Assembly: GCA_028280415.1 (NCBI GenBank)
Contig: JANQLV010000014.1
Location: 1-64,000, forward strand
Direction: 5' to 3'
DNA from: Saprospiraceae bacterium
Lineage (GTDB): Bacteria > Bacteroidota > Bacteroidia > Chitinophagales > Saprospiraceae
DNA length: 64,000 nucleotides
Shown here: piece after piece, positions 1 to 64,000 of the stretch
How the letters are laid out: the number at the start of each line of letters is the position of its first letter
Numbering within the stretch: position 1 is the stretch's first letter
Position numbers and translations under genes: made by a program
Notes under the pieces: model-generated
Seen by the model: only the letters and a program-made list of their open reading frames with translations
Told to the model about the DNA's origin: nothing
The model's database searches: none

Positions 1-95
1 CTTGTTCTAATGTCAATTTTATAAACCGCATTTGGATAACTTTTTACCCAAATTTAATACTTTATCATTTTACCGAATTATTTATTCAGCATTAC

Positions 96-347
96 TTAAT
101 TATTTCCATAGTACGTTAATTGCTGTGGTGCATTGGATTTTTCTAGTATTATAGCAGTATCACCTCTATTTAATTGAAATAAGATTTCACCATCCTGATT
201 GGCTTGATTTCTTATGTTAACTTTTTCTCCTTTTATTGAGAGGTATTCTTTGATGTTGAATTTTGAATTATCACAAGAATAAAAGAAGAAACAAGTGAGT
301 AGTAGTAATAAAACTTTATTAATGTGATTGGCTTCTATATTGTTCAT
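96..347 (-). CDS. Small SH3-like lipoprotein, probably truncated
   Basis: An 83-residue protein. Its N-terminal hydrophobic segment ends in a lipobox-like FYSC, so it is probably a lipoprotein anchored in the envelope. Residues about 40-70 resemble the first strands of a bacterial SH3 domain (VNIRNQAN...GEILFQLNRGDTAIILEKS). Family members normally continue past the YYGN motif with a further 20-30 residues ending in GWI or similar. Here a stop follows YYGNN directly, so the domain looks cut short. It lies 65 bp downstream of the first CHAT gene on the same strand and may be the last gene of that transcription unit. Function unknown; a decayed remnant is possible. Confidence 0.5.
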   Translation of the reverse strand: MNNIEANHINKVLLLLLTCFFFYSCDNSKFNIKEYLSIKGEKVNIRNQANQDGEILFQLNRGDTAIILEKSNAPQQLTYYGNN

Positions 348-412
348 GTTTTTGTTTTTGGCGTTAAAGAATATACAAGACTATTAGAGGAGAAGTTTTT
401 AAATCCTAATTA

Positions 413-3232
413 CTATTCCAGTAAGATAAATCCTGCCCAATAATATGGATCGTATTTAGTCGACATTTCCAATTGCGTTTTTCTAAAAGCGTCATTTACA
501 TTATCACTTTCTAAATAGTGTTTGTAAAATGTTTCCATAAATATTATAGATTCGTAATCAGGAATCTCCCAAAGAGATATAATTAACTTTTCTACACCAG
601 CATGTTTAAAAGCACGTTGCATTCCTAAGGTACCTTCTGTATTTTCTATTTGACCTAAACCTGATACACAAGTTGAAAGCACTATTAATTCAGTATTGTG
701 TAGATTAAGATTGACAATTTCATACGCGGTTAGAATACCATCTTTTACATCTTCAGGAACTTTTCCTCCTAGCCAAGCATAATTTGCTCCGGTAAATACT
801 AACCCGGACCGCATCATCGGTTGTTGTAGATTCGAAATTGCTTTGGGTATATGGAAATTTACCGATTGAGATTGTCTTTGATTTTTATCATCTGTTTGGA
901 GCATAGGAAAAAAGAAACCATGAGTCGCGATATGCAGTATTCTCGGAGAATCGCTTGAACAGTTTTTTAAATTTTCTTCTGTAGCTTCTATTCCTATGAA
1001 CTGTTGTTTGTTCCATTCTTTTGAATCGAGAAGATTAATTATTTGGTTAACTTCTTTTTCTGTACTTGGTAAAAAGCTCCAAGTCAATGCTTGTGTGTTT
1101 ATTTGGGGTGAAGTATTTTGATCATTTTTTCCTTGAAAAAGATCAAAGTTTGCTCCGCCAAAACATACAATGGATTTTTCACGAGACGGATACTTTTCTT
1201 TTTCAATTTTGGCAAAATCTTTTAGTGTACCATATTGATAGAGTTGGTAATCTTCACATAAATGTTTCCCATCCTGGCTGGTCAATTGTGAGAATGCTAC
1301 CTTATTGAGTAGCCCGGAGATAGAATAATGAATTTTAGTTTTATGCTTAAGGAAAAAATTGAATGGTTCCCAAATCAGTTGATATAAGTCAGAAGATAAG
1401 TCGATATCATTTGCATAGGTTAACTTTGCTTTATTCTCATAGTCAAAGAATAAGGATAATTGGTTTTTATTGCATAATTCAATCCATTGTGGATACTCCA
1501 TGTATTTATCTACAATAATTGCAACATACTTATCCTCTTGCCTCTGATTACTGGTTTGGTCGCTAAAATCTAGAAATGCTATAGCCACCTCATTGGTGTC
1601 TAATTGAGTTCGAATGTTTTCCCATTTAATAATAGCTTCAAATTGATTCGTATATATTTCAACCTGTCGACTTATTACTTTTTCTAGGGAATCTGCTTTA
1701 TGTTCTAAATCAAATATATCAATGGGGTTATTAGAATTTGCTATCTCATTTCCCATCCAGAATCTATAAATAAGTTTACGAGTCCGCTTCCACTCTTCAT
1801 AAGGCCTCAATAAGTCTAGCTGCTTCGATTGGATAGTTTTTTTTCGAACATCCACTGTTATATCCAATGCTAAGGTCTTAGTTGCTAACAAGAGGTTTAA
1901 AGCTTCTTTGCTTAATTCAGGAATTTCCTTGATAGCTTCATTCGTAAAAGAGTAAAAGTCTTGAAGATAATATCTGACTTTGTTGTTTAGAAATTGAAGC
2001 TTCTCAACTTCACTCATAATTGGATAAATGTTTTTTATCTGGTATAATAAATTTTGAATCGCCTTTTGAAAATAATAATGCGCTACATGAAAATTGTTTT
2101 CTTCCCAATATAGGCCTCCCAAATTCAATGCTGTAGTTCCGTATGAAGGATGATTAATACCGTATAGTCTCTTTGTTATAGCTAAACTTTCTTTGTACAA
2201 ACTTATGGCAGTATCAATTTTTTTTAGATCAACATATATACCTGCTAAATTATTGATTGAAATAGCGTATTCTTGATGACTTGGTCCTAGTTTTTCTTTT
2301 ATAACCCTGTTACTGCGTAAAAATAATTGTTCTGCTCTTGAGTAGTTTTGTAATTCTTGTTCACAGGAAGCAAGGTTGTTTAAACTACGAGTAAAAGCCA
2401 TAGAGGTATTACCATAGGTTTTTTCATTAAGCCTTAAGGCTTCTTCGTAATATTGTCTAGCTACCTCAAACTTATTTTTTTTCACTTTAAGAAGTGCCAG
2501 AATATTTAACTGGGTGGCATAATTCTCAGGGTCTGTATTGGGATCAATTAACTCCTTAGTTTTTTCGATATATACTTCTGATTTATCAAATTGCCCCAGA
2601 TCGTAATAAACACTCCCTAGGTTGTAGAAAATAACAGGGAGTTTATCATGGGGAAATTGCTTGCCTACTAAATTTGTTAATTGTAAGGCACGAAGAAATA
2701 ATCTTTCTGCCTCTGCTAAATCTCCGCTTGCATGATAGATTTCTCCTAATTCTTTGATATGCATTATGTAATCTAAGGAAGTTGTATCACTTTGATCACT
2801 TGACGTTTTTAAGGCTTGAACTGATATCTTTTTTGCCTTTTCAAATTTATTTACTTCTAGATATAGTGCAGCGATTACCTTTAACCCATCCCTATAACTA
2901 GGATCATTAGGGTGGATTTTTTTAATAAATTCTAAGGAAAGTTGCTCTGCCAAGTCATAAACACCACAATCTACATATACAGGAATACTTGCTTTCAGGA
3001 AAGTGGTATATTCTTTCGATTTATTATCTAGTTCAACTTCCGCTAGATATCGAGCCTTATCCATCCAGTAAATTGCCTTTGTACAATTTTTATTAAATGA
3101 AGCTATAATTGACTTCCTTAAATACTGTTCAAAACTATCTTGGGCGCCATTGTTGGAACAACAAATAAAGAACATTGAACACGTGAGAAGCATATTCAGA
3201 ATGTTCTTGTCTTGGAATAATATTTTAAGCAT
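413..3232 (-). CDS. Exported TPR-CHAT domain protein (intact)
   Basis: A 939-residue protein. An N-terminal hydrophobic stretch ending in Cys-Cys suggests a lipoprotein signal. Residues about 60-400 form tandem TPRs of the roughly 42-residue TPR_12 kind (YEEALRLNEKTYG..., LNNLA.LY). A helical linker follows, and the last 280 residues are a CHAT domain, the caspase/separase-like peptidase fold. The catalytic pair is visible as His771 (LHIATHG) and Cys855 (LSTCVSG), and the chain ends with the family's YYWAGF motif. Substrate unknown. It is the third and most divergent of three neighbouring exported CHAT paralogues. A TCTATTTG element at 3268-3275 and 21-bp-spaced repeats at 3304-3335 lie upstream, so it probably has its own regulated promoter. 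No MORN repeats are present, unlike its two neighbours. Confidence 0.88.
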   Translation of the reverse strand: MLKILFQDKNILNMLLTCSMFFICCSNNGAQDSFEQYLRKSIIASFNKNCTKAIYWMDKARYLAEVELDNKSKEYTTFLKASIPVYVDCGVYDLAEQLSLEFIKKIHPNDPSYRDGLKVIAALYLEVNKFEKAKKISVQALKTSSDQSDTTSLDYIMHIKELGEIYHASGDLAEAERLFLRALQLTNLVGKQFPHDKLPVIFYNLGSVYYDLGQFDKSEVYIEKTKELIDPNTDPENYATQLNILALLKVKKNKFEVARQYYEEALRLNEKTYGNTSMAFTRSLNNLASCEQELQNYSRAEQLFLRSNRVIKEKLGPSHQEYAISINNLAGIYVDLKKIDTAISLYKESLAITKRLYGINHPSYGTTALNLGGLYWEENNFHVAHYYFQKAIQNLLYQIKNIYPIMSEVEKLQFLNNKVRYYLQDFYSFTNEAIKEIPELSKEALNLLLATKTLALDITVDVRKKTIQSKQLDLLRPYEEWKRTRKLIYRFWMGNEIANSNNPIDIFDLEHKADSLEKVISRQVEIYTNQFEAIIKWENIRTQLDTNEVAIAFLDFSDQTSNQRQEDKYVAIIVDKYMEYPQWIELCNKNQLSLFFDYENKAKLTYANDIDLSSDLYQLIWEPFNFFLKHKTKIHYSISGLLNKVAFSQLTSQDGKHLCEDYQLYQYGTLKDFAKIEKEKYPSREKSIVCFGGANFDLFQGKNDQNTSPQINTQALTWSFLPSTEKEVNQIINLLDSKEWNKQQFIGIEATEENLKNCSSDSPRILHIATHGFFFPMLQTDDKNQRQSQSVNFHIPKAISNLQQPMMRSGLVFTGANYAWLGGKVPEDVKDGILTAYEIVNLNLHNTELIVLSTCVSGLGQIENTEGTLGMQRAFKHAGVEKLIISLWEIPDYESIIFMETFYKHYLESDNVNDAFRKTQLEMSTKYDPYYWAGFILLE

Positions 3233-3258
3233 AATATCAAATTAACCTAAATGAGACA

Positions 3259-3277
3259 ATTCTATTGCAAATAGAAT
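3259..3277. other. AT-rich hairpin, 8-bp stem and 3-nt loop
   Basis: ATTCTATT (3259-3266) and AATAGAAT (3270-3277) are perfect inverted repeats around GCA. The hairpin overlaps the putative -7 element of the downstream CHAT gene. A second small inverted repeat, TTTCATT/AATGAAA, lies at 3320-3338. Role unknown. Confidence 0.4.
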
Positions 3278-3303
3278 GAATTGCGGCTTTTTCACCAGAC
3301 TGA

Positions 3304-3335
3304 TTAAGTGAAGGTGTCATTTCATTTAGTGAATG
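3304..3335 (-). promoter_or_regulatory. Candidate LytTR operator: two direct repeats 21 bp apart
   Basis: On the + strand TTAAGTGAAGG (3304-3314) and TTTAGTGAATG (3325-3335) match at 9 of 11 positions and start exactly 21 bp apart. LytTR regulators such as AgrA bind 9-bp direct repeats separated by 12 bp, giving the same 21-bp period. The pair lies just upstream of a -33/-7-like pair (CTGG, 19 bp, TCTATTTG) for the 413-3232 gene. Regulation by the LytTR protein at 16109-16807 is inferred. Confidence 0.45.
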
Positions 3336-3418
3336 AAACGATTGATTTTTGCTAAAAAGTGACCTGTTTTGTGTGGGATGATATTACATATAGACTATTC
3401 TCTGAAAATTCATTTATT

Positions 3419-4846
3419 CTACCAATACAAACCCTGCCCAATAATGGGGCTCATACTTCTCAGACATCTCTCTCTCTGAGTTTTTATAAAAGCAGCTCGA
3501 ATGGAATCACCATTTAAGTAATAACCATAGAAAGTTTCCATAAACTCTATGGTCTCATTATCCGGTATTTTCCAAATAGATATAATGATTTTATCTACTC
3601 CAGCTTGTTTGAAAGCCCGTTGTAAACCAAAGATTCCTTCAGTAGATTCAATATCACCTAGGCCGGTATCGCAAGCAGATAAAACGACCAATTCTGTATT
3701 TCTTAAATCAAGATTGACTATTTCATATGAAGTAAGGACACCATCATCAATTCCTTCTGGTACTTCTCCACCTTTCCAAACATGGTTAGCTCCTGTGAAA
3801 ATTAGGCCGGAGCGCATGAGTGGTTGATCTGAAAGAGAAATATTTTTTTGATAAGAATCTCCCATTAGTTGAATATGATTTAGTTCATTAGCATCCGTTT
3901 TGGGATCAGGAAGGAAAAAGCCATGTGTAGCAATGTGGAGAATTCGAGGAGAGTTACCAGAGAGTTTTTTAAAGTTTTGTTCTGTAGCAATTGTGTCAGA
4001 GTAGTTTTCTGCTTTCCATCCTGATTGATTAGATAATTGGCTTATCCTTTCGACTTCTTTTTTTGTGCCTTCTAAATATGGCCAGGATTCCATGATTTTT
4101 TCTCGGTGTTTAGAAAGGCTTGGTTGAAAATTTATTAAAGAAAGACTATCAATGTTGGGAGTATCAAAGGAAGTATCGAATGAATGATTAAAGTTTGCCC
4201 CCCCGAAAGTTGCTATTGTATTAGTAGAGAAATTTTTGGGCTGATTTCTTTGTTTGATAAAATCTCTAAGTGTTGTGTATTGATTCAGTTGATAAATGTC
4301 ATTTAAGCGATTGCCTTTTTCATCGAGTAGTGTTTGAAAAGAAATTATATTTAGTAATCCGGAAGGAGAATAATGAACCGTAGTACTTTTTTTCAAGTAA
4401 GATTCTAATGGTTCCCAGATGAGTTGATATAATTTGTGTGCAACTTCGTTTTCGGAAATGTAAGTGTTGTTTTGATTTGCTTTTTCATAGTTTAAATATT
4501 TTTTTAAATCCCTCTTGAGGCAGAGTTTTATTAATTGAGGGGTTTTATCATCAGGACGAATGACTAAGGCCATATAGTAGGTTGTATCAGTCCAAGCCCT
4601 TCCATTAAAATATTTAAAATCAATAAAAGAAATACTCGTCTCCTTCTTTTCCAGATTGTTTCTAATGTCTTTCCATTGATAGGTAGTATTCTCTAGCTGG
4701 TTAGCAAATAAGTAAGACCTTCGACTAAGCGTTTTTTCTAATGAATCAGCTTTGACATTTTCAGTTTCTATGTTGATTGTACGGCTTTCTCGTTCGTGAA
4801 TACTTAGTGTATTAGCCTTTGCTATTTTTGCCGCTGACTTAGCCAA
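3419..4846 (-). pseudogene. CHAT half of a frameshifted MORN-TPR-CHAT gene
   Basis: The frame encodes a CHAT domain closely related to the C-terminus of the intact 6566-11278 gene; a 120-bp hand comparison gives about 85% nucleotide identity. The catalytic motifs LHIATHG and LSACDTG are preserved. It is joined to the upstream MORN-TPR half by a -1 shift at a run of five A (coding strand, 4825-4829). Adding one A restores QRQKIAKAN, which aligns with the paralogue. A second shift lies near the 3' end: the CT tract at 3467-3477 is one dinucleotide too long, so the read-through tail ends QGLYW. Removing two bases restores the family ending EMSEKYEPHYWAGFVLVE with a stop at 3414-3416. The apparent own start is a TTG inside the junction and probably not used. 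Decay, phase variation or sequencing error are all possible. Confidence 0.75.
3467..3477. repeat. CT dinucleotide tract at a frameshift
   Basis: TCTCTCTCTCT lies at 3467-3477. The equivalent position of the intact paralogue (about 6619-6627) is shorter and keeps the C-terminal frame. The tract is two bases too long for the conserved YYWAGF ending of the CHAT domain. It is a simple repeat able to expand or contract by slippage. Confidence 0.7.
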
Positions 4847-6339
4847 TGATCATAAAGCTTTAGTAAGGTTGAATCCTGAGATTGTAAAATCCTTTGTCGG
4901 ATATTCACAAAAGTGGAAATTGCTAAGCCTTTGCTGCTCAAATTTAGATCTGCTGAAACAGATAAAAGCTCTGGAAAAGTATCTGAATGATTAATAGTAA
5001 AAGAATAATAATTTTGAAAGTGGAATTCAATTTTATTTTTTAAAAATTGAATTTTTTCGACCTCACTTAGGCTAGGATAAAGCTTTTTCAGTTGAATTAT
5101 TTTACTTTTAGCGCTTTCAGTATACTTAGATTTTGCGATCTGGAAATATCCCATGTTATTATAAAGATTCGCTGATTGCTCTAAATTCACATTATAGTAA
5201 GGATGCTGTTTGCCCAAAGTTTTAAGAATGATTTCTTGGCTTTCTAAAAATAAGCGTTCCGCCTTAGCATACAATTCTTTTTTTGCGTATAATCTTGCTA
5301 AATTACCTAAGCTTGCAGCATAGTGAGGATGCTGATCTCCTGTCACTTCTAGAATGATTTGTTGACTATCAAGAAATAAAGATTCTGCTTTTTTATACGA
5401 CTCTATAATCTGATATAATGCTGCTAGATTATTTAAACTAATTGCATAGTTAGATTGGTTCTTATTTTGTGGATTAGATTGAATTTGTAAACTTTCTAAA
5501 AGTAAAGATTCTGCTTTTTTGTAGAGCCCCATTTTTTTATAAAGTTCGGCTAAATTGTTCAAACCAGAGGCATAGTCAGGATGGTCTTCCCCTAATACTT
5601 CCGCCCAGCAACGTAAGCTTTCTTGATATAAAAATTCTGCTTTTTCAAATAAACCTAAATGTTGATAAATCCCTGCTAGATTATTTAGATTACTGATATA
5701 ATATGGGTGATTGTTCCCAAATTCAATCAGCAATTGTTGTTTAGCTTTTTCTCCCCAAAAAATTGCCTTATTATAATCTCCAATATCATATGATATTAGC
5801 AATCTTCGACCAAGTTCTGACCCTGTAAGCCCTTCTCCAGTTATGAAATTCTTACTTCTACTTAGAATTCCTTGTTCGTTCCAGATAAACCAAACCCCTT
5901 CATGATGATCATTTTTATATTGCCCTTCAATAGCCAATTTTTTATTATTATGCCAACTTTTATATTTTCCATTCATTTTTCCTTTTTTATATTCGGTCTC
6001 TCTTTTTTTTTCCCCATTCTCAAAATACCATATACATAATCCATCCATGACTTTTTTTGGGCTTTCTGAAAGTAGTTTTCCCTGCCATTGAAGAAAACCT
6101 GACGAATAATAATCTCTTACTAGACCCTTCGGCACCCCGTGCTTATAAGTGATCAAACGATAATAGGTAATGGAATCTGGATCTTCTGTGATGCGCCAAC
6201 TTGGAGAGTAGATGTAAGTCCATCGCCCATGCTTGTTACCGTTCTCATCATAAGCATTTGGAGATTCTGGAATTTGTTGACTATAGATGCTAAATGATAT
6301 TACAAGAAAGAACAGAGAAAGAATAATTTTTAAATTCAT
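4822..6339 (-). pseudogene. MORN-TPR half of a frameshifted CHAT gene
   Basis: The best start is the ATG at 6339, which begins a clean signal peptide (MNLKIILSLFFLVISFSIYSQ). A farther upstream start at 6375 would bury it. After the signal come MORN_2/YwqK-like repeats (about residues 20-140; YENG/HxNG with GxxxG patterns), about five 42-residue TPRs, and a helical segment. The frame then stops at LSQRQK because of a one-base loss in an A run at 4825-4829; the CHAT catalytic domain continues in another frame. Without suppression this half is an exported TPR protein lacking peptidase function. Architecture and order match the intact 6566-11278 neighbour, so this is a shortened tandem duplicate with about 5 rather than 20 TPRs. 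Confidence 0.75.
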
Positions 6340-6457
6340 GGCACTTAGATTAAATAAGGATGGAGAAAAGAGCATTTATCTTTAAGTATTGCTTTAAGGG
6401 AATGAGGTTATTCTGCACTACTAATAGAAGGAAAAAGTAACATAATATCCATAGTCG

Positions 6458-6489
6458 AGCAGTGGAATGATCTTTTCGTTTAGTGAAGG
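6458..6489 (-). promoter_or_regulatory. Candidate LytTR operator (weak pair, 21-bp spacing)
   Basis: AGTG cores at 6461-6464 (CAGTGGAATG) and 6482-6485 (TTTAGTGAAGG) are exactly 21 bp apart. The second box is almost identical to those at 3304-3335, but the first shares only the core. The pair sits about 120 bp upstream of the ATG at 6339, in the same relative orientation as the other candidate operators. Confidence 0.3.
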
Positions 6490-6502
6490 ATAAGTGTTGT
6501 TA

Positions 6503-6520
6503 AGCTAGCTTTTTCTAGCT
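6503..6520 (-). terminator. Possible weak terminator hairpin
   Basis: AGCTAG (6503-6508) and CTAGCT (6515-6520) form a 6-bp stem with a 6-nt loop, about 45 bp beyond the stop of the MORN-TPR-CHAT gene. No strong U run follows on the minus strand, so termination is uncertain. Confidence 0.3.
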
Positions 6521-6565
6521 CGACATTATTGGTAGAAATCAATTGATAATTAATCAAAGTTATGG

Positions 6566-9500
6566 TTACTCAACCAAAACAAATCCTGCCCAATAATAAG
6601 GCTCATACTTCTCAGACATATCTCTCTGCGTTTTTATAAAAGCTTCTCGAATGGTATCATCATTTAAGTAATAACCATAGAAAATTTCCATAAACTTTAC
6701 TGTCTCATCATCTGGTATTTTCCAAAGCGACATGATGATTTTATCTACCCCCGCTTGTTTAAAAGCTCGTTGTAAACCAAAGACCCCTTCTGTGGATTCG
6801 ATATCTCCCAGGCCGGTATCGCAGGCAGATAAAACAACCAATTCTGTATTTCTTAAATCGAGGTTAACTATCTCATAAGAAGTAAGGATGCCATCATCGG
6901 CTCCTTCAGCTACTTTTCCACCTTTCCATGCATGATTAGCACCAGTGAAGACTAGACCGGAGCGCATTAGGGGCTGGTCAATTAAATAAGACATTTTGCT
7001 AAAACCTTGTAAGCTTGGTTTGTATAAATCGAGTTTATAAAACAAAGGATCTTGTGAGAGGTCTTTGAACTTATGCTGCTTTTCAGCCATTAAAAAGAAT
7101 CCATGTGTAGCAATGTGCAGGATGTGTGGAGAATTGCCAGACAGAAACTTTAGGTTTGTTTCCGTAGCCAATGCTCCTTGGAAATCTTGTGTCAACCAAT
7201 CAGAAGATTGAAATAATTCAGTAATGCTCTTGGTTTCCTCTATACTGCCATGAAGAGGTTGCCAGGCCCTTGTGAGTTTTCCTACTCTTTTGGGGAGACT
7301 GAATTGTTTGAGTTGCATTTGTGTTTTTGCGGTCTCCTCGATAGTGTTTTCTTCGTTTTCTATTTGGTCAAAGCTATTGCTACCAAAGCTTGAAATGGTA
7401 TAAGTATTTGCTCGACTTGGTTGTGTTCGGAGTTTGATTAAATCTCTAAGTGTTGTATATTGAGAAAGCTTATATTTTTCGCTTAATCTATTTCCTTCAA
7501 AATCAATCAAAAGGTGAAAAACAATACGATTAAGAAGTCCTGAGGGGGAATAATGAATACTAGTATACCCCTCTAAATGGGGTGACAAGGGTTTCCATAT
7601 TAGTTGATACAATTCACTTGCAAAATCATTATCAGTAATGTATGTTCCTCTTTCATTTGCTTTGTTAAAGGTCAGAAATTGCTTTAGATCTCTATCTAGA
7701 CAGAGCTCAACAAGTAGGGGATAGTTATCTTGAGGCCGAATAATTAAAGCTATGTAATATATGGAATCAGTAAAACTTCTTTTATTAAAGTATTTGACAC
7801 TCAAAAAAGAAATACCTGCTTCATCTTCTTTCAGATTCTTTTTAATGTCATGCCATTTGTATTGAAGGTTTTCAAATTGGTCTGCAAAAACTTGCGAATT
7901 TCTTACAAGTATTTTTTCTATGGAGTCAACTTGTGATTCTAAAACTTCTAATTTAAGACCCTGGTGATTCCTTGCATTTTTGCTCATAGTTAGAGCATCT
8001 GCGATTTGGCTTCGCTGCCTTTGCCATAATTCATAAAGTTTTAAATTGGTTGAATCTCCCGATTGAAGAATTGTTTGGCGTATATTCGAAACGGTGGATA
8101 AGATAAGCCCCTTGCTGCCTAGATTAAGATCCATTATTACACCCGGAAGTTCCGAAAAATCTTTATAATGTCGTATCCCGAAAGAATAATAAATTTGGAA
8201 TTGATCATCAATCTCGTTTTCTACAAATAGGAGTTTTTCTTTTTCATTCAAACCGGAATAATACCTAAGTATTTGATTTTGTAGATTATTTAATCCTGCG
8301 AGAAAATGAGATTTGGCTAATTCATAAAAACCTATATTTTCATAAAGAATCGCTAAACCATAAAGGCCATGAGCAAATAAAGGATGCTGTTCGCCAAATA
8401 ATTTAGCTGTTATTTCTTGGCATTCTTGATACAAAGGTTCGGCTTTTTCAAATAAGCCCATATTCAAATAAAGAAAGGCTTGGTTTCTCACGCTAGAGGC
8501 ATAATAAAAATGATCCTTGCCATATGCATCCTTAAAGATTGCCTTGCATTCCTTGTATAATGGTTCGGCTTTTTTGTACTGCCCCATTTTTGTATAAAAT
8601 CCCGCAAGGCTATTTAGGCTCGCGGCATAATCAGGATGCTTTTTACCAAGCAGGTTGGCCAAGATTCGTCTGCCTTTCTGATACGAATCTTCAGCTTTTT
8701 CATACAAACCCAATTTTTCATAAAGTCCTCCCATGCTAACTAGACTTCTGACATAATCTAGGTGTTCTTCACCCAAAACTTTCTTTAGGGTTCGTTGGCT
8801 TTCAAGATAAAGCGTTTGAGCTTTTTCGTACTGTCCCATTTTAATATAAAGGACAGCTAAATTATTTAATAAAGCAGCATAATCGGGATGTTCTTCACCC
8901 AAAACTTTCTTTAGAATTTGTCGGCTTTTTTGATATTGGGATTCAGCTTTTCCATACAAACCCAATTTTTGATAAAGTCCTCCCAGGTTAACTAGGGTGC
9001 TGCCATAATGTAAATGCTCTTCACCCAAAACGTTCTTCAGGATTCGTTGGCTTTTTTGATATTGGGCTATTGCTTTTTCAAATAACCCCATTGATTCATA
9101 TAATTGCCCTAGTTCCCCTAGGCAAATAGCAAACTGAGGATGTTCTTTACCCAGTATATTACCAATTATTTGCACACTTTCCTTTAACTGGTGTTCGGCT
9201 TTTTCATATAGGCCCAATTCTTGATAAAGCTTACCTAAACCAAATAAGGTTAAAGAATAATTGGGGTCATCAATGCACTGTGAATTAATCATGTTTTGCA
9301 GACTTTCTTTGTAAAGTTGTTCTGCTTCTTTTAATAAGCCTTTTTCCTTAAATATCCTTGCTAAATTATACAAGTTGGCGGCATAAAGGACATAGTCTTT
9401 GAATTGCAACTTTTCAATGATTTGAAGGCTTTCTTGGCATAAAGTCTCCGCTTCATCATACAATCCAATATTGAAACATATATTTGCCAATTCATGAAGA

Positions 9501-11278
9501 CAATAAATATAATCAGGATGTTGCCTACCAAGTACCTCGGTTCTAATTCTCAAACATTCTTGAATTAAAGGCTTGGCCTTTTGATAATGCCCTAATTGTT
9601 TATATAGTTTACCTAATGATAAAAGGATTGTCGCATACTCTGGGTGGTTCGTACCTAATGTTTCAGCAACAATTTTCCGGCTTTCCTGATATAATGTCTT
9701 TGCTTCTTCATAATGGTAGAGGTCATAGGAAAGAGTACCTTTTGCAAGGACGATAGCAGCATACTCTGGGTGGTTCGTACCTAATGTTTTGGCCATTATT
9801 TTCTGACTTTTATTGTATAAGGTCCTGGCTGCTTCATAACGGTCCCATTCATGATAAAGTGAACCTAAAGAAGATAGTATAGTGGCATACTCGGAATGGT
9901 CCGTACCATTTATTTTGCCTTCAATTTGTAAGCTTTCCTGATATAAGGTTTCTGCCTCTTGATAACGGCCCCACTCTTGATAAAGCATAGCTAAATTTTG
10001 CATAATCATTGGATATGAGGTATATTCTTTACCTGATGGATTTGCATATAACTGAAGTATTTCCTTATATAGAGGCTCCGCTTTTTCAAACAAATTCAAG
10101 GCTTTACATAAATTAGCCAGCCTATATAGGGTGTTTTTATAATTTTCATGTTCCCGACCTAATACTTTCGCTCTGATTTTCAGGCTTTCCTGGTAAAATG
10201 AAATAGCTTTTTTTAAAAACCCCATCTTTTCATTTAGTACGGCCAGATTATGAAGTGTAGTTGCATAAGAGGGATGTTCTTTATTAAGTACTTTGGCTGT
10301 AGTTATCAAACTTTTATAGTATAAAGAATCTGCCTTTTCGTAGAACCCTGTATTTTCATAGAAAAATGCCAGATTATTTAGGCCAATTGCATAAGACTCA
10401 CTTTCCTTTCCTCTTACCAAGGCTCTGATTTTCAGACTTTCCTGATAAAAATGTTCTGCTTTTTTATTCAAATTCATTTTTTGATATACAGATGCCAGGA
10501 GACCTGAGGTGACAGCATAATCATGATTTTGTTTTCCATATAACTGAGCTAATATTTTCAGGCTTTCCAGGTAGGAAAGCTCTGCCTTTTCATACATGCC
10601 TAAATTTTCATAAATGGAAGCCAGGTTTTCTAGGGAAAGGGAATAATTTATATGTAGTTTCCCAAATTCTATAGCTGCTTGCGCGAGCGCTTTTTTACAC
10701 CATAATCTCGCATTTTTATAATCTTCTTTTTGGAATAAAGAATAGGCTTTTTGATTGAGTTCTTCCAAATTCCAGCCTTCATTCATTTCTTTTATCAATC
10801 GCCCTGTATTATCCCAATATTTCCAATCACCTTTCCTTTGGCCGTCCTTGTATCGTCCTTTAATACTCAACTGACCATTTGGATGCCATGCATTATAAGC
10901 TCCATCTCGTTTACCAAAAATAAATGTGATTTGTTCTCTTTTCTGCCCATTCTCATAATACCATATGCAGTTACCATGTAGCATGTCCTCAAAAATATCA
11001 GCTATCAACTCCCCTTCCCATTGAATATTTCCAGATAGATAATAATTTCTAACTATCCCTAGTGGCGCCCCGTTTTCATAAGTTATCAAGCGATAATAAG
11101 TGATCGAATCAGGATCTTGAGTGAGGTTCCAATTCGGCGAATAAGTATATGTCCAGTGGCCATGTTTGTTACCATCTTTGTCATAAGCATTAGGAGATTT
11201 CGGAATACTTTGACTCAATACGAATATAGGTAGACATAGAAACACCAGCCATAGATTGGCTATGGTTGTATTTTTCAT
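6566..11278 (-). CDS. Exported MORN-TPR-CHAT protease-like protein
   Basis: A protein of 1570 residues from the ATG at 11278. That start gives a signal peptide ending IFVLSQS, and the upstream ATG at 11314 would overlap the preceding gene. Domains in order: signal; MORN_2-type repeats to about residue 170; about 20 tandem TPRs of 42 residues (about 185-1010; GLYEKAExLYxESLKI...LG.EHPxYA.xLxxLAxLYxxM); a helical linker; and a C-terminal CHAT domain. The catalytic residues are His1392 (LHIATHG) and Cys1486 (LSACDTG). It is probably periplasmic or surface-exposed. CHAT proteins are caspase/separase-like proteases often switched on by partners or by TPR-bound peptides; the target here is unknown. 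It is the last gene of the operon starting at 19120, 23 bp after the TPR gene at 11302. Confidence 0.9.
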   Translation of the reverse strand: MKNTTIANLWLVFLCLPIFVLSQSIPKSPNAYDKDGNKHGHWTYTYSPNWNLTQDPDSITYYRLITYENGAPLGIVRNYYLSGNIQWEGELIADIFEDMLHGNCIWYYENGQKREQITFIFGKRDGAYNAWHPNGQLSIKGRYKDGQRKGDWKYWDNTGRLIKEMNEGWNLEELNQKAYSLFQKEDYKNARLWCKKALAQAAIEFGKLHINYSLSLENLASIYENLGMYEKAELSYLESLKILAQLYGKQNHDYAVTSGLLASVYQKMNLNKKAEHFYQESLKIRALVRGKESESYAIGLNNLAFFYENTGFYEKADSLYYKSLITTAKVLNKEHPSYATTLHNLAVLNEKMGFLKKAISFYQESLKIRAKVLGREHENYKNTLYRLANLCKALNLFEKAEPLYKEILQLYANPSGKEYTSYPMIMQNLAMLYQEWGRYQEAETLYQESLQIEGKINGTDHSEYATILSSLGSLYHEWDRYEAARTLYNKSQKIMAKTLGTNHPEYAAIVLAKGTLSYDLYHYEEAKTLYQESRKIVAETLGTNHPEYATILLSLGKLYKQLGHYQKAKPLIQECLRIRTEVLGRQHPDYIYCLHELANICFNIGLYDEAETLCQESLQIIEKLQFKDYVLYAANLYNLARIFKEKGLLKEAEQLYKESLQNMINSQCIDDPNYSLTLFGLGKLYQELGLYEKAEHQLKESVQIIGNILGKEHPQFAICLGELGQLYESMGLFEKAIAQYQKSQRILKNVLGEEHLHYGSTLVNLGGLYQKLGLYGKAESQYQKSRQILKKVLGEEHPDYAALLNNLAVLYIKMGQYEKAQTLYLESQRTLKKVLGEEHLDYVRSLVSMGGLYEKLGLYEKAEDSYQKGRRILANLLGKKHPDYAASLNSLAGFYTKMGQYKKAEPLYKECKAIFKDAYGKDHFYYASSVRNQAFLYLNMGLFEKAEPLYQECQEITAKLFGEQHPLFAHGLYGLAILYENIGFYELAKSHFLAGLNNLQNQILRYYSGLNEKEKLLFVENEIDDQFQIYYSFGIRHYKDFSELPGVIMDLNLGSKGLILSTVSNIRQTILQSGDSTNLKLYELWQRQRSQIADALTMSKNARNHQGLKLEVLESQVDSIEKILVRNSQVFADQFENLQYKWHDIKKNLKEDEAGISFLSVKYFNKRSFTDSIYYIALIIRPQDNYPLLVELCLDRDLKQFLTFNKANERGTYITDNDFASELYQLIWKPLSPHLEGYTSIHYSPSGLLNRIVFHLLIDFEGNRLSEKYKLSQYTTLRDLIKLRTQPSRANTYTISSFGSNSFDQIENEENTIEETAKTQMQLKQFSLPKRVGKLTRAWQPLHGSIEETKSITELFQSSDWLTQDFQGALATETNLKFLSGNSPHILHIATHGFFLMAEKQHKFKDLSQDPLFYKLDLYKPSLQGFSKMSYLIDQPLMRSGLVFTGANHAWKGGKVAEGADDGILTSYEIVNLDLRNTELVVLSACDTGLGDIESTEGVFGLQRAFKQAGVDKIIMSLWKIPDDETVKFMEIFYGYYLNDDTIREAFIKTQRDMSEKYEPYYWAGFVLVE

Positions 11279-11301
11279 GATAATAAGTTTAAAATGATTA
11301 T

Positions 11302-12528
11302 TTACCGCTTCCATCTAAAAGCCCAATTGGTCCAACCTGCTACAGTATCTCGGCTATTGATCTGAAAGATAACCTTTGCATGTTTATAGACCATAAACTT
11401 TCCTCCGTTACCGATTGGATATTCTTTCCAAGGTTTCCAATATTTCACATCATATGGATCACTATTTAAATTCTTTTCTTGCAATTTTGGATCATCACCG
11501 AGAATTTCGTTTTCATGACTACCTATTTTAATCTTTCGAGCAGTTGCTCCAGTATAATTTGGAAGTGTTCTGTGGAATAAATATTGTTTTTCTCCTTTCT
11601 CTATACCAATAATGTAGGATTGTTGAAGTTTTTTGAGAGAAATAATAATATTAATTGAGAACTCATTTTCAAAGTTAACTTGTGTGCTATTTGATAATGC
11701 TTTAACGAACGATTTACGTAGTCTGATATCCTCGATTTTCTCTTTTAGTCCAGGGCGTATTATTTCTGGAGATTTTCTATTTGTACTTACTAAATTGGGG
11801 TCTTCATTAGCTATTTTGATGTTGTTTTCAATCATAGTAGTTTCAGAGAAGTTAAATAATTCAATGTTATTATCAAGGAGTTTTTTAGCTTCCAGTAACA
11901 TTTCATCTCTTTTATTGGTATCCTCTGTTAGGTCATATAATATTGCTAAAACAATATAAGCATTTGCTTTTGATCTTGGGCTTTTGGATAATTCGAGTGC
12001 TTTTATAGCTGCCTGATAAGCAGAAGCGTAGTCATCAGTTTTATTAAATCTCTGAGCTAATATTTTACACATAGCATAATTTAAATAAGCGGTATTCCAT
12101 TCTTTGTTTCTATTAATCACCTTTTGGAAAATTTTTTCTGCTTTATTTAACTGAATCCTGATTTGCTTTATTTCATCTTCAGTGTATGGAGAACTTCGTG
12201 TCCCTCGCACCCTATTTCTTACAGAAAGCTCAATTGGTATGTAGTATTTTAACTCATCACTCTTAAATTGATCTAATGCCGCTAGAGTGAAGTTCGCGGC
12301 AGCATTATTCAAGATCAATAGATCCCCCGGCTTTTCCTTCGATAAATAGTCATAGGCTTCAGCCGCCAACTCAAAATCTTCTACTAGGACAAGCATTAAA
12401 GCTAATTCTTCAATCAAATCTAATGATTTTGTTTTGCTGAAAGATTGTATGGATTGCCCGTAGATTAAATTATTTAGTAGCAAAAAAAGAATGAGCAATA
12501 GGCAATAACTAAATTTATATGTCTTCAT
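11302..12528 (-). CDS. Exported TPR-like protein of unknown function
   Basis: 408 residues with a clear signal peptide (YCLLLILFLLLNNLIYGQS). Residues about 35-230 are helical and TPR-like (EDFELAAEAYDYLSKEKPGDLLILNNAA; AEKIFQKVINRNKEWNTAYLNYAMCKI). The final 130 residues look beta-rich with many aromatics (YWKPWKEYP, GWTNWAFRWKR), and I do not recognise that domain. The start overlaps the end of the CHAT-STAND gene by 14 bp, which points to translational coupling. It lies between the intracellular CHAT-ATPase and the exported CHAT protein. An adaptor or substrate role in the envelope is conceivable but unproven. Confidence 0.7.
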   Translation of the reverse strand: MKTYKFSYCLLLILFLLLNNLIYGQSIQSFSKTKSLDLIEELALMLVLVEDFELAAEAYDYLSKEKPGDLLILNNAAANFTLAALDQFKSDELKYYIPIELSVRNRVRGTRSSPYTEDEIKQIRIQLNKAEKIFQKVINRNKEWNTAYLNYAMCKILAQRFNKTDDYASAYQAAIKALELSKSPRSKANAYIVLAILYDLTEDTNKRDEMLLEAKKLLDNNIELFNFSETTMIENNIKIANEDPNLVSTNRKSPEIIRPGLKEKIEDIRLRKSFVKALSNSTQVNFENEFSINIIISLKKLQQSYIIGIEKGEKQYLFHRTLPNYTGATARKIKIGSHENEILGDDPKLQEKNLNSDPYDVKYWKPWKEYPIGNGGKFMVYKHAKVIFQINSRDTVAGWTNWAFRWKR

Positions 12529-15500
12529 CTTTATTTGGTTTAAAAGTGTGATAAGCTTGTTCGAACTGATCGATTATTCTATGAGGATCAATTAATATTA
12601 TTTGACATTTATTGTGATTGTCTAAGACTATTATTTTATCACCATTTTCTGAATAGAAAGCGTCTAATATAATATGATCAAAGACAAAGCTGGTTAACCA
12701 TTCCCCCTTTCGATTCCAGATTCTCACAGTGTGATCACTTGAGGCAGTAACAATCCAATTACCGTCATGAGAAAAGTGAGCCTCGTTTACTGGCCCAAAA
12801 TGATACAGTACCATAGGTTTTTGAGTAGATAGCTTTTGATCAGAATTCAAATTAAACAGATACGCATTTTTATCACTACAGGCAATTAATAACTCTGTAC
12901 CATCAGGAGAAAATTCAATAGCATTAATGGTTTCTTTAAATCGTATGGAATCAAACAGTATCTGACTTTCCCAATCCCATAATCTTAATATTTGATCGGC
13001 ATGTGCTGTTGCTATCGTTGGTCGCTTTCCTGTATGTGCAGCACTATGGGTGAGGTAGTTTTTACTAGCTCCAACCTCAGTAATGATTTCTTTGTTTTTT
13101 GAATTGTAAACATTGACTGAACCGAACCTTTCTACTATTAGAAAATAATTTGTTGAATGATTTCCCTTGACTGGGATAGCCTCTTTAGAATTTTTGTTTC
13201 TAAAATTATCAATCCTTTCAGATTTATATGAGCCATCATTATATTCCCATAGCCTTACTCCTTTATCTGATGCAACTATAAAATTATTACTCTCATTAGC
13301 TAAAAAAGTTATTTGATTAATGTTCCCCTGATTGGTATTTAACGTTCGAATAAGTTCACCCTCTTTTGTCCAAAACTTGAGGATTCCTTTTTTACCCCCG
13401 GCAGTGATAATTGTGTCAGAGGGAGAAATTGCTACTGCTTCTACAATTTCATTATTAAGTGTTTTTTTCTGCCATCTTGCCCAAACTTGACTATTGCCTA
13501 GTTTATCTGTGATAATGAATGCAGAGGCGTCCTCGGAAAAACTTATAAGTTTTGGGTTGAATTTAAGTTTAAAGAAATATATAGCCTGAACATTATCTCG
13601 CTGCCATATGAAACCTTCTTTTTCTTGCTTAAAATAAACCAATACAAAGGAATTGTCTATTGAAATATCAATTAAAAGATTTTCCTTTTTTAAAAGAAAT
13701 GGATTTCCTAATGGAAACTTTATTTTTCCCCAAACTATTCCATAATGTTTAACAATCCAAAAGTCTGTATTTAGTGTATCTTTTTCAATTTCTATATTCT
13801 TTTGTGGCTTTGCCCCTAGTTCTGAGTTGAAAATTTTTAGCGGCAAAAATTGATTCAAGTCAATTAAAGCATTCATTGTCTGTAGATTTGAATCAAGAAG
13901 AAATGCTTCTTTTGAGCGTTTAAAAGCTGGCCATAGGTTGTCTGGATTTTGAGCTACCAGTTTTTTGGCAATCAATGCTTTTGAAACTGCATCAAATTCT
14001 AGTGATTTCTCAGCTACCAGTTTTTTCTCTAATTGCCAGAATCTGAAAATAGTAAATAGTATAGCTATGGTAATAACCGATAAAAATAATAAAATTCTAT
14101 TTCTCCATTTTTTCCTTGATATAGACTTATCGCTATTTTTAATTAATAATTCTTCAAGACTACTTGGATGTCGCATTCCACTTTTCCCCTCATTCACAAT
14201 CGCCAAATCTTTACTAGAAAGTAATGACCATTCTTCCTCAGGATAATTTGATAATTCGCGGCTCTCTAGTATCCGAATAGCTCGTTGACCAATCGCATTT
14301 GATTCATTAAACCGATTATATATAATAGGAGCTAGAGTATCGTGAGCTAGTCTGGTGTCTCCATGAACATCCAGTAATAAGTAATTATCTTTTAGCTGTT
14401 CAAGGAGTTCTATCGTATCTTTAGGGACATGCTTATACCTTTCTTTAATCTCTAATTGACTCCTTTGTTGAGGCGATTCAAAAGTGCTAACATGGAACTT
14501 TAATAGATCTAAAGCCAGGCCATTATCTTGGTATTTAGGTGTTATTTTTTTTAATTGCTGTTTTAAGAAATCAGTTAACCAAAGGCCTTCGGTTTTTATC
14601 TCGTAATATGCCTCTAAGGCAAATATGGGATTATCTGGGTTAGCTTTTATTGCCTTTTGCCATAGTTTGAATAAGAGTATTTGTAAAGTTGGAGCTATTG
14701 AAGCGGGAGCAGTACCATTAACTAGATCATAGGCAATTTCCTTGGGCAGTTCAGGATTGATATCTAAACCATAATGATTTTTTAATCTTTCACTATTATA
14801 AATACCTGAAACAGCCTCAATGATTCCCTTTCTATTAAGAGATTGGATGAATACCTTGGTGTAATTTAAATTATATTCTTGCAATAAACTTTCAAAGTCT
14901 GCTAGATGCTCTTTTCGAAGCGATAAAACAAACTTTCCTTTAATACTTTTATCATCATCATTAAAACAATGATTAAGTAATGATACAAGCATCTTTCTCT
15001 CATGATGATTTGAGTGAATTGGATTTGTTATGATTCCTTCAACCTGATCAAGGATAAATGTAAATACGTTATTTTTCTCTTCTTTAATCCAATAGGTTTT
15101 TATCTTTTTAGGAAGCTCACTACTAAAAGCCTGTATAAAATTTTCTCCAATCCCTTTTTTTAGATCTCTTCGTTCGTATTGAACAGTTTGTTCTTGTCTC
15201 AATCTTGGCAATAAACCTGCTTCTAGTAAAGAAGATTTTCCTACGCCGGACTGTCCGTATAGTAAAACAATTGGAGCAGATTTTACATCCGTTATCTGCA
15301 TGTAAAGTCTTCTAATTTCTTGTCCTCTTCCAAAGAAGATTTCAGCATGTTTTTCTGTAAACCACTTAAGGTTCGGGAAAGGGCAGGTGGGAAGTATCTT
15401 CTGAGGAAGCTCTGGTAAGCCGAAAAGAGGATTATTGACGGCCTCTGGTAAACTCCAGTATTTTGATTCTTCTGCTCCGGGTCTAGATCGAAACTTCCAA

Positions 15501-16099
15501 GGTAAGAAACCTGTTTTTTGCTTTTCGTTAAGCACTACATCGTCGCGTCTCTTTTTACTTTTTATAGATTGCGTTATGGAAGAAGCTTCATTAAATGCTC
15601 TAACCAATGAAGTTCCTCCAGCCAAGCTATGATAAAATTTAATAGCAAAATCCTTTGCAAGTTCATCATAAATCAGAGAAGAAGTAGCTATAACATTTTG
15701 TACATTATTTCTAAAGTATTTTTCTACTTGCCCATAGGTAGAGCAGCCATTTAGAAATAAAAGCTTTAGTCCTTTTTGTTCTCCTAAGAACTTGGAAAAA
15801 TATTCCACATCAATGGCTCCAGATTCTAATATCATTTCCAGACTATTAGCATGTCCTGCAAAATGAAATATTGCAATTCTGTCACGGTACAATTCGGAGT
15901 TGGTGAAAACTTCAAAAATGTGTTCAGCTTTTTCTACAGACTTTACAATGACCTCACATAACCCTTTTGCTTTAGCATTTAGTAGTATCTTATTTAATTC
16001 ATCTCTCTCTTCTCTTAATCCTGGCAAGTGTTTATCCTTACTTAGCTGGTCATTAGCTATAGCTATAAATACAATGGGAGGTTTATTTTGGCTAAACAT
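12515..16099 (-). CDS. CHAT-STAND ATPase-WD40 protein
   Basis: 1194 residues without a signal peptide, so cytoplasmic or anchored by one central helix. Residues 1-200 form a CHAT domain with His83 (FAGHAN) and Cys119 (LNGCSTYGQ). Residues about 240-600 are a STAND P-loop ATPase: Walker A GQSGVGKSS at 282-290, and an aspartate of the Walker B kind at 351 (FILDQVEG). A likely membrane helix is at about 667-688 (ILLFLSVITIAILFTIF). Residues about 860-1175 carry WD40-type repeats (HSAAHTGKRPTIATAHADQ, VRIWNRKGEW). This is the classic conflict/cell-death layout: a C-terminal repeat sensor, an NTPase switch and a protease effector. It lies 9 bp downstream of the LytTR regulator and overlaps the next gene by 14 bp. 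The ligand and the cleavage target are unknown. Confidence 0.9.
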   Translation of the reverse strand: MFSQNKPPIVFIAIANDQLSKDKHLPGLREERDELNKILLNAKAKGLCEVIVKSVEKAEHIFEVFTNSELYRDRIAIFHFAGHANSLEMILESGAIDVEYFSKFLGEQKGLKLLFLNGCSTYGQVEKYFRNNVQNVIATSSLIYDELAKDFAIKFYHSLAGGTSLVRAFNEASSITQSIKSKKRRDDVVLNEKQKTGFLPWKFRSRPGAEESKYWSLPEAVNNPLFGLPELPQKILPTCPFPNLKWFTEKHAEIFFGRGQEIRRLYMQITDVKSAPIVLLYGQSGVGKSSLLEAGLLPRLRQEQTVQYERRDLKKGIGENFIQAFSSELPKKIKTYWIKEEKNNVFTFILDQVEGIITNPIHSNHHERKMLVSLLNHCFNDDDKSIKGKFVLSLRKEHLADFESLLQEYNLNYTKVFIQSLNRKGIIEAVSGIYNSERLKNHYGLDINPELPKEIAYDLVNGTAPASIAPTLQILLFKLWQKAIKANPDNPIFALEAYYEIKTEGLWLTDFLKQQLKKITPKYQDNGLALDLLKFHVSTFESPQQRSQLEIKERYKHVPKDTIELLEQLKDNYLLLDVHGDTRLAHDTLAPIIYNRFNESNAIGQRAIRILESRELSNYPEEEWSLLSSKDLAIVNEGKSGMRHPSSLEELLIKNSDKSISRKKWRNRILLFLSVITIAILFTIFRFWQLEKKLVAEKSLEFDAVSKALIAKKLVAQNPDNLWPAFKRSKEAFLLDSNLQTMNALIDLNQFLPLKIFNSELGAKPQKNIEIEKDTLNTDFWIVKHYGIVWGKIKFPLGNPFLLKKENLLIDISIDNSFVLVYFKQEKEGFIWQRDNVQAIYFFKLKFNPKLISFSEDASAFIITDKLGNSQVWARWQKKTLNNEIVEAVAISPSDTIITAGGKKGILKFWTKEGELIRTLNTNQGNINQITFLANESNNFIVASDKGVRLWEYNDGSYKSERIDNFRNKNSKEAIPVKGNHSTNYFLIVERFGSVNVYNSKNKEIITEVGASKNYLTHSAAHTGKRPTIATAHADQILRLWDWESQILFDSIRFKETINAIEFSPDGTELLIACSDKNAYLFNLNSDQKLSTQKPMVLYHFGPVNEAHFSHDGNWIVTASSDHTVRIWNRKGEWLTSFVFDHIILDAFYSENGDKIIVLDNHNKCQIILIDPHRIIDQFEQAYHTFKPNKDEDI

Positions 16100-16108
16100 A
16101 TTTTGGGG

Positions 16109-16807
16109 TTAAAAACTACTGCCTAGTTTTCGTAAAAAGTCATCTAGTTTAGGTTTAGATACACTTAATTTTTTACCATCTTTCATTTCTAAATACCCCC
16201 CATCACTTTTGTGAAATGCCAGTACGAAATCTAAGTTTACTACAGCACTTCGAGAAATTCGATGAAAAGAGTCTTTAGGTAACATTCCTTCTATAGATTT
16301 TAAAATCTTTACTGTTAAATAAGGTTTTTTACCATCTCTATGAATTATTGTATTTACGTTATCTGCCAGGCAGTACATGATCTCTTTAGTATGTATAACT
16401 ACCTGACTGCTACCATCAGGGACTAAGATGCGGGGAATATCTTTCGAGGTTTGAATTCTTTCTGCTGCTGATCGGACCGCATTTTTTAATTCAGAGGGTC
16501 TTACAGGTTTCAATAAATAATCGATTGCACTCGTGCGAATCGCATCAATAGCGAACTCATCATGAGCTGTAATAAAAATTATTTCAAAGGGTATTTGCTG
16601 AACTTTACTAAGCACATCAAAACCGGTCATAGTTCCTAAATTGATATCGAGGAAAACCAATTGAGGTGCTTTATTCCTAATTGATCGAACGGCTGTTTCG
16701 CCAGTTTCGCATTTATCAATGATTTCTATTTCCGGACAGTGTTTTTTCAGTTTGAGTACGAGATTTTGCATTCCTTCTTCTTCGTCCTCGACAATGATTG
16801 CTCTCAT
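16109..16807 (-). CDS. LytTR-family response regulator
   Basis: 232 residues. The N-terminal receiver domain carries the acidic pocket (VEDEEEG), phospho-acceptor Asp54 (VFLDINLG) and the conserved Lys near 103 (LLKPVRPSE). The C-terminal LytTR DNA-binding domain spans about 130-232 and contains FHRISRSAVVNLDFV. Its start shares a base with the stop of the histidine kinase (TAATG), so the pair is translationally coupled and almost certainly cognate. LytTR proteins bind direct repeats two helical turns apart. Such repeats occur at 3304-3335 and 19312-19339 and, weakly, at 6458-6489, which suggests it regulates the island. Confidence 0.93.
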   Translation of the reverse strand: MRAIIVEDEEEGMQNLVLKLKKHCPEIEIIDKCETGETAVRSIRNKAPQLVFLDINLGTMTGFDVLSKVQQIPFEIIFITAHDEFAIDAIRTSAIDYLLKPVRPSELKNAVRSAAERIQTSKDIPRILVPDGSSQVVIHTKEIMYCLADNVNTIIHRDGKKPYLTVKILKSIEGMLPKDSFHRISRSAVVNLDFVLAFHKSDGGYLEMKDGKKLSVSKPKLDDFLRKLGSSF

Positions 16808-18813
16808 TAGCTTTGGGTTTTTAATTTAGTAATACTTGGGAATCTAATGATTATCCGTGTGCCACAGGCTTGCTTTTTATGATTAAATAAGTCAATTATT
16901 TCGAATTCTGCCCCTTTGATTTTTTTTATGGACTCAATACGTTCTTTAGTAATATTAATTCCCCAGGAGGGACGATCTACCATAGATTGTATTTTAAAAG
17001 CCTTTGCTTTTTCTCTACCAATTCCATCATCTTCTACGATACACTCAATAATGTTAGATGAAGTTTTTTTAATGCTAATTAGGATATGTCCCGGGGCTTG
17101 TTTTTTTTGAATACCGTGAACAATTGAATTTTCAATGAAAGGTTGTAAAAGCATTGGTGGAATTTGTATCTCATCAATATTTAGTCCTTTTTGTATGTCA
17201 AAACTATAATTAAGGTTTTTACGCATTCGTAATTTTTCCAAAGAAAGGTAATAACTAAGTGTTTCAATTTCCTTTTTTATACTAATCAAATCTTTTTTTG
17301 AATTGCTTAGAATGAGTCTACATAAGCGGCTAAAATCAATGATGTATTCTGATGCTTCTTCATTTCTTCCTTGATTTATTAATGAATCAATTGCATTTAG
17401 ACTATTGGAAATAAAATGTGGATTCATTTGAGAACGCAGGGATTCCAATCGCATGGATAATTGATTGTTGAGGAATCTAATCCTAGAACGTTGGAATAAT
17501 GCGACGAAGAAAATTATAAGACCAATGAAGGAAATAATACTCCAAATAATAATTCGTTGCCTTTCCCGATTTGCCTGTTCTTCTTGAAAAACCTCCATTT
17601 TTTGAGAAGCGATATTTAACGCAATAGTCGTGCTATCAACAATTGCTTGATAAGAACTAGAAGTTTTGGCTAATAAATTTTGACATTTATTAAAATCTAT
17701 TTTTAGACAAATTTTTGAAATTTCTTGTGCCGCTTTTTCAATATACTTTGTGTTTTTTTCCTTGACACCAATCTCAAGAACCTTTTCATAGTGAAAACTT
17801 GCTGAATCAAATAATACTTTACTTATTGGCTTATTATAACTCGCTAGGTTTTGAAAATTAGCTCCATATTGAAAATGTATTTCTGTAATCTTTAAGGGAC
17901 CCAGTGACATCGCTTTGAAAAGAAACTGGTTGCTTTTGTCAAACCATTTTTTTTCTTTTGAGGCTTTGAATCGATTCGCTAAAAAAGTTGCATAATCTAA
18001 GTAAATACTAGCTTTTTGAAAATTATTACCTGCTGAATTGTATAAATTAATTGCTTTTTGGAATGCTGAATCAGCCAGGCTTAGCTCTTTTCGGTTCTCA
18101 TAAATTATTGCGTAATTATTCAGTAATCTTGCTAAACTACTGGTGTCTTGGATTAGCTTGTAACATCTATAACTTAAGTCAAAATAATATAAGACAGTAT
18201 CTGTATTTTTAGAAGTATATAGTTCAATGTTCCCAGCTGTGCGAAAAACGTCAGCCCATATCTTTGGGTGATTTTCTGGAGCTAAATTATTTTCTTTTAA
18301 TACTTGCTGCGACTTTTTATTATAAATAGCCCCTGTCGGTTCATCATATAAATTATAATGTATTAAGGCTCTCAGGTTTAAAGCCCTACTCAGCCAAAGC
18401 GGCTTATTTAATTTCTCAAATAATTCAATGCTTATTTTTACATCAGCCAAGGCTTTTTGAAGTTGAATGTTTTGAGGATCCTCCTGGTTTAAAATAAAGG
18501 CCTTCCAGTACAACGATGTAGCTTTTTCGGCTCTTAAATTCGTGCCTTCAGATAACTGCTCTGCTAGTCTGGCAAGTTCTAAACTATACTGTGCCTGAGT
18601 ATTCAAATATTGTTCAGAAAGTTTGAGTAAGAAAGCAATTTGTTTTTTTTTGTGTTTAAAATTATTCAGCTTTTGCCAGGTACTATCCGGAATAGTAAAT
18701 GAATTGCCTGAGCTGGTACCCACTAGTGGCAATGGCTCTTTTTTTTGCATGCAACTAATAAATAGTAATAAGCTAATGATCAATAAAATAAACCTCGGAT
18801 TATATATTTGCAT
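16807..18813 (-). CDS. LytS/YehU-type histidine kinase with TPR sensor
   Basis: 668 residues. An N-terminal hydrophobic segment ends at a lipobox-like LLFISC, then comes a TPR-like extracytoplasmic region (about 40-395). One transmembrane helix follows (IIIWSIISFIGLIIFFVALF), then a His_kinase domain with His466 in QMNPHFISNSLNAID. The HATPase domain contains PPMLLQPFIENSIVHG and DDGIGR. It phosphorylates the adjacent LytTR regulator. The exported TPRs imply that the signal is a peptide or protein in the periplasm, possibly a product of the exported CHAT proteins; this is inference. The gene lies 7 bp after the 99-aa gene and overlaps the regulator by one base. Confidence 0.92.
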   Translation of the reverse strand: MQIYNPRFILLIISLLLFISCMQKKEPLPLVGTSSGNSFTIPDSTWQKLNNFKHKKKQIAFLLKLSEQYLNTQAQYSLELARLAEQLSEGTNLRAEKATSLYWKAFILNQEDPQNIQLQKALADVKISIELFEKLNKPLWLSRALNLRALIHYNLYDEPTGAIYNKKSQQVLKENNLAPENHPKIWADVFRTAGNIELYTSKNTDTVLYYFDLSYRCYKLIQDTSSLARLLNNYAIIYENRKELSLADSAFQKAINLYNSAGNNFQKASIYLDYATFLANRFKASKEKKWFDKSNQFLFKAMSLGPLKITEIHFQYGANFQNLASYNKPISKVLFDSASFHYEKVLEIGVKEKNTKYIEKAAQEISKICLKIDFNKCQNLLAKTSSSYQAIVDSTTIALNIASQKMEVFQEEQANRERQRIIIWSIISFIGLIIFFVALFQRSRIRFLNNQLSMRLESLRSQMNPHFISNSLNAIDSLINQGRNEEASEYIIDFSRLCRLILSNSKKDLISIKKEIETLSYYLSLEKLRMRKNLNYSFDIQKGLNIDEIQIPPMLLQPFIENSIVHGIQKKQAPGHILISIKKTSSNIIECIVEDDGIGREKAKAFKIQSMVDRPSWGINITKERIESIKKIKGAEFEIIDLFNHKKQACGTRIIIRFPSITKLKTQS

Positions 18814-18820
18814 AAAGGCA

Positions 18821-19120
18821 TTAAGACTGATTTTTAAATTCTGCTATTTCGATTTCTAAGCGTTCTACTAGTGTTAATAATTCTTCAATTAAATTTCTAA
18901 GAGATTCTGAAAGTATATTATTTAAGTTAATATTTACTCGGTAGAAGGCTGCATTTTCTGTTCCATCTGGTCTTGGCCTGAGTTCTCTGTTTTCTGCCTC
19001 TGTATTTTCGGCATAAATAATCAAGTCTTGAATGATACGTCTGGTAGTATCATCTTCAATAGAGCTGATTTCAGCTAAAATTGCGGTTTTGTACTGAGCG
19101 ACAGTGTTAAAGGTAGACAT
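18821..19120 (-). CDS. 99-aa helical protein, first gene of CHAT operon
   Basis: No family recognised. No signal peptide or membrane segment. The chain is predominantly helical and acidic. Residues 1-55 form a compact helical block (YKTAILAEISSIEDDTTRRI), a Pro/Arg-rich turn follows (ELRPRPDGTEN), and the C-terminal 40 residues show coiled-coil heptads (LRNLIEELLTLVERLEIEIAEF). It is promoter-proximal and only 7 bp from the kinase gene. Small helical proteins next to caspase/CHAT/STAND genes are often adaptors or effector-associated domains, so an adaptor or inhibitor of the protease components is a reasonable but unproven guess. Confidence 0.6.
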   Translation of the reverse strand: MSTFNTVAQYKTAILAEISSIEDDTTRRIIQDLIIYAENTEAENRELRPRPDGTENAAFYRVNINLNNILSESLRNLIEELLTLVERLEIEIAEFKNQS

Positions 19121-19463
19121 AGTAATTTCGTTTAAGGTTTTAAAAAATTGTCTTGTTCTTTCGTAAGATAAGTCGCTTTTTTAAAATACCCCAAGTGTTA
19201 AAAGTGAATCACACTTCTAGTCAAGGGGGGACTTGATTTGGTTTAGTGAGAATAAAAGCATAAAAAGAAGTAATTGTTTGATTAAAAATACTGACTAAAT
19301 TAAATAGTCACTTCACTTGATCAATCCAAGGATTCACTTTATGACTAGAATCATACTACAACAGGTCGCTTATATTCGTGATATATAAAAATACAATTTA
19401 AAAAACTAAATGCGGTGCTAGTAATTATTAATTTAGACTAATTGAACTTAAAAATAAAGTTAT
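19121..19463. promoter_or_regulatory. Divergent control region rich in AGTG boxes and inverted repeats
   Basis: This is a 343-bp gap between the CHAT operon (minus) and the caspase gene (plus). AAAGTGAATC (19201-19210) is the exact reverse complement of 19331-19340, and TTCTAGTCA (19215-19223) of 19342-19350. TTCACTT occurs at 19312-19318 and 19333-19339, exactly 21 bp apart. AGTG also occurs at 19194, 19203 and 19245; the last two are 42 bp apart. Further symmetry: TGACTA/TAGTCA at 19292-19310, the palindrome TTGATCAA at 19317-19324, and TCAAG/CTTGA at 19221-19236. A TATATTCG (-7-like, one mismatch to TAnnTTTG) is at 19371-19378 for the caspase gene. I infer LytTR operators serving both directions. 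Confidence 0.5.
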
Positions 19464-21497
19464 ATGACTTCTGAAAAACGTAAAAATGAAGGGGCTGAGG
19501 ATCGAAATATTTATGTGCTTTCTATTGGAATTAATAAATATAAAAGTCCAGAAATAAGAAATTTAGGTGGTTGTGTAGATGATGTTAATAAGTTGAAAAA
19601 GTTTTTGCAAGCTAAATTTTCAATTTCAGATGCTCATTACAAAACAATTACTGATGAAGAGGCAACAAGACAAGGTATTATCAGGACTTTTCGTAATCAC
19701 TTTAGCCATTTAAAAGATGGAGATATTGCATTGCTCCATTATAGTGGACATGGTTCTTGGGAAATAACTTCAGAAGAGTTTGCTAAAGCAGGGTTAGAGC
19801 CTCCAGGAGGAAGAAATGAATTAATTGTTTGTCAGGATAGTGATGATCCAGGTGTTTTTAATATAGCAGATAAAGAACTAAGAATGCTTATTTCTGAGGT
19901 ACAATTTCCACGAAATGAAAAGCCTAAGAATATTCACTTTGTTTGTCTCTTTGATTGTTGCCACTCCGGTTCCTTAATTCGAGAAGATGATGAAAAGATA
20001 AATGTCAGAATGATATCAAGAAGAAAAGAACCAAGACCTTTGGATGCATATTTAGAAGGTCAGTATTCTTTAATGAAGGGAATCACCTTGCCTTCTGTAA
20101 ATTATATTTCTTTAACGGCTTGTGCGCCAAGAGAATCTGCCATTGAGGATCGAAATGGAGGTTTGTTTACCAATGCCTTAATCCGTGTTCTTAATACTAC
20201 ACTCAGAGGAGGATATATACCAAGTTATTCTGAATTACATGCTATCGTTCGAGAAATAACTAAGAAAAATGCCAGAAATAAGCAGACGCCCCATTTTGAA
20301 TATGCAGGGAATATAAATCCTTTTGATTCCTTTTTATTGCAGGGAGAAACAAAAAGGAACCATTATCCAGAGCTAATATTTAAAGATGGAGAATGGCAAA
20401 TAGAAAGGGGAGCCATTCATGGGATTGATTTTGATAGTGTGAAAAAATTAGCTATTCCTATCTTTAAGCATTCAGAGCCTGAAAAAATAATAGCTTATGC
20501 CAAAGTTAATAATGTAGGGTTAGAGTACACAGCTTTACAGCTGAATGAGATAGATGCTGTTAAATTAAATACTGAAAATACTTATTTGATTGCTTTAACA
20601 GGGACTCCTTTACCTCTTAAAATTACAACTGAAGCCACTGGACTTTTAGTTCGTAATAAGTTAATGAAGGAATTTTTGAATGAGAAAAATAACTATAAGT
20701 TCTTATTAACGGAGATAGCTAATTATGAATTGAGGATATCCGAAAACCAATTATGTATTTTTAATCAAAATATAGATGTCCCACAATTGATATATGGAAT
20801 CCGGCAGGTTGATGAATCAGCTATCCAACATATAATTGAACAATTATCTAAGATTAGTCGATGGGAACAGGTCAACTCAGTTTATACTCCTTTGCGTACT
20901 TCCATAGACCCAGATCAGCTTGATTTAAAATTTCAATATGAAGACTATAATGGAGTGCTTCATACACATAGCTTTGATACTGCTGAAAATGAAGATTCAA
21001 AAACCTTTCAAATTACGCTATCATACGATAAAGAACAAGGTGGTATCCCTTATTCTTTCAAGGTTATGAACAATACTGATCATAAGCTCTTTTATTATCT
21101 GATCCATTTAAAGAGTCATTATGCTATATCTCAAAAATATGAGGCTTATCTAAAGGAGGTTTATTCAAAAGAGATCATTGAACTTTATGATTCTACCAGC
21201 AATAATACTGGTTTAGGTATAGCAGATAATTATCAGAATGAAATTCAGGTTACTTTTCTTCTTATTACTTCTCGGACAAAGCTCAATATTCCATACGTTT
21301 TTGAACAGACTGGATTTGGTGCGTGTTTTGGACAGATTGTAGATTCTCTGGAGGAGTGGGAGGAGCGTTCTCCAAGAGGAATAAAGAGGGATGTCGCTTT
21401 GAAAAATCGTTCTAATGTGAATTGGGCTGTTAAAAGAGTAGAAATCAAAATCACATCCCAGTCATCCGTTTCAGCGTATCAAAAAAGGCCTGATTAA
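19464..21497 (+). CDS. Caspase-family (C14) protease
   Basis: 677 residues with no signal peptide, so probably cytoplasmic. Residues about 15-320 are a prokaryotic caspase domain: YVLSIGINKY strand, His96 in HYSGHGSW, and catalytic Cys166 in FDCCHSGS. Residues about 350-670 are an unassigned beta-rich region (FKVMNNTDHKLFYYLIHLKSHY) of the sort that carries sensing or substrate functions. It is transcribed away from the CHAT operon across a shared control region, which suggests joint regulation. The last 16 codons (21451-21497) lie antisense inside the 3' end of hsdR, so the original C-terminus may have been replaced when the restriction island arrived. Confidence 0.88.
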   Translation: MTSEKRKNEGAEDRNIYVLSIGINKYKSPEIRNLGGCVDDVNKLKKFLQAKFSISDAHYKTITDEEATRQGIIRTFRNHFSHLKDGDIALLHYSGHGSWEITSEEFAKAGLEPPGGRNELIVCQDSDDPGVFNIADKELRMLISEVQFPRNEKPKNIHFVCLFDCCHSGSLIREDDEKINVRMISRRKEPRPLDAYLEGQYSLMKGITLPSVNYISLTACAPRESAIEDRNGGLFTNALIRVLNTTLRGGYIPSYSELHAIVREITKKNARNKQTPHFEYAGNINPFDSFLLQGETKRNHYPELIFKDGEWQIERGAIHGIDFDSVKKLAIPIFKHSEPEKIIAYAKVNNVGLEYTALQLNEIDAVKLNTENTYLIALTGTPLPLKITTEATGLLVRNKLMKEFLNEKNNYKFLLTEIANYELRISENQLCIFNQNIDVPQLIYGIRQVDESAIQHIIEQLSKISRWEQVNSVYTPLRTSIDPDQLDLKFQYEDYNGVLHTHSFDTAENEDSKTFQITLSYDKEQGGIPYSFKVMNNTDHKLFYYLIHLKSHYAISQKYEAYLKEVYSKEIIELYDSTSNNTGLGIADNYQNEIQVTFLLITSRTKLNIPYVFEQTGFGACFGQIVDSLEEWEERSPRGIKRDVALKNRSNVNWAVKRVEIKITSQSSVSAYQKRPD

Positions 21498-23367
21498 ACG
21501 CATCATCTTTGACATAAAGTCGATACAAATCTAACTCTGTTTTCCGCTGACGGGACATGACTTCATCCAGGATTTTCCGCAGCGCTAAATCTTTATTCTG
21601 CTCGTCTTGGTTGTCGGCTACTTTAGTTTTGAAATCGGGGTGGGCTTTGATAGATTCACTTAGATTAATAAATTTTACGCGCTGATCTTCGGGCGTAGCA
21701 TCCCAGCCTTGAAACCATCTTTCGTTAAATGATTTTATAATCTCTTCTAGCAGGTCTTTTTCCTCTTGTCCTCCATGTGCACCACGCGGATTAGGATTTT
21801 GCGGGTCTAATTCTGCTTCCGAGGCATCTAGTTTTATAGCTTCGTTTAGCTTAACTCGCTCTAAACCGTAAGTAGATAAGTCAACTGAATTTAATAGTCC
21901 GTCTATTAGATCATCCGCTCCGCTTTTCACGACTAAATGTGGGATTAAGAATTTTAGAAACCAAAACAATTTTTCCCATTTTAATACTTCGTAGGGTAGG
22001 ATAGAGGCCATCTGTCCGTAGATTTTGACAAATTGCTTGGCCTTGATTTTAAAGTCCGCTTTTTCATCATCCTCTAAGTTTAGTGAGTCATTGAAGCGTT
22101 CTGCCGCAGTTGCGATGATGGGACTGAGTTCTTGTGCGTCGACACCGGCAAAATACTTGGCTACAAAATCTTCTACTTCTGCCCATTCATAGACACCGAC
22201 TTCATCCAGGCTACCTTTTAGTTCATGCAAAACATTTACATCAGTCGCTTCGCTCAAGGTCGTAGCTGTATAAAAAGGATCGAAGGCTGTTTTTATTTCT
22301 TTAGTCGTGTTGAAAAAGTCTAGGATAAAAAGGTCTTCAGTTTTTTTGCCTAGTTTATTGGCAGAACGATTTAAGCGAGAAAGAGCCTGTACTGCTAAAA
22401 CACCTTGGAGCCTTTTGTCGATAAACATGGTACACAGCTTCGGCTGGTCAAAGCCTGTGAGGTATTTATTGGCCACGACGAGAAGTCGATACTCATCCAT
22501 GTCAAAATAACGGGCTAGCTTGTCGCTAATATATCCTGGATTAGAAGGTTTGGCGGTATCGAGCTTGGCAGGCATATCATTGATACTTTCTTCCATGTAT
22601 TCTATGCCTTTAATTTTCTTTTTGCCAGAGAAGGCAACCAGTATCTTAAAGGGATTTCCTTTATCGTCCAGGATTCGATTCAAGGCTTGAAAGTAAAGAA
22701 TGGCCGATTTGATACTTTGTGTTACGACCATGCCTTTTGCTTTGCCTTTTAGTTTTTTGCTCGTATAGACTTTGCGGAGAAAATGATCGAGCATGACTTC
22801 CGCTTTTGTACCGATCGTTTGTTGATGACTTTCTACATAAGCCTTTAATTTTTTTTGCGCTTTCCTGGTATTGAAGAGGGGATTCTCTGCAATGGATTTT
22901 TCAATCTCATAATAGCTTTTGTAGGTGGTGTAGTTGGCCAGTACATCTAGGATGAATCCCTCCTCAATAGCCTGCTTCATGGAGTATAAATGAAAGGGCT
23001 CGAATTTACCATCTGCTTTTTGGGTGCCGAATCGTTCTAAAGTAGCGGGCTTAGGTGTAGCCGTGAAGGCTAGATAAGAAGCATTACCTCGCATCTTACG
23101 TGCTTTCATTGCTTTGATAATCCTATCCTGCACATCTTCGGGCTCTTCTTCCTCTCTTGTTGTTTGTCCCATGGCCTGATTCATCTTTCCGGCAGCCGTT
23201 CCACTTTGTGAGCTATGCGCTTCGTCGATTACTACCGCAAATCGCTTATCACTCAGATCAGCAATACCGCCAACGATAAAAGGGAATTTTTGAATCGTCG
23301 TGATAATAATTTTCTTGCCTTGCTCTAAGCTATCCCGCAGGTCTTTAGAAGAGTAGGCTGGAGCAAC
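21451..23367 (-). pseudogene. hsdR: hsdR type I restriction subunit, C-terminal fragment
   Basis: This is the second frame of a broken hsdR. It begins at a frameshift near 23367 with VAPAYSSKDLRDSLEQGKK and continues through the DEAH box (VVIDEAHSSQSG) and helicase motifs (AFTATPKPATLERFG; VANKYLTGFDQPKLCTMF; ALSRLNRS) to the helical C-terminal domain. The first possible internal ATG is at 23184, after the DEAH box. HsdR is the ATP-dependent translocase and nuclease of type I systems. Its stop lies 47 bp inside the caspase gene on the opposite strand. Codon use is somewhat GC-richer than the CHAT island, which fits separate acquisition. Confidence 0.88.
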
Positions 23368-24524
23368 GTCTTAATTTCCGAAAATTCCTTGATGTTTTCC
23401 CGGATTTGCTTATCCAAGAGTCGGCGATCCGTTACGACAATTACCGAGTCAAACAAAGGGCTATTCACATCTTTAGCTCCGGGGAGTCCGGCGTGTTCCG
23501 GGTAGCTTTCAATGAGCTGATAAGCGGCCCAGGTGATGGAATTGGATTTGCCGGAACCAGCGGAGTGTTGAATAAGATAAGTATGTCCTACGCCATGACT
23601 ACTTGCATGGCTGATGATTTTTCGGACCACATCCATCTGATGATAGCGCGGAAAAAATAAAGTCCGAGTTTTTAAAGCATCTTTGGGCTTACCGTCAAAG
23701 CGCACAAAATGCTGGATGATATTCGCTAAGCTATTCCGCTGAAATACTTCTTCCCAGAGGTAGGCAGTTTTGTGGCCAAACTGATTAACTGGATTACCTT
23801 TACCGTGATTGTTGCCTTTGTTGAAGGGGAGAAAGAAAGTCGAAGCTCCATTGAGCTTGGTGGTCATGTATACCTCATCTGTGTCCACTGCAAAATGCAC
23901 CAGACATCGCCCGAATTGCAATAAGGGCTGTCGAATATCTCGATCGTATTTATATTGCTTGATGCCCTGTACTTTGGCACTTTGTCCGGTCCATGGATTT
24001 TTTAATTCCATGCTGATGATCGCAATACCGTTAAGGAAGAGCACCATGTCAATCTCCTGCAAGGGATTGTCCAGCGAATAGCGAACCTGGCGGGTACCGC
24101 TAAATTCATTGCTGGCGAAATTGTCTTTGACTCGCTGGCTACTACTGGCCAAAGGAGCTTGATAAAACAAGGTAAAGACAGCATCTTCTACTTCCAAGCC
24201 TTTCTTCAAAATACGCAGTACCCCATATTTTTTGATCATTCGATCCAGGCGTTCCAGTATCTTAAGTTTCCAGTCGCTTTGTCTTTGTAGTTTTTCTAAT
24301 TCTTCTTTTTGAGTATTTTCTAAAAAATGCCGGAATCGAACTTCGTCAATTGCATACTTGGCATTATAATCCCCTGCGAGGCCAATATAAAAGCCATTGC
24401 CTGCCCGATAATGCGTTTGCTCGTTTTGCACATCACCCGCTGCTTTAAGTGCTTCGAGGGAAGTACCCGTGAGGGCTTTTTCGATAGCGGCCTCCAGGGT
24501 TTGTTCGTTGGTTTGGCTAGGCAT
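23325..24524 (-). pseudogene. hsdR: hsdR type I restriction subunit, N-terminal fragment
   Basis: The N-terminal 385 residues match HsdR. They hold a PD-(D/E)XK nuclease domain (EIDMVLFLNGIAIISMELK) and the first helicase domain with Walker A (HSAGSGKSNS) and motif Ia (VIVVTDRRLLDKQ). The native frame ends after KEFSEIKT; the next residues (LLQPTLLKTCGIA) are out of frame. One extra G at about 23368 would give KTVAPAYSSKDL and restore a subunit of about 1024 residues. The start overlaps the previous gene by 8 bp. As read the subunit is split and should be inactive, unless the shift is a sequencing error. Confidence 0.88.
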
Positions 24525-27500
24525 GGGCTGTTTGCAATTTATTGATTAGTTCATCTTCAAATTCTTTGATTGTCAGACCTTGTTGAATATATGACAAAGG
24601 AACATAAGTTCTAAAGTCTCCGTCAATATGAAACACATCTAAGCGATCAGAATTTTCGTATAATGAAACCATTTCTGAATTTATTTTATTACCAATATCC
24701 ATATTGATTTTAGTAATATCAAATAATTTACTGATCTCCTTTATTTCATACTTGTCTTCCCCAGAATATTTTGCCATGTCAACAGATATTAAGGCATAAT
24801 TATCAGATTGTTTAAACGCTCTGATCGTTTGCTTTTTTGAAATCCTAAATGAACTGTTTTCATTCCATCTTGATTTCACTTCTACGAAATAAACTGGTAC
24901 TTCTTTTAAAAAGATGATAATGTCTTGCCCATCTTGTTTATTGTCTATTGTTAATTCATCTTCTTCTTTGGGTTTTTGTACTCTATAGCCTAAGCTTTTA
25001 GTAAGGCTTTCCTGAATTAGCTTTTCAATCATCGTTCCAATGATATACTTGTGTCTGAAATCTGATTTTTTTTGTTTTTCTTCCTCTATTTTTTCCTGAC
25101 CAGCTCTTATAACCTCAGCTAAGTCTGCTCTTCCTGCTATTTTGCCTAATAATTCAATAGTTTGGTTGTCTTGTGTTAAAATTGAAAACATACTAGTACG
25201 CAATTTAGGATCAATAATTTTACCTACTAATACCTCAAGTTTTACAGCATTTAATATGGGAAACCAGTCCTTCCATTTTGATTCTTCTTCTGTGATCAAT
25301 TCAACAATTGAAAGGATTAATTCCTTTTGTTCATGGGAGGTTATTGGAGTGTACTTAATGATATCATTATTGAAAATCTTTTCCATCTCTTGCCCCAAAT
25401 ACTCAGGAGTAATTGAATCCTGATGATTTAGATAATCTGAAAATTCTTTTAATATTAAATGATTCTTAAGGTCTATATTTTTTAATTCTTTATAAAACTC
25501 TTTTAATTTCTTAGGGATGTGAGCATCAATTTTTAGTTCATTTTGAGCACATAATTGATAATATTGATTTGGATATGCTTTTATTTCATGAAGTAATGTT
25601 TTTTTGAAATCGTCATTTTGATAAACGATAGCAAGTACCTTACTTAATTGATCTATATTTTTATTTAGCCATTCCACACCTTTTTTAGTGATATCTAGTA
25701 TAAGGTACCTAAAGATAGCTTTCAACGATGCACGATAATCAAAATCTTTTACATGGTTCTCAACCATTGGACTTGTCAGCTCAAGCTGATAAAAATTTTG
25801 CAGGTATATACTAAAAGATTGATTGATTACGGTGGTTGTGTTTATATGGATGAAACGAATAAAGGCTTTAATTTGCTCAAAGCTAACCAACTCGTTTTCA
25901 GGTGAAGCGTCGTGATGAGTATTGATATACTGAACAGCGTTTTCTTCGTGAAACAACGCGCTCTCTGTTGCTAGCTTTTCACTTAATAAACCAGCGTTTT
26001 GATTGATATCTTTTTTAAATGCCTCTCTATCATACTTTGCAAAGGTTCTTCCCAAAATAAATTTTGAGTCAATAAAAGATTTTGGTACTTCTTCAAATAG
26101 GACTTCGGTAATTTGGATCAAAACAGGGTCGATATTCTCAGGTTCTTTCAAAAATGAAAACCGATGAAACTGACCGTAGATATTGGGTAGAACTGCGAAT
26201 TCTTCAAAATATTCTATTTTCGAATACTCATTCACGTATTTATAAAATAATATTAAATCTTCAGGATGAACAGTTTTGTCGATAGATTCTAATGCTTGTA
26301 TTTCTTGAAATATTTCCTTTACTCCTTTAAAGTTAATTTTATTATTATTCCAGCTTTGTACCAGTTTTGACCAATCTTCTATCTCCTTAAAGTTGGGGAT
26401 GTTTTTCCAAAATTGACTTGCAATATTATAAATTGATTGAAGATACTCTGGATTATGGAATAGGTCTTCTGAAAAGAAAAAGGCATGAGCAATGGTTTTT
26501 CGATCTTCCAAAGTATCGACAAGCTCAATGTATACTAGTTGATTGATAAAACCTTTTTTTTGATCGTTCCAAAAGTCAGGTTTATTAATTGCTCCTATCT
26601 CTTCGTCCCTGACTGATGTCTTGGCAATAAAAAATGGATCAACTATTTGCTGGGCATTTTTCTTTAGGAAACCCAGAATTAATTCCAGACTATTAATAAG
26701 TTCCCTTTGATTGACTTCTACATTCGCTTTTATTTCCTCATTATCATAAGATAGATACAAGGCATCTCTTTTTTCTTTTGGAGAAAATTTACCGGAATGA
26801 ATAATTGAATTTATACCATAGTTTTCGGTACCTATTAAAGGGTAGAATAAAAAGAACTTTGGATAGGATACAAAGGCTTTATTACTTTTGAAATCTTCAT
26901 CATAGGGCAAAATGACCCTGATAGTATTTGCCTGGTCTTGCGAGAATAAACAAACAAAAGATAGTTCGTTCTGATGCTTTTTGATTTTTATAATTTTGTA
27001 TCCATCGTTTTCAATCACTTCTTCAGATTTGCTGAATTTGATCGTTTTATCTTTGTGTAATATTAACTCTACAGATGTAAGACGGTCATTAAAGACGAAT
27101 ACTAATGGAAGAATAAATTCCAAATAGTTTAATGCGGTATCTATGTTTTCAAAATGCCGCTGCTGTTCTCCGATATAATGAAAACTTGTCCAAGTATCAT
27201 CTGATAGCCTTTCCACTTTTCCATCTGAATCAGCGGTAAGCTTTGCTGCTAAGTTGTCTTGCTCACTGATTTTATCCCTTAAACTCTTTCCTTCTTCCTC
27301 TTTTCTGTCAATGACGAAGTTATTTAGAGGAATAAATCCATCCTGAACCTCTACATACCCATTCAACTCTATAACCTTGCTATACAAATGAGTCGTAATA
27401 AATCCAGTGCCGTATTGACCAACTTGTTCTTCTGACGTACCCACTTCTTTATTACTTACTTGCTTGATTAAGCAGGCAAGAGAGTCCTCATCAAAAGACT

Positions 27501-27699
27501 TTCCATTATGTGCAAACAATAATCCTTTCTCTGTTCGTGTAATACGTATATGACAATTAGGAGAAAGATCAACCGCATTTTGAAACAGTTCCCATATCGC
27601 TCGCGGGGCATCAGCATCTTTTAATTCCTGTAAACCATTCCTGATTTTCGCAGCATGTTGATCAAAGTCTCTTATCCTGGATTTATCTTCATAACTCAT
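24517..27699 (-). CDS. GHKL ATPase with C-terminal PD-(D/E)XK domain (DUF3883-like)
   Basis: 1060 residues. The N-terminus is an Hsp90/sacsin-type GHKL ATPase: N box AIWELFQNAVD, G1-like FAHNGKSF, and G2-like GQYGTGF. The middle is long and helical with no family I recognise. The last 200 residues resemble the NO VEIN C-terminal/DUF3883 nuclease-like fold: GTMIEKLIQESL..GYRV, then QDIIIF...VYFVEVKSRW, a D...ExK arrangement. Proteins of this layout occur inside type I restriction and other defence islands. The position between hsdS and hsdR (1 bp from hsdS, 8-bp overlap with hsdR) supports a defence role. It appears intact while its neighbours are damaged, so it may act independently. Confidence 0.8.
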   Translation of the reverse strand: MSYEDKSRIRDFDQHAAKIRNGLQELKDADAPRAIWELFQNAVDLSPNCHIRITRTEKGLLFAHNGKSFDEDSLACLIKQVSNKEVGTSEEQVGQYGTGFITTHLYSKVIELNGYVEVQDGFIPLNNFVIDRKEEEGKSLRDKISEQDNLAAKLTADSDGKVERLSDDTWTSFHYIGEQQRHFENIDTALNYLEFILPLVFVFNDRLTSVELILHKDKTIKFSKSEEVIENDGYKIIKIKKHQNELSFVCLFSQDQANTIRVILPYDEDFKSNKAFVSYPKFFLFYPLIGTENYGINSIIHSGKFSPKEKRDALYLSYDNEEIKANVEVNQRELINSLELILGFLKKNAQQIVDPFFIAKTSVRDEEIGAINKPDFWNDQKKGFINQLVYIELVDTLEDRKTIAHAFFFSEDLFHNPEYLQSIYNIASQFWKNIPNFKEIEDWSKLVQSWNNNKINFKGVKEIFQEIQALESIDKTVHPEDLILFYKYVNEYSKIEYFEEFAVLPNIYGQFHRFSFLKEPENIDPVLIQITEVLFEEVPKSFIDSKFILGRTFAKYDREAFKKDINQNAGLLSEKLATESALFHEENAVQYINTHHDASPENELVSFEQIKAFIRFIHINTTTVINQSFSIYLQNFYQLELTSPMVENHVKDFDYRASLKAIFRYLILDITKKGVEWLNKNIDQLSKVLAIVYQNDDFKKTLLHEIKAYPNQYYQLCAQNELKIDAHIPKKLKEFYKELKNIDLKNHLILKEFSDYLNHQDSITPEYLGQEMEKIFNNDIIKYTPITSHEQKELILSIVELITEEESKWKDWFPILNAVKLEVLVGKIIDPKLRTSMFSILTQDNQTIELLGKIAGRADLAEVIRAGQEKIEEEKQKKSDFRHKYIIGTMIEKLIQESLTKSLGYRVQKPKEEDELTIDNKQDGQDIIIFLKEVPVYFVEVKSRWNENSSFRISKKQTIRAFKQSDNYALISVDMAKYSGEDKYEIKEISKLFDITKINMDIGNKINSEMVSLYENSDRLDVFHIDGDFRTYVPLSYIQQGLTIKEFEDELINKLQTAHA

Positions 27700-27700
27700 T

Positions 27701-28543
27701 TTAAGTCACTTTTATTTTCCCCCTAACTGCACTGTCTATTAGCGTGATTTTGTATTCTTTCAACTGCTCTATCTGACGCTTTTGTAAACCTATTGCTTTG
27801 TCTATTTTTGAACTTTCTGACTTTATAAAATTCACTATTTTAGCCAGTTCAGAAAGATTTGGATAAGGCACTTTTAAGCTTCGAAGATCATTTCTTGATA
27901 CTTTAAGTCTAACAGTATTGAATCTACCATCTCCTCTGTCAATAGCCATTATTCCCTTTCCTAAACTATATAGTTGGTTTTGAACTGTTCTACTCTTGAA
28001 GAAATTCTCATAGAACATTGTGATAGATTTGTTACCCAAAGGAGCATAATATGTATAATAAACAGGACTAACACAACCAAAATAATTAGAGACCCCTACT
28101 GCGCCTACAATCATATTCATACTATTAAATACTAAATCACCCTTGTAAGCAAGTTTATATTTGGAGAAATCATCTTTAAAACGGTCTAAGTTTGTTGTCT
28201 TTTCAGAATACAGAGTGACTCCTTTGTCTATTGAAAGTGACAATCTTTCCTTACTTTTTATTGGGGTATTCTTCTCATTTCGCTCAACCAAAATATCTTT
28301 AAATGATTTAATCTCCCAGTGCTCCGGAATTTCCCCAATCCATTCTATGCCTGAATCCTTGAATTTTACATTGGGGGCTAAACCTTTGGTTACGGCATTT
28401 TGAATGATGATTTGCTTGCGTTCTTTGAGCAGGACGATGAGTTGCTCTTTTTGGGCAATTGCACAGTCTATTTTTGTGGTTTTGGCCATGAAGGCCTTAT
28501 TACAAAACTCACATGTTCGTTCGATTCGAATATTTGTAGACAT
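27701..28543 (-). CDS. hsdS: Chimeric HsdS lacking its first target-recognition domain
   Basis: 280 residues. Residues 1-23 (MSTNIRIERTCEFCNKAFMA...) are the start of the zinc-finger/HTH excisionase-like protein commonly paired with tyrosine recombinases in Bacteroidota, not HsdS. From residue 24 (KIDCAIAQKEQLIVLLKERK) it is HsdS: central conserved helix, the linker GIEWIGEIPEHWEI, one target-recognition domain, and the C-terminal helix KIDKAIGLQKRQIEQLKEYK..SAVRGKIKV. A full HsdS has two recognition domains and about 400 residues. An in-frame deletion apparently fused the two genes and removed the first domain, with any recombinase between. No hsdM is in the window. A half HsdS can in principle dimerise, so function is not excluded. 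Confidence 0.82.
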   Translation of the reverse strand: MSTNIRIERTCEFCNKAFMAKTTKIDCAIAQKEQLIVLLKERKQIIIQNAVTKGLAPNVKFKDSGIEWIGEIPEHWEIKSFKDILVERNEKNTPIKSKERLSLSIDKGVTLYSEKTTNLDRFKDDFSKYKLAYKGDLVFNSMNMIVGAVGVSNYFGCVSPVYYTYYAPLGNKSITMFYENFFKSRTVQNQLYSLGKGIMAIDRGDGRFNTVRLKVSRNDLRSLKVPYPNLSELAKIVNFIKSESSKIDKAIGLQKRQIEQLKEYKITLIDSAVRGKIKVT

Positions 28544-28628
28544 AATGCAAAATTGAAGTAGTATGACTATACGAGACTTAATGTGGCATCAATTGACTCA
28601 AACTGTCATAAACTGCCATCTTCTATCC

Positions 28629-28694
28629 TATTTGTACCTCGAAGCTATGATAGGTACATATCTATAGATTGCAGGTACAGATGCGGTACAAATA
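28629..28694. repeat. GGTACA inverted and direct repeats upstream of chimeric hsdS
   Basis: TATTTGTACC (28629-28638) and GGTACAAATA (28685-28694) are perfect 10-bp inverted repeats. Between them AGGTACA occurs directly repeated at 28652-28658 and 28673-28679, 21 bp apart, and TGTACCT is at 28633-28639. The group lies 85-150 bp upstream of the excisionase-like start codon. An operator or a recombination arm site left from the lost mobile element are the two main possibilities. Confidence 0.5.
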
Positions 28695-28821
28695 TAACGG
28701 TACTAAATATAGAAAGTCAAATAATAAGGAAAGAAAATTTATGTGCAAATAATTGATAATCAGTGTTATATGTGATTTTTAATATCGTTGAGCTATGGTG
28801 AGTTGTATCTGTTTTCGCCTA

Positions 28822-30234
28822 CTACTTCCCAATACAAAAATTCGAAAAAATATTACCCAATAAATCATCCGTGGAAACTTCTCCGGTGATTGTACCCAGG
28901 TAATAAAGCGCCTGACGGATATCCATGGCAATAAAGTCGGAAGTGATACCGGTATTCATACCATTGAGAACAGCATTGAGGCTTTGATCCGTTTTACTCA
29001 GGGCATCATAATGGCGCGTATTGCTCACGATGGTTTGATCCATGAGTTGTGGATTTTCAATGACCGTTTGGTAAAGTACATCTTTGAGGTAGCCGATATT
29101 CATCTGGTTTTTGGCAGAGACCGGAATGAGGTTTTCTTCGGAAATTAAGCCTTCCCGATAATAGTCCTCAGGCTTGGTATAGGGATTGAGATCCATCTTA
29201 TTGGCGATGAATATTTTTTTGCTATTGGCAGTGAGTGCCCGGCTTCCGTAAAGGAAGCGATCAAGGTCTTCCCAAAGTTCTTTCGGCCCGGAACTGATCA
29301 CGTCAAAAACGTAGATTACGACCGTAGATTTCGAAATCTTTTCCATCGTGCGCTCCACACCAATTTGTTCGATCTGATCCTGAGCGCGGCGGATACCAGC
29401 GGTATCAATTAATCGAAACTGAATGCCTTTGATATTTAAACTTTCTTCGACAGTATCTCGCGTTGTACCGGCGATGTCCGAAACAATGGCTCTCTCTTCA
29501 TTGAGTAAGGCATTGAGCAAGGTGGACTTCCCGGCATTTGGGCGTCCGGCAATAACGGTACTGACTCCGTTTTTGATCACATTGCCAAGGTGAAAAGAAT
29601 CTATGAGTTTGCGGATGAGTGTTTGGATTTTGACAATCAGGTCTTTTAGATCATCCCGGTTGGCAAACTCGACATCTTCTTCAGAAAAGTCGAGTTCCAG
29701 TTCAATCAGGCTTGCAAAATCAATAAGTTGCTGTCGAAGTTCTTTGATCTCATCCGAAAAACCGCCACGCATTTGTCGCATTGCCAATTCATGAGAGGCT
29801 TTGGAGTTTGAAGCGATCAGATCGGCGACTGCTTCGGCCTGAGAAAGATCCATTTGCCCATTGAGAAAGGCGCGTAAAGTAAACTCTCCCGGATTGGCCA
29901 TCCGTGCACCTTTTTTTATGAAAAGCTGAATCAGTCTTTGTACGATATAATCCGAACCGTGGCAGCTTACCTCTACGACATTTTCCTTAGTGTAAGATTT
30001 TGGTGCTTTGAAAAGAGAAACCAATACTTCATCAATCACATCTTGGGTATCGTCTTTGATTGTCCCGAAATGTATCGTATGCGTATCTTTTTCGGCTAGT
30101 GATTTACTGAATACAGCATCACAAATTTCAATTGCTTTGGGACCTGATAAACGGATAATAGCAATAGCTCCTGTTCCCGAAGGTGTTGCCAGGGCAACTA
30201 TCGTATCGCTGAGGTTGTGGCTGGTATAAGACAT
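28822..30234 (-). CDS. mnmE: tRNA modification GTPase MnmE
   Basis: 470 residues, the normal length. With MnmG it forms the cmnm5 modification of U34 in certain tRNAs. The N-terminal tetrahydrofolate-binding domain starts DTIVALATPSGTGAIAIIRLSGP. The G domain has [21 protein letters not shown] and NKMD, and the C-terminus ends in the diagnostic FCIGK. Signature motifs are all intact. It is the first housekeeping gene after the defence island and is separated from the cytochrome operon by a 36-bp palindrome. Confidence 0.97.
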   Translation of the reverse strand: MSYTSHNLSDTIVALATPSGTGAIAIIRLSGPKAIEICDAVFSKSLAEKDTHTIHFGTIKDDTQDVIDEVLVSLFKAPKSYTKENVVEVSCHGSDYIVQRLIQLFIKKGARMANPGEFTLRAFLNGQMDLSQAEAVADLIASNSKASHELAMRQMRGGFSDEIKELRQQLIDFASLIELELDFSEEDVEFANRDDLKDLIVKIQTLIRKLIDSFHLGNVIKNGVSTVIAGRPNAGKSTLLNALLNEERAIVSDIAGTTRDTVEESLNIKGIQFRLIDTAGIRRAQDQIEQIGVERTMEKISKSTVVIYVFDVISSGPKELWEDLDRFLYGSRALTANSKKIFIANKMDLNPYTKPEDYYREGLISEENLIPVSAKNQMNIGYLKDVLYQTVIENPQLMDQTIVSNTRHYDALSKTDQSLNAVLNGMNTGITSDFIAMDIRQALYYLGTITGEVSTDDLLGNIFSNFCIGK

Positions 30235-30273
30235 GCCACAAATTTAATAGTTTTTTGATATTCGGGGTTCTTT

Positions 30274-30309
30274 ATTCGATACTCGATTTTCGAAAATCGA
30301 GTATCGAAT
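30274..30309. repeat. 36-bp perfect palindrome after the ResB-CcsA stop
   Basis: Bases 30274-30291 are the exact reverse complement of 30292-30309; the centre reads TTTTCGAAAA and the arms carry ATTCGATACTCG. As RNA it would fold with a TTCG loop. It starts directly after the end of the seven-gene cytochrome operon and 40 bp upstream of mnmE, so it may terminate that transcript. Such perfect palindromes can also be dispersed genomic repeats. Confidence 0.75.
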
Positions 30310-30310
30310 T

Positions 30311-33300
30311 CTAATACTTCTGATACCTTTTATACCTTCGATCTTTCCAAAAAGCTAAAAGGCCAATTAGGCTTAATACACCTACCGAGTAATAGACAAA
30401 TACAGGAACAGGAACGGGATCTCCGGCAGCATAGGAGTGTAATCCGGATAAATAATAATTTACGCCAAAATAAGTCATGATTACCGAAGCCCAGCCAAAC
30501 AGGGAAGCAAGGTTAAAGGCATAAGGACCCCGAAACCCCGGGATGAATCGCATATGTAAGATGAAGGCGTATATCAAAATCGTTATTAGTGCCCAGGTTT
30601 CTTTTGCGTCCCATCCCCAGTATCTTCCCCAGGATTCATTGGCCCATATACCACCGAGATAAGTACCGACGGTAATCATGAATAAACCGCCAATTAAAGT
30701 CATTTCACTGATCTGAGTCATCTCTTTTAAAATGCGGTTGACCCTCTGAGCATTTTTTGGATTTCGAAAAATGATAAAAATTAAATTCAAAGAACCAATC
30801 AAGGCGCCGAGCATCAGAAAACCATAACTTCCGGCTTCGAGCGAAACGTGGATTGTCAGCCAATACGATTTTAAGACCGGAACCAATGGCGTGATTTCCG
30901 GATCGAGCCAACTCAAACCTGCCACCATGAGAATGGTTGCGGCTAGTATATTTGTAGCAGTCAGCCCTCCTAGAGATTTTCTGCTAAATATTAAACCGGC
31001 CAGCACGGTAGTAAAAGCAATATAAATCATGGATTCGTAACCATTACTCCAGGGTGCCCGCCCTGAAACATACCAACGCAAGCCCAGACCAAAAAGGTGC
31101 AGAACAAAAGCGGCAAAAAATAATCCTTTAACGGCTTTAACCGGAGTCTTTAAATTCCAGCGAGGTTTGAAAACGGAGATAAAAAGCAGGGCCAAAAAAG
31201 AAAGCCCGAGTAATGCATAAATTTTACCCAAACGGCTGAATACATTGATTTTATTGAGTAGCAGTTCCGCATTTCGTTTCGTATCCGAGGGTATCACTGC
31301 TTTGCCGTATTTTTTCTGGTATTGATCCAATTCTCTGATCATCTGATTGGCAAATTGCCAGTCATTTGTCTGCATGGCGATTTGCAGTTCCGGAATATAG
31401 GCCGAATAAAACTCCTGGGCAAAAGTATGTTCTTGCTGTCGATGATGCCCTTCTGAAGGAGATACCCAGGTATTGTTTTCGTTGTGAGGAAGCGGGAATA
31501 CTTTCATAAAACTTCCGGAGAAAACCATGCTGCAAATATTTACTTTCTCGTCCAGTTTCATCATTTCTTTTTCGAAAACACCTCTGTCTTTTTTTGGAGT
31601 GTTATAAGCGGCCCTGACGTACTCCCTCAATTTGTAAGAACCATCTTTTTCAAAAAAATCACTATACGCAATTAAATTTCCCAAGACCGGAGCAGGTAGA
31701 ATTTTTCTGGTTTTTTCATGTTTGCCAGTTTTGATTAATGGAATGTCATACCAGTTTTTCGGATAAGCAGCCATTCCCAAAATGATCTGTTCCGCATTTA
31801 ATCCATAGAGGGAATTTTTTCTGGATAGCTTTCTTAAAATTTCGCTACTATAAGTATTCATCGGTTTCATCCTGCCCCGGTGATCTTGCATGATGAGTTT
31901 TCCAAAAGCTTCTGCATGTTCCTTACTGATAGTATTGATATCACCGATAGGAGGGGGCTTGGCAAATGTTTTACCGGAACAGATGATAAAAACAACAATG
32001 ATAGCTGCTTTACTCAAAGAGCTGTGCTGTATTTTTTTTAGGTTTTTCCGGAGTTGTTGAAAACGGCTTTTTTTATTAAAAAAAGTAAGAAGCATTCCAA
32101 GTGTGAGGAGCGCATAACCCAGATAGGAAATCCAGGTTCCCCACCAGTCATGATTAACGCTCAACCAGGTTCCCAGTTCATCCTGATCGAAAGAAGATTG
32201 AAAAAAACGATAGCCCTCATGATCGAGTACATTGTTCATGAAAATTCTGGTATCTTTTTTTAGGTCATGTCGTTTATCCAGTAAAGTTACTTCACTCGCA
32301 TACGAGGAAGCGCTGTTTGTGCCCGGGTATTTTTCCAGTATAAATTCCCGAAGCGCCAGAGAGAAAGGAAGCTTTATTTCTTTGGCGCCATATGAGACTG
32401 CAAGACTAATGTCCTCAACATTAAATACTTTTGGACGTCCTGCAATCCCTTTGGCACCGTAGATATACTGCTCTTGTGTATCTGTTCCGCAACTTACTTT
32501 TATTTTGAGCCCAGCCATGCTTTTACTGGTCATCTTTTGATTAGCTGATTTTATTTCTACTCGGGCACTATTGGAAAAATCTCCAAAAACAAAACTGCGT
32601 TGGCCATTAGAATATAAACTACGTAAGCGCAGGGGGTGATACTGGTTTGCTGCGAGTGTATCTTTTTCTTGTGTCGCCATAACGGTTTGAGTAAAAGCGC
32701 TTGAAGCTTTAAAGCTCAGGTTGCCATTTTCGTATCGAATATTGAAACCGCCTGGTTCTTCTGTATTTCTAAAATTGAATAAAGTTCCTCGAATTCGGGA
32801 ACGCTTTCCTTTTTCCAGGAAGTACTCTTCCCTGCCGTTTGCGCCGCCGATCACAATCTTGATTACCGGGGTACCACTATTATTTTCAACCATGGTCTCT
32901 TTCGGGTTAGGGATAAATTCACTGACTTCTACTGCTATTTCCCGGTTTCCAAGGAAATATGATTTTTTTAAATGGTTATTTCCCAAAGTGGCAAAGAGTA
33001 CGGGTTCGTCGAAAGAATATTTTTTGCCATTTTTAACAGCATCAAAAACCAAATATTCATCAAATGATAAAATGCTGTCGGCTGAATCGCCCTCCCGGAT
33101 ATGCATCATACCTTCATAGCCGAAGTATCTGGTCACAGCTGCTCCTAATAAAATGATGATGATAGAAGCATGAAAGGCAAAGACGGCCCATTTTTTTTGT
33201 TGAATCAATCGGAAACGGAAAATGTTGACCAGAATGGAAATACCAAATAAGAGCAGCAACAATTCAAACCACCGGGATTTGTAAATTATCTTTTGGGCAG

Positions 33301-33424
33301 AACTTGTCCCGAAATCGTTTTCTATAAAAGTGGCTACTCCGATGGCCACTGCAAATAAAATCATATATAGACCGGCAGCTGAAGTAGAGAAAAGTTTGTT
33401 AAATATATTTTTGAGTATTTTCAT
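30311..33424 (-). CDS. Fused ResB-CcsA (CcsBA) cytochrome c synthase
   Basis: 1037 residues. The N-terminal ResB-like part has four membrane helices and a large periplasmic loop. The C-terminal CcsA/CcmC-like part has at least six helices and the WWD haem-handling motif (WGRYWGWDAKETWALI). The protein exports haem and attaches it to CXXCH motifs of c-type cytochromes (system II). It is the last gene of an operon that encodes 42 CXXCH motifs in two proteins, which fits a dedicated maturation role. Fused ResB-CcsA proteins of about 1000 residues are normal in Bacteroidota. Upstream spacing to the OB-fold lipoprotein gene is 63 bp. Confidence 0.93.
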   Translation of the reverse strand: MKILKNIFNKLFSTSAAGLYMILFAVAIGVATFIENDFGTSSAQKIIYKSRWFELLLLLFGISILVNIFRFRLIQQKKWAVFAFHASIIIILLGAAVTRYFGYEGMMHIREGDSADSILSFDEYLVFDAVKNGKKYSFDEPVLFATLGNNHLKKSYFLGNREIAVEVSEFIPNPKETMVENNSGTPVIKIVIGGANGREEYFLEKGKRSRIRGTLFNFRNTEEPGGFNIRYENGNLSFKASSAFTQTVMATQEKDTLAANQYHPLRLRSLYSNGQRSFVFGDFSNSARVEIKSANQKMTSKSMAGLKIKVSCGTDTQEQYIYGAKGIAGRPKVFNVEDISLAVSYGAKEIKLPFSLALREFILEKYPGTNSASSYASEVTLLDKRHDLKKDTRIFMNNVLDHEGYRFFQSSFDQDELGTWLSVNHDWWGTWISYLGYALLTLGMLLTFFNKKSRFQQLRKNLKKIQHSSLSKAAIIVVFIICSGKTFAKPPPIGDINTISKEHAEAFGKLIMQDHRGRMKPMNTYSSEILRKLSRKNSLYGLNAEQIILGMAAYPKNWYDIPLIKTGKHEKTRKILPAPVLGNLIAYSDFFEKDGSYKLREYVRAAYNTPKKDRGVFEKEMMKLDEKVNICSMVFSGSFMKVFPLPHNENNTWVSPSEGHHRQQEHTFAQEFYSAYIPELQIAMQTNDWQFANQMIRELDQYQKKYGKAVIPSDTKRNAELLLNKINVFSRLGKIYALLGLSFLALLFISVFKPRWNLKTPVKAVKGLFFAAFVLHLFGLGLRWYVSGRAPWSNGYESMIYIAFTTVLAGLIFSRKSLGGLTATNILAATILMVAGLSWLDPEITPLVPVLKSYWLTIHVSLEAGSYGFLMLGALIGSLNLIFIIFRNPKNAQRVNRILKEMTQISEMTLIGGLFMITVGTYLGGIWANESWGRYWGWDAKETWALITILIYAFILHMRFIPGFRGPYAFNLASLFGWASVIMTYFGVNYYLSGLHSYAAGDPVPVPVFVYYSVGVLSLIGLLAFWKDRRYKRYQKY

Positions 33425-33487
33425 TGCAGAAAAGTTTTGAAAACTGAATTAAAGAATGGTGGCAAGTCTTACAGCAAATGATATGCT

Positions 33488-34282
33488 TCACCTCAAGACC
33501 GCTTCTTCCATAATGATATCGTATCGATAACCGGCTCCAAAATCTTTGTCTAAAGCTATTTTCCCTTCCAGAGAGACTATTGCTCCAAGGGGAATGTTTT
33601 CAGCAGTGGTTACCGTCAGGTCGAGGTTTTCCCCTGAACCATCCTGAATGTGAATCCAGTTGCGATTCATGATTTTGGGATTTACCTTTACGCATTTTCC
33701 GGTAACCTTTATAGTTTGTCCTCCATAAGCAGATTTATCTGAAAACAATTTGGCAAGTGAAATTGCACCTGCATCTGGAGCAATTTTTTCAACTGTTAAA
33801 TCGGGTAAAGCTTTACTGGCAACAATTTTATCAGCTACTTCTGACTTCCCGGACTTTTCTTTAGGATTGAATTTTTTTCTGATATTAGAAACCAAGTAAA
33901 CGGTTTCAAATACGCGATCGAATTCTCGACTGAAAAAATTCTTTTTGAGCAAACCTCCTTTATAAATATAGGTGTCGCCTACCGCGATTTCCCGTTTAGA
34001 AATGGCGATCCAGAATTCTTCTTCCGCTTCTTTTACTCTCAGGTAAGAATACTTTTCTGTGTTTAAAATTTCTTCAACTTTGACTTCATGTTCCATGGAA
34101 TTAGACGGTGGATGATTGAACGTAACATCCGGAACAGATTCGAATGCGGGAATACTGCTTTCACTTATTCCAACTGTTGTGGCTTCCGCTTCGATGACTC
34201 TGGGACCAGAATCACAGGCCGTGAAAAATAAAAAGAGAAATAAAAAAAAGCTGTGTTGTGCAAAAGGATTTTGAATTTTCAT
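33488..34282 (-). CDS. OB-fold lipoprotein of the cytochrome operon
   Basis: 264 residues from the ATG at 34282. That start gives a signal peptide with lipobox FFTAC; an upstream start at 34369 would overlap the preceding gene by 71 bp. After the lipid anchor and an acidic linker, residues about 55-125 contain a first beta domain (YSYLRVKEAEEEFWIAISKREIAVGDTYIYKG). The C-terminal 80 residues form an OB-fold (GGQTIKVTGKCVKVNPKIMNRNWIHIQDGSG) like those in periplasmic nucleic-acid- or metal-binding-like proteins. Exact role unknown; the position between the barrel gene and ResB-CcsA suggests help in cytochrome assembly. Confidence 0.75.
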   Translation of the reverse strand: MKIQNPFAQHSFFLFLFLFFTACDSGPRVIEAEATTVGISESSIPAFESVPDVTFNHPPSNSMEHEVKVEEILNTEKYSYLRVKEAEEEFWIAISKREIAVGDTYIYKGGLLKKNFFSREFDRVFETVYLVSNIRKKFNPKEKSGKSEVADKIVASKALPDLTVEKIAPDAGAISLAKLFSDKSAYGGQTIKVTGKCVKVNPKIMNRNWIHIQDGSGENLDLTVTTAENIPLGAIVSLEGKIALDKDFGAGYRYDIIMEEAVLR

Positions 34283-34298
34283 AATAATAAATATGATT

Positions 34299-35909
34299 TT
34301 AAAACCGCTTAATAATTCGAGCATTAAAGCGATGATATATTTGATTCGTATTGTCCAAAACACCTTCATAGAAAAGGTGCAGGGATAATTGTTTTTTGAT
34401 TCTTAAGGATAAACTCATACCAGCAATATCCTGATGTAATACCCGACTCCCGATTTTATAGGTATAATCGACCCAACGATAGTAGATATCTCCACTTAGC
34501 TTCCCGCGGATAATTTCTTTGGAAAAGCGCGCTCCGAAAATCTGGCTATCTAAAAAATCAGTTCTCAAAAAATTGGCTCTCAAAGTAGCACGGACTTTGA
34601 TGATCGGGATACTGCTGTAGGTGATATGGGTACTTAGGTTTTTCGAAGGATTGCGCCCGCTTTTTTGAAAACGCATACCTCCATGTGTGCCCCAGGATAT
34701 TTTTTTGGTAATGCGATGATTAAAACTCAGTCGAAGCCCCTGCCTGCTTTCATCTTCAATCAACTGATCGATAAAACTTTTATAGGATTCGTAATAAATA
34801 ATGTTTTTTCGAGTATCAAAGGATGCTGAAATTCGAAAGTTGCGATTGAAACGATATCTTAGAGAAGCGTATAAATTAGTAAGTTGAGCATTGTTTTTTA
34901 CTTCATTATTTATTTTTTGAAAAAGGTCGATTTCCATAGAACCAAAGAAATTAAGATCCTTGGCCAGTGTACCCGAATGCTGAAAATAAACAAAGCGCCT
35001 GTCCGTATTCCCCGCATTCATTTGTTCCATTAAACCAATAGTAGTATGGGCGAATTTCGCTGGATTAGAGGAACCAAAACTGAGATAAGCACCAAACTGT
35101 AAAAGAGCCGGATTGAAACTGTAATCCCGGAAATCAGGACGAGTCCCGGCTATTGCTCCCACACTAAACCGACCCCAGCCTTTTTCAAATTGCAAGCCAT
35201 CAATTGCTCCAATACTGGAAAATTTTTGATTGATTTTTCTGCCTAAGGTCAGGTGAGTACTTTTATCAAAATTGTATTTTACATTTAATGAATACACTTT
35301 CAAAGCATCAGCGACTTGAATAGAATCATTGAGCGTATGCCTGAAAGTAATATAACTTTCTACGGAAAAACGGGAGTCATTTAAATTATACCCTCTAAAT
35401 GAAAAAGCATATCGCATTCGATGCCGGGTATCATAATCGGAGAAGTTGCTGTAAGAAGCTGCGGATATCCGACCTTTTATTTTTTCTTTAAATAATACTT
35501 CTTCTTCTCTGCCTTCTTCCGGTATGATCACTGGATCATTGTTTAGCATCAGCCTTTCCTCTTCGGTTTCAGCTAAGGCTTCTTCGGATGTGTCTTCTGT
35601 TTTTTTGATAACTGCTTGCAGGATAAATTTTGCAACTACTCTATCATTTACTTTAAGCTTTTTTGTGCCTAAGGGAAGGCATACCGTAGAGGAAGAAGAT
35701 TTGTTTTCGACCCTAAGTACCGGAATCAGATCATTCGTTTGGTTGAGAAATAAAGTATCTCCCTGCTTGATATTCTTTGTAGATTTGAATTTTACATAAA
35801 CTTTTTTTGATGAGATAAAGGAAACCGTTCCATCTTCTAAAATCAGCTGGCCCTGCGCTTGTAAAGTAAAAGCGGAAATGAGAAAAATTGCCTGAATGAT
35901 ATATTTCAT
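34299..35909 (-). CDS. Putative outer-membrane beta-barrel of the cytochrome operon
   Basis: 536 residues from the ATG at 35909, which starts a signal peptide (YIIQAIFLISAFTLQAQGQ). Residues about 20-90 look like a small SH3/beta domain (GTVSFISSKKVYVKFKSTKNIKQGDTLFL). From about residue 150 alternating hydrophobic strands rich in Tyr, Phe, Arg and Ser continue to the end, which is RF: typical of outer-membrane barrels whose last residue is aromatic. It lies directly downstream of two multihaem cytochrome genes. The arrangement recalls porin-cytochrome conduits, where a barrel houses the haem protein and passes electrons across the outer membrane. I do not recognise a named family. Confidence 0.72.
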   Translation of the reverse strand: MKYIIQAIFLISAFTLQAQGQLILEDGTVSFISSKKVYVKFKSTKNIKQGDTLFLNQTNDLIPVLRVENKSSSSTVCLPLGTKKLKVNDRVVAKFILQAVIKKTEDTSEEALAETEEERLMLNNDPVIIPEEGREEEVLFKEKIKGRISAASYSNFSDYDTRHRMRYAFSFRGYNLNDSRFSVESYITFRHTLNDSIQVADALKVYSLNVKYNFDKSTHLTLGRKINQKFSSIGAIDGLQFEKGWGRFSVGAIAGTRPDFRDYSFNPALLQFGAYLSFGSSNPAKFAHTTIGLMEQMNAGNTDRRFVYFQHSGTLAKDLNFFGSMEIDLFQKINNEVKNNAQLTNLYASLRYRFNRNFRISASFDTRKNIIYYESYKSFIDQLIEDESRQGLRLSFNHRITKKISWGTHGGMRFQKSGRNPSKNLSTHITYSSIPIIKVRATLRANFLRTDFLDSQIFGARFSKEIIRGKLSGDIYYRWVDYTYKIGSRVLHQDIAGMSLSLRIKKQLSLHLFYEGVLDNTNQIYHRFNARIIKRF

Positions 35910-36054
35910 TTTAAGTAGCGTTTTTAATTTTGGCAAAAACCAGCTAGGGATAAACGAGGGCAGAATAAATCTGCCTTTCGCTTATCGATCTAATTTTGGC
36001 ATGAGGTAAGGGCTTAACAAGCCTTTGACCTCTTACCCCTTTTACACATTTTTA

Positions 36055-37584
36055 CTAGTCTCCATTCGGATGACATGCAAAGCATGAAGTACTAACAAAT
36101 TCATATCCATTTACGTCATCATGTTCATCAGCCAGATCGTTGGGATCATTGTGCTCATGACAATCAATACAACTAAAGAGTGAATAATTGCCGGGTGTTG
36201 TATGACATTCCGAACATTGATTCCATTCATTTTTGTGATTCCCACTATAAATAGGGAAGTACATTCCATCGTGATCAAAAGTAGCTGGCATCCAGTTCGG
36301 ATCAGTAGTATGACAAGAAGCACAATCCATAGAAAAACCGAGTTGCTGATGGTTCGGATTAGTGGTTTGTTCAAAATCCGAAGCATGGCAAGCTGCACAA
36401 TCTGTCGGTGTACCAGCATATCCGTTTGTGTGACAGCTATTACAATCCACCGAAGTATGCGCTCTGGTAAGCGGGAAATTGGTGTTATTATGATCAAAGC
36501 CTCCTTCCTCATTTCCATCCGGATGGCAAATCAGGCAAGCATTACTTTCGTAAACATAACCTGCGACATCGTCGTGGTCCCCATCTGTCTCGCCTCTTTC
36601 GTGGCAAGTCGTACAAGTGAAAATAGAATAGTTGCCTGGGTTTGGATGGCATTCCTGACATTCGGACCATTCTCCATTATGCGCTCCGCTATAAATCGGG
36701 AAATAATCAGCATCGTGTTGTCGATATTCGGCAGGCATCCAATCATGATCAAGTGTATGACAAGCCCTACAGCCCGTGCTGAAATTCAACGCCTGATGAT
36801 TCGGGTTTTGTGCAGCTTCGAAATCCGTTTGATGACAAGAAATACAGTCCGAAGGAATGCTGGCAAATACGCCCGAAGTATGACATTCTGTACAAGCTAT
36901 ATCATGTCCTTTTTCTAAAGGAAAAAAATCGTGTAAAATATTATCTGCCGACCAGTCGAAGGCATTGATATCATGGCAGTCGATACATTCAGTCGAATAA
37001 CCTGCTTCTATATGATTAGGCTCGGTCGTTGCCAAAAAATCGCCTAAATGACAATTGATACATTCATTGCCGAGTCGGTTAAATTGTAAACCGGTTTCTG
37101 AAACATGACAATCGTTACAACTAATTTGTGCATGCATACCCAGGAGGGGAAAGCCTTCATCCTGATGTATTTCGGTAATATCATCTACCAGCCAGTTTTC
37201 AACACTATGACATCTGGCACAGTCCGAGCCAACAGTCATATTATGCATATCTGTATGACAGGCAATACATTCGGTATTGGTTTCAGTGAAAACCAGTGCT
37301 TCGTGACAAAGCCGGCAGTCTGTAGCAGCGTGACCACCTTCAAGCGGAAAGGCAGTTTCATTATGATTAAACCGGATGGAATCCGGAGGCAAGGTGGAAG
37401 AACCATTTAAAATCTCTTTGGGACTAATAGGTTCGTCGAAATTCCAAAACTCCGCAGGAATTTCCCAGCTGTCAGAAGTATGACAGGCCGCACAATTCAT
37501 TTTGAATTCCTCTCCGTGGGGAGATTGAGCCCAAAGGCCGAAGGCCATTCCCAGACAGATGATTATTGATGACAGTCTATACAT
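36055..37584 (-). CDS. Exported multihaem c-type cytochrome, 19 CXXCH motifs
   Basis: 509 residues with a signal peptide (IIICLGMAFGLWAQS). I count 19 CXXCH motifs, each a predicted covalent c-haem site, spread along the whole chain with many extra His residues (GHAATDCRLCH, NHQALNFSTGCRACH), as in cytochrome c3/c7-like and doubled-CXXCH proteins. The last third repeats an earlier block (YFPIYSGAHNGEWSECQECH versus YFPIYSGNHKNEWNQCSECH), showing an internal duplication. Probably a periplasmic or outer-membrane electron wire. Its start overlaps the preceding 23-motif cytochrome gene by 22 bp, so the two are co-translated. Confidence 0.93.
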   Translation of the reverse strand: MYRLSSIIICLGMAFGLWAQSPHGEEFKMNCAACHTSDSWEIPAEFWNFDEPISPKEILNGSSTLPPDSIRFNHNETAFPLEGGHAATDCRLCHEALVFTETNTECIACHTDMHNMTVGSDCARCHSVENWLVDDITEIHQDEGFPLLGMHAQISCNDCHVSETGLQFNRLGNECINCHLGDFLATTEPNHIEAGYSTECIDCHDINAFDWSADNILHDFFPLEKGHDIACTECHTSGVFASIPSDCISCHQTDFEAAQNPNHQALNFSTGCRACHTLDHDWMPAEYRQHDADYFPIYSGAHNGEWSECQECHPNPGNYSIFTCTTCHERGETDGDHDDVAGYVYESNACLICHPDGNEEGGFDHNNTNFPLTRAHTSVDCNSCHTNGYAGTPTDCAACHASDFEQTTNPNHQQLGFSMDCASCHTTDPNWMPATFDHDGMYFPIYSGNHKNEWNQCSECHTTPGNYSLFSCIDCHEHNDPNDLADEHDDVNGYEFVSTSCFACHPNGD

Positions 37585-39386
37585 TCGAAGCTGTTGAATT
37601 TATATTGAGTAATAATTTTTCCATCCTCGGTTTCCATTGGCTGATGACAAGCTTCGCAGGCAACGGTAGCATGTGCACCTTCAAGTGGAAATGCGGTTTT
37701 ATCATGATCAAAATCGTCCAGGGTCCAGGCATCGAAACTATGGCATCTGGCGCAGTCTGTTACACCATCAACTTTAAATTGCTCATCGTGTACATTCTCG
37801 TGGCATTCGATACATTCCTTAGGGGAATTGGCAAAGCGCTCGTATCGGTTTTCCGCTTGCTCATCGGCGGAATGACAATCCATACAAGTTGCTTCGGCAT
37901 GTTTTCCTAATAGTTCAAAGCCAGTCAGATTATGATCGAAAACATTTTCACTCCAATTATCCACTACGTGGCAGGCTTCACAATCCTGATTCGGATAATA
38001 TTCCTCCGCTATATACCCTTCGTGTACATCTTCATGACAGTCGACACATCGCTCCCCGATATTTCTAAACCTCCATTTATCTTCGTTCAGGTGACAAGCA
38101 AAACAGGGAGTCGCTAAATGTCCTCCTTCAAGTGGAAACTTGGTTTGATTGTGCTGTTCTATTGTGTATAATGAACCTTCAAATCCATCCTCCGTATGGC
38201 ATTCTGCGCAATCCGGGCTAATACCGTTTACCGCGAATTCTCCCTCGTGGTAATCAGAGTGACATGCGGCACATTCATTATGGGCTAAAGGTGCGGTCAG
38301 GCTTTCCGTATGACATTCCCGGCAATCAACAGTTTGATGTTTTCCTTTTAAAGAAAAATCGGTTCTATTATGGTCGAAGACTTCGGTATCGACACTGTAG
38401 AATGATTCTTCATTATGGCATTCTGCACAATTGCTCCCGAATTTGTTATCGTGTACATCTTCGTGACAGGCGATACAATCATTGGTTTTAACGCCTAACT
38501 GATCCTGAAACAGAGCATCCAGATCCACATCTGTATTATGACATTCCTTGCAATCCACTTTTTTATGGGATCCCTTTAAAGGAAAATTGGTTCGATTATG
38601 ATTGAAACGCCTGGTTCTTCTCCAGGAATTGAAAGAATCCTCATTGTGGCACTGTTTACAATCTTTCCCAAGATTATTATCATGCACATCTTCGTGACAA
38701 CTAATACAATTGGCAAATTCAATTCCCGCAAAACGTTGAAACTCTTTTCCGTTTCTAATTTCCTTTTGATGGCATTCAATGCATTCCACTTCCACATGCT
38801 TCCCTTTTAGCGGGTAATCCGTATCATCGTGATCAAAATACTCCGCAGGGGCAAAGGTCTCGGTAGAGTGACAGTTTGCACAATCGTTGGTTGAAAGGGT
38901 GTTTTGATGAACGTCTTCATGACAGGAGATACAATCGTGTTCGAGCCCCAGGAATGTTTTTTCCCGTTTGCTGATTTCAGGATTAGCGATATAATCCGAT
39001 TTATGGCAATCCCGACATTCGATGCGATTGTGAGCACCAGTTAGTTCATAACCGGTGAGATCGTGATCGAAATTATCCTGATCAAAGCGGACCATATCAA
39101 AATTTCTACCGTGGTGTTCGCTATGACAAACGATACAGTCCTTGCCCCGGGCTTCTGGGGAGTTGTGAAATCCTCTGCGCTGATCCAGCAAATCCTGTAT
39201 CTCGGAATGACATTCCAGACATTTTCGATTCTCTATTTTATTTCCAATCGTATGACATTGTGTGCAGTTTTTTACACCTTCCAATTCGGAATGCGCATGC
39301 GTGAGCTTGCCCGGTGATAACTGAGCCAATAAGCTATTTCCACATAGCACTAAAAAGAGCATGATATAAATATATCTGAACGTCAT
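37563..39386 (-). CDS. Exported multihaem c-type cytochrome, 23 CXXCH motifs
   Basis: 607 residues with a signal peptide (IYIMLFLVLCGNSLLAQ). I count 23 CXXCH motifs in repeating blocks of about 55-75 residues of the form FDHxxTxFPLKGxHxxVxCxxCH...NDCxxCHEDVHxxxxGxDCxxCH. The blocks look like serial duplications of a two- or three-haem unit. Role: long-range electron transfer in the envelope. The gene is followed with a 22-bp overlap by the 19-motif cytochrome and preceded by the FeS/FAD oxidoreductase. Confidence 0.93.
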   Translation of the reverse strand: MTFRYIYIMLFLVLCGNSLLAQLSPGKLTHAHSELEGVKNCTQCHTIGNKIENRKCLECHSEIQDLLDQRRGFHNSPEARGKDCIVCHSEHHGRNFDMVRFDQDNFDHDLTGYELTGAHNRIECRDCHKSDYIANPEISKREKTFLGLEHDCISCHEDVHQNTLSTNDCANCHSTETFAPAEYFDHDDTDYPLKGKHVEVECIECHQKEIRNGKEFQRFAGIEFANCISCHEDVHDNNLGKDCKQCHNEDSFNSWRRTRRFNHNRTNFPLKGSHKKVDCKECHNTDVDLDALFQDQLGVKTNDCIACHEDVHDNKFGSNCAECHNEESFYSVDTEVFDHNRTDFSLKGKHQTVDCRECHTESLTAPLAHNECAACHSDYHEGEFAVNGISPDCAECHTEDGFEGSLYTIEQHNQTKFPLEGGHLATPCFACHLNEDKWRFRNIGERCVDCHEDVHEGYIAEEYYPNQDCEACHVVDNWSENVFDHNLTGFELLGKHAEATCMDCHSADEQAENRYERFANSPKECIECHENVHDEQFKVDGVTDCARCHSFDAWTLDDFDHDKTAFPLEGAHATVACEACHQPMETEDGKIITQYKFNSFECIDCHQ

Positions 39387-39462
39387 CTAAAGTTTTTGTT
39401 TGTCTTTTACAGCATAGTTATATGCTCGTCTTCTCCTGGCGTTTAATTATTCCTAACCGTAT

Positions 39463-40794
39463 TTATCCATATTTTTTCATCGTGTATCCGAATCGCTTTG
39501 TGATTCTAACACCGGCTTTTTGCAAAAACTGGGTAGGTAATTCTCCGCCAGCAAAAATGTAAACCAAATCATTATCCACGGCAATTTCTTTTCCTTCATT
39601 ATCTTTTATAAAGACCTGTTGTGTCTCGATTTTGGAGAGATTGGTATTATATCTCATATCAATTTTTCCTTCACTAATCGCCTCTAATATTTTTTCTCTG
39701 TTTTTGGGTTTAATTCTGCTAAACTTATCTTTTCGATAAGAGAGGATTACCTGATTTTGATCTGCTAATAATAAAGCGGATTCAACTGCTGAATCTCCAC
39801 CTCCTACCACGACAATTTTCTTATCATGTATAAGTTCGGGTTCCAGAAGTCGATAGGCTACTTTCTCTGACATCTCGCCCGGGATTCCAAGCTTTCTTGG
39901 CGTTCCTCTTCGACCAATGGCCAGCAAAACATTTTTGGTTTTATATTCTTCACCATGAGCAGTTCTTACTTTGAAGTGACCATTTTCAGGGGTGATGGTT
40001 TCAACTTTCGTTTTTTCCTGAATATTGATCTCATTTTTACTCAGAGCTTCATCCCATAATTCAATGAGTTCGGATTTACTGGTGTTATACAATTTTATTT
40101 TTCCATAAAGCGGTAATTCCATAGGAGCGGTCATGACAATTTTGGAGCGTGGGAAAGTATAAACCGTTCCTCCCAGCGTCTCCTGCTCCAGTGTTCGAAA
40201 TTGCAAATTGTATTTCTTGGCTGTTAAAGAAGCGGAAATTCCCGCTGGACCAGCTCCAACAATGATTAAATCAAGCGAAGAGAAATCTCTTTTATAACCA
40301 GTATTGACCATATTTTCCACGGCTGCTTTGCCCTGATCCACACTGTTTTTGATCAGCCCCATTCCACCTAATTCTCCGGCAATATAAATACCGGGAACAT
40401 TAGTCTCGTAATTCTCGCTAACGTGAGGTAAATCGACTCCTCTTTTTTCTGTTCCGATTACAAGCGATATCGCTTCTACCGGGCAGGCATGAAAACAAAC
40501 ACCATGTCCCACACAATTAGAAGCATTGATCAAAGTTCCTGTCCCTTTTAAAACACCCAGGATATCTTTTTCGGGGCAGACTTCTACACATGCACCACTT
40601 TTGATACATGTACCCAAATCAATGACCGGATGCAGGGAAACAGGTTCGTGTAATCCTTCTTCTTTTGCTTTTTCGATCTTTGCTTCCACTATCTGCGAAG
40701 CCTTGTTGAGCTTTCTTAAATAGATTATGATAATGCTCGCACAAAACAGGACAGATGTACTATAGATGATGATTTCTTCCAGGGCCATATTCAA
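39463..40794 (-). CDS. Membrane-anchored ferredoxin/FAD NAD(P)-type oxidoreductase
   Basis: 443 residues. One N-terminal membrane helix (IIIYSTSVLFCASIIIIYL) is followed by a 2x[4Fe-4S] ferredoxin domain with CIKSGACVEVC and CVGHGVCFHACP. The rest is a thioredoxin-reductase-like FAD/NAD(P) domain with two dinucleotide folds (LIIVGAGPAGISAS and IVVVGGGDSAVESA) and a C-terminal FAD motif (YIFAGGELPTQFL). The redox CxxC pair of thioredoxin reductase is absent, so it is not a disulfide reductase. It probably feeds electrons from NAD(P)H or ferredoxin to the membrane cytochrome b encoded 18 bp upstream and on to the multihaem cytochromes. Confidence 0.87.
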   Translation of the reverse strand: MNMALEEIIIYSTSVLFCASIIIIYLRKLNKASQIVEAKIEKAKEEGLHEPVSLHPVIDLGTCIKSGACVEVCPEKDILGVLKGTGTLINASNCVGHGVCFHACPVEAISLVIGTEKRGVDLPHVSENYETNVPGIYIAGELGGMGLIKNSVDQGKAAVENMVNTGYKRDFSSLDLIIVGAGPAGISASLTAKKYNLQFRTLEQETLGGTVYTFPRSKIVMTAPMELPLYGKIKLYNTSKSELIELWDEALSKNEINIQEKTKVETITPENGHFKVRTAHGEEYKTKNVLLAIGRRGTPRKLGIPGEMSEKVAYRLLEPELIHDKKIVVVGGGDSAVESALLLADQNQVILSYRKDKFSRIKPKNREKILEAISEGKIDMRYNTNLSKIETQQVFIKDNEGKEIAVDNDLVYIFAGGELPTQFLQKAGVRITKRFGYTMKKYG

Positions 40795-40812
40795 GGCATT
40801 ATAATTTTAAAA

Positions 40813-41679
40813 TCAAAAAATCCATTTATATCCTAATGCCAGTGTGATTGCAACATGGACTACTACAATGACCAGCATAATGATCGCAAAGGGGAGATGT
40901 GCTACATGCCAATACCTGAATAATTTTTGCATAAACTGTAGTCGCTCAATACGTTTATTAATGAGCATTTCATTTTTTATCAATCGAACCATTTTTCTAA
41001 TATCCCGGCTGGCAAGCTTATTAGTCTTGAGTGTCTTTCTAATTTTATTCAGCTTTTGCCTATCCTCAAAGAACCTTTTTATAGTTCCGGTAATTAAATT
41101 ACTCCTTGCCTGTGGCTGTAGTTGGATACTGGTCCGTAATGCATTTTGACTGGTTATATCCATTTCATAGGAACTACTCAGAATCGATTGAATATTTATT
41201 TTCGATGCTCGTATTTCATTTAAACTTAATTCCCGACCTTCAATTGATCTGGGGATTTGTATGTATATATACCGGCCAATAACTCCACTTACTACAACTG
41301 CTACCATACTCCAAAATGCAATAGAAACTATTCCACCAATTTTAAATGCGGTATGAAATAAAATCATTACAGGTCCAAGGCTGCATAAAAAAATATGGAA
41401 CTCCAGCCAATATTTAAGTCGTCCCCATCTGGCACAAAATTTATAGCGCTTGCGAATTAAGTAAATAACTACCCCGACCAACATCAGTAATGTGCCTATT
41501 ATTCCTAATCCATGACCATATAATCCGGCCGCTTTAAAGTTTTCGTGATCCGGATGATAAAATCTTTCTTCCATAGGGGTAGAATAATAGGAATATCCTT
41601 TATAACTCAGAAAAACAGTAGTAATGATTACTATTAAAGCCATCACGGAAATGTAAATACGGTGCGCTGTCTTTGACAT
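40813..41679 (-). CDS. Cytochrome b-like membrane protein
   Basis: 288 residues. There are about five membrane helices: residues 8-28, 52-75, 92-112, 118-138 and the C-terminal helix. Histidines stand in or next to them (LYGHGLGI, FHIFLCSLGPVMILFHTAF, WHVAHLPFAIIMLVIVVVHVAI). The spacing suits two bis-His b haems as in cytochrome b561/ferric-reductase-like proteins. A charged loop (about 145-235) separates the third or fourth and the last helix. It is the first gene of the electron-transfer operon, 18 bp ahead of the FeS/FAD subunit, and would link that reductase to the periplasmic cytochromes. Family assignment is by motif only. Confidence 0.75.
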   Translation of the reverse strand: MSKTAHRIYISVMALIVIITTVFLSYKGYSYYSTPMEERFYHPDHENFKAAGLYGHGLGIIGTLLMLVGVVIYLIRKRYKFCARWGRLKYWLEFHIFLCSLGPVMILFHTAFKIGGIVSIAFWSMVAVVVSGVIGRYIYIQIPRSIEGRELSLNEIRASKINIQSILSSSYEMDITSQNALRTSIQLQPQARSNLITGTIKRFFEDRQKLNKIRKTLKTNKLASRDIRKMVRLIKNEMLINKRIERLQFMQKLFRYWHVAHLPFAIIMLVIVVVHVAITLALGYKWIF

Positions 41680-41959
41680 AAATACTTCGCCTTTTTGCTA
41701 AAAGATTGTATTAGTTTATTTCCATATTTACTTTTGAGTTATTAAATAAGTATATACTACATATTTAAAAATCCTATTTAATGTCAGTACGGTGAGCAAA
41801 GTAAGGCGGGTTGCCTAGGCAATGTTTTAGACTAAAAGAATTTTTTTCTTTCTTTAAACGAATGGATTTTAAATTACTGGATTGCATATTCTGAAAATCT
41901 AGTTTGGTTATTTTCAAGGCAATCGAAAAGCAGAAATCCCCTAATTGACAGGAGCTTTT
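41680..41959. promoter_or_regulatory. Leader of the cytochrome operon with a 12-bp palindrome
   Basis: No gene in this 280-bp gap. The AT-rich stretch 41700-41780 next to the first cytochrome gene is the likely promoter. TTGCCTAGGCAA at 41811-41822 is a perfect 12-bp palindrome and could be an operator; no known regulator is assigned. Confidence 0.35.
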
Positions 41960-42193
41960 TTATGGAAGATAAAGAGGTGCGTTTTTTGGTGTAGAGAATT
42001 CCTGTTTAGCGTGGTCGCTTTTATAAAGGTTTTCTTTTTTTAGAAAGTCGATTAAATCTTCTTGAAGAATTTTTTCTCTGGTAGTGGAAAATTCCTGGTA
42101 ATCGAGCGAAGTACTCACTTGACTATGCACAAGAATGAGCATACCACCCAGGATTAAAAGAATCAGCCAAATTTTAAAAAGGGGAGAGGACAT
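41960..42193 (-). CDS. Small single-span membrane protein
   Basis: 77 residues, no family recognised. One N-terminal hydrophobic helix (KIWLILLILGGMLILVHS) is followed by a charged, probably helical, external tail. It stands alone between the cytochrome operon and the isomerase-like gene. The plausible signal-anchor and normal composition support a real gene; length and lack of homology keep confidence moderate. Confidence 0.45.
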   Translation of the reverse strand: MSSPLFKIWLILLILGGMLILVHSQVSTSLDYQEFSTTREKILQEDLIDFLKKENLYKSDHAKQEFSTPKNAPLYLP

Positions 42194-42318
42194 AAGCTAC
42201 TTCATTTTTGATTTATAATTCTCTGTACGAGAAGAAATACTACCCGGGTTGCCAGATTATCGATTAGAAAAAGGTATAAGTGAAGCGCTATGGTTTAATA
42301 CAGGTTAGAATTTCAGAC

Positions 42319-42624
42319 TTAGTTTAGGGAAAAATTGGGAACATCCGTTTTAGCCGTATTGTAAAAAGTAAGCATACTAATTTCTACATCCATAAATGAA
42401 GTAAGTGGCAAATCCGCAATCATATCCATAACCTCCATTTCCGAATCGGCTTTGAACACTGCCCATAATTTAGAGTTTTCCAGTGATAAGGCATAGTTAG
42501 TTAGTTTTCCCTCGACAAAAAAACGATCAATTGCCGCACGTTGATATGGGATTAATTTCATAAAATCTTCCGTTAGCACCTCCGGCATCGAAAAATCTAC
42601 CATAAATTGATATTTATTATTCAT
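42319..42624 (-). CDS. Muconolactone isomerase-like ferredoxin-fold protein
   Basis: 101 residues resembling the muconolactone delta-isomerase/YCII-like dimeric alpha-beta barrel: YQFMVDFSMPEVLTEDFMKLIPYQRAAIDRFF, then LWAVFKADSEMEVMDMIADLPL. No aromatic-degradation genes are nearby, so a catabolic isomerase role is unlikely; it may be a stand-alone enzyme of unknown substrate. It is cytoplasmic. Confidence 0.65.
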   Translation of the reverse strand: MNNKYQFMVDFSMPEVLTEDFMKLIPYQRAAIDRFFVEGKLTNYALSLENSKLWAVFKADSEMEVMDMIADLPLTSFMDVEISMLTFYNTAKTDVPNFSLN

Positions 42625-42821
42625 TGTGCTCTTTTTCAGTTTTATACAAATCTATCATAATAATGATAATAAAGTCATAAAAGTTATCCACAATGCCTTA
42701 TATTATTATGAATTCTGCATTAATGAAATACAAACGACTAAGCCTGATCATAAATTGCCAGATACTTCACTACTTTATACACTCGCATTAAGCTTTATTA
42801 ATTTACTGCTTATCAGGCGAG

Positions 42822-44009
42822 TCATGCTTTTAACTTCAGTGTTCTTGACATCAGGATCGCCAGAATACTCATTATAATGGCGATATAACCTACATATTCG
42901 TAATGTTGCAAGCTGCCATCTTCCTGCTCTTTTATAATACTCCCTGCAATAAGTGAGCCGAGAAACAAAGCAAATTCGTTAGCCGAAGAGCGGACGCTCA
43001 TAAAACTCGCCCGGTTATCAGAGGAAACTACCGAGGTAACCATCGTAGTAGCAGGGACGTTCCGGCCACTCGCAACAATAAAAAAAGAGGAAGTGACAAC
43101 GATCGCTACCGTGATGGAAACGGGTGGAAGATTGGTAATGGCATAAATCGATAAAAGTGCCAGGACACTGGAAATTGTAAAAATTCTAACGTGACCGTAC
43201 TGATCTGATAGCCTTCCTGCCAAAGGAAGGACCACTGCCGTCAGCAGCCCTCCGACCAGATAAATATAGGGAATCTGAAATTTTGTAAAACCAATATTTA
43301 ACTCCATATAAGGAGCAATGAAAGGGATGATCGTAAAATGCCCCAGGATCAAAATAATGGTAAAAATCAATGCTCTTACCTGATTGGGATCTTTGGCAAT
43401 ATTTTCAAGGGCTTTGAAGGGGGCCTGATGAGTTGCTCGATGGCTTAGATGTTTAGTAAGCGAAGGCATGAATCTCCATAATAATAACATCATAATGCTG
43501 GAAATACTTCCGACTGCGATAAAAGGAGCGCGCCAGTTGAGGAGTGCGGCAATCCAGAGACTAAGCGGAACGCCTACCACAGAAGCTACCGAAAAAGCAG
43601 TCATGATCAGCCCCATAGATTTTCCTCTTCTTTCAAGTGGAGTGATATCTGCGACGATAGCCAGAACCAACGCGCCCAAGATCCCACCGAATAAACCGGT
43701 GAAAGCCCTGGCAAAAAGAAAGAATACATAGTTTGAAGCCAGGGCACAGGCGAAGGTTCCAAGAGTAAATCCAAAATAACAGATTAACAATACCACTTTA
43801 CGATCATAGCGATCGACAAACATTGCTCCCAGCAAACCCATTATTCCGGCGGCGAGTGCATATACTGATACAATCCAGCTAAATTGAGTTGGGCTAATCT
43901 CAAAGATTTCCATAAATTCCGCACCTAGCGGCATAACGATCATGAAATCAACGATATGCGTAAACTGAGTAATTGCCAGCAGAAATAACAGAAGCCTTTC
44001 CTTGATCAT
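42822..44009 (-). CDS. MFS transporter (drug/sugar efflux type)
   Basis: 395 residues with about twelve membrane helices. It has the MFS motif A between helices 2 and 3 (GAMFVDRYDRKVVL) and a similar loop after helix 8 (GRLSDQYGHVRIF). Helix 1 begins LLLFLLAITQFTHIVDFMIVMPLGAEF, a pattern common in DHA1-type exporters. Substrate not predictable. Monocistronic by spacing, with a terminator upstream at 44117-44157 separating it from the repeat protein gene. Confidence 0.9.
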   Translation of the reverse strand: MIKERLLLFLLAITQFTHIVDFMIVMPLGAEFMEIFEISPTQFSWIVSVYALAAGIMGLLGAMFVDRYDRKVVLLICYFGFTLGTFACALASNYVFFLFARAFTGLFGGILGALVLAIVADITPLERRGKSMGLIMTAFSVASVVGVPLSLWIAALLNWRAPFIAVGSISSIMMLLLWRFMPSLTKHLSHRATHQAPFKALENIAKDPNQVRALIFTIILILGHFTIIPFIAPYMELNIGFTKFQIPYIYLVGGLLTAVVLPLAGRLSDQYGHVRIFTISSVLALLSIYAITNLPPVSITVAIVVTSSFFIVASGRNVPATTMVTSVVSSDNRASFMSVRSSANEFALFLGSLIAGSIIKEQEDGSLQHYEYVGYIAIIMSILAILMSRTLKLKA

Positions 44010-44116
44010 AGAGTATTAATTCGAACCTTTTACAATAGTGAGGGATAGGTTTAAATCAGTTCGTAGTAAAAGAAAGTAAAAACAACTGAATAGCTTATAT
44101 GTTTAGGTCCTGATAA

Positions 44117-44157
44117 ATAAAAAACCCTTGCAACATAAGGCTGCAAGAGTTTTTTAT
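44117..44157 (-). terminator. Rho-independent terminator of the repeat protein gene
   Basis: CTTGCA (44127-44132) pairs with TGCAAG (44142-44147). The stem extends through flanking A and T runs (44119-44124 with 44150-44155), giving on the minus strand a hairpin followed by TTTTTTATTTA. It lies 18 bp past the stop of the 44175-45659 gene. Confidence 0.85.
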
Positions 44158-44174
44158 TTTATATTGAAAATTGA

Positions 44175-45659
44175 TTATCTGTTGATCCCTAACTTTTTCA
44201 GCGTTTCAAAGTCAAGATTTCCAACAGGCAGGCCATTATCTTTTTGGAATTTAACCAAAGCAGCTTTGGTATCTCTTCCCAATACATTGTCTGCACCGGC
44301 AGTTCCCACATCATAGCCACGAGACATTAGTGCTCGTTGTACCTGGCGAACCAGGTCAGAAGTGATATCGCTACCACAAACCACCTCTCTCCACTCTGTG
44401 AAACCTCCGGCTTTTACCAATACTCGCTTCGTAACAGTACGCGTTTCCGCAGGAACTTCAATTGTACGGGTAGTAGCAGGAGAAGTAACAACTCTTTTGG
44501 TTTGAGTACCATACTCCGCAGGAATTTCGATTACTTTGATACAGTCATCAGAAGGATTCTTGGCATCGGCAAAAGTATAACCCTCAGGACATCCGGTACG
44601 TACTCTTCTCGTGTATTCTTTGAAGATTGGATCTGTAGTTACTTTTTTGGTAGAAGCCGCTACGTCAACAACTCTTCTGGTAATCGTTTTAGTTTCTTCA
44701 GGGATAGTAATTACCTCTTCAGAAGCAGGAGATACCAATACTTTAGTAGTGATTGTTCTGGTTTGCTGAGGAACAGTAACTTCTCTGGTAGTAGCCGGAG
44801 AAGCAACAACGCGCTCTGTTCTTTTACCATATTTAGCAGGAATTTCTACTTCACGGGTACACTGCTCACCAACCTGGGTCCAACCCGCATCACAAGAGCC
44901 CATTACTTGCTTGGTGATGGTACGAGTTTGCTCAGGTACTTCCACCAAACACCACACTAGACAGTCGTTAGGATCGGCAGAAAGACAGTTTTTATCTGCT
45001 TTTTTCTTAACCCATTTAGTAGATGCAGGACGAGTAACGATCGTCTCAGTTACTGTGTTATAAGGAACTGGTTTTTTCTCAATACGACTGGAAGCCGCTT
45101 CCACTAGCACATTATCTACCGTTCTTGTTTCGTAAACCGCAGGAACAGTTTCCAGGCGGGTAGTCGCTTCTTTTACAATAACGGTTTGAGTTTCGTTTTT
45201 GTAAACAGCAGGCTTAGTTACGATTCTCGAAGAAGCTTCTTTTACGACAACGGTTTCCGTAACATTTTTGTAAGTAGCAGGTACTGGTACCATTTTGTAG
45301 CATTCATCGGTGCCGGTGCCATTTTCTGCCAAACCGTCCATATACCCCTCTGGACATCCTACTCTATATCTTTCCGTTTGAGTAGTATAAAGTGCAGGTT
45401 TTTTCTCGATACGAGTAGCCGCAGCTTTAATCAATACTTTTTCAGTTTCATTACCGTAAACCGCAGGAACAACTTCAACTCTTGAAGTAGCAGCTTTTAC
45501 TACGATAGTTTCCGTCTGATTTTCGTATTCGTCAGGAATCATACACTTTGCATAACATTTACCTGGCTCTTGATTAGGGATATCACCAGGCTGAGCATAG
45601 GAAGCAAATCCTAAGAAAAGCATAAATGCAGCAGTGAGAATAAGGTTCAATCTTTTCAT
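44175..45659 (-). CDS. Repeat-rich exported protein with C-terminal peptidoglycan-binding domain
   Basis: 494 residues with a signal peptide (LILTAAFMLFLGFASYAQ). Most of the chain is a run of about 25-residue repeats of the form YxNxTETVVVKEASSRIxxKPA or TRTVTKRVLVSPASxxxxxIP, interrupted by Cys-containing loops (GCPEGY..D.C.K, CLVWCLVEVP). The last 60 residues are PG_binding_1 (LVRQVQRALMSRGYDVGTAGADNVLGRDTKAALVKFQKDNGLPVG). It is probably an envelope or surface protein tethered to peptidoglycan. The repeat function is unknown. A terminator follows. Confidence 0.85.
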   Translation of the reverse strand: MKRLNLILTAAFMLFLGFASYAQPGDIPNQEPGKCYAKCMIPDEYENQTETIVVKAATSRVEVVPAVYGNETEKVLIKAAATRIEKKPALYTTQTERYRVGCPEGYMDGLAENGTGTDECYKMVPVPATYKNVTETVVVKEASSRIVTKPAVYKNETQTVIVKEATTRLETVPAVYETRTVDNVLVEAASSRIEKKPVPYNTVTETIVTRPASTKWVKKKADKNCLSADPNDCLVWCLVEVPEQTRTITKQVMGSCDAGWTQVGEQCTREVEIPAKYGKRTERVVASPATTREVTVPQQTRTITTKVLVSPASEEVITIPEETKTITRRVVDVAASTKKVTTDPIFKEYTRRVRTGCPEGYTFADAKNPSDDCIKVIEIPAEYGTQTKRVVTSPATTRTIEVPAETRTVTKRVLVKAGGFTEWREVVCGSDITSDLVRQVQRALMSRGYDVGTAGADNVLGRDTKAALVKFQKDNGLPVGNLDFETLKKLGINR

Positions 45660-45838
45660 AGTTAAATGAATTGGTTTTGATTTATAAAATATTATTATCT
45701 CAGATTTATCTTAAACGTGTGATTAAGATCAATACAGTGCAATAGGTGCGAATATAGTGTTAATGAGATTGTATTATGAGCCGTAAGTTATAATTGGTAG
45801 AGAGGTAATGTGTGTTTTCCCTGTCACGATATGCAAAT

Positions 45839-47056
45839 TTACGTTATATTTTTTGGATAACACAAATAATGTTTAGTAATTATTTTCGGGTGTATTCCGT
45901 GATCTGCAAACGCCGACATGGGTTTTACTACGTTATTTTTAAAGAGAATTTTAATCTCTTTTTTCGATGTGCTGTAAGCACTATTGGTTTCCTGACCTTC
46001 AAAGAACAAATAATCAACATCAGAAGCCGTCACATTTAGCTGGCTTTCAATGTTCAGACGTATATTTTTTTTATAGTCACTTCCAAATGTATTGTTATTT
46101 AATTCTACCCTGAATAATTTTCTGTTGAGGATGCTTTTTGATAAAAAAGATAATACAAAATCATCATGCTCGATCCAGTTTTTTAAACCGGAAATAATGT
46201 CAAAATCATCCAGACGCGCAAAGCTCTTCAGTAATTCATCCCGGTTTTGCCGAAAGGCCTCCGGACCTATATTTTGGTATAAAAACTTTTTCAGGGAAGC
46301 GGAGCAATCCAAGGCTATTCCCTGATTAGCCAGGTCTTTAGCTCTTTTCAGGGTTCTAATCAGCATTTGCTCGGCCACCAGAGAGGTTTTATGTAAATAA
46401 ACCTGCCAATACATCAGGCGTCTGGCAATCAAAAACTTTTCAATAGAATAAATTCCCTTTTCTTCGACCACCAATTCATTATCCCGAACGGAGAGCATTT
46501 TTATGATCCGGTCATATCCAATGACACCTTCGGATACTCCGGTGAAAAAACTATCCCGATTCAGATAATCCATTCTGTCCATATCCAGTTGTCCGGAAAC
46601 CAGCTGGTGCAGAAATTTTTTTTCGTATTGATCTTTAAAAATACGGATGGCTAAATTCAGTTTTCCCTCAAATTCATCGTTTAATGATTCCATAAACAGG
46701 ATCGATAGGTCTTCATGATGTGCATTGACGAGCGTATGTTCCAAAGCATGGGAAAACGGACCATGGCCAATATCGTGTAGTAAAATAGCGATGCTGACCG
46801 CTCGTGCTTCTTCTTCCGTGATATCGATGTCTTTGGAACGTAATACTTCGATAGCCTGAGTCATCAGATGCATCGCACCCAGGGCATGATGAAAGCGCGT
46901 GTGTAATGCTCCCGGGTATACATAATGGGTTAAGCCAACCTGTTTAATGCGTCGTAGGCGTTGAAAAAAAGGATGCTCAATCAGGTCAAATAGAATTCCG
47001 TAAGGAACAGTAATAAAACCATACACCGGATCATTGAATATTTTCTTTTTATTCAT
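45839..47056 (-). CDS. HD-domain phosphohydrolase (dGTPase-like)
   Basis: 405 residues. The N-terminal HD domain has the metal ligands in RFHHALGAMHL, LLHDIGHGPFSHALEH and the later Asp of QLDMDRMDYLNRDSFF, as in dNTPases of the SAMHD1/YwfO group. These hydrolyse dNTPs or related nucleotides; the actual substrate here is not known. The rest is a helical domain and an alpha-beta C-terminus. It is divergent from porX across a 425-bp gap. Confidence 0.9.
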   Translation of the reverse strand: MNKKKIFNDPVYGFITVPYGILFDLIEHPFFQRLRRIKQVGLTHYVYPGALHTRFHHALGAMHLMTQAIEVLRSKDIDITEEEARAVSIAILLHDIGHGPFSHALEHTLVNAHHEDLSILFMESLNDEFEGKLNLAIRIFKDQYEKKFLHQLVSGQLDMDRMDYLNRDSFFTGVSEGVIGYDRIIKMLSVRDNELVVEEKGIYSIEKFLIARRLMYWQVYLHKTSLVAEQMLIRTLKRAKDLANQGIALDCSASLKKFLYQNIGPEAFRQNRDELLKSFARLDDFDIISGLKNWIEHDDFVLSFLSKSILNRKLFRVELNNNTFGSDYKKNIRLNIESQLNVTASDVDYLFFEGQETNSAYSTSKKEIKILFKNNVVKPMSAFADHGIHPKIITKHYLCYPKNIT

Positions 47057-47481
47057 GGCCGCAATTTAGTAGTTTCCATAAGGAAACCCTGCAAATTTAA
47101 GTTCTTATTCAGTGAAATAATAATAAGCTATATTTTCTTTACGTTAAGCTAGCATGAGTTGGCAATCAATGAAACATTTTCATCACTACCTGGACTGAAA
47201 ATGATTAAAAAAGGTTGGATGACTTCCGAAAAAATTCCTGATTATCTTTTTACTTTTTTTAATAGGCAAAGACGACAGTTTGTCTATCGTTTATGAACAA
47301 ATCAAGTATTTCTGCGTATTTTGAGAGGGGATTAGTAGGAAATATGAATAGCGGGATAGGCGGATCAGAGGGGAGATAAAAATATAGTAGAAAACATAAA
47401 TAAGTAAGCAAATTGCAAGGCACAATAGCGGCCGATGAATTATAACCAGCTGAATACCAGCGCAAACCAAAATGGAAAATA
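47057..47481. other. Intergenic gap between the HD gene and porX
   Basis: 425 bp without a credible gene. It should hold the divergent promoters. The only symmetry I see is ATGAAA-CAT-TTTCAT at 47169-47183. A frame running antisense through the porX start (47259-47765) looks like a shadow. Confidence 0.4.
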
Positions 47482-49038
47482 ATGGATAAAATTAAAATAC
47501 TTTGGGCGGATGATGAAATAGACTTGTTGAAGCCCCAGATGATGTTTCTTGAAAAGAAAGGATATGACATCATTACGGTCACTAATGGGCATGATGCGCT
47601 GGAAGAATGTGAAGAATCCAATGATATTGATGTGGTTTTTCTGGATGAGTCAATGCCAGGGCTTACAGGACTGGAAACGCTATCCAAGATCAAACAGTCA
47701 AAACCTAATCTTCCCATCGTTATGATCACCAAAAACGAAGCGGAGAATGTGATGGAAGAAGCCATTGGAGGCCAGATTTCGGATTACCTGATCAAACCTG
47801 TAAATCCCAATCAGATTTTGCTGACGCTTAAAAAAATTGTGGACTCCAAGCGATTGGTACAGGAAAGTACGGCTACCAATTATCAGCAGGATTTTCGACA
47901 GATTTTAATGGAGATTAATAGTGGTCTGGATTTTAGGGAATGGGTGGATATTTATCGGAAAATAATTAACTGGGAAATTAAAATTGATGCTTCCAATACT
48001 ACGGAAATGAGTGAGATCCTTTCCATGCAAAAAAGCGAGGCCAATAGTGAGTTTTCGAAATTCGTCGTTAAAAATTACGAGAAATGGATGAATGAAGAAG
48101 GTGAAACTCCTGTAATGTCCCATAACTTACTCAGAAGAAAGGTATTTACAGAGCTAAAGTCAGATGTTCCTACTTTCGTGCTGTTACTGGATAATTTGCG
48201 TTATGATCAATGGAAGGTTATAGAACCAATTCTATTGGAGCTTTTTAAAGTGGAAGAAGAAGACTTTTTCTATTCCATACTGCCAACGACTACGCAGTAC
48301 AGCCGAAACGCAATTTTTGCTGGAATGACCCCGGCAGATATTTCCAAACACTATCCCGATTGGTGGCTGAATGATAATGAGAAAGGGGGAAAGAATATGC
48401 GCGAGCACGATCTTTTGGCTGAACAAATTCGTCGTACTTTTCGCAAGGAAATTAAGTTTGACTATTTAAAAATCACTAATGCTCAGGCCGGACAAAAGCT
48501 ACAGGATAACATCCTCAACTATGTCCATAATGACCTTTCGGTGATCGTTTATAATTTCATTGATATGCTCTCTCATGCCCGTACGGAGATGGAGGTACTG
48601 AAGGAATTGGCAAGTGATGAAACGGCATATCGCTCTCTGACTAAATCCTGGTTCGAAAACTCTCCGCTCTGGACTGCTTTGCAAAAAGTCGCAGATAGAG
48701 ATGTTCAGCTAATTGTACTCACAGATCATGGTACAATCAGAGTTAAGCAACCTTCCAAAGTTGTAGGAGATCGTGAAACGACGACTAATCTTCGTTACAA
48801 AGTAGGGCGCAATTTGAATTATGATAAAAGAGACGTTTTGGATTTTCGGGATCCTTTAAAGGTTGGTTTACCACGACCGAATGTGAGCTCTACTTTCATC
48901 TTTGCCAAGGAAGACAAGTTTTTCTTGTACCCGAATAATTATAATCATTATAACAATTATTACAAAAATACTTTCCAGCATGGAGGTATATCATTGGAAG
49001 AAATTGTTTGTCCGGTTGTGAAACTTAGAACGAAGTGA
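47482..49038 (+). CDS. porX: PorX-type response regulator with PglZ domain
   Basis: 518 residues. The receiver domain (1-125) has ILWADDEID, Asp55 (VVFLDESMPG) and a conserved Lys (YLIKPVNP). A helical linker follows, then an alkaline-phosphatase-superfamily PglZ domain with metal-binding segments (FVLLLDNLRYDQW, IVLTDHGTIR). PorX, with the kinase PorY and an ECF sigma factor, regulates the type IX secretion system in Bacteroidota, and its PglZ domain has phosphodiesterase activity on oligonucleotides in studied homologues. Length matches the family. Monocistronic here; no porY nearby. Confidence 0.94.
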   Translation: MDKIKILWADDEIDLLKPQMMFLEKKGYDIITVTNGHDALEECEESNDIDVVFLDESMPGLTGLETLSKIKQSKPNLPIVMITKNEAENVMEEAIGGQISDYLIKPVNPNQILLTLKKIVDSKRLVQESTATNYQQDFRQILMEINSGLDFREWVDIYRKIINWEIKIDASNTTEMSEILSMQKSEANSEFSKFVVKNYEKWMNEEGETPVMSHNLLRRKVFTELKSDVPTFVLLLDNLRYDQWKVIEPILLELFKVEEEDFFYSILPTTTQYSRNAIFAGMTPADISKHYPDWWLNDNEKGGKNMREHDLLAEQIRRTFRKEIKFDYLKITNAQAGQKLQDNILNYVHNDLSVIVYNFIDMLSHARTEMEVLKELASDETAYRSLTKSWFENSPLWTALQKVADRDVQLIVLTDHGTIRVKQPSKVVGDRETTTNLRYKVGRNLNYDKRDVLDFRDPLKVGLPRPNVSSTFIFAKEDKFFLYPNNYNHYNNYYKNTFQHGGISLEEIVCPVVKLRTK

Positions 49039-49120
49039 TTAGACAAGAAAGCTGAGTCATTCTGAATTTAAGCATTTCGAAAGGGGGGAGGATATTAAAC
49101 GCTTTTAAGTTCCATGGAAA

Positions 49121-49180
49121 AGGTATCAGGTTTTGGTAGCAGGTGATCCCGAAAAACCTAATGCCCAATGCCTGACACCT
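49121..49180. repeat. Imperfect inverted repeat, possible dispersed element
   Basis: Arms 49121-49143 (AGGTATCAGGTTTTGG...) and 49157-49180 (reverse complement AGGTGTCAGGCATTGG...) pair over about 23 bp with mismatches, in the gap between porX and the next convergent gene. It could be a bidirectional terminator or a member of a genomic repeat family. Confidence 0.5.
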
Positions 49181-49257
49181 ATTCTCTACAAAGCGATAAA
49201 TAGTAATATAATATTCGATTTTGCAGTGGAAAAATTGAGTGAAATCTGGGATAACTT

Positions 49258-50232
49258 TTATCGCTCTATTCTTACGATCGTTCCCTCATCACCTACGATG
49301 TAAACTTCTTCTTCAAGCATATAAACATCATGAAAATCTACTTTGGGAAGTCCCTTAATGACTTTCCAGTTTTCTCCCCCATTGCTGGTTAACCAGCAGA
49401 GGCCGTTTTCTCCAACGATGTATCCATTTTGCTCGTCGATAAAATGTAAACCCAGGAATGGTTTATCGGCAACTGTTATCGCATCTCCTCTTCTCTGATG
49501 CTTCCAGTTAAGCCCATTATCCGTAGTTTTTAAAATCGTACCATTATATCCGACCATATAGCCGATTGTGTGGCTCGGAAAAGAAATTGCCTGAAAGAAA
49601 TCGCCTGAGACTTCGCTTTCGATCCAGGACTGGCCGCCATCTGTAGAACGAAGAATTAATCCATAACCGGCAACGTGTATAGTTTGATCATCAGAATAGC
49701 AAACGGCATTAAGCTGGTTGGGAAAAGTATCTTTATAAGGGACGAGATAATTATTGTCTACGACCATAATTGCTCCCTCATCAAAAGCAATACCGCCGAC
49801 CAGAACCCCTTCGTTTTGACTATTGAAACAAACATCTCTGAGTATATCCCAACGGGGCATACGATGAAAATTCCAGGTGGGATCGCTGCTTCCAGCAGAA
49901 GTGCTGAATAAATAGCCATCAATTCCGACCGTATTGCCGAGGCCTTGTTCATTGAAATGCAGTCCAAAGAGCTGCTTATTGGAAATGGAGTCTACGGACC
50001 AGTTCTGGCCTCCGTCCAGGGAATATATATAAGAACCACTATACCAGGTGTTCCCGCCAACTACATGCCCGTTAAGGGCATCAGTGAAATGAACGCCTCT
50101 TAGATTTGTCTCCGTACCGGAGTTGAGTTTTTCCCATACTACTTCGATTGTATCTTCCTTTTGACAGGCAAAGAAGAAAACACAACAAAGTAAATAGCAA
50201 ATGTGTTTATATTTAATATTTAGAGCCGACAC
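49258..50232 (-). CDS. YCF48/BNR-repeat lipoprotein
   Basis: 324 residues with a GTG start inside the end of the preceding gene (20-bp overlap). The signal peptide ends in lipobox FFFAC. Repeated motifs of the YCF48/photosystem II assembly-factor kind follow, GGQNWSVDS, DGGQSWIESE, TDNGLNWKHQRRG and NGGENWKVIKG, forming a beta-propeller. These proteins are common, functionally undefined lipoproteins in Bacteroidota. It is co-transcribed with the 50213-50782 gene. Confidence 0.85.
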   Translation of the reverse strand: MSALNIKYKHICYLLCCVFFFACQKEDTIEVVWEKLNSGTETNLRGVHFTDALNGHVVGGNTWYSGSYIYSLDGGQNWSVDSISNKQLFGLHFNEQGLGNTVGIDGYLFSTSAGSSDPTWNFHRMPRWDILRDVCFNSQNEGVLVGGIAFDEGAIMVVDNNYLVPYKDTFPNQLNAVCYSDDQTIHVAGYGLILRSTDGGQSWIESEVSGDFFQAISFPSHTIGYMVGYNGTILKTTDNGLNWKHQRRGDAITVADKPFLGLHFIDEQNGYIVGENGLCWLTSNGGENWKVIKGLPKVDFHDVYMLEEEVYIVGDEGTIVRIER

Positions 50233-50782
50233 TGTCCTTAGGAAGCTTTGATTTTTTCTTTAAATTAGCTTGTTCTGCTTCTTTAGTCGTTTTCAGTCTT
50301 CGGGCGAAGGTTGGAAACGAAGCACTGCCATAATGAGAAAAATTTTGATCCGTTACTACCGGGAAAGTATAATGATTCATAAAGCTGGAAAAGAAGGCGG
50401 TTAGTTCCTCTCTTTTTACATTTCTTGAATTTACCTTCAAATGGTAAGCAATATGCTTGATCTTTCCATTTTTATCCCAGAATACATTGAGCCAGACTTT
50501 TATTCCTTTTATATCATAATTAATACTACTTGCATAGGCTTCCATTTCTTCCAGCATGCTCAGCCATTTATCGAAAGCAATATCCATATCATCGTTGCAG
50601 ACTTCCAATAATACTTTGGAATGTTGATCATATAATTTTTGATAAGCCTTTTCGTGTTCACCCAGAATAAAAACCTTAGGTAGAGCAGTACTGTCCGCTT
50701 TTGTCAAAACAGAGCGACTCGTTCCATATATGTTTGAAACACAGCACAAACTAAACAAGAAGATGGATATAAAAAATCTCAT
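50213..50782 (-). CDS. Exported protein of unknown function
   Basis: 189 residues with a signal peptide (FFISIFLFSLCCVSNIYG). The mature part is a small alpha-beta domain (IKGIKVWLNVFWDKNGKIKHIAYHLKVNSRNVKREELTAFFSSFM) that resembles TonB/energy-transduction C-terminal-like folds in its strand with KNG, but I cannot assign a family. The Lys-rich C-terminus overlaps the start of the BNR lipoprotein gene, so the two are coupled. Confidence 0.65.
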   Translation of the reverse strand: MRFFISIFLFSLCCVSNIYGTSRSVLTKADSTALPKVFILGEHEKAYQKLYDQHSKVLLEVCNDDMDIAFDKWLSMLEEMEAYASSINYDIKGIKVWLNVFWDKNGKIKHIAYHLKVNSRNVKREELTAFFSSFMNHYTFPVVTDQNFSHYGSASFPTFARRLKTTKEAEQANLKKKSKLPKDSVGSKY

Positions 50783-51204
50783 TATAAAATATAATTGGTT
50801 GAAGCATTGGATATAACTACCTTATGCACAGGCATTGAATTTAGCTATTTCCTCATCTTAATTATTAATAAATATCGTTATCCCGGGTGTAAAAACAACG
50901 ATGAAATTTAGTTTTCAGTGATTCCTTAAGAGTGTGAGATTAAGTGCAGTTAAATAAAGTCCTTTCTACAAAAATAGGTAATATAATAAACAATCCATTT
51001 AACTTTTTAACTTTTTCTAATATAAAAACTCTTTTCAAACGATAATTAACACAGAGCGATAATAATTTAACTTATTCAAGCTTCATTCCATTTATTGCTT
51101 CTGATAATTGCCAGTTTATCGATAGCAAGTATACATTTGTAGAAGATGAGAGAAATCGAGGTAGATAAATATTAAGTTTAGTGACAAAACTTAAATTTTT
51201 ATCT
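50783..51204 (+). promoter_or_regulatory. Gap with promoter for the S9 peptidase gene
   Basis: About 420 bp without a gene. TACATTTG at 51132-51139 is a perfect match to the Bacteroidota -7 element TAnnTTTG; TTG at 51108-51110, 21 bp upstream, may be the -33 element. This would give a leader of about 60 bases before the ATG at 51205. Confidence 0.5.
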
Positions 51205-53250
51205 ATGAAAAAAAACTTTCTGTTCATCACAACACTTATTTTTACTATGGGGCTACTTTATTCATGCACCCAAAAGGCATCTTCAGATGCCGGTAATACT
51301 GAAACCGAAAACTCAATGACAAAAGAACAAGAGACCTTATTACCGGGAGATATTTCCCTGCCGACTTCTTCTGAAGAACTTCAGGAACTTATTGCAGCAT
51401 CCAAAGGAGATTTTAAATACTCTGTAGAAGATTTTTTTAAGAATCCTGAAAAGACTGGCTATCAATTATCTCCGGATGGAACCCATTTTTCCTATATGGG
51501 CCCTTATGAAAGAAGACAAAACCTTTTTGTACAGAAAATAGGAGAAGAAAAAGCCATTCGGATCACCAGTGAAACAGATCGGGATATTGCTGGTTATTTT
51601 TGGGCCAATGATAACAGAATCCTCTTTGTAAAAGACAGTGGAGGAGATGAAAACTTTCAACTTTATGCCGTAGATAAAGATGGGGCCAAGTCGAAAGATC
51701 TTACGCCTTTTGAAGATGTACGGATTTTAATAATTGATGATCTACGGGATATAGAGGATGAGATTATTATCGGGATGAATAAAAATAACCCACAATTATT
51801 TGAACCCTATCGATTGAATATTAGTACGGGGAAACTCGAACAAATCGCTGAGAATACCAATCCTGCAGAACCTATCGATAGCTGGATGACCGACCATAAT
51901 GGAAAAGTTCGAATTGCTTCGAAGGTAGTTGGTGGTACTAACACTACTATCATGTACCGGGAAAGTGAGGACCAACCTTTCAAAGATGTACTGACAACCG
52001 ATTTTCGAGAGCAGGTCCAACCTTTATTTTTTGATTTTGATAATGGAAATATTGTTTATGCAGCTTCTAACCTGGGACGTGACAAGAGTGTAATTGTCAA
52101 ATTTGATATGGAGACGGGTAAAGAAATAGGCGAACCTATTTTCGAACATCCCGATGTAGATGTAACAAACCTGGGCTATTCCCGAAAGCGTAAAGTATTG
52201 ACCAGTATTTCGTATAACACGGAAAAGACTCATTTTCATTTTCTGGATAAGGAGCGGGAAGCCATTCAGCAACGACTGGAATCAGAGCTAAAAGATGTGG
52301 AAGTATTCGTGACGAATATGAATAAAGCGGAGGATAAATTTATGGTCAGAACGATGAGTGATCGCTCTTTGGGAGCTTATTATTCCTATGATCGAAAAAC
52401 GGATGAATTGATCAAAATTGTGGAGGTAAGTCCCTGGATCGATGAGCAGGATATGGCTGAAATGCGCCCGATAAAATATCAAAGCCGGGATGGAAAGACC
52501 ATCAATGGCTATCTCACACTGCCTAATGTGAAAGAAGCTAAAAACCTGCCTGTAATCATCAACCCGCACGGTGGCCCCTGGTATAGAGACAGTTGGGGTT
52601 TTAATCCGGAAGTACAGCTTTTTGCCAATCGTGGCTACGCTGTTTTACAAATGAATTTCCGCGGTAGTACCGGATACGGCAGGGATTTCTGGGAAAGCAG
52701 TTTTAAGCAATGGGGCAAAACAATGCAGGATGATATCACCGATGGCGTACAATGGCTAATTGATCAGGGGATTGCCGATAAGGATAGAATTGCCATTTAC
52801 GGTGGGAGTTATGGAGGCTATGCTACTCTGGCAGGGGTTACCTTTACCCCGGATTTATATGCCTGTGCGGTAGATTATGTTGGGGTCTCTAACCTGTTCA
52901 CCTTTATGAAAACTATACCACCCTACTGGAAACCTTATCTGGATATGATGTATACAATGGTCGGAGATCCAGAGAAGGACAGTTTAATGATGGCAGCCGC
53001 CTCTCCGGCTTTGCATACGGATAAAATCAAGACACCGCTTTTTGTAATACAGGGAGCCAATGATCCCCGGGTTAATATTGATGAATCTGATCAGATTGTC
53101 CGGTCTTTACGAGAAAGGGGCGTTGAAGTACCATACCTGGTTAAATATGACGAAGGGCATGGTTTCAGAAATGAAGAAAATAGGTTTGAATCCTATAAAG
53201 CGATGGTTGGATTTTTTGCGAAACATCTACGGCCTGACCTAGCAGGCTAG
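51205..53250 (+). CDS. S9-family prolyl oligopeptidase-like lipoprotein
   Basis: 681 residues from the ATG at 51205, which opens a lipoprotein signal (FLFITTLIFTMGLLYSC). A GTG at 51181 is less likely. Residues about 75-390 form a beta-propeller (YQLSPDGTHFSYMGPYERRQNLFV). The C-terminal alpha-beta hydrolase has catalytic Ser in GGSYGGYATL, Asp in GANDPRVN and His in DEGHGFRNEENR. It should cleave oligopeptides in the envelope, as dipeptidyl/acylaminoacyl peptidases do. Stand-alone gene with a hairpin terminator downstream. Confidence 0.93.
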   Translation: MKKNFLFITTLIFTMGLLYSCTQKASSDAGNTETENSMTKEQETLLPGDISLPTSSEELQELIAASKGDFKYSVEDFFKNPEKTGYQLSPDGTHFSYMGPYERRQNLFVQKIGEEKAIRITSETDRDIAGYFWANDNRILFVKDSGGDENFQLYAVDKDGAKSKDLTPFEDVRILIIDDLRDIEDEIIIGMNKNNPQLFEPYRLNISTGKLEQIAENTNPAEPIDSWMTDHNGKVRIASKVVGGTNTTIMYRESEDQPFKDVLTTDFREQVQPLFFDFDNGNIVYAASNLGRDKSVIVKFDMETGKEIGEPIFEHPDVDVTNLGYSRKRKVLTSISYNTEKTHFHFLDKEREAIQQRLESELKDVEVFVTNMNKAEDKFMVRTMSDRSLGAYYSYDRKTDELIKIVEVSPWIDEQDMAEMRPIKYQSRDGKTINGYLTLPNVKEAKNLPVIINPHGGPWYRDSWGFNPEVQLFANRGYAVLQMNFRGSTGYGRDFWESSFKQWGKTMQDDITDGVQWLIDQGIADKDRIAIYGGSYGGYATLAGVTFTPDLYACAVDYVGVSNLFTFMKTIPPYWKPYLDMMYTMVGDPEKDSLMMAAASPALHTDKIKTPLFVIQGANDPRVNIDESDQIVRSLRERGVEVPYLVKYDEGHGFRNEENRFESYKAMVGFFAKHLRPDLAG

Positions 53251-53267
53251 TCGACAAATAAGTGTAC

Positions 53268-53304
53268 GAAGTGGGCCTTTGACTTCATTTAAAGCGCCTA
53301 CTTC
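53268..53304 (+). terminator. Hairpin downstream of the S9 peptidase
   Basis: GAAGTGGGC (53268-53276) pairs with GCCTACTTC (53296-53304) over nine positions with one G-T wobble. The stem extends by TTT/AAA. Only a weak T run follows. Confidence 0.5.
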
Positions 53305-53420
53305 TTACCATTTTGAATGCTTTGTAAGGCTGCGAATTTGTCTTTTAGGTCGTTAAATTTTGTATAATCATCTAAAATGATGGGGTTTTTATAGTGTAAA
53401 GCATTAATTTGCAGGCGTTT

Positions 53421-54011
53421 ATGGTTATAGATATTATTTTTGCAATTACATTGGTTTACGGTTTTTACCTGGGATTTTCCAAAGGAATCATCAGTACTGT
53501 ATTTACCGTTTTGTCCTTGCTTTTCGGATTAATGGCCGCTTTCAAGTTTGCCCCTGCTACGACAGATTTCCTCGAAAAGGTTTTTAGTAGCAATAATCCA
53601 TTGATGTTTCTCGCCGGTTTTTTATTGTCCTTTGTCGTCGTAATGGTCATCATTCGCACGATTGCCCGGGGATTGGAAGGCCTGTTGAAAACCGCTAATA
53701 TTAATTTTATTAATCAATTAGCGGGAGGTGTATTACTAGGAGGAATACTGGTATTATTGTTAAGTGTTTTGATCTGGTTTGGGGATCAGGCACATTTAAT
53801 AGATTCTAAAACCAAATTAACTTCAAAAACTTATCCCTATCTGGAAACTTTTCCTGCGGAGGCAAAAGGAATTGCCTACCGATTCAAACCGATGTTCGAA
53901 GAATTTTGGAATGCTTCTCTCGATATGATGGATCGACTGGAAGAAATGAGCATTGAACAAACTGAGAATTCTGATATTTATGACTATCCAGAAGAAGAGG
54001 AAGGAAGTTAA
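53421..54011 (+). CDS. CvpA-family membrane protein
   Basis: 196 residues from the ATG at 53421; a TTG 12 bp upstream is less likely. Four membrane helices match the CvpA/colicin V production family (IDIIFAITLVYGFYLGFSKGIISTV and LAGFLLSFVVVMVIIRTIARGLEG). The C-terminal tail is acidic. Members help envelope integrity, but the molecular role is unclear. The last 32 bp overlap the GATase gene. Confidence 0.88.
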   Translation: MVIDIIFAITLVYGFYLGFSKGIISTVFTVLSLLFGLMAAFKFAPATTDFLEKVFSSNNPLMFLAGFLLSFVVVMVIIRTIARGLEGLLKTANINFINQLAGGVLLGGILVLLLSVLIWFGDQAHLIDSKTKLTSKTYPYLETFPAEAKGIAYRFKPMFEEFWNASLDMMDRLEEMSIEQTENSDIYDYPEEEEGS

Positions 54012-54588
54012 AGTACTGATCATCGACAATTACGATTCTTTTACTTATAATCTTTATGATTACTTTTTACAATTGGGAACGGATTGTAAAGTGATCAGGA
54101 ATGATGAAAAGACCTTTTCGGATTTTAAGGATATTAACTTCGATATATTGGTGTTGTCTCCCGGGCCACAGCGTCCGGTAGATGCCGGGCGAATGATGGA
54201 TTTAATTGATTTTTTTCATGATAAGAAACCTATTTTGGGTATTTGTCTTGGGCATCAGGGCATCGGAGAATATTTTGGTGCAAAACTCGAGAAAGCAGTA
54301 TTGCCGGTACACGGAAAAACTTCTACCCTTTATCATCAGGGGCATCCTGTATTTCAATCCTTACCCACTAGCTTTGAAGTGATGCGGTATCATTCGCTTA
54401 TCCTGAAAAACATAGATTCAACGCCTTTAAAAACCATTGCTTCTACCCCGGATGGAGAAATCATGGCAATTGCACACCAAGCTTTGCCCATCCTGGGGCT
54501 TCAGTTTCACCCCGAATCGATCCTGACTGAGTATGGACTCAAGATGTTAGAAAATAGTATAGACGTACTTCTTCCCGATATGGTATGA
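53980..54588 (+). CDS. Class I glutamine amidotransferase (TrpG/PabA-like)
   Basis: 202 residues from the ATG at 53980, which overlaps the CvpA gene by 32 bp. The conserved start of the fold is VKVLIIDNYDSFTYNLYDYF. The catalytic Cys lies in LGICLGHQGIGEYFG, and His/Glu in LQFHPESILTEYG. It supplies ammonia from glutamine to an anthranilate or aminodeoxychorismate synthase. No trpE or pabB is adjacent, so PabA versus TrpG cannot be decided here. Confidence 0.9.
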   Translation: MTIQKKRKEVKVLIIDNYDSFTYNLYDYFLQLGTDCKVIRNDEKTFSDFKDINFDILVLSPGPQRPVDAGRMMDLIDFFHDKKPILGICLGHQGIGEYFGAKLEKAVLPVHGKTSTLYHQGHPVFQSLPTSFEVMRYHSLILKNIDSTPLKTIASTPDGEIMAIAHQALPILGLQFHPESILTEYGLKMLENSIDVLLPDMV

Positions 54589-54596
54589 TCGGGAAG
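54571..54596 (+). terminator. Terminator-like hairpin over the GATase stop codon
   Basis: CTTCCCGAT (54571-54579) and ATCGGGAAG (54588-54596) are perfect 9-bp inverted repeats around the stop codon at 54586-54588. TTCTTTTA follows about 9 bp later. Confidence 0.6.
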
Positions 54597-54752
54597 CAGA
54601 GCAGTTCTTTTATAACATTAAACATTTTGACATATTAAATCAATTTTTGCTTTTCAATTGTTGAGTAGATATACATTGAATTACTTTGTGAAAAAGGCTT
54701 AAATGTAAAAAGCTAATCCCTTTATTGATTGTATTGAAAAGCAAATTGTCTT

Positions 54753-55355
54753 ATGTCGGATTTTTGGAAAAGTATAAAAAATATTTTTAAAGCTGCGGAG
54801 GAAAGCACTTCTAACCAACCAGTGATACACGAAGTCATAAAACGCTCGGAAAAAGAATTAGCCGATTACGAACGTTGGAAAGAGACCGTGGGGAAACGCC
54901 GGTTTTTGGATTGGTTGAGAAGCGAACATTCTAATTATAAAAAAGACCCTCATAGCACGGATGCCGCTATTGATTTTCTGAATACTCCTTCTACCAAAGG
55001 CTTTGTGATTCATTTTTATAGAATGCGGTATAATAACTGGGAGATCATTCACTTTTTTGATTTTTTAAAAGAACAGGTTTTGGCGCTGGATTATAAAAGC
55101 TATCTATCTGATACCAGAACCTATAATCGAAAAGATTGGGTAGAGCGAACAGATCGCCATTATTTAAAACCGCCTACGAATATTCGAAACCCGGAGCTGG
55201 GTAATTTTGATCAACGGTTTGGAAATATAACTATAGAGATTGTTTTCCGGAATGAAAAAATATATCTGCTTAAATTTAGTGCCAGTATTTATAAAGACAG
55301 ACTGTACAAGGAAGCAGAAGAATTTGACGAGCTGTTGAAAGCGATTTATTTTTAA
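54753..55355 (+). CDS. Conserved hypothetical protein
   Basis: 200 residues, soluble, with no signal or membrane segment. The N-terminus is charged and helical (VIHEVIKRSEKELADYERWKETVGKRRFLDWL). The middle is aromatic (FVIHFYRMRYNNWEIIHFFDFLKEQ) and the C-terminus is alpha-beta (ITIEIVFRNEKIYLLKFSASIYKDRLYKEAEEF). I do not recognise a family. It stands alone between two terminator-bounded units, convergent with the kinase-RapZ gene. Confidence 0.7.
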   Translation: MSDFWKSIKNIFKAAEESTSNQPVIHEVIKRSEKELADYERWKETVGKRRFLDWLRSEHSNYKKDPHSTDAAIDFLNTPSTKGFVIHFYRMRYNNWEIIHFFDFLKEQVLALDYKSYLSDTRTYNRKDWVERTDRHYLKPPTNIRNPELGNFDQRFGNITIEIVFRNEKIYLLKFSASIYKDRLYKEAEEFDELLKAIYF

Positions 55356-55413
55356 TGATAGGGTAGATTTTCCTAAATACTTAACAGCCTGTTAGAAGAT
55401 AAGCGTACAGTTT

Positions 55414-56859
55414 CTAATTCTCCCAATTCTTCTTCTCCTGCTCAATATGCTTAAGTTTAACCTTGACGCCAAATTTGGTTTTCAAATGTTTGGTCATCGC
55501 GTCGGCAGAGTAAACTGACCGGTGTTGTCCCCCTGTACAGCCAAAATTGATCATTAGGTTTGTGAAACTTCGTTCAATATAATTTTCTACTACCGGGTCC
55601 ACGATATAGAAAATATTGTTTAAAAACTGATCAATATCACTATGTTGTTTCAGGAAATTGATAACTGGCTTGTCTCGTCCGGTTAGTTTTTTGTAAGGTT
55701 CATAACGCCCGGGGTTATGGATTCCCCGACAGTCGAAAATGAAGCCTCCGCCATTTCCGGAATTATCTTTCGGGATACCTGCTTTATAAGAAAAACTATT
55801 TACAGAAACGGTTAATAAGCTGGTGTTCCCCCGTGAGGTATCGAAAGGATCAAACTGATTCGATTCGGCAATTGCATTGAATGCCTTCATCAATTCTGGC
55901 AGCTCAACTTTGAGCTGAATATTTTTGACAAACCAACGGATATTGTTGACCGCAAAAGGAATGCTGTTAAGAAAATGCTCTTTACGTTCGTAGAGACCTC
56001 GAAAACCATAAGTGCCAAAAGTCTGGATTGAACGGATCAGGACATAGCCATAGTAGAATTCTATAAAGGCATCCCGATCGATCTTTGTAAGCTGAGAGGC
56101 AGTGTCGAGGTAAGTATTCAGCAATACTTTTCGGGTTTCGTGAGGAATATTAGCTTTGGCCTGATAGAGTAAGGAGGCAAGGTCGTATTGCAAAGCTCCC
56201 CGTCGCCCGCCTTGATAATCGATAAAAAAAGGTTCGCCATTGCGCATCATGATATTTCGGGATTGAAAATCCCGCAGCATAAAATATTGGCAATCGGCTT
56301 GCAATAAATAATCTGCAAATGTGTGGAAATCTTTTTCGAGCGCCTGCTCATCGAATCCGAACCCCGCCAGTTTTAAAAAATAATACTTAAAAGTATTAAA
56401 GTCCCAAAGCATGGATTGCTTATCAAAATCCGATCTTGGATAGCAAACGGAGTAGTCCAGATTTTCTGCCCCCTTGATTTGAACAAGCGCCAGCTTCTGT
56501 ACTACTTTTTCGTACATTTTGAGCAAATTCGGAGGGAAGTCTTCGCCTTTTTGTAAAAGAAAGCTATACAAAGTAGTCGCACCTAAATCCTCCTGGAGAT
56601 AAACCTGTTGCTCCGGATTACTAGCGTAAAGCTCCGGAACGGGGAGTCCCTTTTTATTCCAGTCCTTGGTCAGGCTGATGAAGGCGTGGTTTTCTTTGCT
56701 ATCATTGCCATAAGTCCCAATTGCGGCTTTACTTTTTCCCTGTAAACGATAATAGATTCGATTACTACCGGAAGGTGCCAAGGGGAGAACCAGATCAGCT
56801 TCTTCTCCTGACCATTGCTCAAATAAATCACTGAGGTGCGTCTTATGATTTTTGGGCAT
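55414..56859 (-). CDS. Aminoglycoside-phosphotransferase-like kinase fused to RapZ C-terminal domain
   Basis: 481 residues. Residues 1-330 form an APH-type kinase with lobe motifs and the catalytic loop (YFMLRDFQSRNIMMRNGEPFFIDYQGGRRG), where sugar or nucleotide kinases have HxDxxxxN; here it reads RDFQSRN followed by IDYQ. Residues about 345-481 match the RapZ C-terminal domain (FDCRGIHNPGRYEPYKKLTGRD and NFGCTGGQHRSVY). In enterobacteria that domain senses amino-sugar metabolites and binds small RNAs. The fusion is typical of Bacteroidota; the substrate may be a cell-wall sugar. Its start is 3 bp after the obg stop, so the two are co-transcribed. Confidence 0.88.
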   Translation of the reverse strand: MPKNHKTHLSDLFEQWSGEEADLVLPLAPSGSNRIYYRLQGKSKAAIGTYGNDSKENHAFISLTKDWNKKGLPVPELYASNPEQQVYLQEDLGATTLYSFLLQKGEDFPPNLLKMYEKVVQKLALVQIKGAENLDYSVCYPRSDFDKQSMLWDFNTFKYYFLKLAGFGFDEQALEKDFHTFADYLLQADCQYFMLRDFQSRNIMMRNGEPFFIDYQGGRRGALQYDLASLLYQAKANIPHETRKVLLNTYLDTASQLTKIDRDAFIEFYYGYVLIRSIQTFGTYGFRGLYERKEHFLNSIPFAVNNIRWFVKNIQLKVELPELMKAFNAIAESNQFDPFDTSRGNTSLLTVSVNSFSYKAGIPKDNSGNGGGFIFDCRGIHNPGRYEPYKKLTGRDKPVINFLKQHSDIDQFLNNIFYIVDPVVENYIERSFTNLMINFGCTGGQHRSVYSADAMTKHLKTKFGVKVKLKHIEQEKKNWEN

Positions 56860-56862
56860 AAT

Positions 56863-57855
56863 TTATTGATTGATCGTTTGCCAGAGTAAGTCTTTTAGCT
56901 CCGTCAGCCCTTGTTGTGCAATTGCGGAGATAAAAAGATGCGGAATATTTTGCGGAATCTCTGGACGAAGTAAATCCTTTAGTTCATCATCAATCATATC
57001 AGACTTAGTAATCGCCAGTATCCTTGGCTTATCCAGTAATTCCGGATTAAATTGTTTTAACTCATTGAGCAAAATATTATACTCTTTCTGGATGCTTTCG
57101 GTATCACAGGGAATCATAAAAAGTAATACCGAGTTTCGTTCGATATGTCGTAAAAAGCGATGACCGATGCCTTTGCCTTCATGTGCTTTTTCAATAATTC
57201 CCGGAATATCTGCCATTACAAAAGAACGGGTATCCCGGTATTTGACAATCCCGAGGTTGGGTACCAGCGTGGTAAAGGCATAATTGGCAATTTTGGGTTT
57301 TGCTGCTGTCAATACTGAAAGCAGCGTAGACTTGCCCGCATTTGGGAAACCGACTAATCCGACATCTGCCAGTACCTTAAGCTCCAGGATTTTCCACTCC
57401 GTCTTTCCCGGTTCACCGGGCTGAGCGTATCTGGGGGTTTGATTGGTAGCGGATTTGAAATTGGCATTTCCAAGTCCTCCACGACCACCGGCTACTAAAA
57501 TGACCGTTTCATCATGCTCCGTAATTTCACAATCGATTTTACCAGTTTCTACATCTCTGGCGATGGTACCTAGGGGAACTTCAAGGATAATGTCCTTGCC
57601 ATTAGCTCCGGTTTTGAGGCTATCTCCACCATTCTCGCCTCTTGAAGCGATGATATGCTTTTGGTATTTCAGGTGCAGTAGTGTCCAGAGTTGTTTGTTC
57701 CCTTTAAGGATGATATGCCCACCGCGGCCTCCATCACCACCATCGGGTCCGCCCTTTGCAGTGGTTCGGGTCCGCAGTAAATGCGCCGAACCTGCTCCAC
57801 CAGCACCTGTCCGGCAACAAATTTTTACATAATCAACAAAGTTCTGCTGCGCCAT
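56863..57855 (-). CDS. obgE: Obg GTPase
   Basis: 330 residues. The glycine-rich Obg fold ([36 protein letters not shown]) is followed by a G domain with [35 protein letters not shown], and TKSD. It lacks an Obg C-terminal extension, as many homologues do. It is a ribosome-associated GTPase needed for 50S assembly and growth control. It lies upstream of the kinase-RapZ gene and 79 bp downstream of adk, in the same direction. Confidence 0.96.
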
Positions 57856-57934
57856 TATTTGTATTATAAGTAACCAATCCCCGCTTCAGAATGAATCGAT
57901 AAAATTTGAATTAGCTACTTGAAGTTAAAAAGCT

Positions 57935-58507
57935 TTAGAGTCCTTCCAGTTCGGTACAAATCCGATCAAATACTTCGTCTAAAGAACCGAGACCATTGAC
58001 TTTTGCAGATTTATTAAAATTACTGTAGTAGTCGTAGACCGGCGTGGTATTTTGTTTGTAAACTTCTATTCGGTTCTTGACGGTTTCAACATTAGCATCA
58101 TCAGATCGTCCCTCTATTTTTGCGCGTTCTTGCAAGCGGTTAATAATCTCCTGATCGTCTACATCCAGTGCAACCAGCTTGTTAATGCTTTGCCCCAGAG
58201 AATTCATTAATTTGTCCAAAGCATCCGCCTGGGGTATCGTTCTGGGAAAACCGTCGAAGATAAAACCGTAAACACCTTTATTTTGAATCACTCTTTGCTT
58301 TAGCATTTCAATTACCAGGCTATCCGGAACTAAATTACCTGCGGTGATATATTCTTTTGCTTTTTGTCCTAAAGGAGTATTATTCCCCATTTCATAGCGA
58401 AACATATCTCCTGTTGAAATATGAAAGAAATTGTATTTTTCAACCAGTTTTTTAGCTTGGGTACCTTTTCCTGAACCAGGAGGGCCGAATAGAATTAAGT
58501 TTACCAT
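57935..58507 (-). CDS. adk: Adenylate kinase
   Basis: 190 residues. P-loop GPPGSGKGTQAKKL, AMP-binding GDMFRYEM and GFPRTIPQADAL are all present. The LID is of the short type, which explains the length of about 190 typical of Bacteroidota. The enzyme catalyses AMP + ATP to 2 ADP. First gene of an adk-obg-kinase/RapZ unit. Confidence 0.96.
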   Translation of the reverse strand: MVNLILFGPPGSGKGTQAKKLVEKYNFFHISTGDMFRYEMGNNTPLGQKAKEYITAGNLVPDSLVIEMLKQRVIQNKGVYGFIFDGFPRTIPQADALDKLMNSLGQSINKLVALDVDDQEIINRLQERAKIEGRSDDANVETVKNRIEVYKQNTTPVYDYYSNFNKSAKVNGLGSLDEVFDRICTELEGL

Positions 58508-58708
58508 ATTCAGTATTTTGTTTAACGAAGCCGCAAAAATAAGAATAAATCGAGATAAAAACTGGAGATTAAAGCTTTAGCATTCTATTTTTAATCATTT
58601 TATAAAAACTAAACGGCACATTTAGTAGATAAGTTCTATTTTTGGAACCTGTTGAAAACCTATTATGCGCTTGATGCTAAATACGTCAAATATCTGAAAT
58701 CTAACACT

Positions 58709-60049
58709 ATGTCATATACTGAAAATAACCGCGAACGGTTGGATGCTTTTTTTTCCCAATACGAAGGTGCAGGGCTGAAAGCTGTTTTTGACATTGGTAC
58801 GAAAGCCGGGCGGATTTTAATTGCCCCCAAGGCGACGCCTTCCCGTGAAGGGTGGAACGCTTCCTCTTTTTATAATGATGGGCAAGCGTTTTTTCTGGGC
58901 AAGGATGTCAATCCGTATTTTCGTACAATTGATGTAGAAGAGAGTGAAGCTTTTCGAAAAGTACTTCAATTTATGAAGGATTACAAAACGCTACTCCTGG
59001 AAAAAGGTGTAGGACCAGAGGATATCACGGCGGTGGGGACGGCGGTCTTTCGCTGGATGGTGAACCGGGATCAAGTAGTTAAAAAGATAGAAACAGAAAC
59101 GGGAGTGAAAATGCTGGTGATTGATGAAGAAAAAGAGTCTCTGATTTCTATGTATTCAATTGTGTATACGTATAATTTTTCGATGAGTGAAAAGTTGGGC
59201 GCGCGGAAATTCGAAGCGGATGATGCCATCCTGCTGATTGATCAGGGAGGCGGTTCGACAGAGGTATCTTATTTTTTTCCAACGAATATCAACAAATTCG
59301 GCGTATCCTCCATAGATGAATGCGGCACCGTTGCTTTACAGAAGCTTTTTTATACTGTAAACTCCGATGATCTGGAAAGCCGTACAGCACCGGAGGTAAA
59401 TTATACGGCAATTCCCCGCCAGTTTGACCGAATGGAGCGATTTGTGGATCAGATTATCGATCAATGGGAAGGCTATCCGGAACTGGCTCAGAAAAATATT
59501 ATTGCTTATGCTATGGGATCGGCTTTTTCTGCAAGTTTGCCCAGGCCGCCCTGGTCAGAATCCAATCCTAAACGGAAGCGCAATAACTTCACCCAACACA
59601 ATATGGGGCTTTCCAAAACGAGAATTATGGAGCTGGTTCAGGAGTTTCACGATAAAATTGATGATAACCTTGAAGAGGTCTGTGATCTATACAATCTTTT
59701 GGAGCGAAATGATAATTCCATAACGCGAAAGATGGAAAGCGAATTAACGGTGAGTTATGGTTTGCCGGTTTATTTGAAATTGATGGAGAAATTTAATCTG
59801 CGCGATATCAGTTTTGCCGGTTTTGGGCTTCGCTATGGTATTTATATTTATGATAATGTATTCAAAGGGGCACTTGATGACCTGCTTGTTGAAGACTTAA
59901 AAATGGATGAAGAGGAAAAAGAGTCTATTGCCTGGGAACGCATTCGTAAATACAATACAGCTGCGGCGTATGAGGCTTATTTAGACAAGTATCCGGAGGG
60001 AGCTTTTTCTTTTATAGCTCAAATAAACCTGGAAAAAATTAAAAAGTAA
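58709..60049 (+). CDS. Ppx/GppA-family phosphatase-like protein
   Basis: 446 residues from the ATG at 58709 (MSYTENNRERLDAFFSQYEG); an in-frame TTG at 58652 lacks support. It has the actin-like ATPase fold of exopolyphosphatase/pppGpp phosphatase: GTKAGRILIAPK (phosphate 1 loop), AVGTAVFRWM, and LLIDQGGGSTEVSYF (phosphate 2 loop). The C-terminus ends in a short TPR-like helix pair (AYEAYLDKYPEGAFSFIAQINLEK). It probably hydrolyses polyphosphate or a nucleotide phosphate end, but it is divergent from characterised enzymes. Confidence 0.8.
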   Translation: MSYTENNRERLDAFFSQYEGAGLKAVFDIGTKAGRILIAPKATPSREGWNASSFYNDGQAFFLGKDVNPYFRTIDVEESEAFRKVLQFMKDYKTLLLEKGVGPEDITAVGTAVFRWMVNRDQVVKKIETETGVKMLVIDEEKESLISMYSIVYTYNFSMSEKLGARKFEADDAILLIDQGGGSTEVSYFFPTNINKFGVSSIDECGTVALQKLFYTVNSDDLESRTAPEVNYTAIPRQFDRMERFVDQIIDQWEGYPELAQKNIIAYAMGSAFSASLPRPPWSESNPKRKRNNFTQHNMGLSKTRIMELVQEFHDKIDDNLEEVCDLYNLLERNDNSITRKMESELTVSYGLPVYLKLMEKFNLRDISFAGFGLRYGIYIYDNVFKGALDDLLVEDLKMDEEEKESIAWERIRKYNTAAAYEAYLDKYPEGAFSFIAQINLEKIKK

Positions 60050-60136
60050 CCGGCCAGGTTACTCTGCAAATTGTGAATCCGAAAAGTCAATTTTTGAGAA
60101 TTACTGAATACCAGGAATTCAAGCAGAGAACATCAA

Positions 60137-60168
60137 AAAAGCTGGTCGAATCTAATCAACCAGCTTTT
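60137..60168 (+). terminator. Rho-independent terminator of the Ppx-like gene
   Basis: AAAAGCTGGT (60137-60146) pairs perfectly with ACCAGCTTTT (60159-60168), a 10-bp stem with flanking A and T runs that can work in both directions. Confidence 0.85.
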
Positions 60169-60214
60169 GAACATTTAAACGAAAATTACTAGCTCTTAAT
60201 TCCCTTTTTGAAGC

Positions 60215-60240
60215 GCGAAGCCTCTGGAGAGAGGCCTCGC
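60215..60240. other. GC-rich hairpin between convergent genes
   Basis: GCGA-A-GCCTCT pairs with AGAGGC-C-TCGC around GGAG (one mismatch in an otherwise 10-bp stem). It lies 67 bp past the flotillin stop. There is no U run on either strand, so it may be a processing barrier or a repeat element rather than a terminator. Confidence 0.5.
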
Positions 60241-60307
60241 AGCCCCAGGCTTAAGGAATGTTTTCATAGCTTTAAGCAAATAATCTTTGCCGACATCTAT
60301 TCAACTA

Positions 60308-61750
60308 TCACTCCTTTGGGCCTTTATCTTCTGTTTCTTCTGTTGGCCTAACTTCTTTCGACTCAAGTGCTTGAGTTTCGGGAGTTCCCAGATACTGAGG
60401 CAAATTCATACCTGCCATATTAAACAGATCGTTTAAAGGTGGTACAGATTTATAAAGTCCTGAGACAAACTTAGAGGTAGAATTACCATCACTGTCGCCA
60501 TTACCTCCTTCCCATACCGTGACTTTATCAATTTTGATGTTTTTAATAGCTTCTACTTGCTGAGCGACCAGCTCTTCCAATTTATCTGCGATCAACATTA
60601 ATACCGCATCTTTGGAGTTTCCTCCGGCTGCCTTCACGATTTTTTCAAACCCGTCTGCTTGTTTGCTAAGTATTTCATACATACCTTTCGCTTCGGCTTC
60701 TCTTTTCATAAAAATGGCATCGGCCTCTCCTTTTGCCAGTCTTCTGATTTGCTCTGCTTCAGCCTCTGCATCAATCTCCAGTTTGCGTTTTTCGATTTCT
60801 GCCCTTACGATTACATCTGCTTCTTTAGTGGCTAATTCACGAGCTGCACGAGCCTGTTCTGCCTCTTTTTCGGCCAGATAAGCTTCTTCCAAACTTTTTG
60901 CTTTTTGTATTTTTTCTGCAGCAGTAGCTATCCTCAAAGCTTCCGCTTCTTTTACTTGTCTTTCGGCATTAGATTGAGCAATTTTAATTTTTGCTTCATT
61001 TTCTCCATCGATAGACTTGGCATTGGCATCCGCTTCCCCGATTTGCGCATCGGCATCGGCAGAAGCTACTTGAATACGTTTGTCTTTATTCGCCTTGGCT
61101 TCTCCAATAGAACCATCCCTGTTCTTTTCAGCAACGCTCCTTTTGGCATCATTGATTGCTTTGGCAGCAGCTTCTTTACCCAAAGCTTCGATATAACCGG
61201 ATTCATCCTGAATATCCGTCACATTTACATTGATTAGAGAAAGTCCGATTTTTCTGAGTTCGGCCCCGACATTAGAGGATACATTTGTCAAAAATTTGTC
61301 CCGGTCGCTGTTAATTTCCTCAATATCCATAGTAGCAACAACCAGACGCAACTGACCAAAGATGATGTCTTTTGCAATGTCTCTGATCTGATCTTTATTT
61401 TTGCCCAACAGCCGCTCGGCAGCGTTTAGCATTGTACCTTCCTGATTGGAAATTGCAACAGTAAAACGAGATGGAACATTTACCCGGATGTTCTGTTTTG
61501 ACAAAGCGCCCCGTAAATCTACATCAATGGATATCGGTGTAAGATCCAGGTATTCGTAATCCTGAATCAAGGGAACTACAAAAGCTGCTCCCCCGGCCAA
61601 ACATTTTGCTGAACCAGCTCCGGTTTTACCGTAAATAACCAGAATTTTATCCGAAGGACATCTTTTATATCGGGTTATGAAAAGTATAAGAATACTTAAT
61701 AAAAATACGACAACAAGGATTGTGATGACTCCAATGATATCAATACCCAT
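60308..61750 (-). CDS. Flotillin-family membrane scaffold protein
   Basis: 480 residues. One N-terminal membrane helix (IIGVITILVVVFLLSILILFIT) is followed by an SPFH/PHB domain (VLVIYGKTGAGSAKCLAGGAAFVVPLIQDYEYLDLTP) and a long Ala/Glu-rich coiled coil (about 215-380; KEAEALRIATAAEKIQKAKSLEEA). The tail is acidic. Flotillins organise membrane microdomains and oligomerise through the coiled coil. The gene follows the NfeD-like gene, its usual partner, with a 206-bp gap. Confidence 0.93.
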   Translation of the reverse strand: MGIDIIGVITILVVVFLLSILILFITRYKRCPSDKILVIYGKTGAGSAKCLAGGAAFVVPLIQDYEYLDLTPISIDVDLRGALSKQNIRVNVPSRFTVAISNQEGTMLNAAERLLGKNKDQIRDIAKDIIFGQLRLVVATMDIEEINSDRDKFLTNVSSNVGAELRKIGLSLINVNVTDIQDESGYIEALGKEAAAKAINDAKRSVAEKNRDGSIGEAKANKDKRIQVASADADAQIGEADANAKSIDGENEAKIKIAQSNAERQVKEAEALRIATAAEKIQKAKSLEEAYLAEKEAEQARAARELATKEADVIVRAEIEKRKLEIDAEAEAEQIRRLAKGEADAIFMKREAEAKGMYEILSKQADGFEKIVKAAGGNSKDAVLMLIADKLEELVAQQVEAIKNIKIDKVTVWEGGNGDSDGNSTSKFVSGLYKSVPPLNDLFNMAGMNLPQYLGTPETQALESKEVRPTEETEDKGPKE

Positions 61751-61956
61751 ACGCTTGAATTTTTAGTGTTGTTTAATAATTAGTTGATCTATGTATGATT
61801 TGACTAAGGCATAGAATATCCGGATCAAGTGTATCGTGGTCAAAGCCATTTTAGCACTTCATCTTGGGTATACCTTATTCAGGGGATCAAAGTATCCCTT
61901 TGATCCTTTAAGTTAAAATTTTGGTTTTAAAACCCCTGTATTAAATATTATGAAAA

Positions 61957-62547
61957 TTATACTTCTAAATAGTTGCCGGTCGGTTCAACAAGCAAAATGT
62001 CGTTGTTTAAAACTTCTAAAACTTTTACCGCTGTACCGGAAGCAATGGCATCACCGTCTGTCACCGCATCCAACTCCTGAATGGCGCCTCGAATTTTGAC
62101 ATGTACCCTACCAGAACCATTTTTATTTGCCGGAATCGGAATATAGACTTCTCCATTTTTAAAAACTGCCTTTTTCAGATCTACTGTTCCGGATTCTTCC
62201 ATTTTGTAAAAAGTGAACATCGCATAAGCAACACCTAACATCGCCAGCATTCCGGCGGCAAAGGATACTGTAATGGCCAACCACAGAGCACCACCATTAC
62301 TGAGTACCATGACACCCGTCCAGCCAAAAAAAGTAAAAAAAGCGATAATACTTCTGACGGACAACACGGTAAATCCCGGGTCAAAATCGGCATGAGCTTC
62401 GAAATCGCCTCCAACTTCGGCATCACTGTCGAACTCCAAACCTATTATGCTAAGAACAACTTGTATAAGGAAAAGCACACTGAAGATCAGGGCGATTGCC
62501 CAGAATACTTTTTCCGCATTGTTGAGCGGATTCCACCATTCTTCCAT
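61957..62547 (-). CDS. NfeD-like membrane protein, flotillin partner
   Basis: 196 residues from the ATG at 62547 (MEEWWNPL); an ATG at 62562 is also possible. Three or so membrane helices (VFWAIALIFSVLFLIQVVLSII; VRSIIAFFTFFGWTGVMVLSNGGALWLAITVSFAAGMLAMLGVAYAMF) precede a small C-terminal OB-fold (GEVYIPIPANKNGSGRVHVKIRGAIQELDAVTDGDAIASGTAVKVLEVL) as in NfeD. Pairing with a downstream flotillin gene is the family's usual context. Confidence 0.87.
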   Translation of the reverse strand: MEEWWNPLNNAEKVFWAIALIFSVLFLIQVVLSIIGLEFDSDAEVGGDFEAHADFDPGFTVLSVRSIIAFFTFFGWTGVMVLSNGGALWLAITVSFAAGMLAMLGVAYAMFTFYKMEESGTVDLKKAVFKNGEVYIPIPANKNGSGRVHVKIRGAIQELDAVTDGDAIASGTAVKVLEVLNNDILLVEPTGNYLEV

Positions 62548-63024
62548 GAATAACAATACCATGGTTTTGATCAGTTGATACTTTTCGGAGTATTACAGTA
62601 AGGTTGTTAAAGCAACACTCTCTTGATGATAGTCTTCCAAATTTCGATTCTAAAGATCGTCCACAGGATCATAAGTTTTCGAAATCATAGCAGACAATAA
62701 ATTTTGTTTACAATCTTAAATATGCTGCAAAAAGTTAAAGTTTTCATAATCTATCGACAAATAACGTTGGAATCTCGGCAAAAGAGCAACAATTTCTACT
62801 AAAAGCTTTCTGATGTATCCGAATGATGTCTATCTACATACGAATTGCCGGGCTCCTTCGATGAATTGAGGGTTTGTATCTATTTGTAATGGGGAGATTT
62901 AAATTTAAATCTTGCATTAAAATTTTAAAGAGGTTCTTATTTAAAGCTATACTTTCTTTTTAACTTTACAGGCATTCTCGCCGGTGCGAAAATCAACCGG
63001 TTAATCAATCAAAAACTTTTCATC
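62548..63024. other. Gap between divergent nfeD-like gene and prs
   Basis: About 475 bp with no gene. CCGGT (62981-62985) and ACCGG (62996-63000) form a 5-bp hairpin 25 bp before the prs start; it may lie in the prs leader. I saw no strong -7 match and no tRNA. Confidence 0.35.
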
Positions 63025-63954
63025 TTGGACGTTAAATTATTTTCCGGAATCAGCTCTGAGTATCTCGCAGAAAAAATAGCAGATTTTTATGGATTTCCTT
63101 TAGGAAAGAAAACACTTCTGAGATTCAGCGATGGTGAGATGCAACCCATCATTAATGAATCCGTTCGGGGGTCTTACGTATTTTTTATCCAATCTACTTT
63201 TGCGCCTGCCGAAAATTTATTGGAGCTGTTATTATTAATAGATTCAGCGAAAAGAGCTTCAGCGGGCTATATTACAGCTGTTATTCCTTATTTCGGATAT
63301 GCTCGTCAAGATCGAAAAGATAAACCGCGGGTTCCGATCTCTGCCAAATTACTGGCTAAAATGATCGAAGCAGCCGGAGCTAATCGGATTATGACTATGG
63401 ATTTTCATGCGGATCAAATCCAGGGATTTTTTGATATTCCGGTTGATCACCTGAAAAGTGAAGCGATTTATATTCCTTATTTTAAGGAGCAGGATTTGTC
63501 CAATGTGATCTTTGCTTCTCCGGACGTAGGAGGCGTCAAAAGGGCAAGAACTTATGCCAAATATTTTGAACGGGAACTGGTTATATGCGATAAGTATCGG
63601 AAAAGAGCAAATGAAGTTGCAGGAATGACCGTAATTGGAGATGTAAGCGGGGCAGATGTCATTCTGGTTGATGATATAGTAGATACGGCTGGCACGCTTT
63701 GCCGGGCAGCGGATATTCTGATCGAAAAAGGAGCCAAGAGTGTACGAGCTATCTGTACGCACCCGGTACTGTCGGGGAAAGCTTATGAGAATATAGAGAA
63801 TTCGAAGATTCAGGAAGTTATCGTATGTGATACGCTTCCACTTAAACAGAAATCCAAAAAAATAAAAGTGTTGTCCACTGCTAAATTATTCGCTCGTGCG
63901 ATTCGGAACACACATGAACATCGCTCAATCTCTGCACTTTTCGTAGATGGTTAA
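63025..63954 (+). CDS. prs: Ribose-phosphate pyrophosphokinase
   Basis: 309 residues starting at TTG (63025): VKLFSGISSEYLAEKIADFYG matches the normal N-terminus, and no ATG is available at the right place. Motifs: FSDGEMQPIINESVRG, ATP/active-site YFGYARQDRK, the Mg site MDFHADQIQGFF, and the PRPP-binding loop VILVDDIVDTAGTL. It makes PRPP from ribose 5-phosphate and ATP for nucleotide, His and Trp synthesis. Confidence 0.95.
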   Translation: MDVKLFSGISSEYLAEKIADFYGFPLGKKTLLRFSDGEMQPIINESVRGSYVFFIQSTFAPAENLLELLLLIDSAKRASAGYITAVIPYFGYARQDRKDKPRVPISAKLLAKMIEAAGANRIMTMDFHADQIQGFFDIPVDHLKSEAIYIPYFKEQDLSNVIFASPDVGGVKRARTYAKYFERELVICDKYRKRANEVAGMTVIGDVSGADVILVDDIVDTAGTLCRAADILIEKGAKSVRAICTHPVLSGKAYENIENSKIQEVIVCDTLPLKQKSKKIKVLSTAKLFARAIRNTHEHRSISALFVDG

Positions 63955-64000
63955 TGATTTTATGCCTACTTCATAGCGGTAGTTCTAATCGTTTTATGGC

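Follow-up and report, generated by a model that had tools for sequence, protein, structure and literature searches.

A caspase gene facing a three-gene cassette, which encodes a small protein (P99), a sensor kinase and a LytTR response regulator, forms a divergent unit that is kept in several genera of a single Saprospirales family. The unit lies in an island rich in CHAT genes (Table 1) within the window, by which we mean the whole 64,000-nucleotide stretch of Saprospiraceae DNA that was analysed. The original prediction had placed six minus-strand genes and a divergent caspase gene here, and ORF calls reproduce this order and these strands. They also return the predicted gene gaps of 7, -1, 9 and -14 bp. 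The fifth gap, between P408 and the MORN-TPR-CHAT gene, is 23 bp as predicted if translation starts at the second Met (residue 13), which directly precedes the signal peptide, and -13 bp if it starts at the first ATG. The window begins where the contig begins, and the island runs further left through three more minus-strand ORFs of MORN/TPR and CHAT type. Two of these, the 517-aa MORN/TPR and 475-aa CHAT ORFs, resemble a single TPR-CHAT protein split in two.

Table 1. Features of the island and its control region, in window coordinates
Feature	Position	Strand	Basis and details
TPR-CHAT protein, 939 aa	413-3232	-	Pfam CHAT 4e-51
CHAT protein, 475 aa, TTG start	3419-4846	-	Pfam CHAT 8e-50; 25-bp overlap with the 4822-6375 ORF
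MORN/TPR protein, 517 aa	4822-6375	-	Pfam
Exported MORN-TPR-CHAT protein, 1582 aa	6566-11314	-	Pfam CHAT 1.2e-54, TPR and MORN_2; signal-peptide-like N-terminus
P408, predicted exported protein, 408 aa	11302-12528	-	Signal-peptide-like N-terminus; no Pfam match
CHAT-nSTAND1 NTPase-TM-WD40 protein (CHAT-STAND)	12515-16099	-	Pfam nSTAND1 2e-28 and WD40; TM 669-687 (hydropathy); Walker A at 282
LytTR response regulator (REC and LytTR)	16109-16807	-	Pfam Response_reg 3e-19, LytTR 8e-14
Sensor kinase, LytS-type	16807-18813	-	Pfam His_kinase 3e-22
P99, small four-helix protein, first operon gene	18821-19120	-	99 aa; predicted model
Divergent control region, 343 bp, 27% G+C	19121-19463	.	Between caspase and P99
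Cytoplasmic caspase (Peptidase_C14)	19464-21497	+	Pfam 4.5e-20; C-terminal region of ~380 aa

Conservation of the divergent unit

A profile search of 298 same-family genomes recovered P99 in nine, from eight genera, and in eight of these nine, from seven genera, the caspase gene faces it. The profile was built from the same nine genes that it recovered, themselves reached through loci of caspase or CHAT-STAND; a diverged P99 gene that lacks a caspase might therefore escape it. An order-level sample gave three clear matches in 298 genomes, all from the same family, plus two weak ones, and a phylum-level sample gave one in 296 (the source genome itself) plus one weak match; in the ORFs shown around these three weak matches, the kinase, regulator and caspase profiles had no match. 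Both kinase and regulator are visible at six of the eight caspase-facing loci. Of the other two, one contig ends within the kinase (G147), and in G039 P99 is followed by another gene, by eye a transposase, and then by the contig end. The cultured strain Lewinella cohaerens DSM 23179 (NZ_KB903576.1) carries the unit, and its genes from caspase through CHAT-STAND stand in the window's order. Distances between caspase and P99 range from 53 to 480 bp across loci, and in all eight loci that show both P99 and kinase, their ORFs overlap or are separated by at most 7 bp (with mechanically called starts); the two genes are probably translationally coupled.

Protein distances of the caspase correlate with those of the kinase (r 0.88; 1 of 5040 permutations), the regulator (r 0.91; 4 of 720) and P99 (r 0.78; 12 of 40320), correlations that may each partly reflect species relatedness. 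Within the 7.1-Mb source genome, a receiver match occurs no more than 3.5 kb from four of five caspase loci, against a background of 8.4% (p 2e-4), and from three of four when the window is omitted (p 0.002); alternative cut-offs of 2 and 5 kb give three and four of the five loci (p ~0.001). Additionally, seven of the eight best caspase matches after the window's own, among the matches listed with up to three candidates scored per genome, are cassette caspases. CHAT and LytTR matches are plentiful in this genome (22 and 43, beside 6 caspase matches), and abundant domain families could cluster by chance. However, the caspase faces P99 in eight genomes whose caspases are only 29-48% identical, which makes chance a very improbable explanation of the island; this conservation rules it out for the core, not for the P408 and TPR-CHAT genes.

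The original prediction asked whether the gene order recurs across genomes, and took homologous operons that regularly lack the caspase or CHAT genes as evidence against one system. The caspase, P99, kinase and LytTR core is kept, and P408 and the exported TPR-CHAT fall outside it. The caspase is missing at one of nine cassettes (G165), where a CHAT-STAND gene is nearby and the caspase profile finds no match for at least 16 kb in both directions. Seven of the nine cassettes have a CHAT gene in their vicinity, and contig ends truncate the remaining two. A general tie between CHAT genes and response regulators was considered and rejected, as only 1 of the 22 CHAT matches in the source genome, the one in the window, lies within 3.5 kb of a receiver.

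The shared control region contains three copies of TTCACTT, two on the plus strand 21 bp apart (19312 and 19333) and one on the minus strand (19202). This 21-bp repeat is a lead only, because the best repeat with 20-23-bp spacing in the window was reached by 24 of 300 shuffles, and it was set aside as a regulator-binding repeat. In the other seven control regions LytTR-type repeats occur at background level, and genome-wide counts of the repeat pattern and of its control are equal (10 each).

Properties of the encoded proteins

The catalytic dyad of the caspase, His96/Cys166, is kept in all 18 aligned sequences, the window's included. Its AlphaFold model (pLDDT 82) has metacaspase 9 as top PDB match (E 1e-13), and hydropathy indicates no transmembrane segment. 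The caspase fold and intact dyad place the protein in C14 as a predicted active protease. Against the NCBIfam model for EACC1-associated caspases (NF047832) it scores 43.9 bits, below the cut-off of 140.

A PF06580 kinase gene adjoins a REC-LytTR regulator gene with a 1-bp overlap, as in pairs of the LytS/LytTR type. The predicted LytS-LytTR pair thus stands as to its kinase domain and regulator, but the sensor is TPR-like and lacks the multi-TM domain of LytS. In an alignment of eight, the kinase comprises an N-terminal hydrophobic, lipoprotein-like signal (by eye), a TPR-like sensor with a weak TPR_12 match only, one transmembrane segment (421-439, hydropathy) and the kinase domain. Most of the matches listed in a class-wide kinase search, which scored up to three candidates per genome, are restricted to the kinase domain, and a few, such as G341:C48, span more of the sensor. 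The regulator is 44-58% identical to the six regulators seen in other cassettes.

P99 has no match in Pfam, PADLOC, NCBIfam or PHROGs. Its structure model is predicted with a pLDDT of 84, and assignment to a known fold was rejected, with top PDB matches of E 1.2 by fold and E 0.97 by sequence. In the annotated 30-kb stretch of the window its profile matched only its own ORF, other adaptor families being covered as far as Pfam and NCBIfam represent them.

In the CHAT-STAND protein, the transmembrane segment separates the STAND NTPase from the WD40 propeller. The CHAT part of this protein scores 21 bits, under the Pfam cut-off of 24, which an orthologue passes at 25.4 bits, and the dyad His83/Cys119 is kept in all 23 aligned CHAT-STAND ORFs, the window's included. 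His-Cys motifs are likewise visible in the island's three remaining CHAT ORFs.

Core, additions and a proposed mechanism

In three loci, the window and two Lewinella genomes (G257 and G301), the cassette leads directly into a CHAT-nSTAND1-TM-WD40 gene. This bears out in part the claim of one joint system that includes CHAT, although relatives of the CHAT-STAND gene mostly occur without the kinase and regulator, so that its link to them is modular. The closest caspase among the matches listed (60% identity over 345 residues, in G239) faces a CHAT-STAND gene directly on a 5-kb contig, and neither kinase nor regulator intervenes.

Additionally, P408, which had been labelled an exported TPR protein, has the signal-peptide-like N-terminus that this label implied, but its TPR character fails: weak TPR matches occur only in its homologues. 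It has matches in 18 of 99 genomes, the source included, with the others weak, and its profile found nothing in the other eight cassette stretches, five of which stop no more than 2 kb beyond the final cassette gene or CHAT-STAND. In G004 and G032 P408 shares the last 4 bp of CHAT-STAND, and we regard it as a predicted partner of CHAT-STAND in loci without a kinase, not of the cassette. The exported MORN-TPR-CHAT, one of the CHAT matches of the source genome, is probably on the same transcript as the other island genes. Among the other cassette loci, only G193 offers a counterpart: a CHAT protein of 940 aa, exported and encoded on the opposite strand, whose gene lies 1.9 kb beyond the regulator. 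The exported TPR-CHAT and P408 appear to be local additions rather than core.

These observations bear on a rather unlikely alternative, that the system comprises the caspase and two-component cassette alone, with CHAT-STAND, P408 and the TPR-CHATs as mobile modules gathered at such loci by shuffling. A receiver lies within 5.6 kb of just 4 of the 23 CHAT-STAND ORFs (several being cut by contig ends), CHAT-STAND pairs with P408 without a kinase in G004 and G032, and with 22 CHAT matches in the genome chance proximity of a CHAT gene is not rare. Yet the gap between regulator and CHAT-STAND is 9 bp in the window and 30 or 33 bp in the two Lewinella genomes, and caspase-CHAT adjacency is found again in several phyla. 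A CHAT gene lies within 3.5 kb of 35 of 75 named caspase loci across these phyla, and of the 20 best family caspase loci after the window, 13 have a CHAT or STAND gene no more than 6.1 kb away.

The arrangement resembles a protease for death or stress that answers to an envelope sensor of its own. We lean, with modest confidence, towards a caspase controlled by its own envelope-sensing two-component system, in which CHAT-STAND would be the second key. Beyond the inner membrane, the TPR-like sensor would detect the envelope state or a partner, and the kinase, helped by P99, would phosphorylate the LytTR regulator. The regulator would bind the shared control region and set transcription in both directions, towards the caspase and towards P99, kinase and regulator, together with CHAT-STAND where present. 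Sensing by WD40 outside the membrane may cause the NTPase to oligomerise and free the CHAT protease, which could cleave the caspase zymogen or have the same substrates. The most likely outcome would be controlled cell damage or death, or release of a stress response. More speculatively, the island may be a twice-gated death or immunity switch, in which kinase and LytTR regulator, tuned by P99, set the caspase dose, and the STAND propeller across the membrane fires CHAT to activate the caspase; we hold this only tentatively.

Alternatively, the proteases may act on the signalling pair, with the caspase or CHAT trimming the kinase or regulator as regulated proteolysis for envelope adaptation, without death. 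The caspase lacks a transmembrane segment and faces the cassette at eight of nine loci, and proteolysis of the sensor kinase VgrS is a principle described in the available text of PMC6237974. However, STAND NTPases with proteases are described as death or defence switches in the accessible portions of PMC7159879 and PMC8195603, and we consider trimming improbable.

Known systems and significance

SAVED-CHAT, whose target is reportedly a prokaryotic caspase, is a precedent for the proposed mechanism. This system of type III-B CRISPR (Steens 2024) provides immunity by a proteolysis cascade, according to the available text of PMC11229360 (the system is also cited in PMC11417357). There as here, a CHAT protease is joined to a sensor, but the partners differ: SAVED-CHAT combines a SAVED/cA3 sensor with CRISPR, whereas the island combines nSTAND1-TM-WD40 with a two-component system. 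SAVED is absent among the Pfam matches listed for 17 proteins (25 of 39 families for the STAND protein). Similarly, the 1582-aa and 939-aa proteins share the TPR-CHAT fusion of Csx29 in Craspase; in contrast, the Pfam matches of the 17 proteins scanned include no Cas proteins, and the 1582-aa protein has a signal-peptide-like N-terminus. The regulator scores 99 bits against the BtsR model (cut-off 246), and the PF06580 kinase and LytTR regulator recall LytS-LytR and BtsS-BtsR, from which the island differs in its TPR-like sensor with one internal transmembrane segment, in having P99 in front and in the facing caspase. No complete named PADLOC system was found among the seven island proteins scanned, which gave a generic caspase match (2.5e-25) and weak matches for the regulator and STAND protein. 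A plasmid search with the island gave no match.

Operon-linked caspase and STAND NTPase genes are described, in the accessible text of two studies (Kaur 2020, PMC7159879; Kaur 2021, PMC8195603), for conflict systems with effector-associated domains (EADs) in bacteria with a multicellular habit, Bacteroidetes included. EAD-based systems have the same small adaptor domain fused to both STAND and effector, whereas P99 is a separate gene, and "LytTR" does not occur in the accessible text of either. A survey of bacterial metacaspases lists, in its available text, 23 operons that include domains of signalling, sensor or regulatory type, and 28 metacaspases in Haliscomenobacter, of the same order Saprospirales (Asplund-Samuelsson 2012, PMC3501461). 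Neither two-component systems nor response regulators are mentioned in that text, and we infer that genes in divergent orientation would fall outside its operons. The literature searched, as far as its text was available, contained no description of the caspase and P99-kinase-LytTR cassette or of a two-component input to a caspase. To the extent of those sources, caspase/CHAT-STAND systems are already known, and what appears new here is a caspase tied to a two-component cassette with P99.

Bacterial caspases are plentiful, and to our knowledge few have known inputs. The unit ties one caspase to one sensor kinase, and does so in a cultured Lewinella, which makes the question of how a caspase is switched on experimentally approachable. 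It also offers a context for the recurrent caspase-CHAT neighbourhood across phyla. If the twice-gated switch is true, it would connect a caspase cascade to two-component signalling.

Island genes and the conserved unit

The original prediction proposed a CHAT/caspase island with its own LytS-LytTR two-component system. Its reading frames, strands and junctions were borne out by re-derived ORFs, and Pfam matched the kinase, regulator, nSTAND1/WD40, caspase and TPR-CHAT identities. The CHAT domain assigned to the STAND protein falls just under the Pfam cut-off in the window copy (21 of 24 bits), but an orthologue exceeds it. The His83 and Cys119 dyad is present in 23/23 aligned CHAT-STAND ORFs. 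P408, the 408-aa protein called an exported TPR protein, had no Pfam match, with weak TPR in homologues only. Leftward of the proposed island, three further MORN/TPR- and CHAT-type ORFs reach the contig start; a MORN/TPR ORF and a CHAT ORF overlapping by 25 bp resemble a single TPR-CHAT gene split in two.

Positions of features in the window and in other neighbourhoods (L)
Feature	Sequence	Positions	Strand
One-mismatch TTCACTT double site	window	3306-3333	
MORN/TPR ORF and CHAT ORF	window	3419-6375	
Exported MORN-TPR-CHAT	window	6566-11314	-
P408	window	11302-12528	-
CHAT-STAND-WD40	window	12515-16099	-
LytTR regulator	window	16109-16807	-
Kinase	window	16807-18813	-
P99 (99-aa protein)	window	18821-19120	-
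Caspase	window	19464-21497	+
HsdR gene (two ORFs)	window	21451-24524 (21451-23184, 23325-24524)	
TmtA-like protein	window	24517-27699	
HsdS-like ORF	window	27701-28543	
Kinase, receiver protein, caspase	L051 (G000, own genome, C21)	4702-9595	
Caspase, giant receiver-bearing protein	L207 (Calditrichia MAG)	4724-13393	
Caspase, giant receiver-bearing protein	L209 (another Bacteroidetes MAG)	4568-13510	
Gene after CHAT-STAND	L120 (Lewinella cohaerens)	15225-16070	
P99-like ORF, RelE/ParE-like ORF	L292 (G832, C12)	8112-8666	

Across 298 family genomes, with at most three candidates scored per genome, at least 61 matched the CHAT-STAND part at 1e-20 and at least 93 the caspase at 1e-15, own genome counted in each. 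Forty neighbourhoods were taken (those of the 20 top CHAT-STAND matches and of the top caspase matches, plus G026, G153 and G191, chosen for holding both) and annotated with profiles seeded from window genes. Lewinella, which NCBI places in Lewinellaceae, order Saprospirales, is here counted with these genomes as one family. The complete order, a divergent caspase facing P99, kinase, regulator and CHAT-STAND-WD40, occurs in two genomes of that one genus (G257 and G301). The caspase also faces P99, kinase and regulator in G193 and G047, with STAND or CHAT genes at greater distance, and in G017, where a CHAT gene adjoins the caspase; in G147 and G039 it likewise faces P99, the contig breaking off within the kinase in G147 and, in G039, after P99 and another gene. 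G165 carries the P99-kinase-regulator cassette, with CHAT-STAND 3.2 kb from P99 and, in at least 16 kb of flanking sequence each way, no caspase profile match. On a short contig of G239, a 60% identical caspase stands opposite CHAT-STAND with no cassette in between.

A profile of nine P99 proteins detected P99 in 9/298 family genomes (8/112 genera), the same nine that built the profile, and a divergent caspase lies beside P99 in eight of them (7 genera). Clear P99 matches numbered 3/298 genomes in an order sample, family members only, and 1/296 in a phylum sample, own genome only. The conserved unit is the caspase plus P99-kinase-regulator. Of the island as proposed, it is this arrangement that recurs across genomes; CHAT-STAND proved modular, and P408 and the exported TPR-CHAT fell outside the core.

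CHAT-STAND is a frequent yet modular partner of the conserved unit. Among 23 CHAT+STAND ORFs (window counted), a set in which contig ends truncate several loci and L156 was selected for holding both, 11 have a caspase match within 3.4 kb and 4 a receiver within 5.6 kb; in one further locus (L130), a LytTR-only protein lies some 2 kb off. The gene after CHAT-STAND in L. cohaerens begins with a signal-peptide-like run of repeated Thr-Leu (TLTLTLTLTLT), in which repeat-length variation is possible. The P408 profile had no match in the other eight cassette stretches, a limited negative because only G257, G193 and G165 cover >2 kb beyond the cassette or CHAT-STAND. In place of P408, CHAT-STAND is followed in G257 by an exported protein of 281 aa and a WD40-caspase protein; an exported 940-aa CHAT protein lies on the opposite strand 1.9 kb beyond the regulator in G193. 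P408 is paired with CHAT-STAND, without the kinase, in two genomes (G004 and G032). Its homologues in L041-L048 and L055-L058 (about 530-620 aa) are in several cases surrounded by exported proteins with CHASE2, WD40 and caspase-TPR genes. The exported TPR-CHATs are members of a large paralogous set.

Chance proximity, co-inheritance and the control region

In the own genome (7.1 Mb, 81 contigs), CHAT (22 domain matches), LytTR (43), Peptidase_C14 (6) and receiver (94) are all abundant, so some neighbours could arise by abundance alone. CHAT is not enriched near receivers there (1/22 within 3.5 kb, namely the window's own). Caspase loci, counted with two C21 matches merged, lie within 3.5 kb of a receiver in 4/5 cases, where 8.4% of the genome is that close (binomial p = 2e-4); the window excluded, the count is 3/4 (p = 0.002), and with the distance limit set to 2 or 5 kb, p was about 0.001. 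The other three loci are on C18 (two LytTR regulators and a caspase), C66 and C21, where a TPR kinase, a receiver protein and a 670-aa caspase stand in a row with 9 bp between regulator and caspase. The C21 kinase is of HisKA_3 type, a second, different two-component/caspase pairing.

Pairwise protein distances of the caspase correlate with those of the kinase (r = 0.88; reached by 1/5040 permutations), regulator (r = 0.91; 4/720) and P99 (r = 0.78; 12/40320), as do those of kinase and P99 (r = 0.83; 1/40320); these correlations, compared among the cassette proteins themselves, may in part reflect species descent. P99 and kinase ORFs, with starts called mechanically, overlap or lie ≤7 bp apart in 8/8 loci showing both, which suggests translational coupling.

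The 343-bp P99-caspase intergenic region holds TTCACTT three times, two copies 21 bp apart, a spacing reminiscent of LytTR sites. Shuffled sequence reached this repeat in 24/300 cases, and the same test gave nothing in seven other control regions. The exact double site occurs once in the own genome, at this region; with one mismatch there were 10 matches versus 10 in the control, one of them upstream of a 939-aa TPR-CHAT. The repeat is a candidate regulator site, a lead and not evidence.

At its other end, the caspase ORF converges on a type I restriction HsdR ORF, their ends overlapping by 47 bp. The HsdR gene is adjoined by a TmtA-like protein (PADLOC 1.6e-204) with an HsdS-like ORF beside it, a stretch that looks like a decayed defence locus.

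Caspase neighbourhoods across phyla

Among the best 20 family caspase matches after the window, P99 stands opposite 7 (7 of the top 8), and a CHAT or STAND gene lies no more than 6.1 kb from 13. A named-genome scan with the caspase profile returned 79 loci, with a caspase ORF called in 75; within 3.5 kb of these lay a CHAT gene in 35, a receiver in 7 and P99 in 7. All seven P99 loci are titled Saprospiraceae, Saprospirales or Lewinella and are records of genomes already described (G017, G257, G301, G193, G047, G147 and G039), none new; caspase-CHAT neighbourhoods were seen in cyanobacteria, proteobacteria, acidobacteria, planctomycetes and Bacteroidota. Thus, the caspase-CHAT neighbourhood is broad across phyla, with the P99-kinase-regulator input apparently a variant at the family level.

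Other arrangements were also seen. One that recurs in the family (L146, L153, L154, L155 and L157) places a 1095-1211-aa caspase next to CHAT (about 580-620 aa) and STAND encoded as separate genes; several of these loci, read by eye, also have a cyclase-like gene and one for a small membrane protein close by. In L207 and L209, the caspase lies 559 and 754 bp, respectively, from a giant receiver-bearing protein of about 1560 aa.

Protein anatomy and a proposed circuit

By hydropathy, all 7 full-length kinases have a single transmembrane segment ahead of the kinase domain (an N-terminal hydrophobic segment reached the threshold used in 5/8), a transmembrane segment separates NTPase from WD40 in 8/8 CHAT-STAND proteins examined, and none was found in 8 caspases and 9 P99 proteins. 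Assuming the usual orientation, the TPR-like sensor and WD40 propeller would lie outside the inner membrane, with CHAT, NTPase, caspase and P99 on its cytoplasmic side. Matches to the modelled caspase (pLDDT 82) include metacaspase 9, GSU0716 and yeast Yca1, and His96 and Cys166 are invariant across 18 aligned sequences. P99 is predicted as four helices (pLDDT 84), with no match under E 1 to PDB folds. In L292, a 79-aa ORF with a weakly P99-like N-terminal hairpin (E = 9e-7 among local ORFs, 0.005 genome-wide) directly precedes a RelE/ParE-like ORF, presumably a toxin. P99 and antitoxins may have a helical hairpin in common.

A caspase is reportedly the target of SAVED-CHAT proteolysis. SAVED-CHAT is a precedent for CHAT-driven proteolytic cascades (PMC11417357 and PMC11229360). 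Two papers, PMC7159879 and PMC8195603, describe conflict systems joining STAND NTPases with caspases, and LytTR is mentioned in neither. The part consulted of a metacaspase survey (PMC3501461) lists 23 operons with signalling genes and names no unit like the caspase facing P99-kinase-regulator. We propose that the P99-kinase-regulator unit would act as an envelope-sensing switch governing a cytoplasmic caspase, for which CHAT-STAND may provide a second key, independent of that switch.
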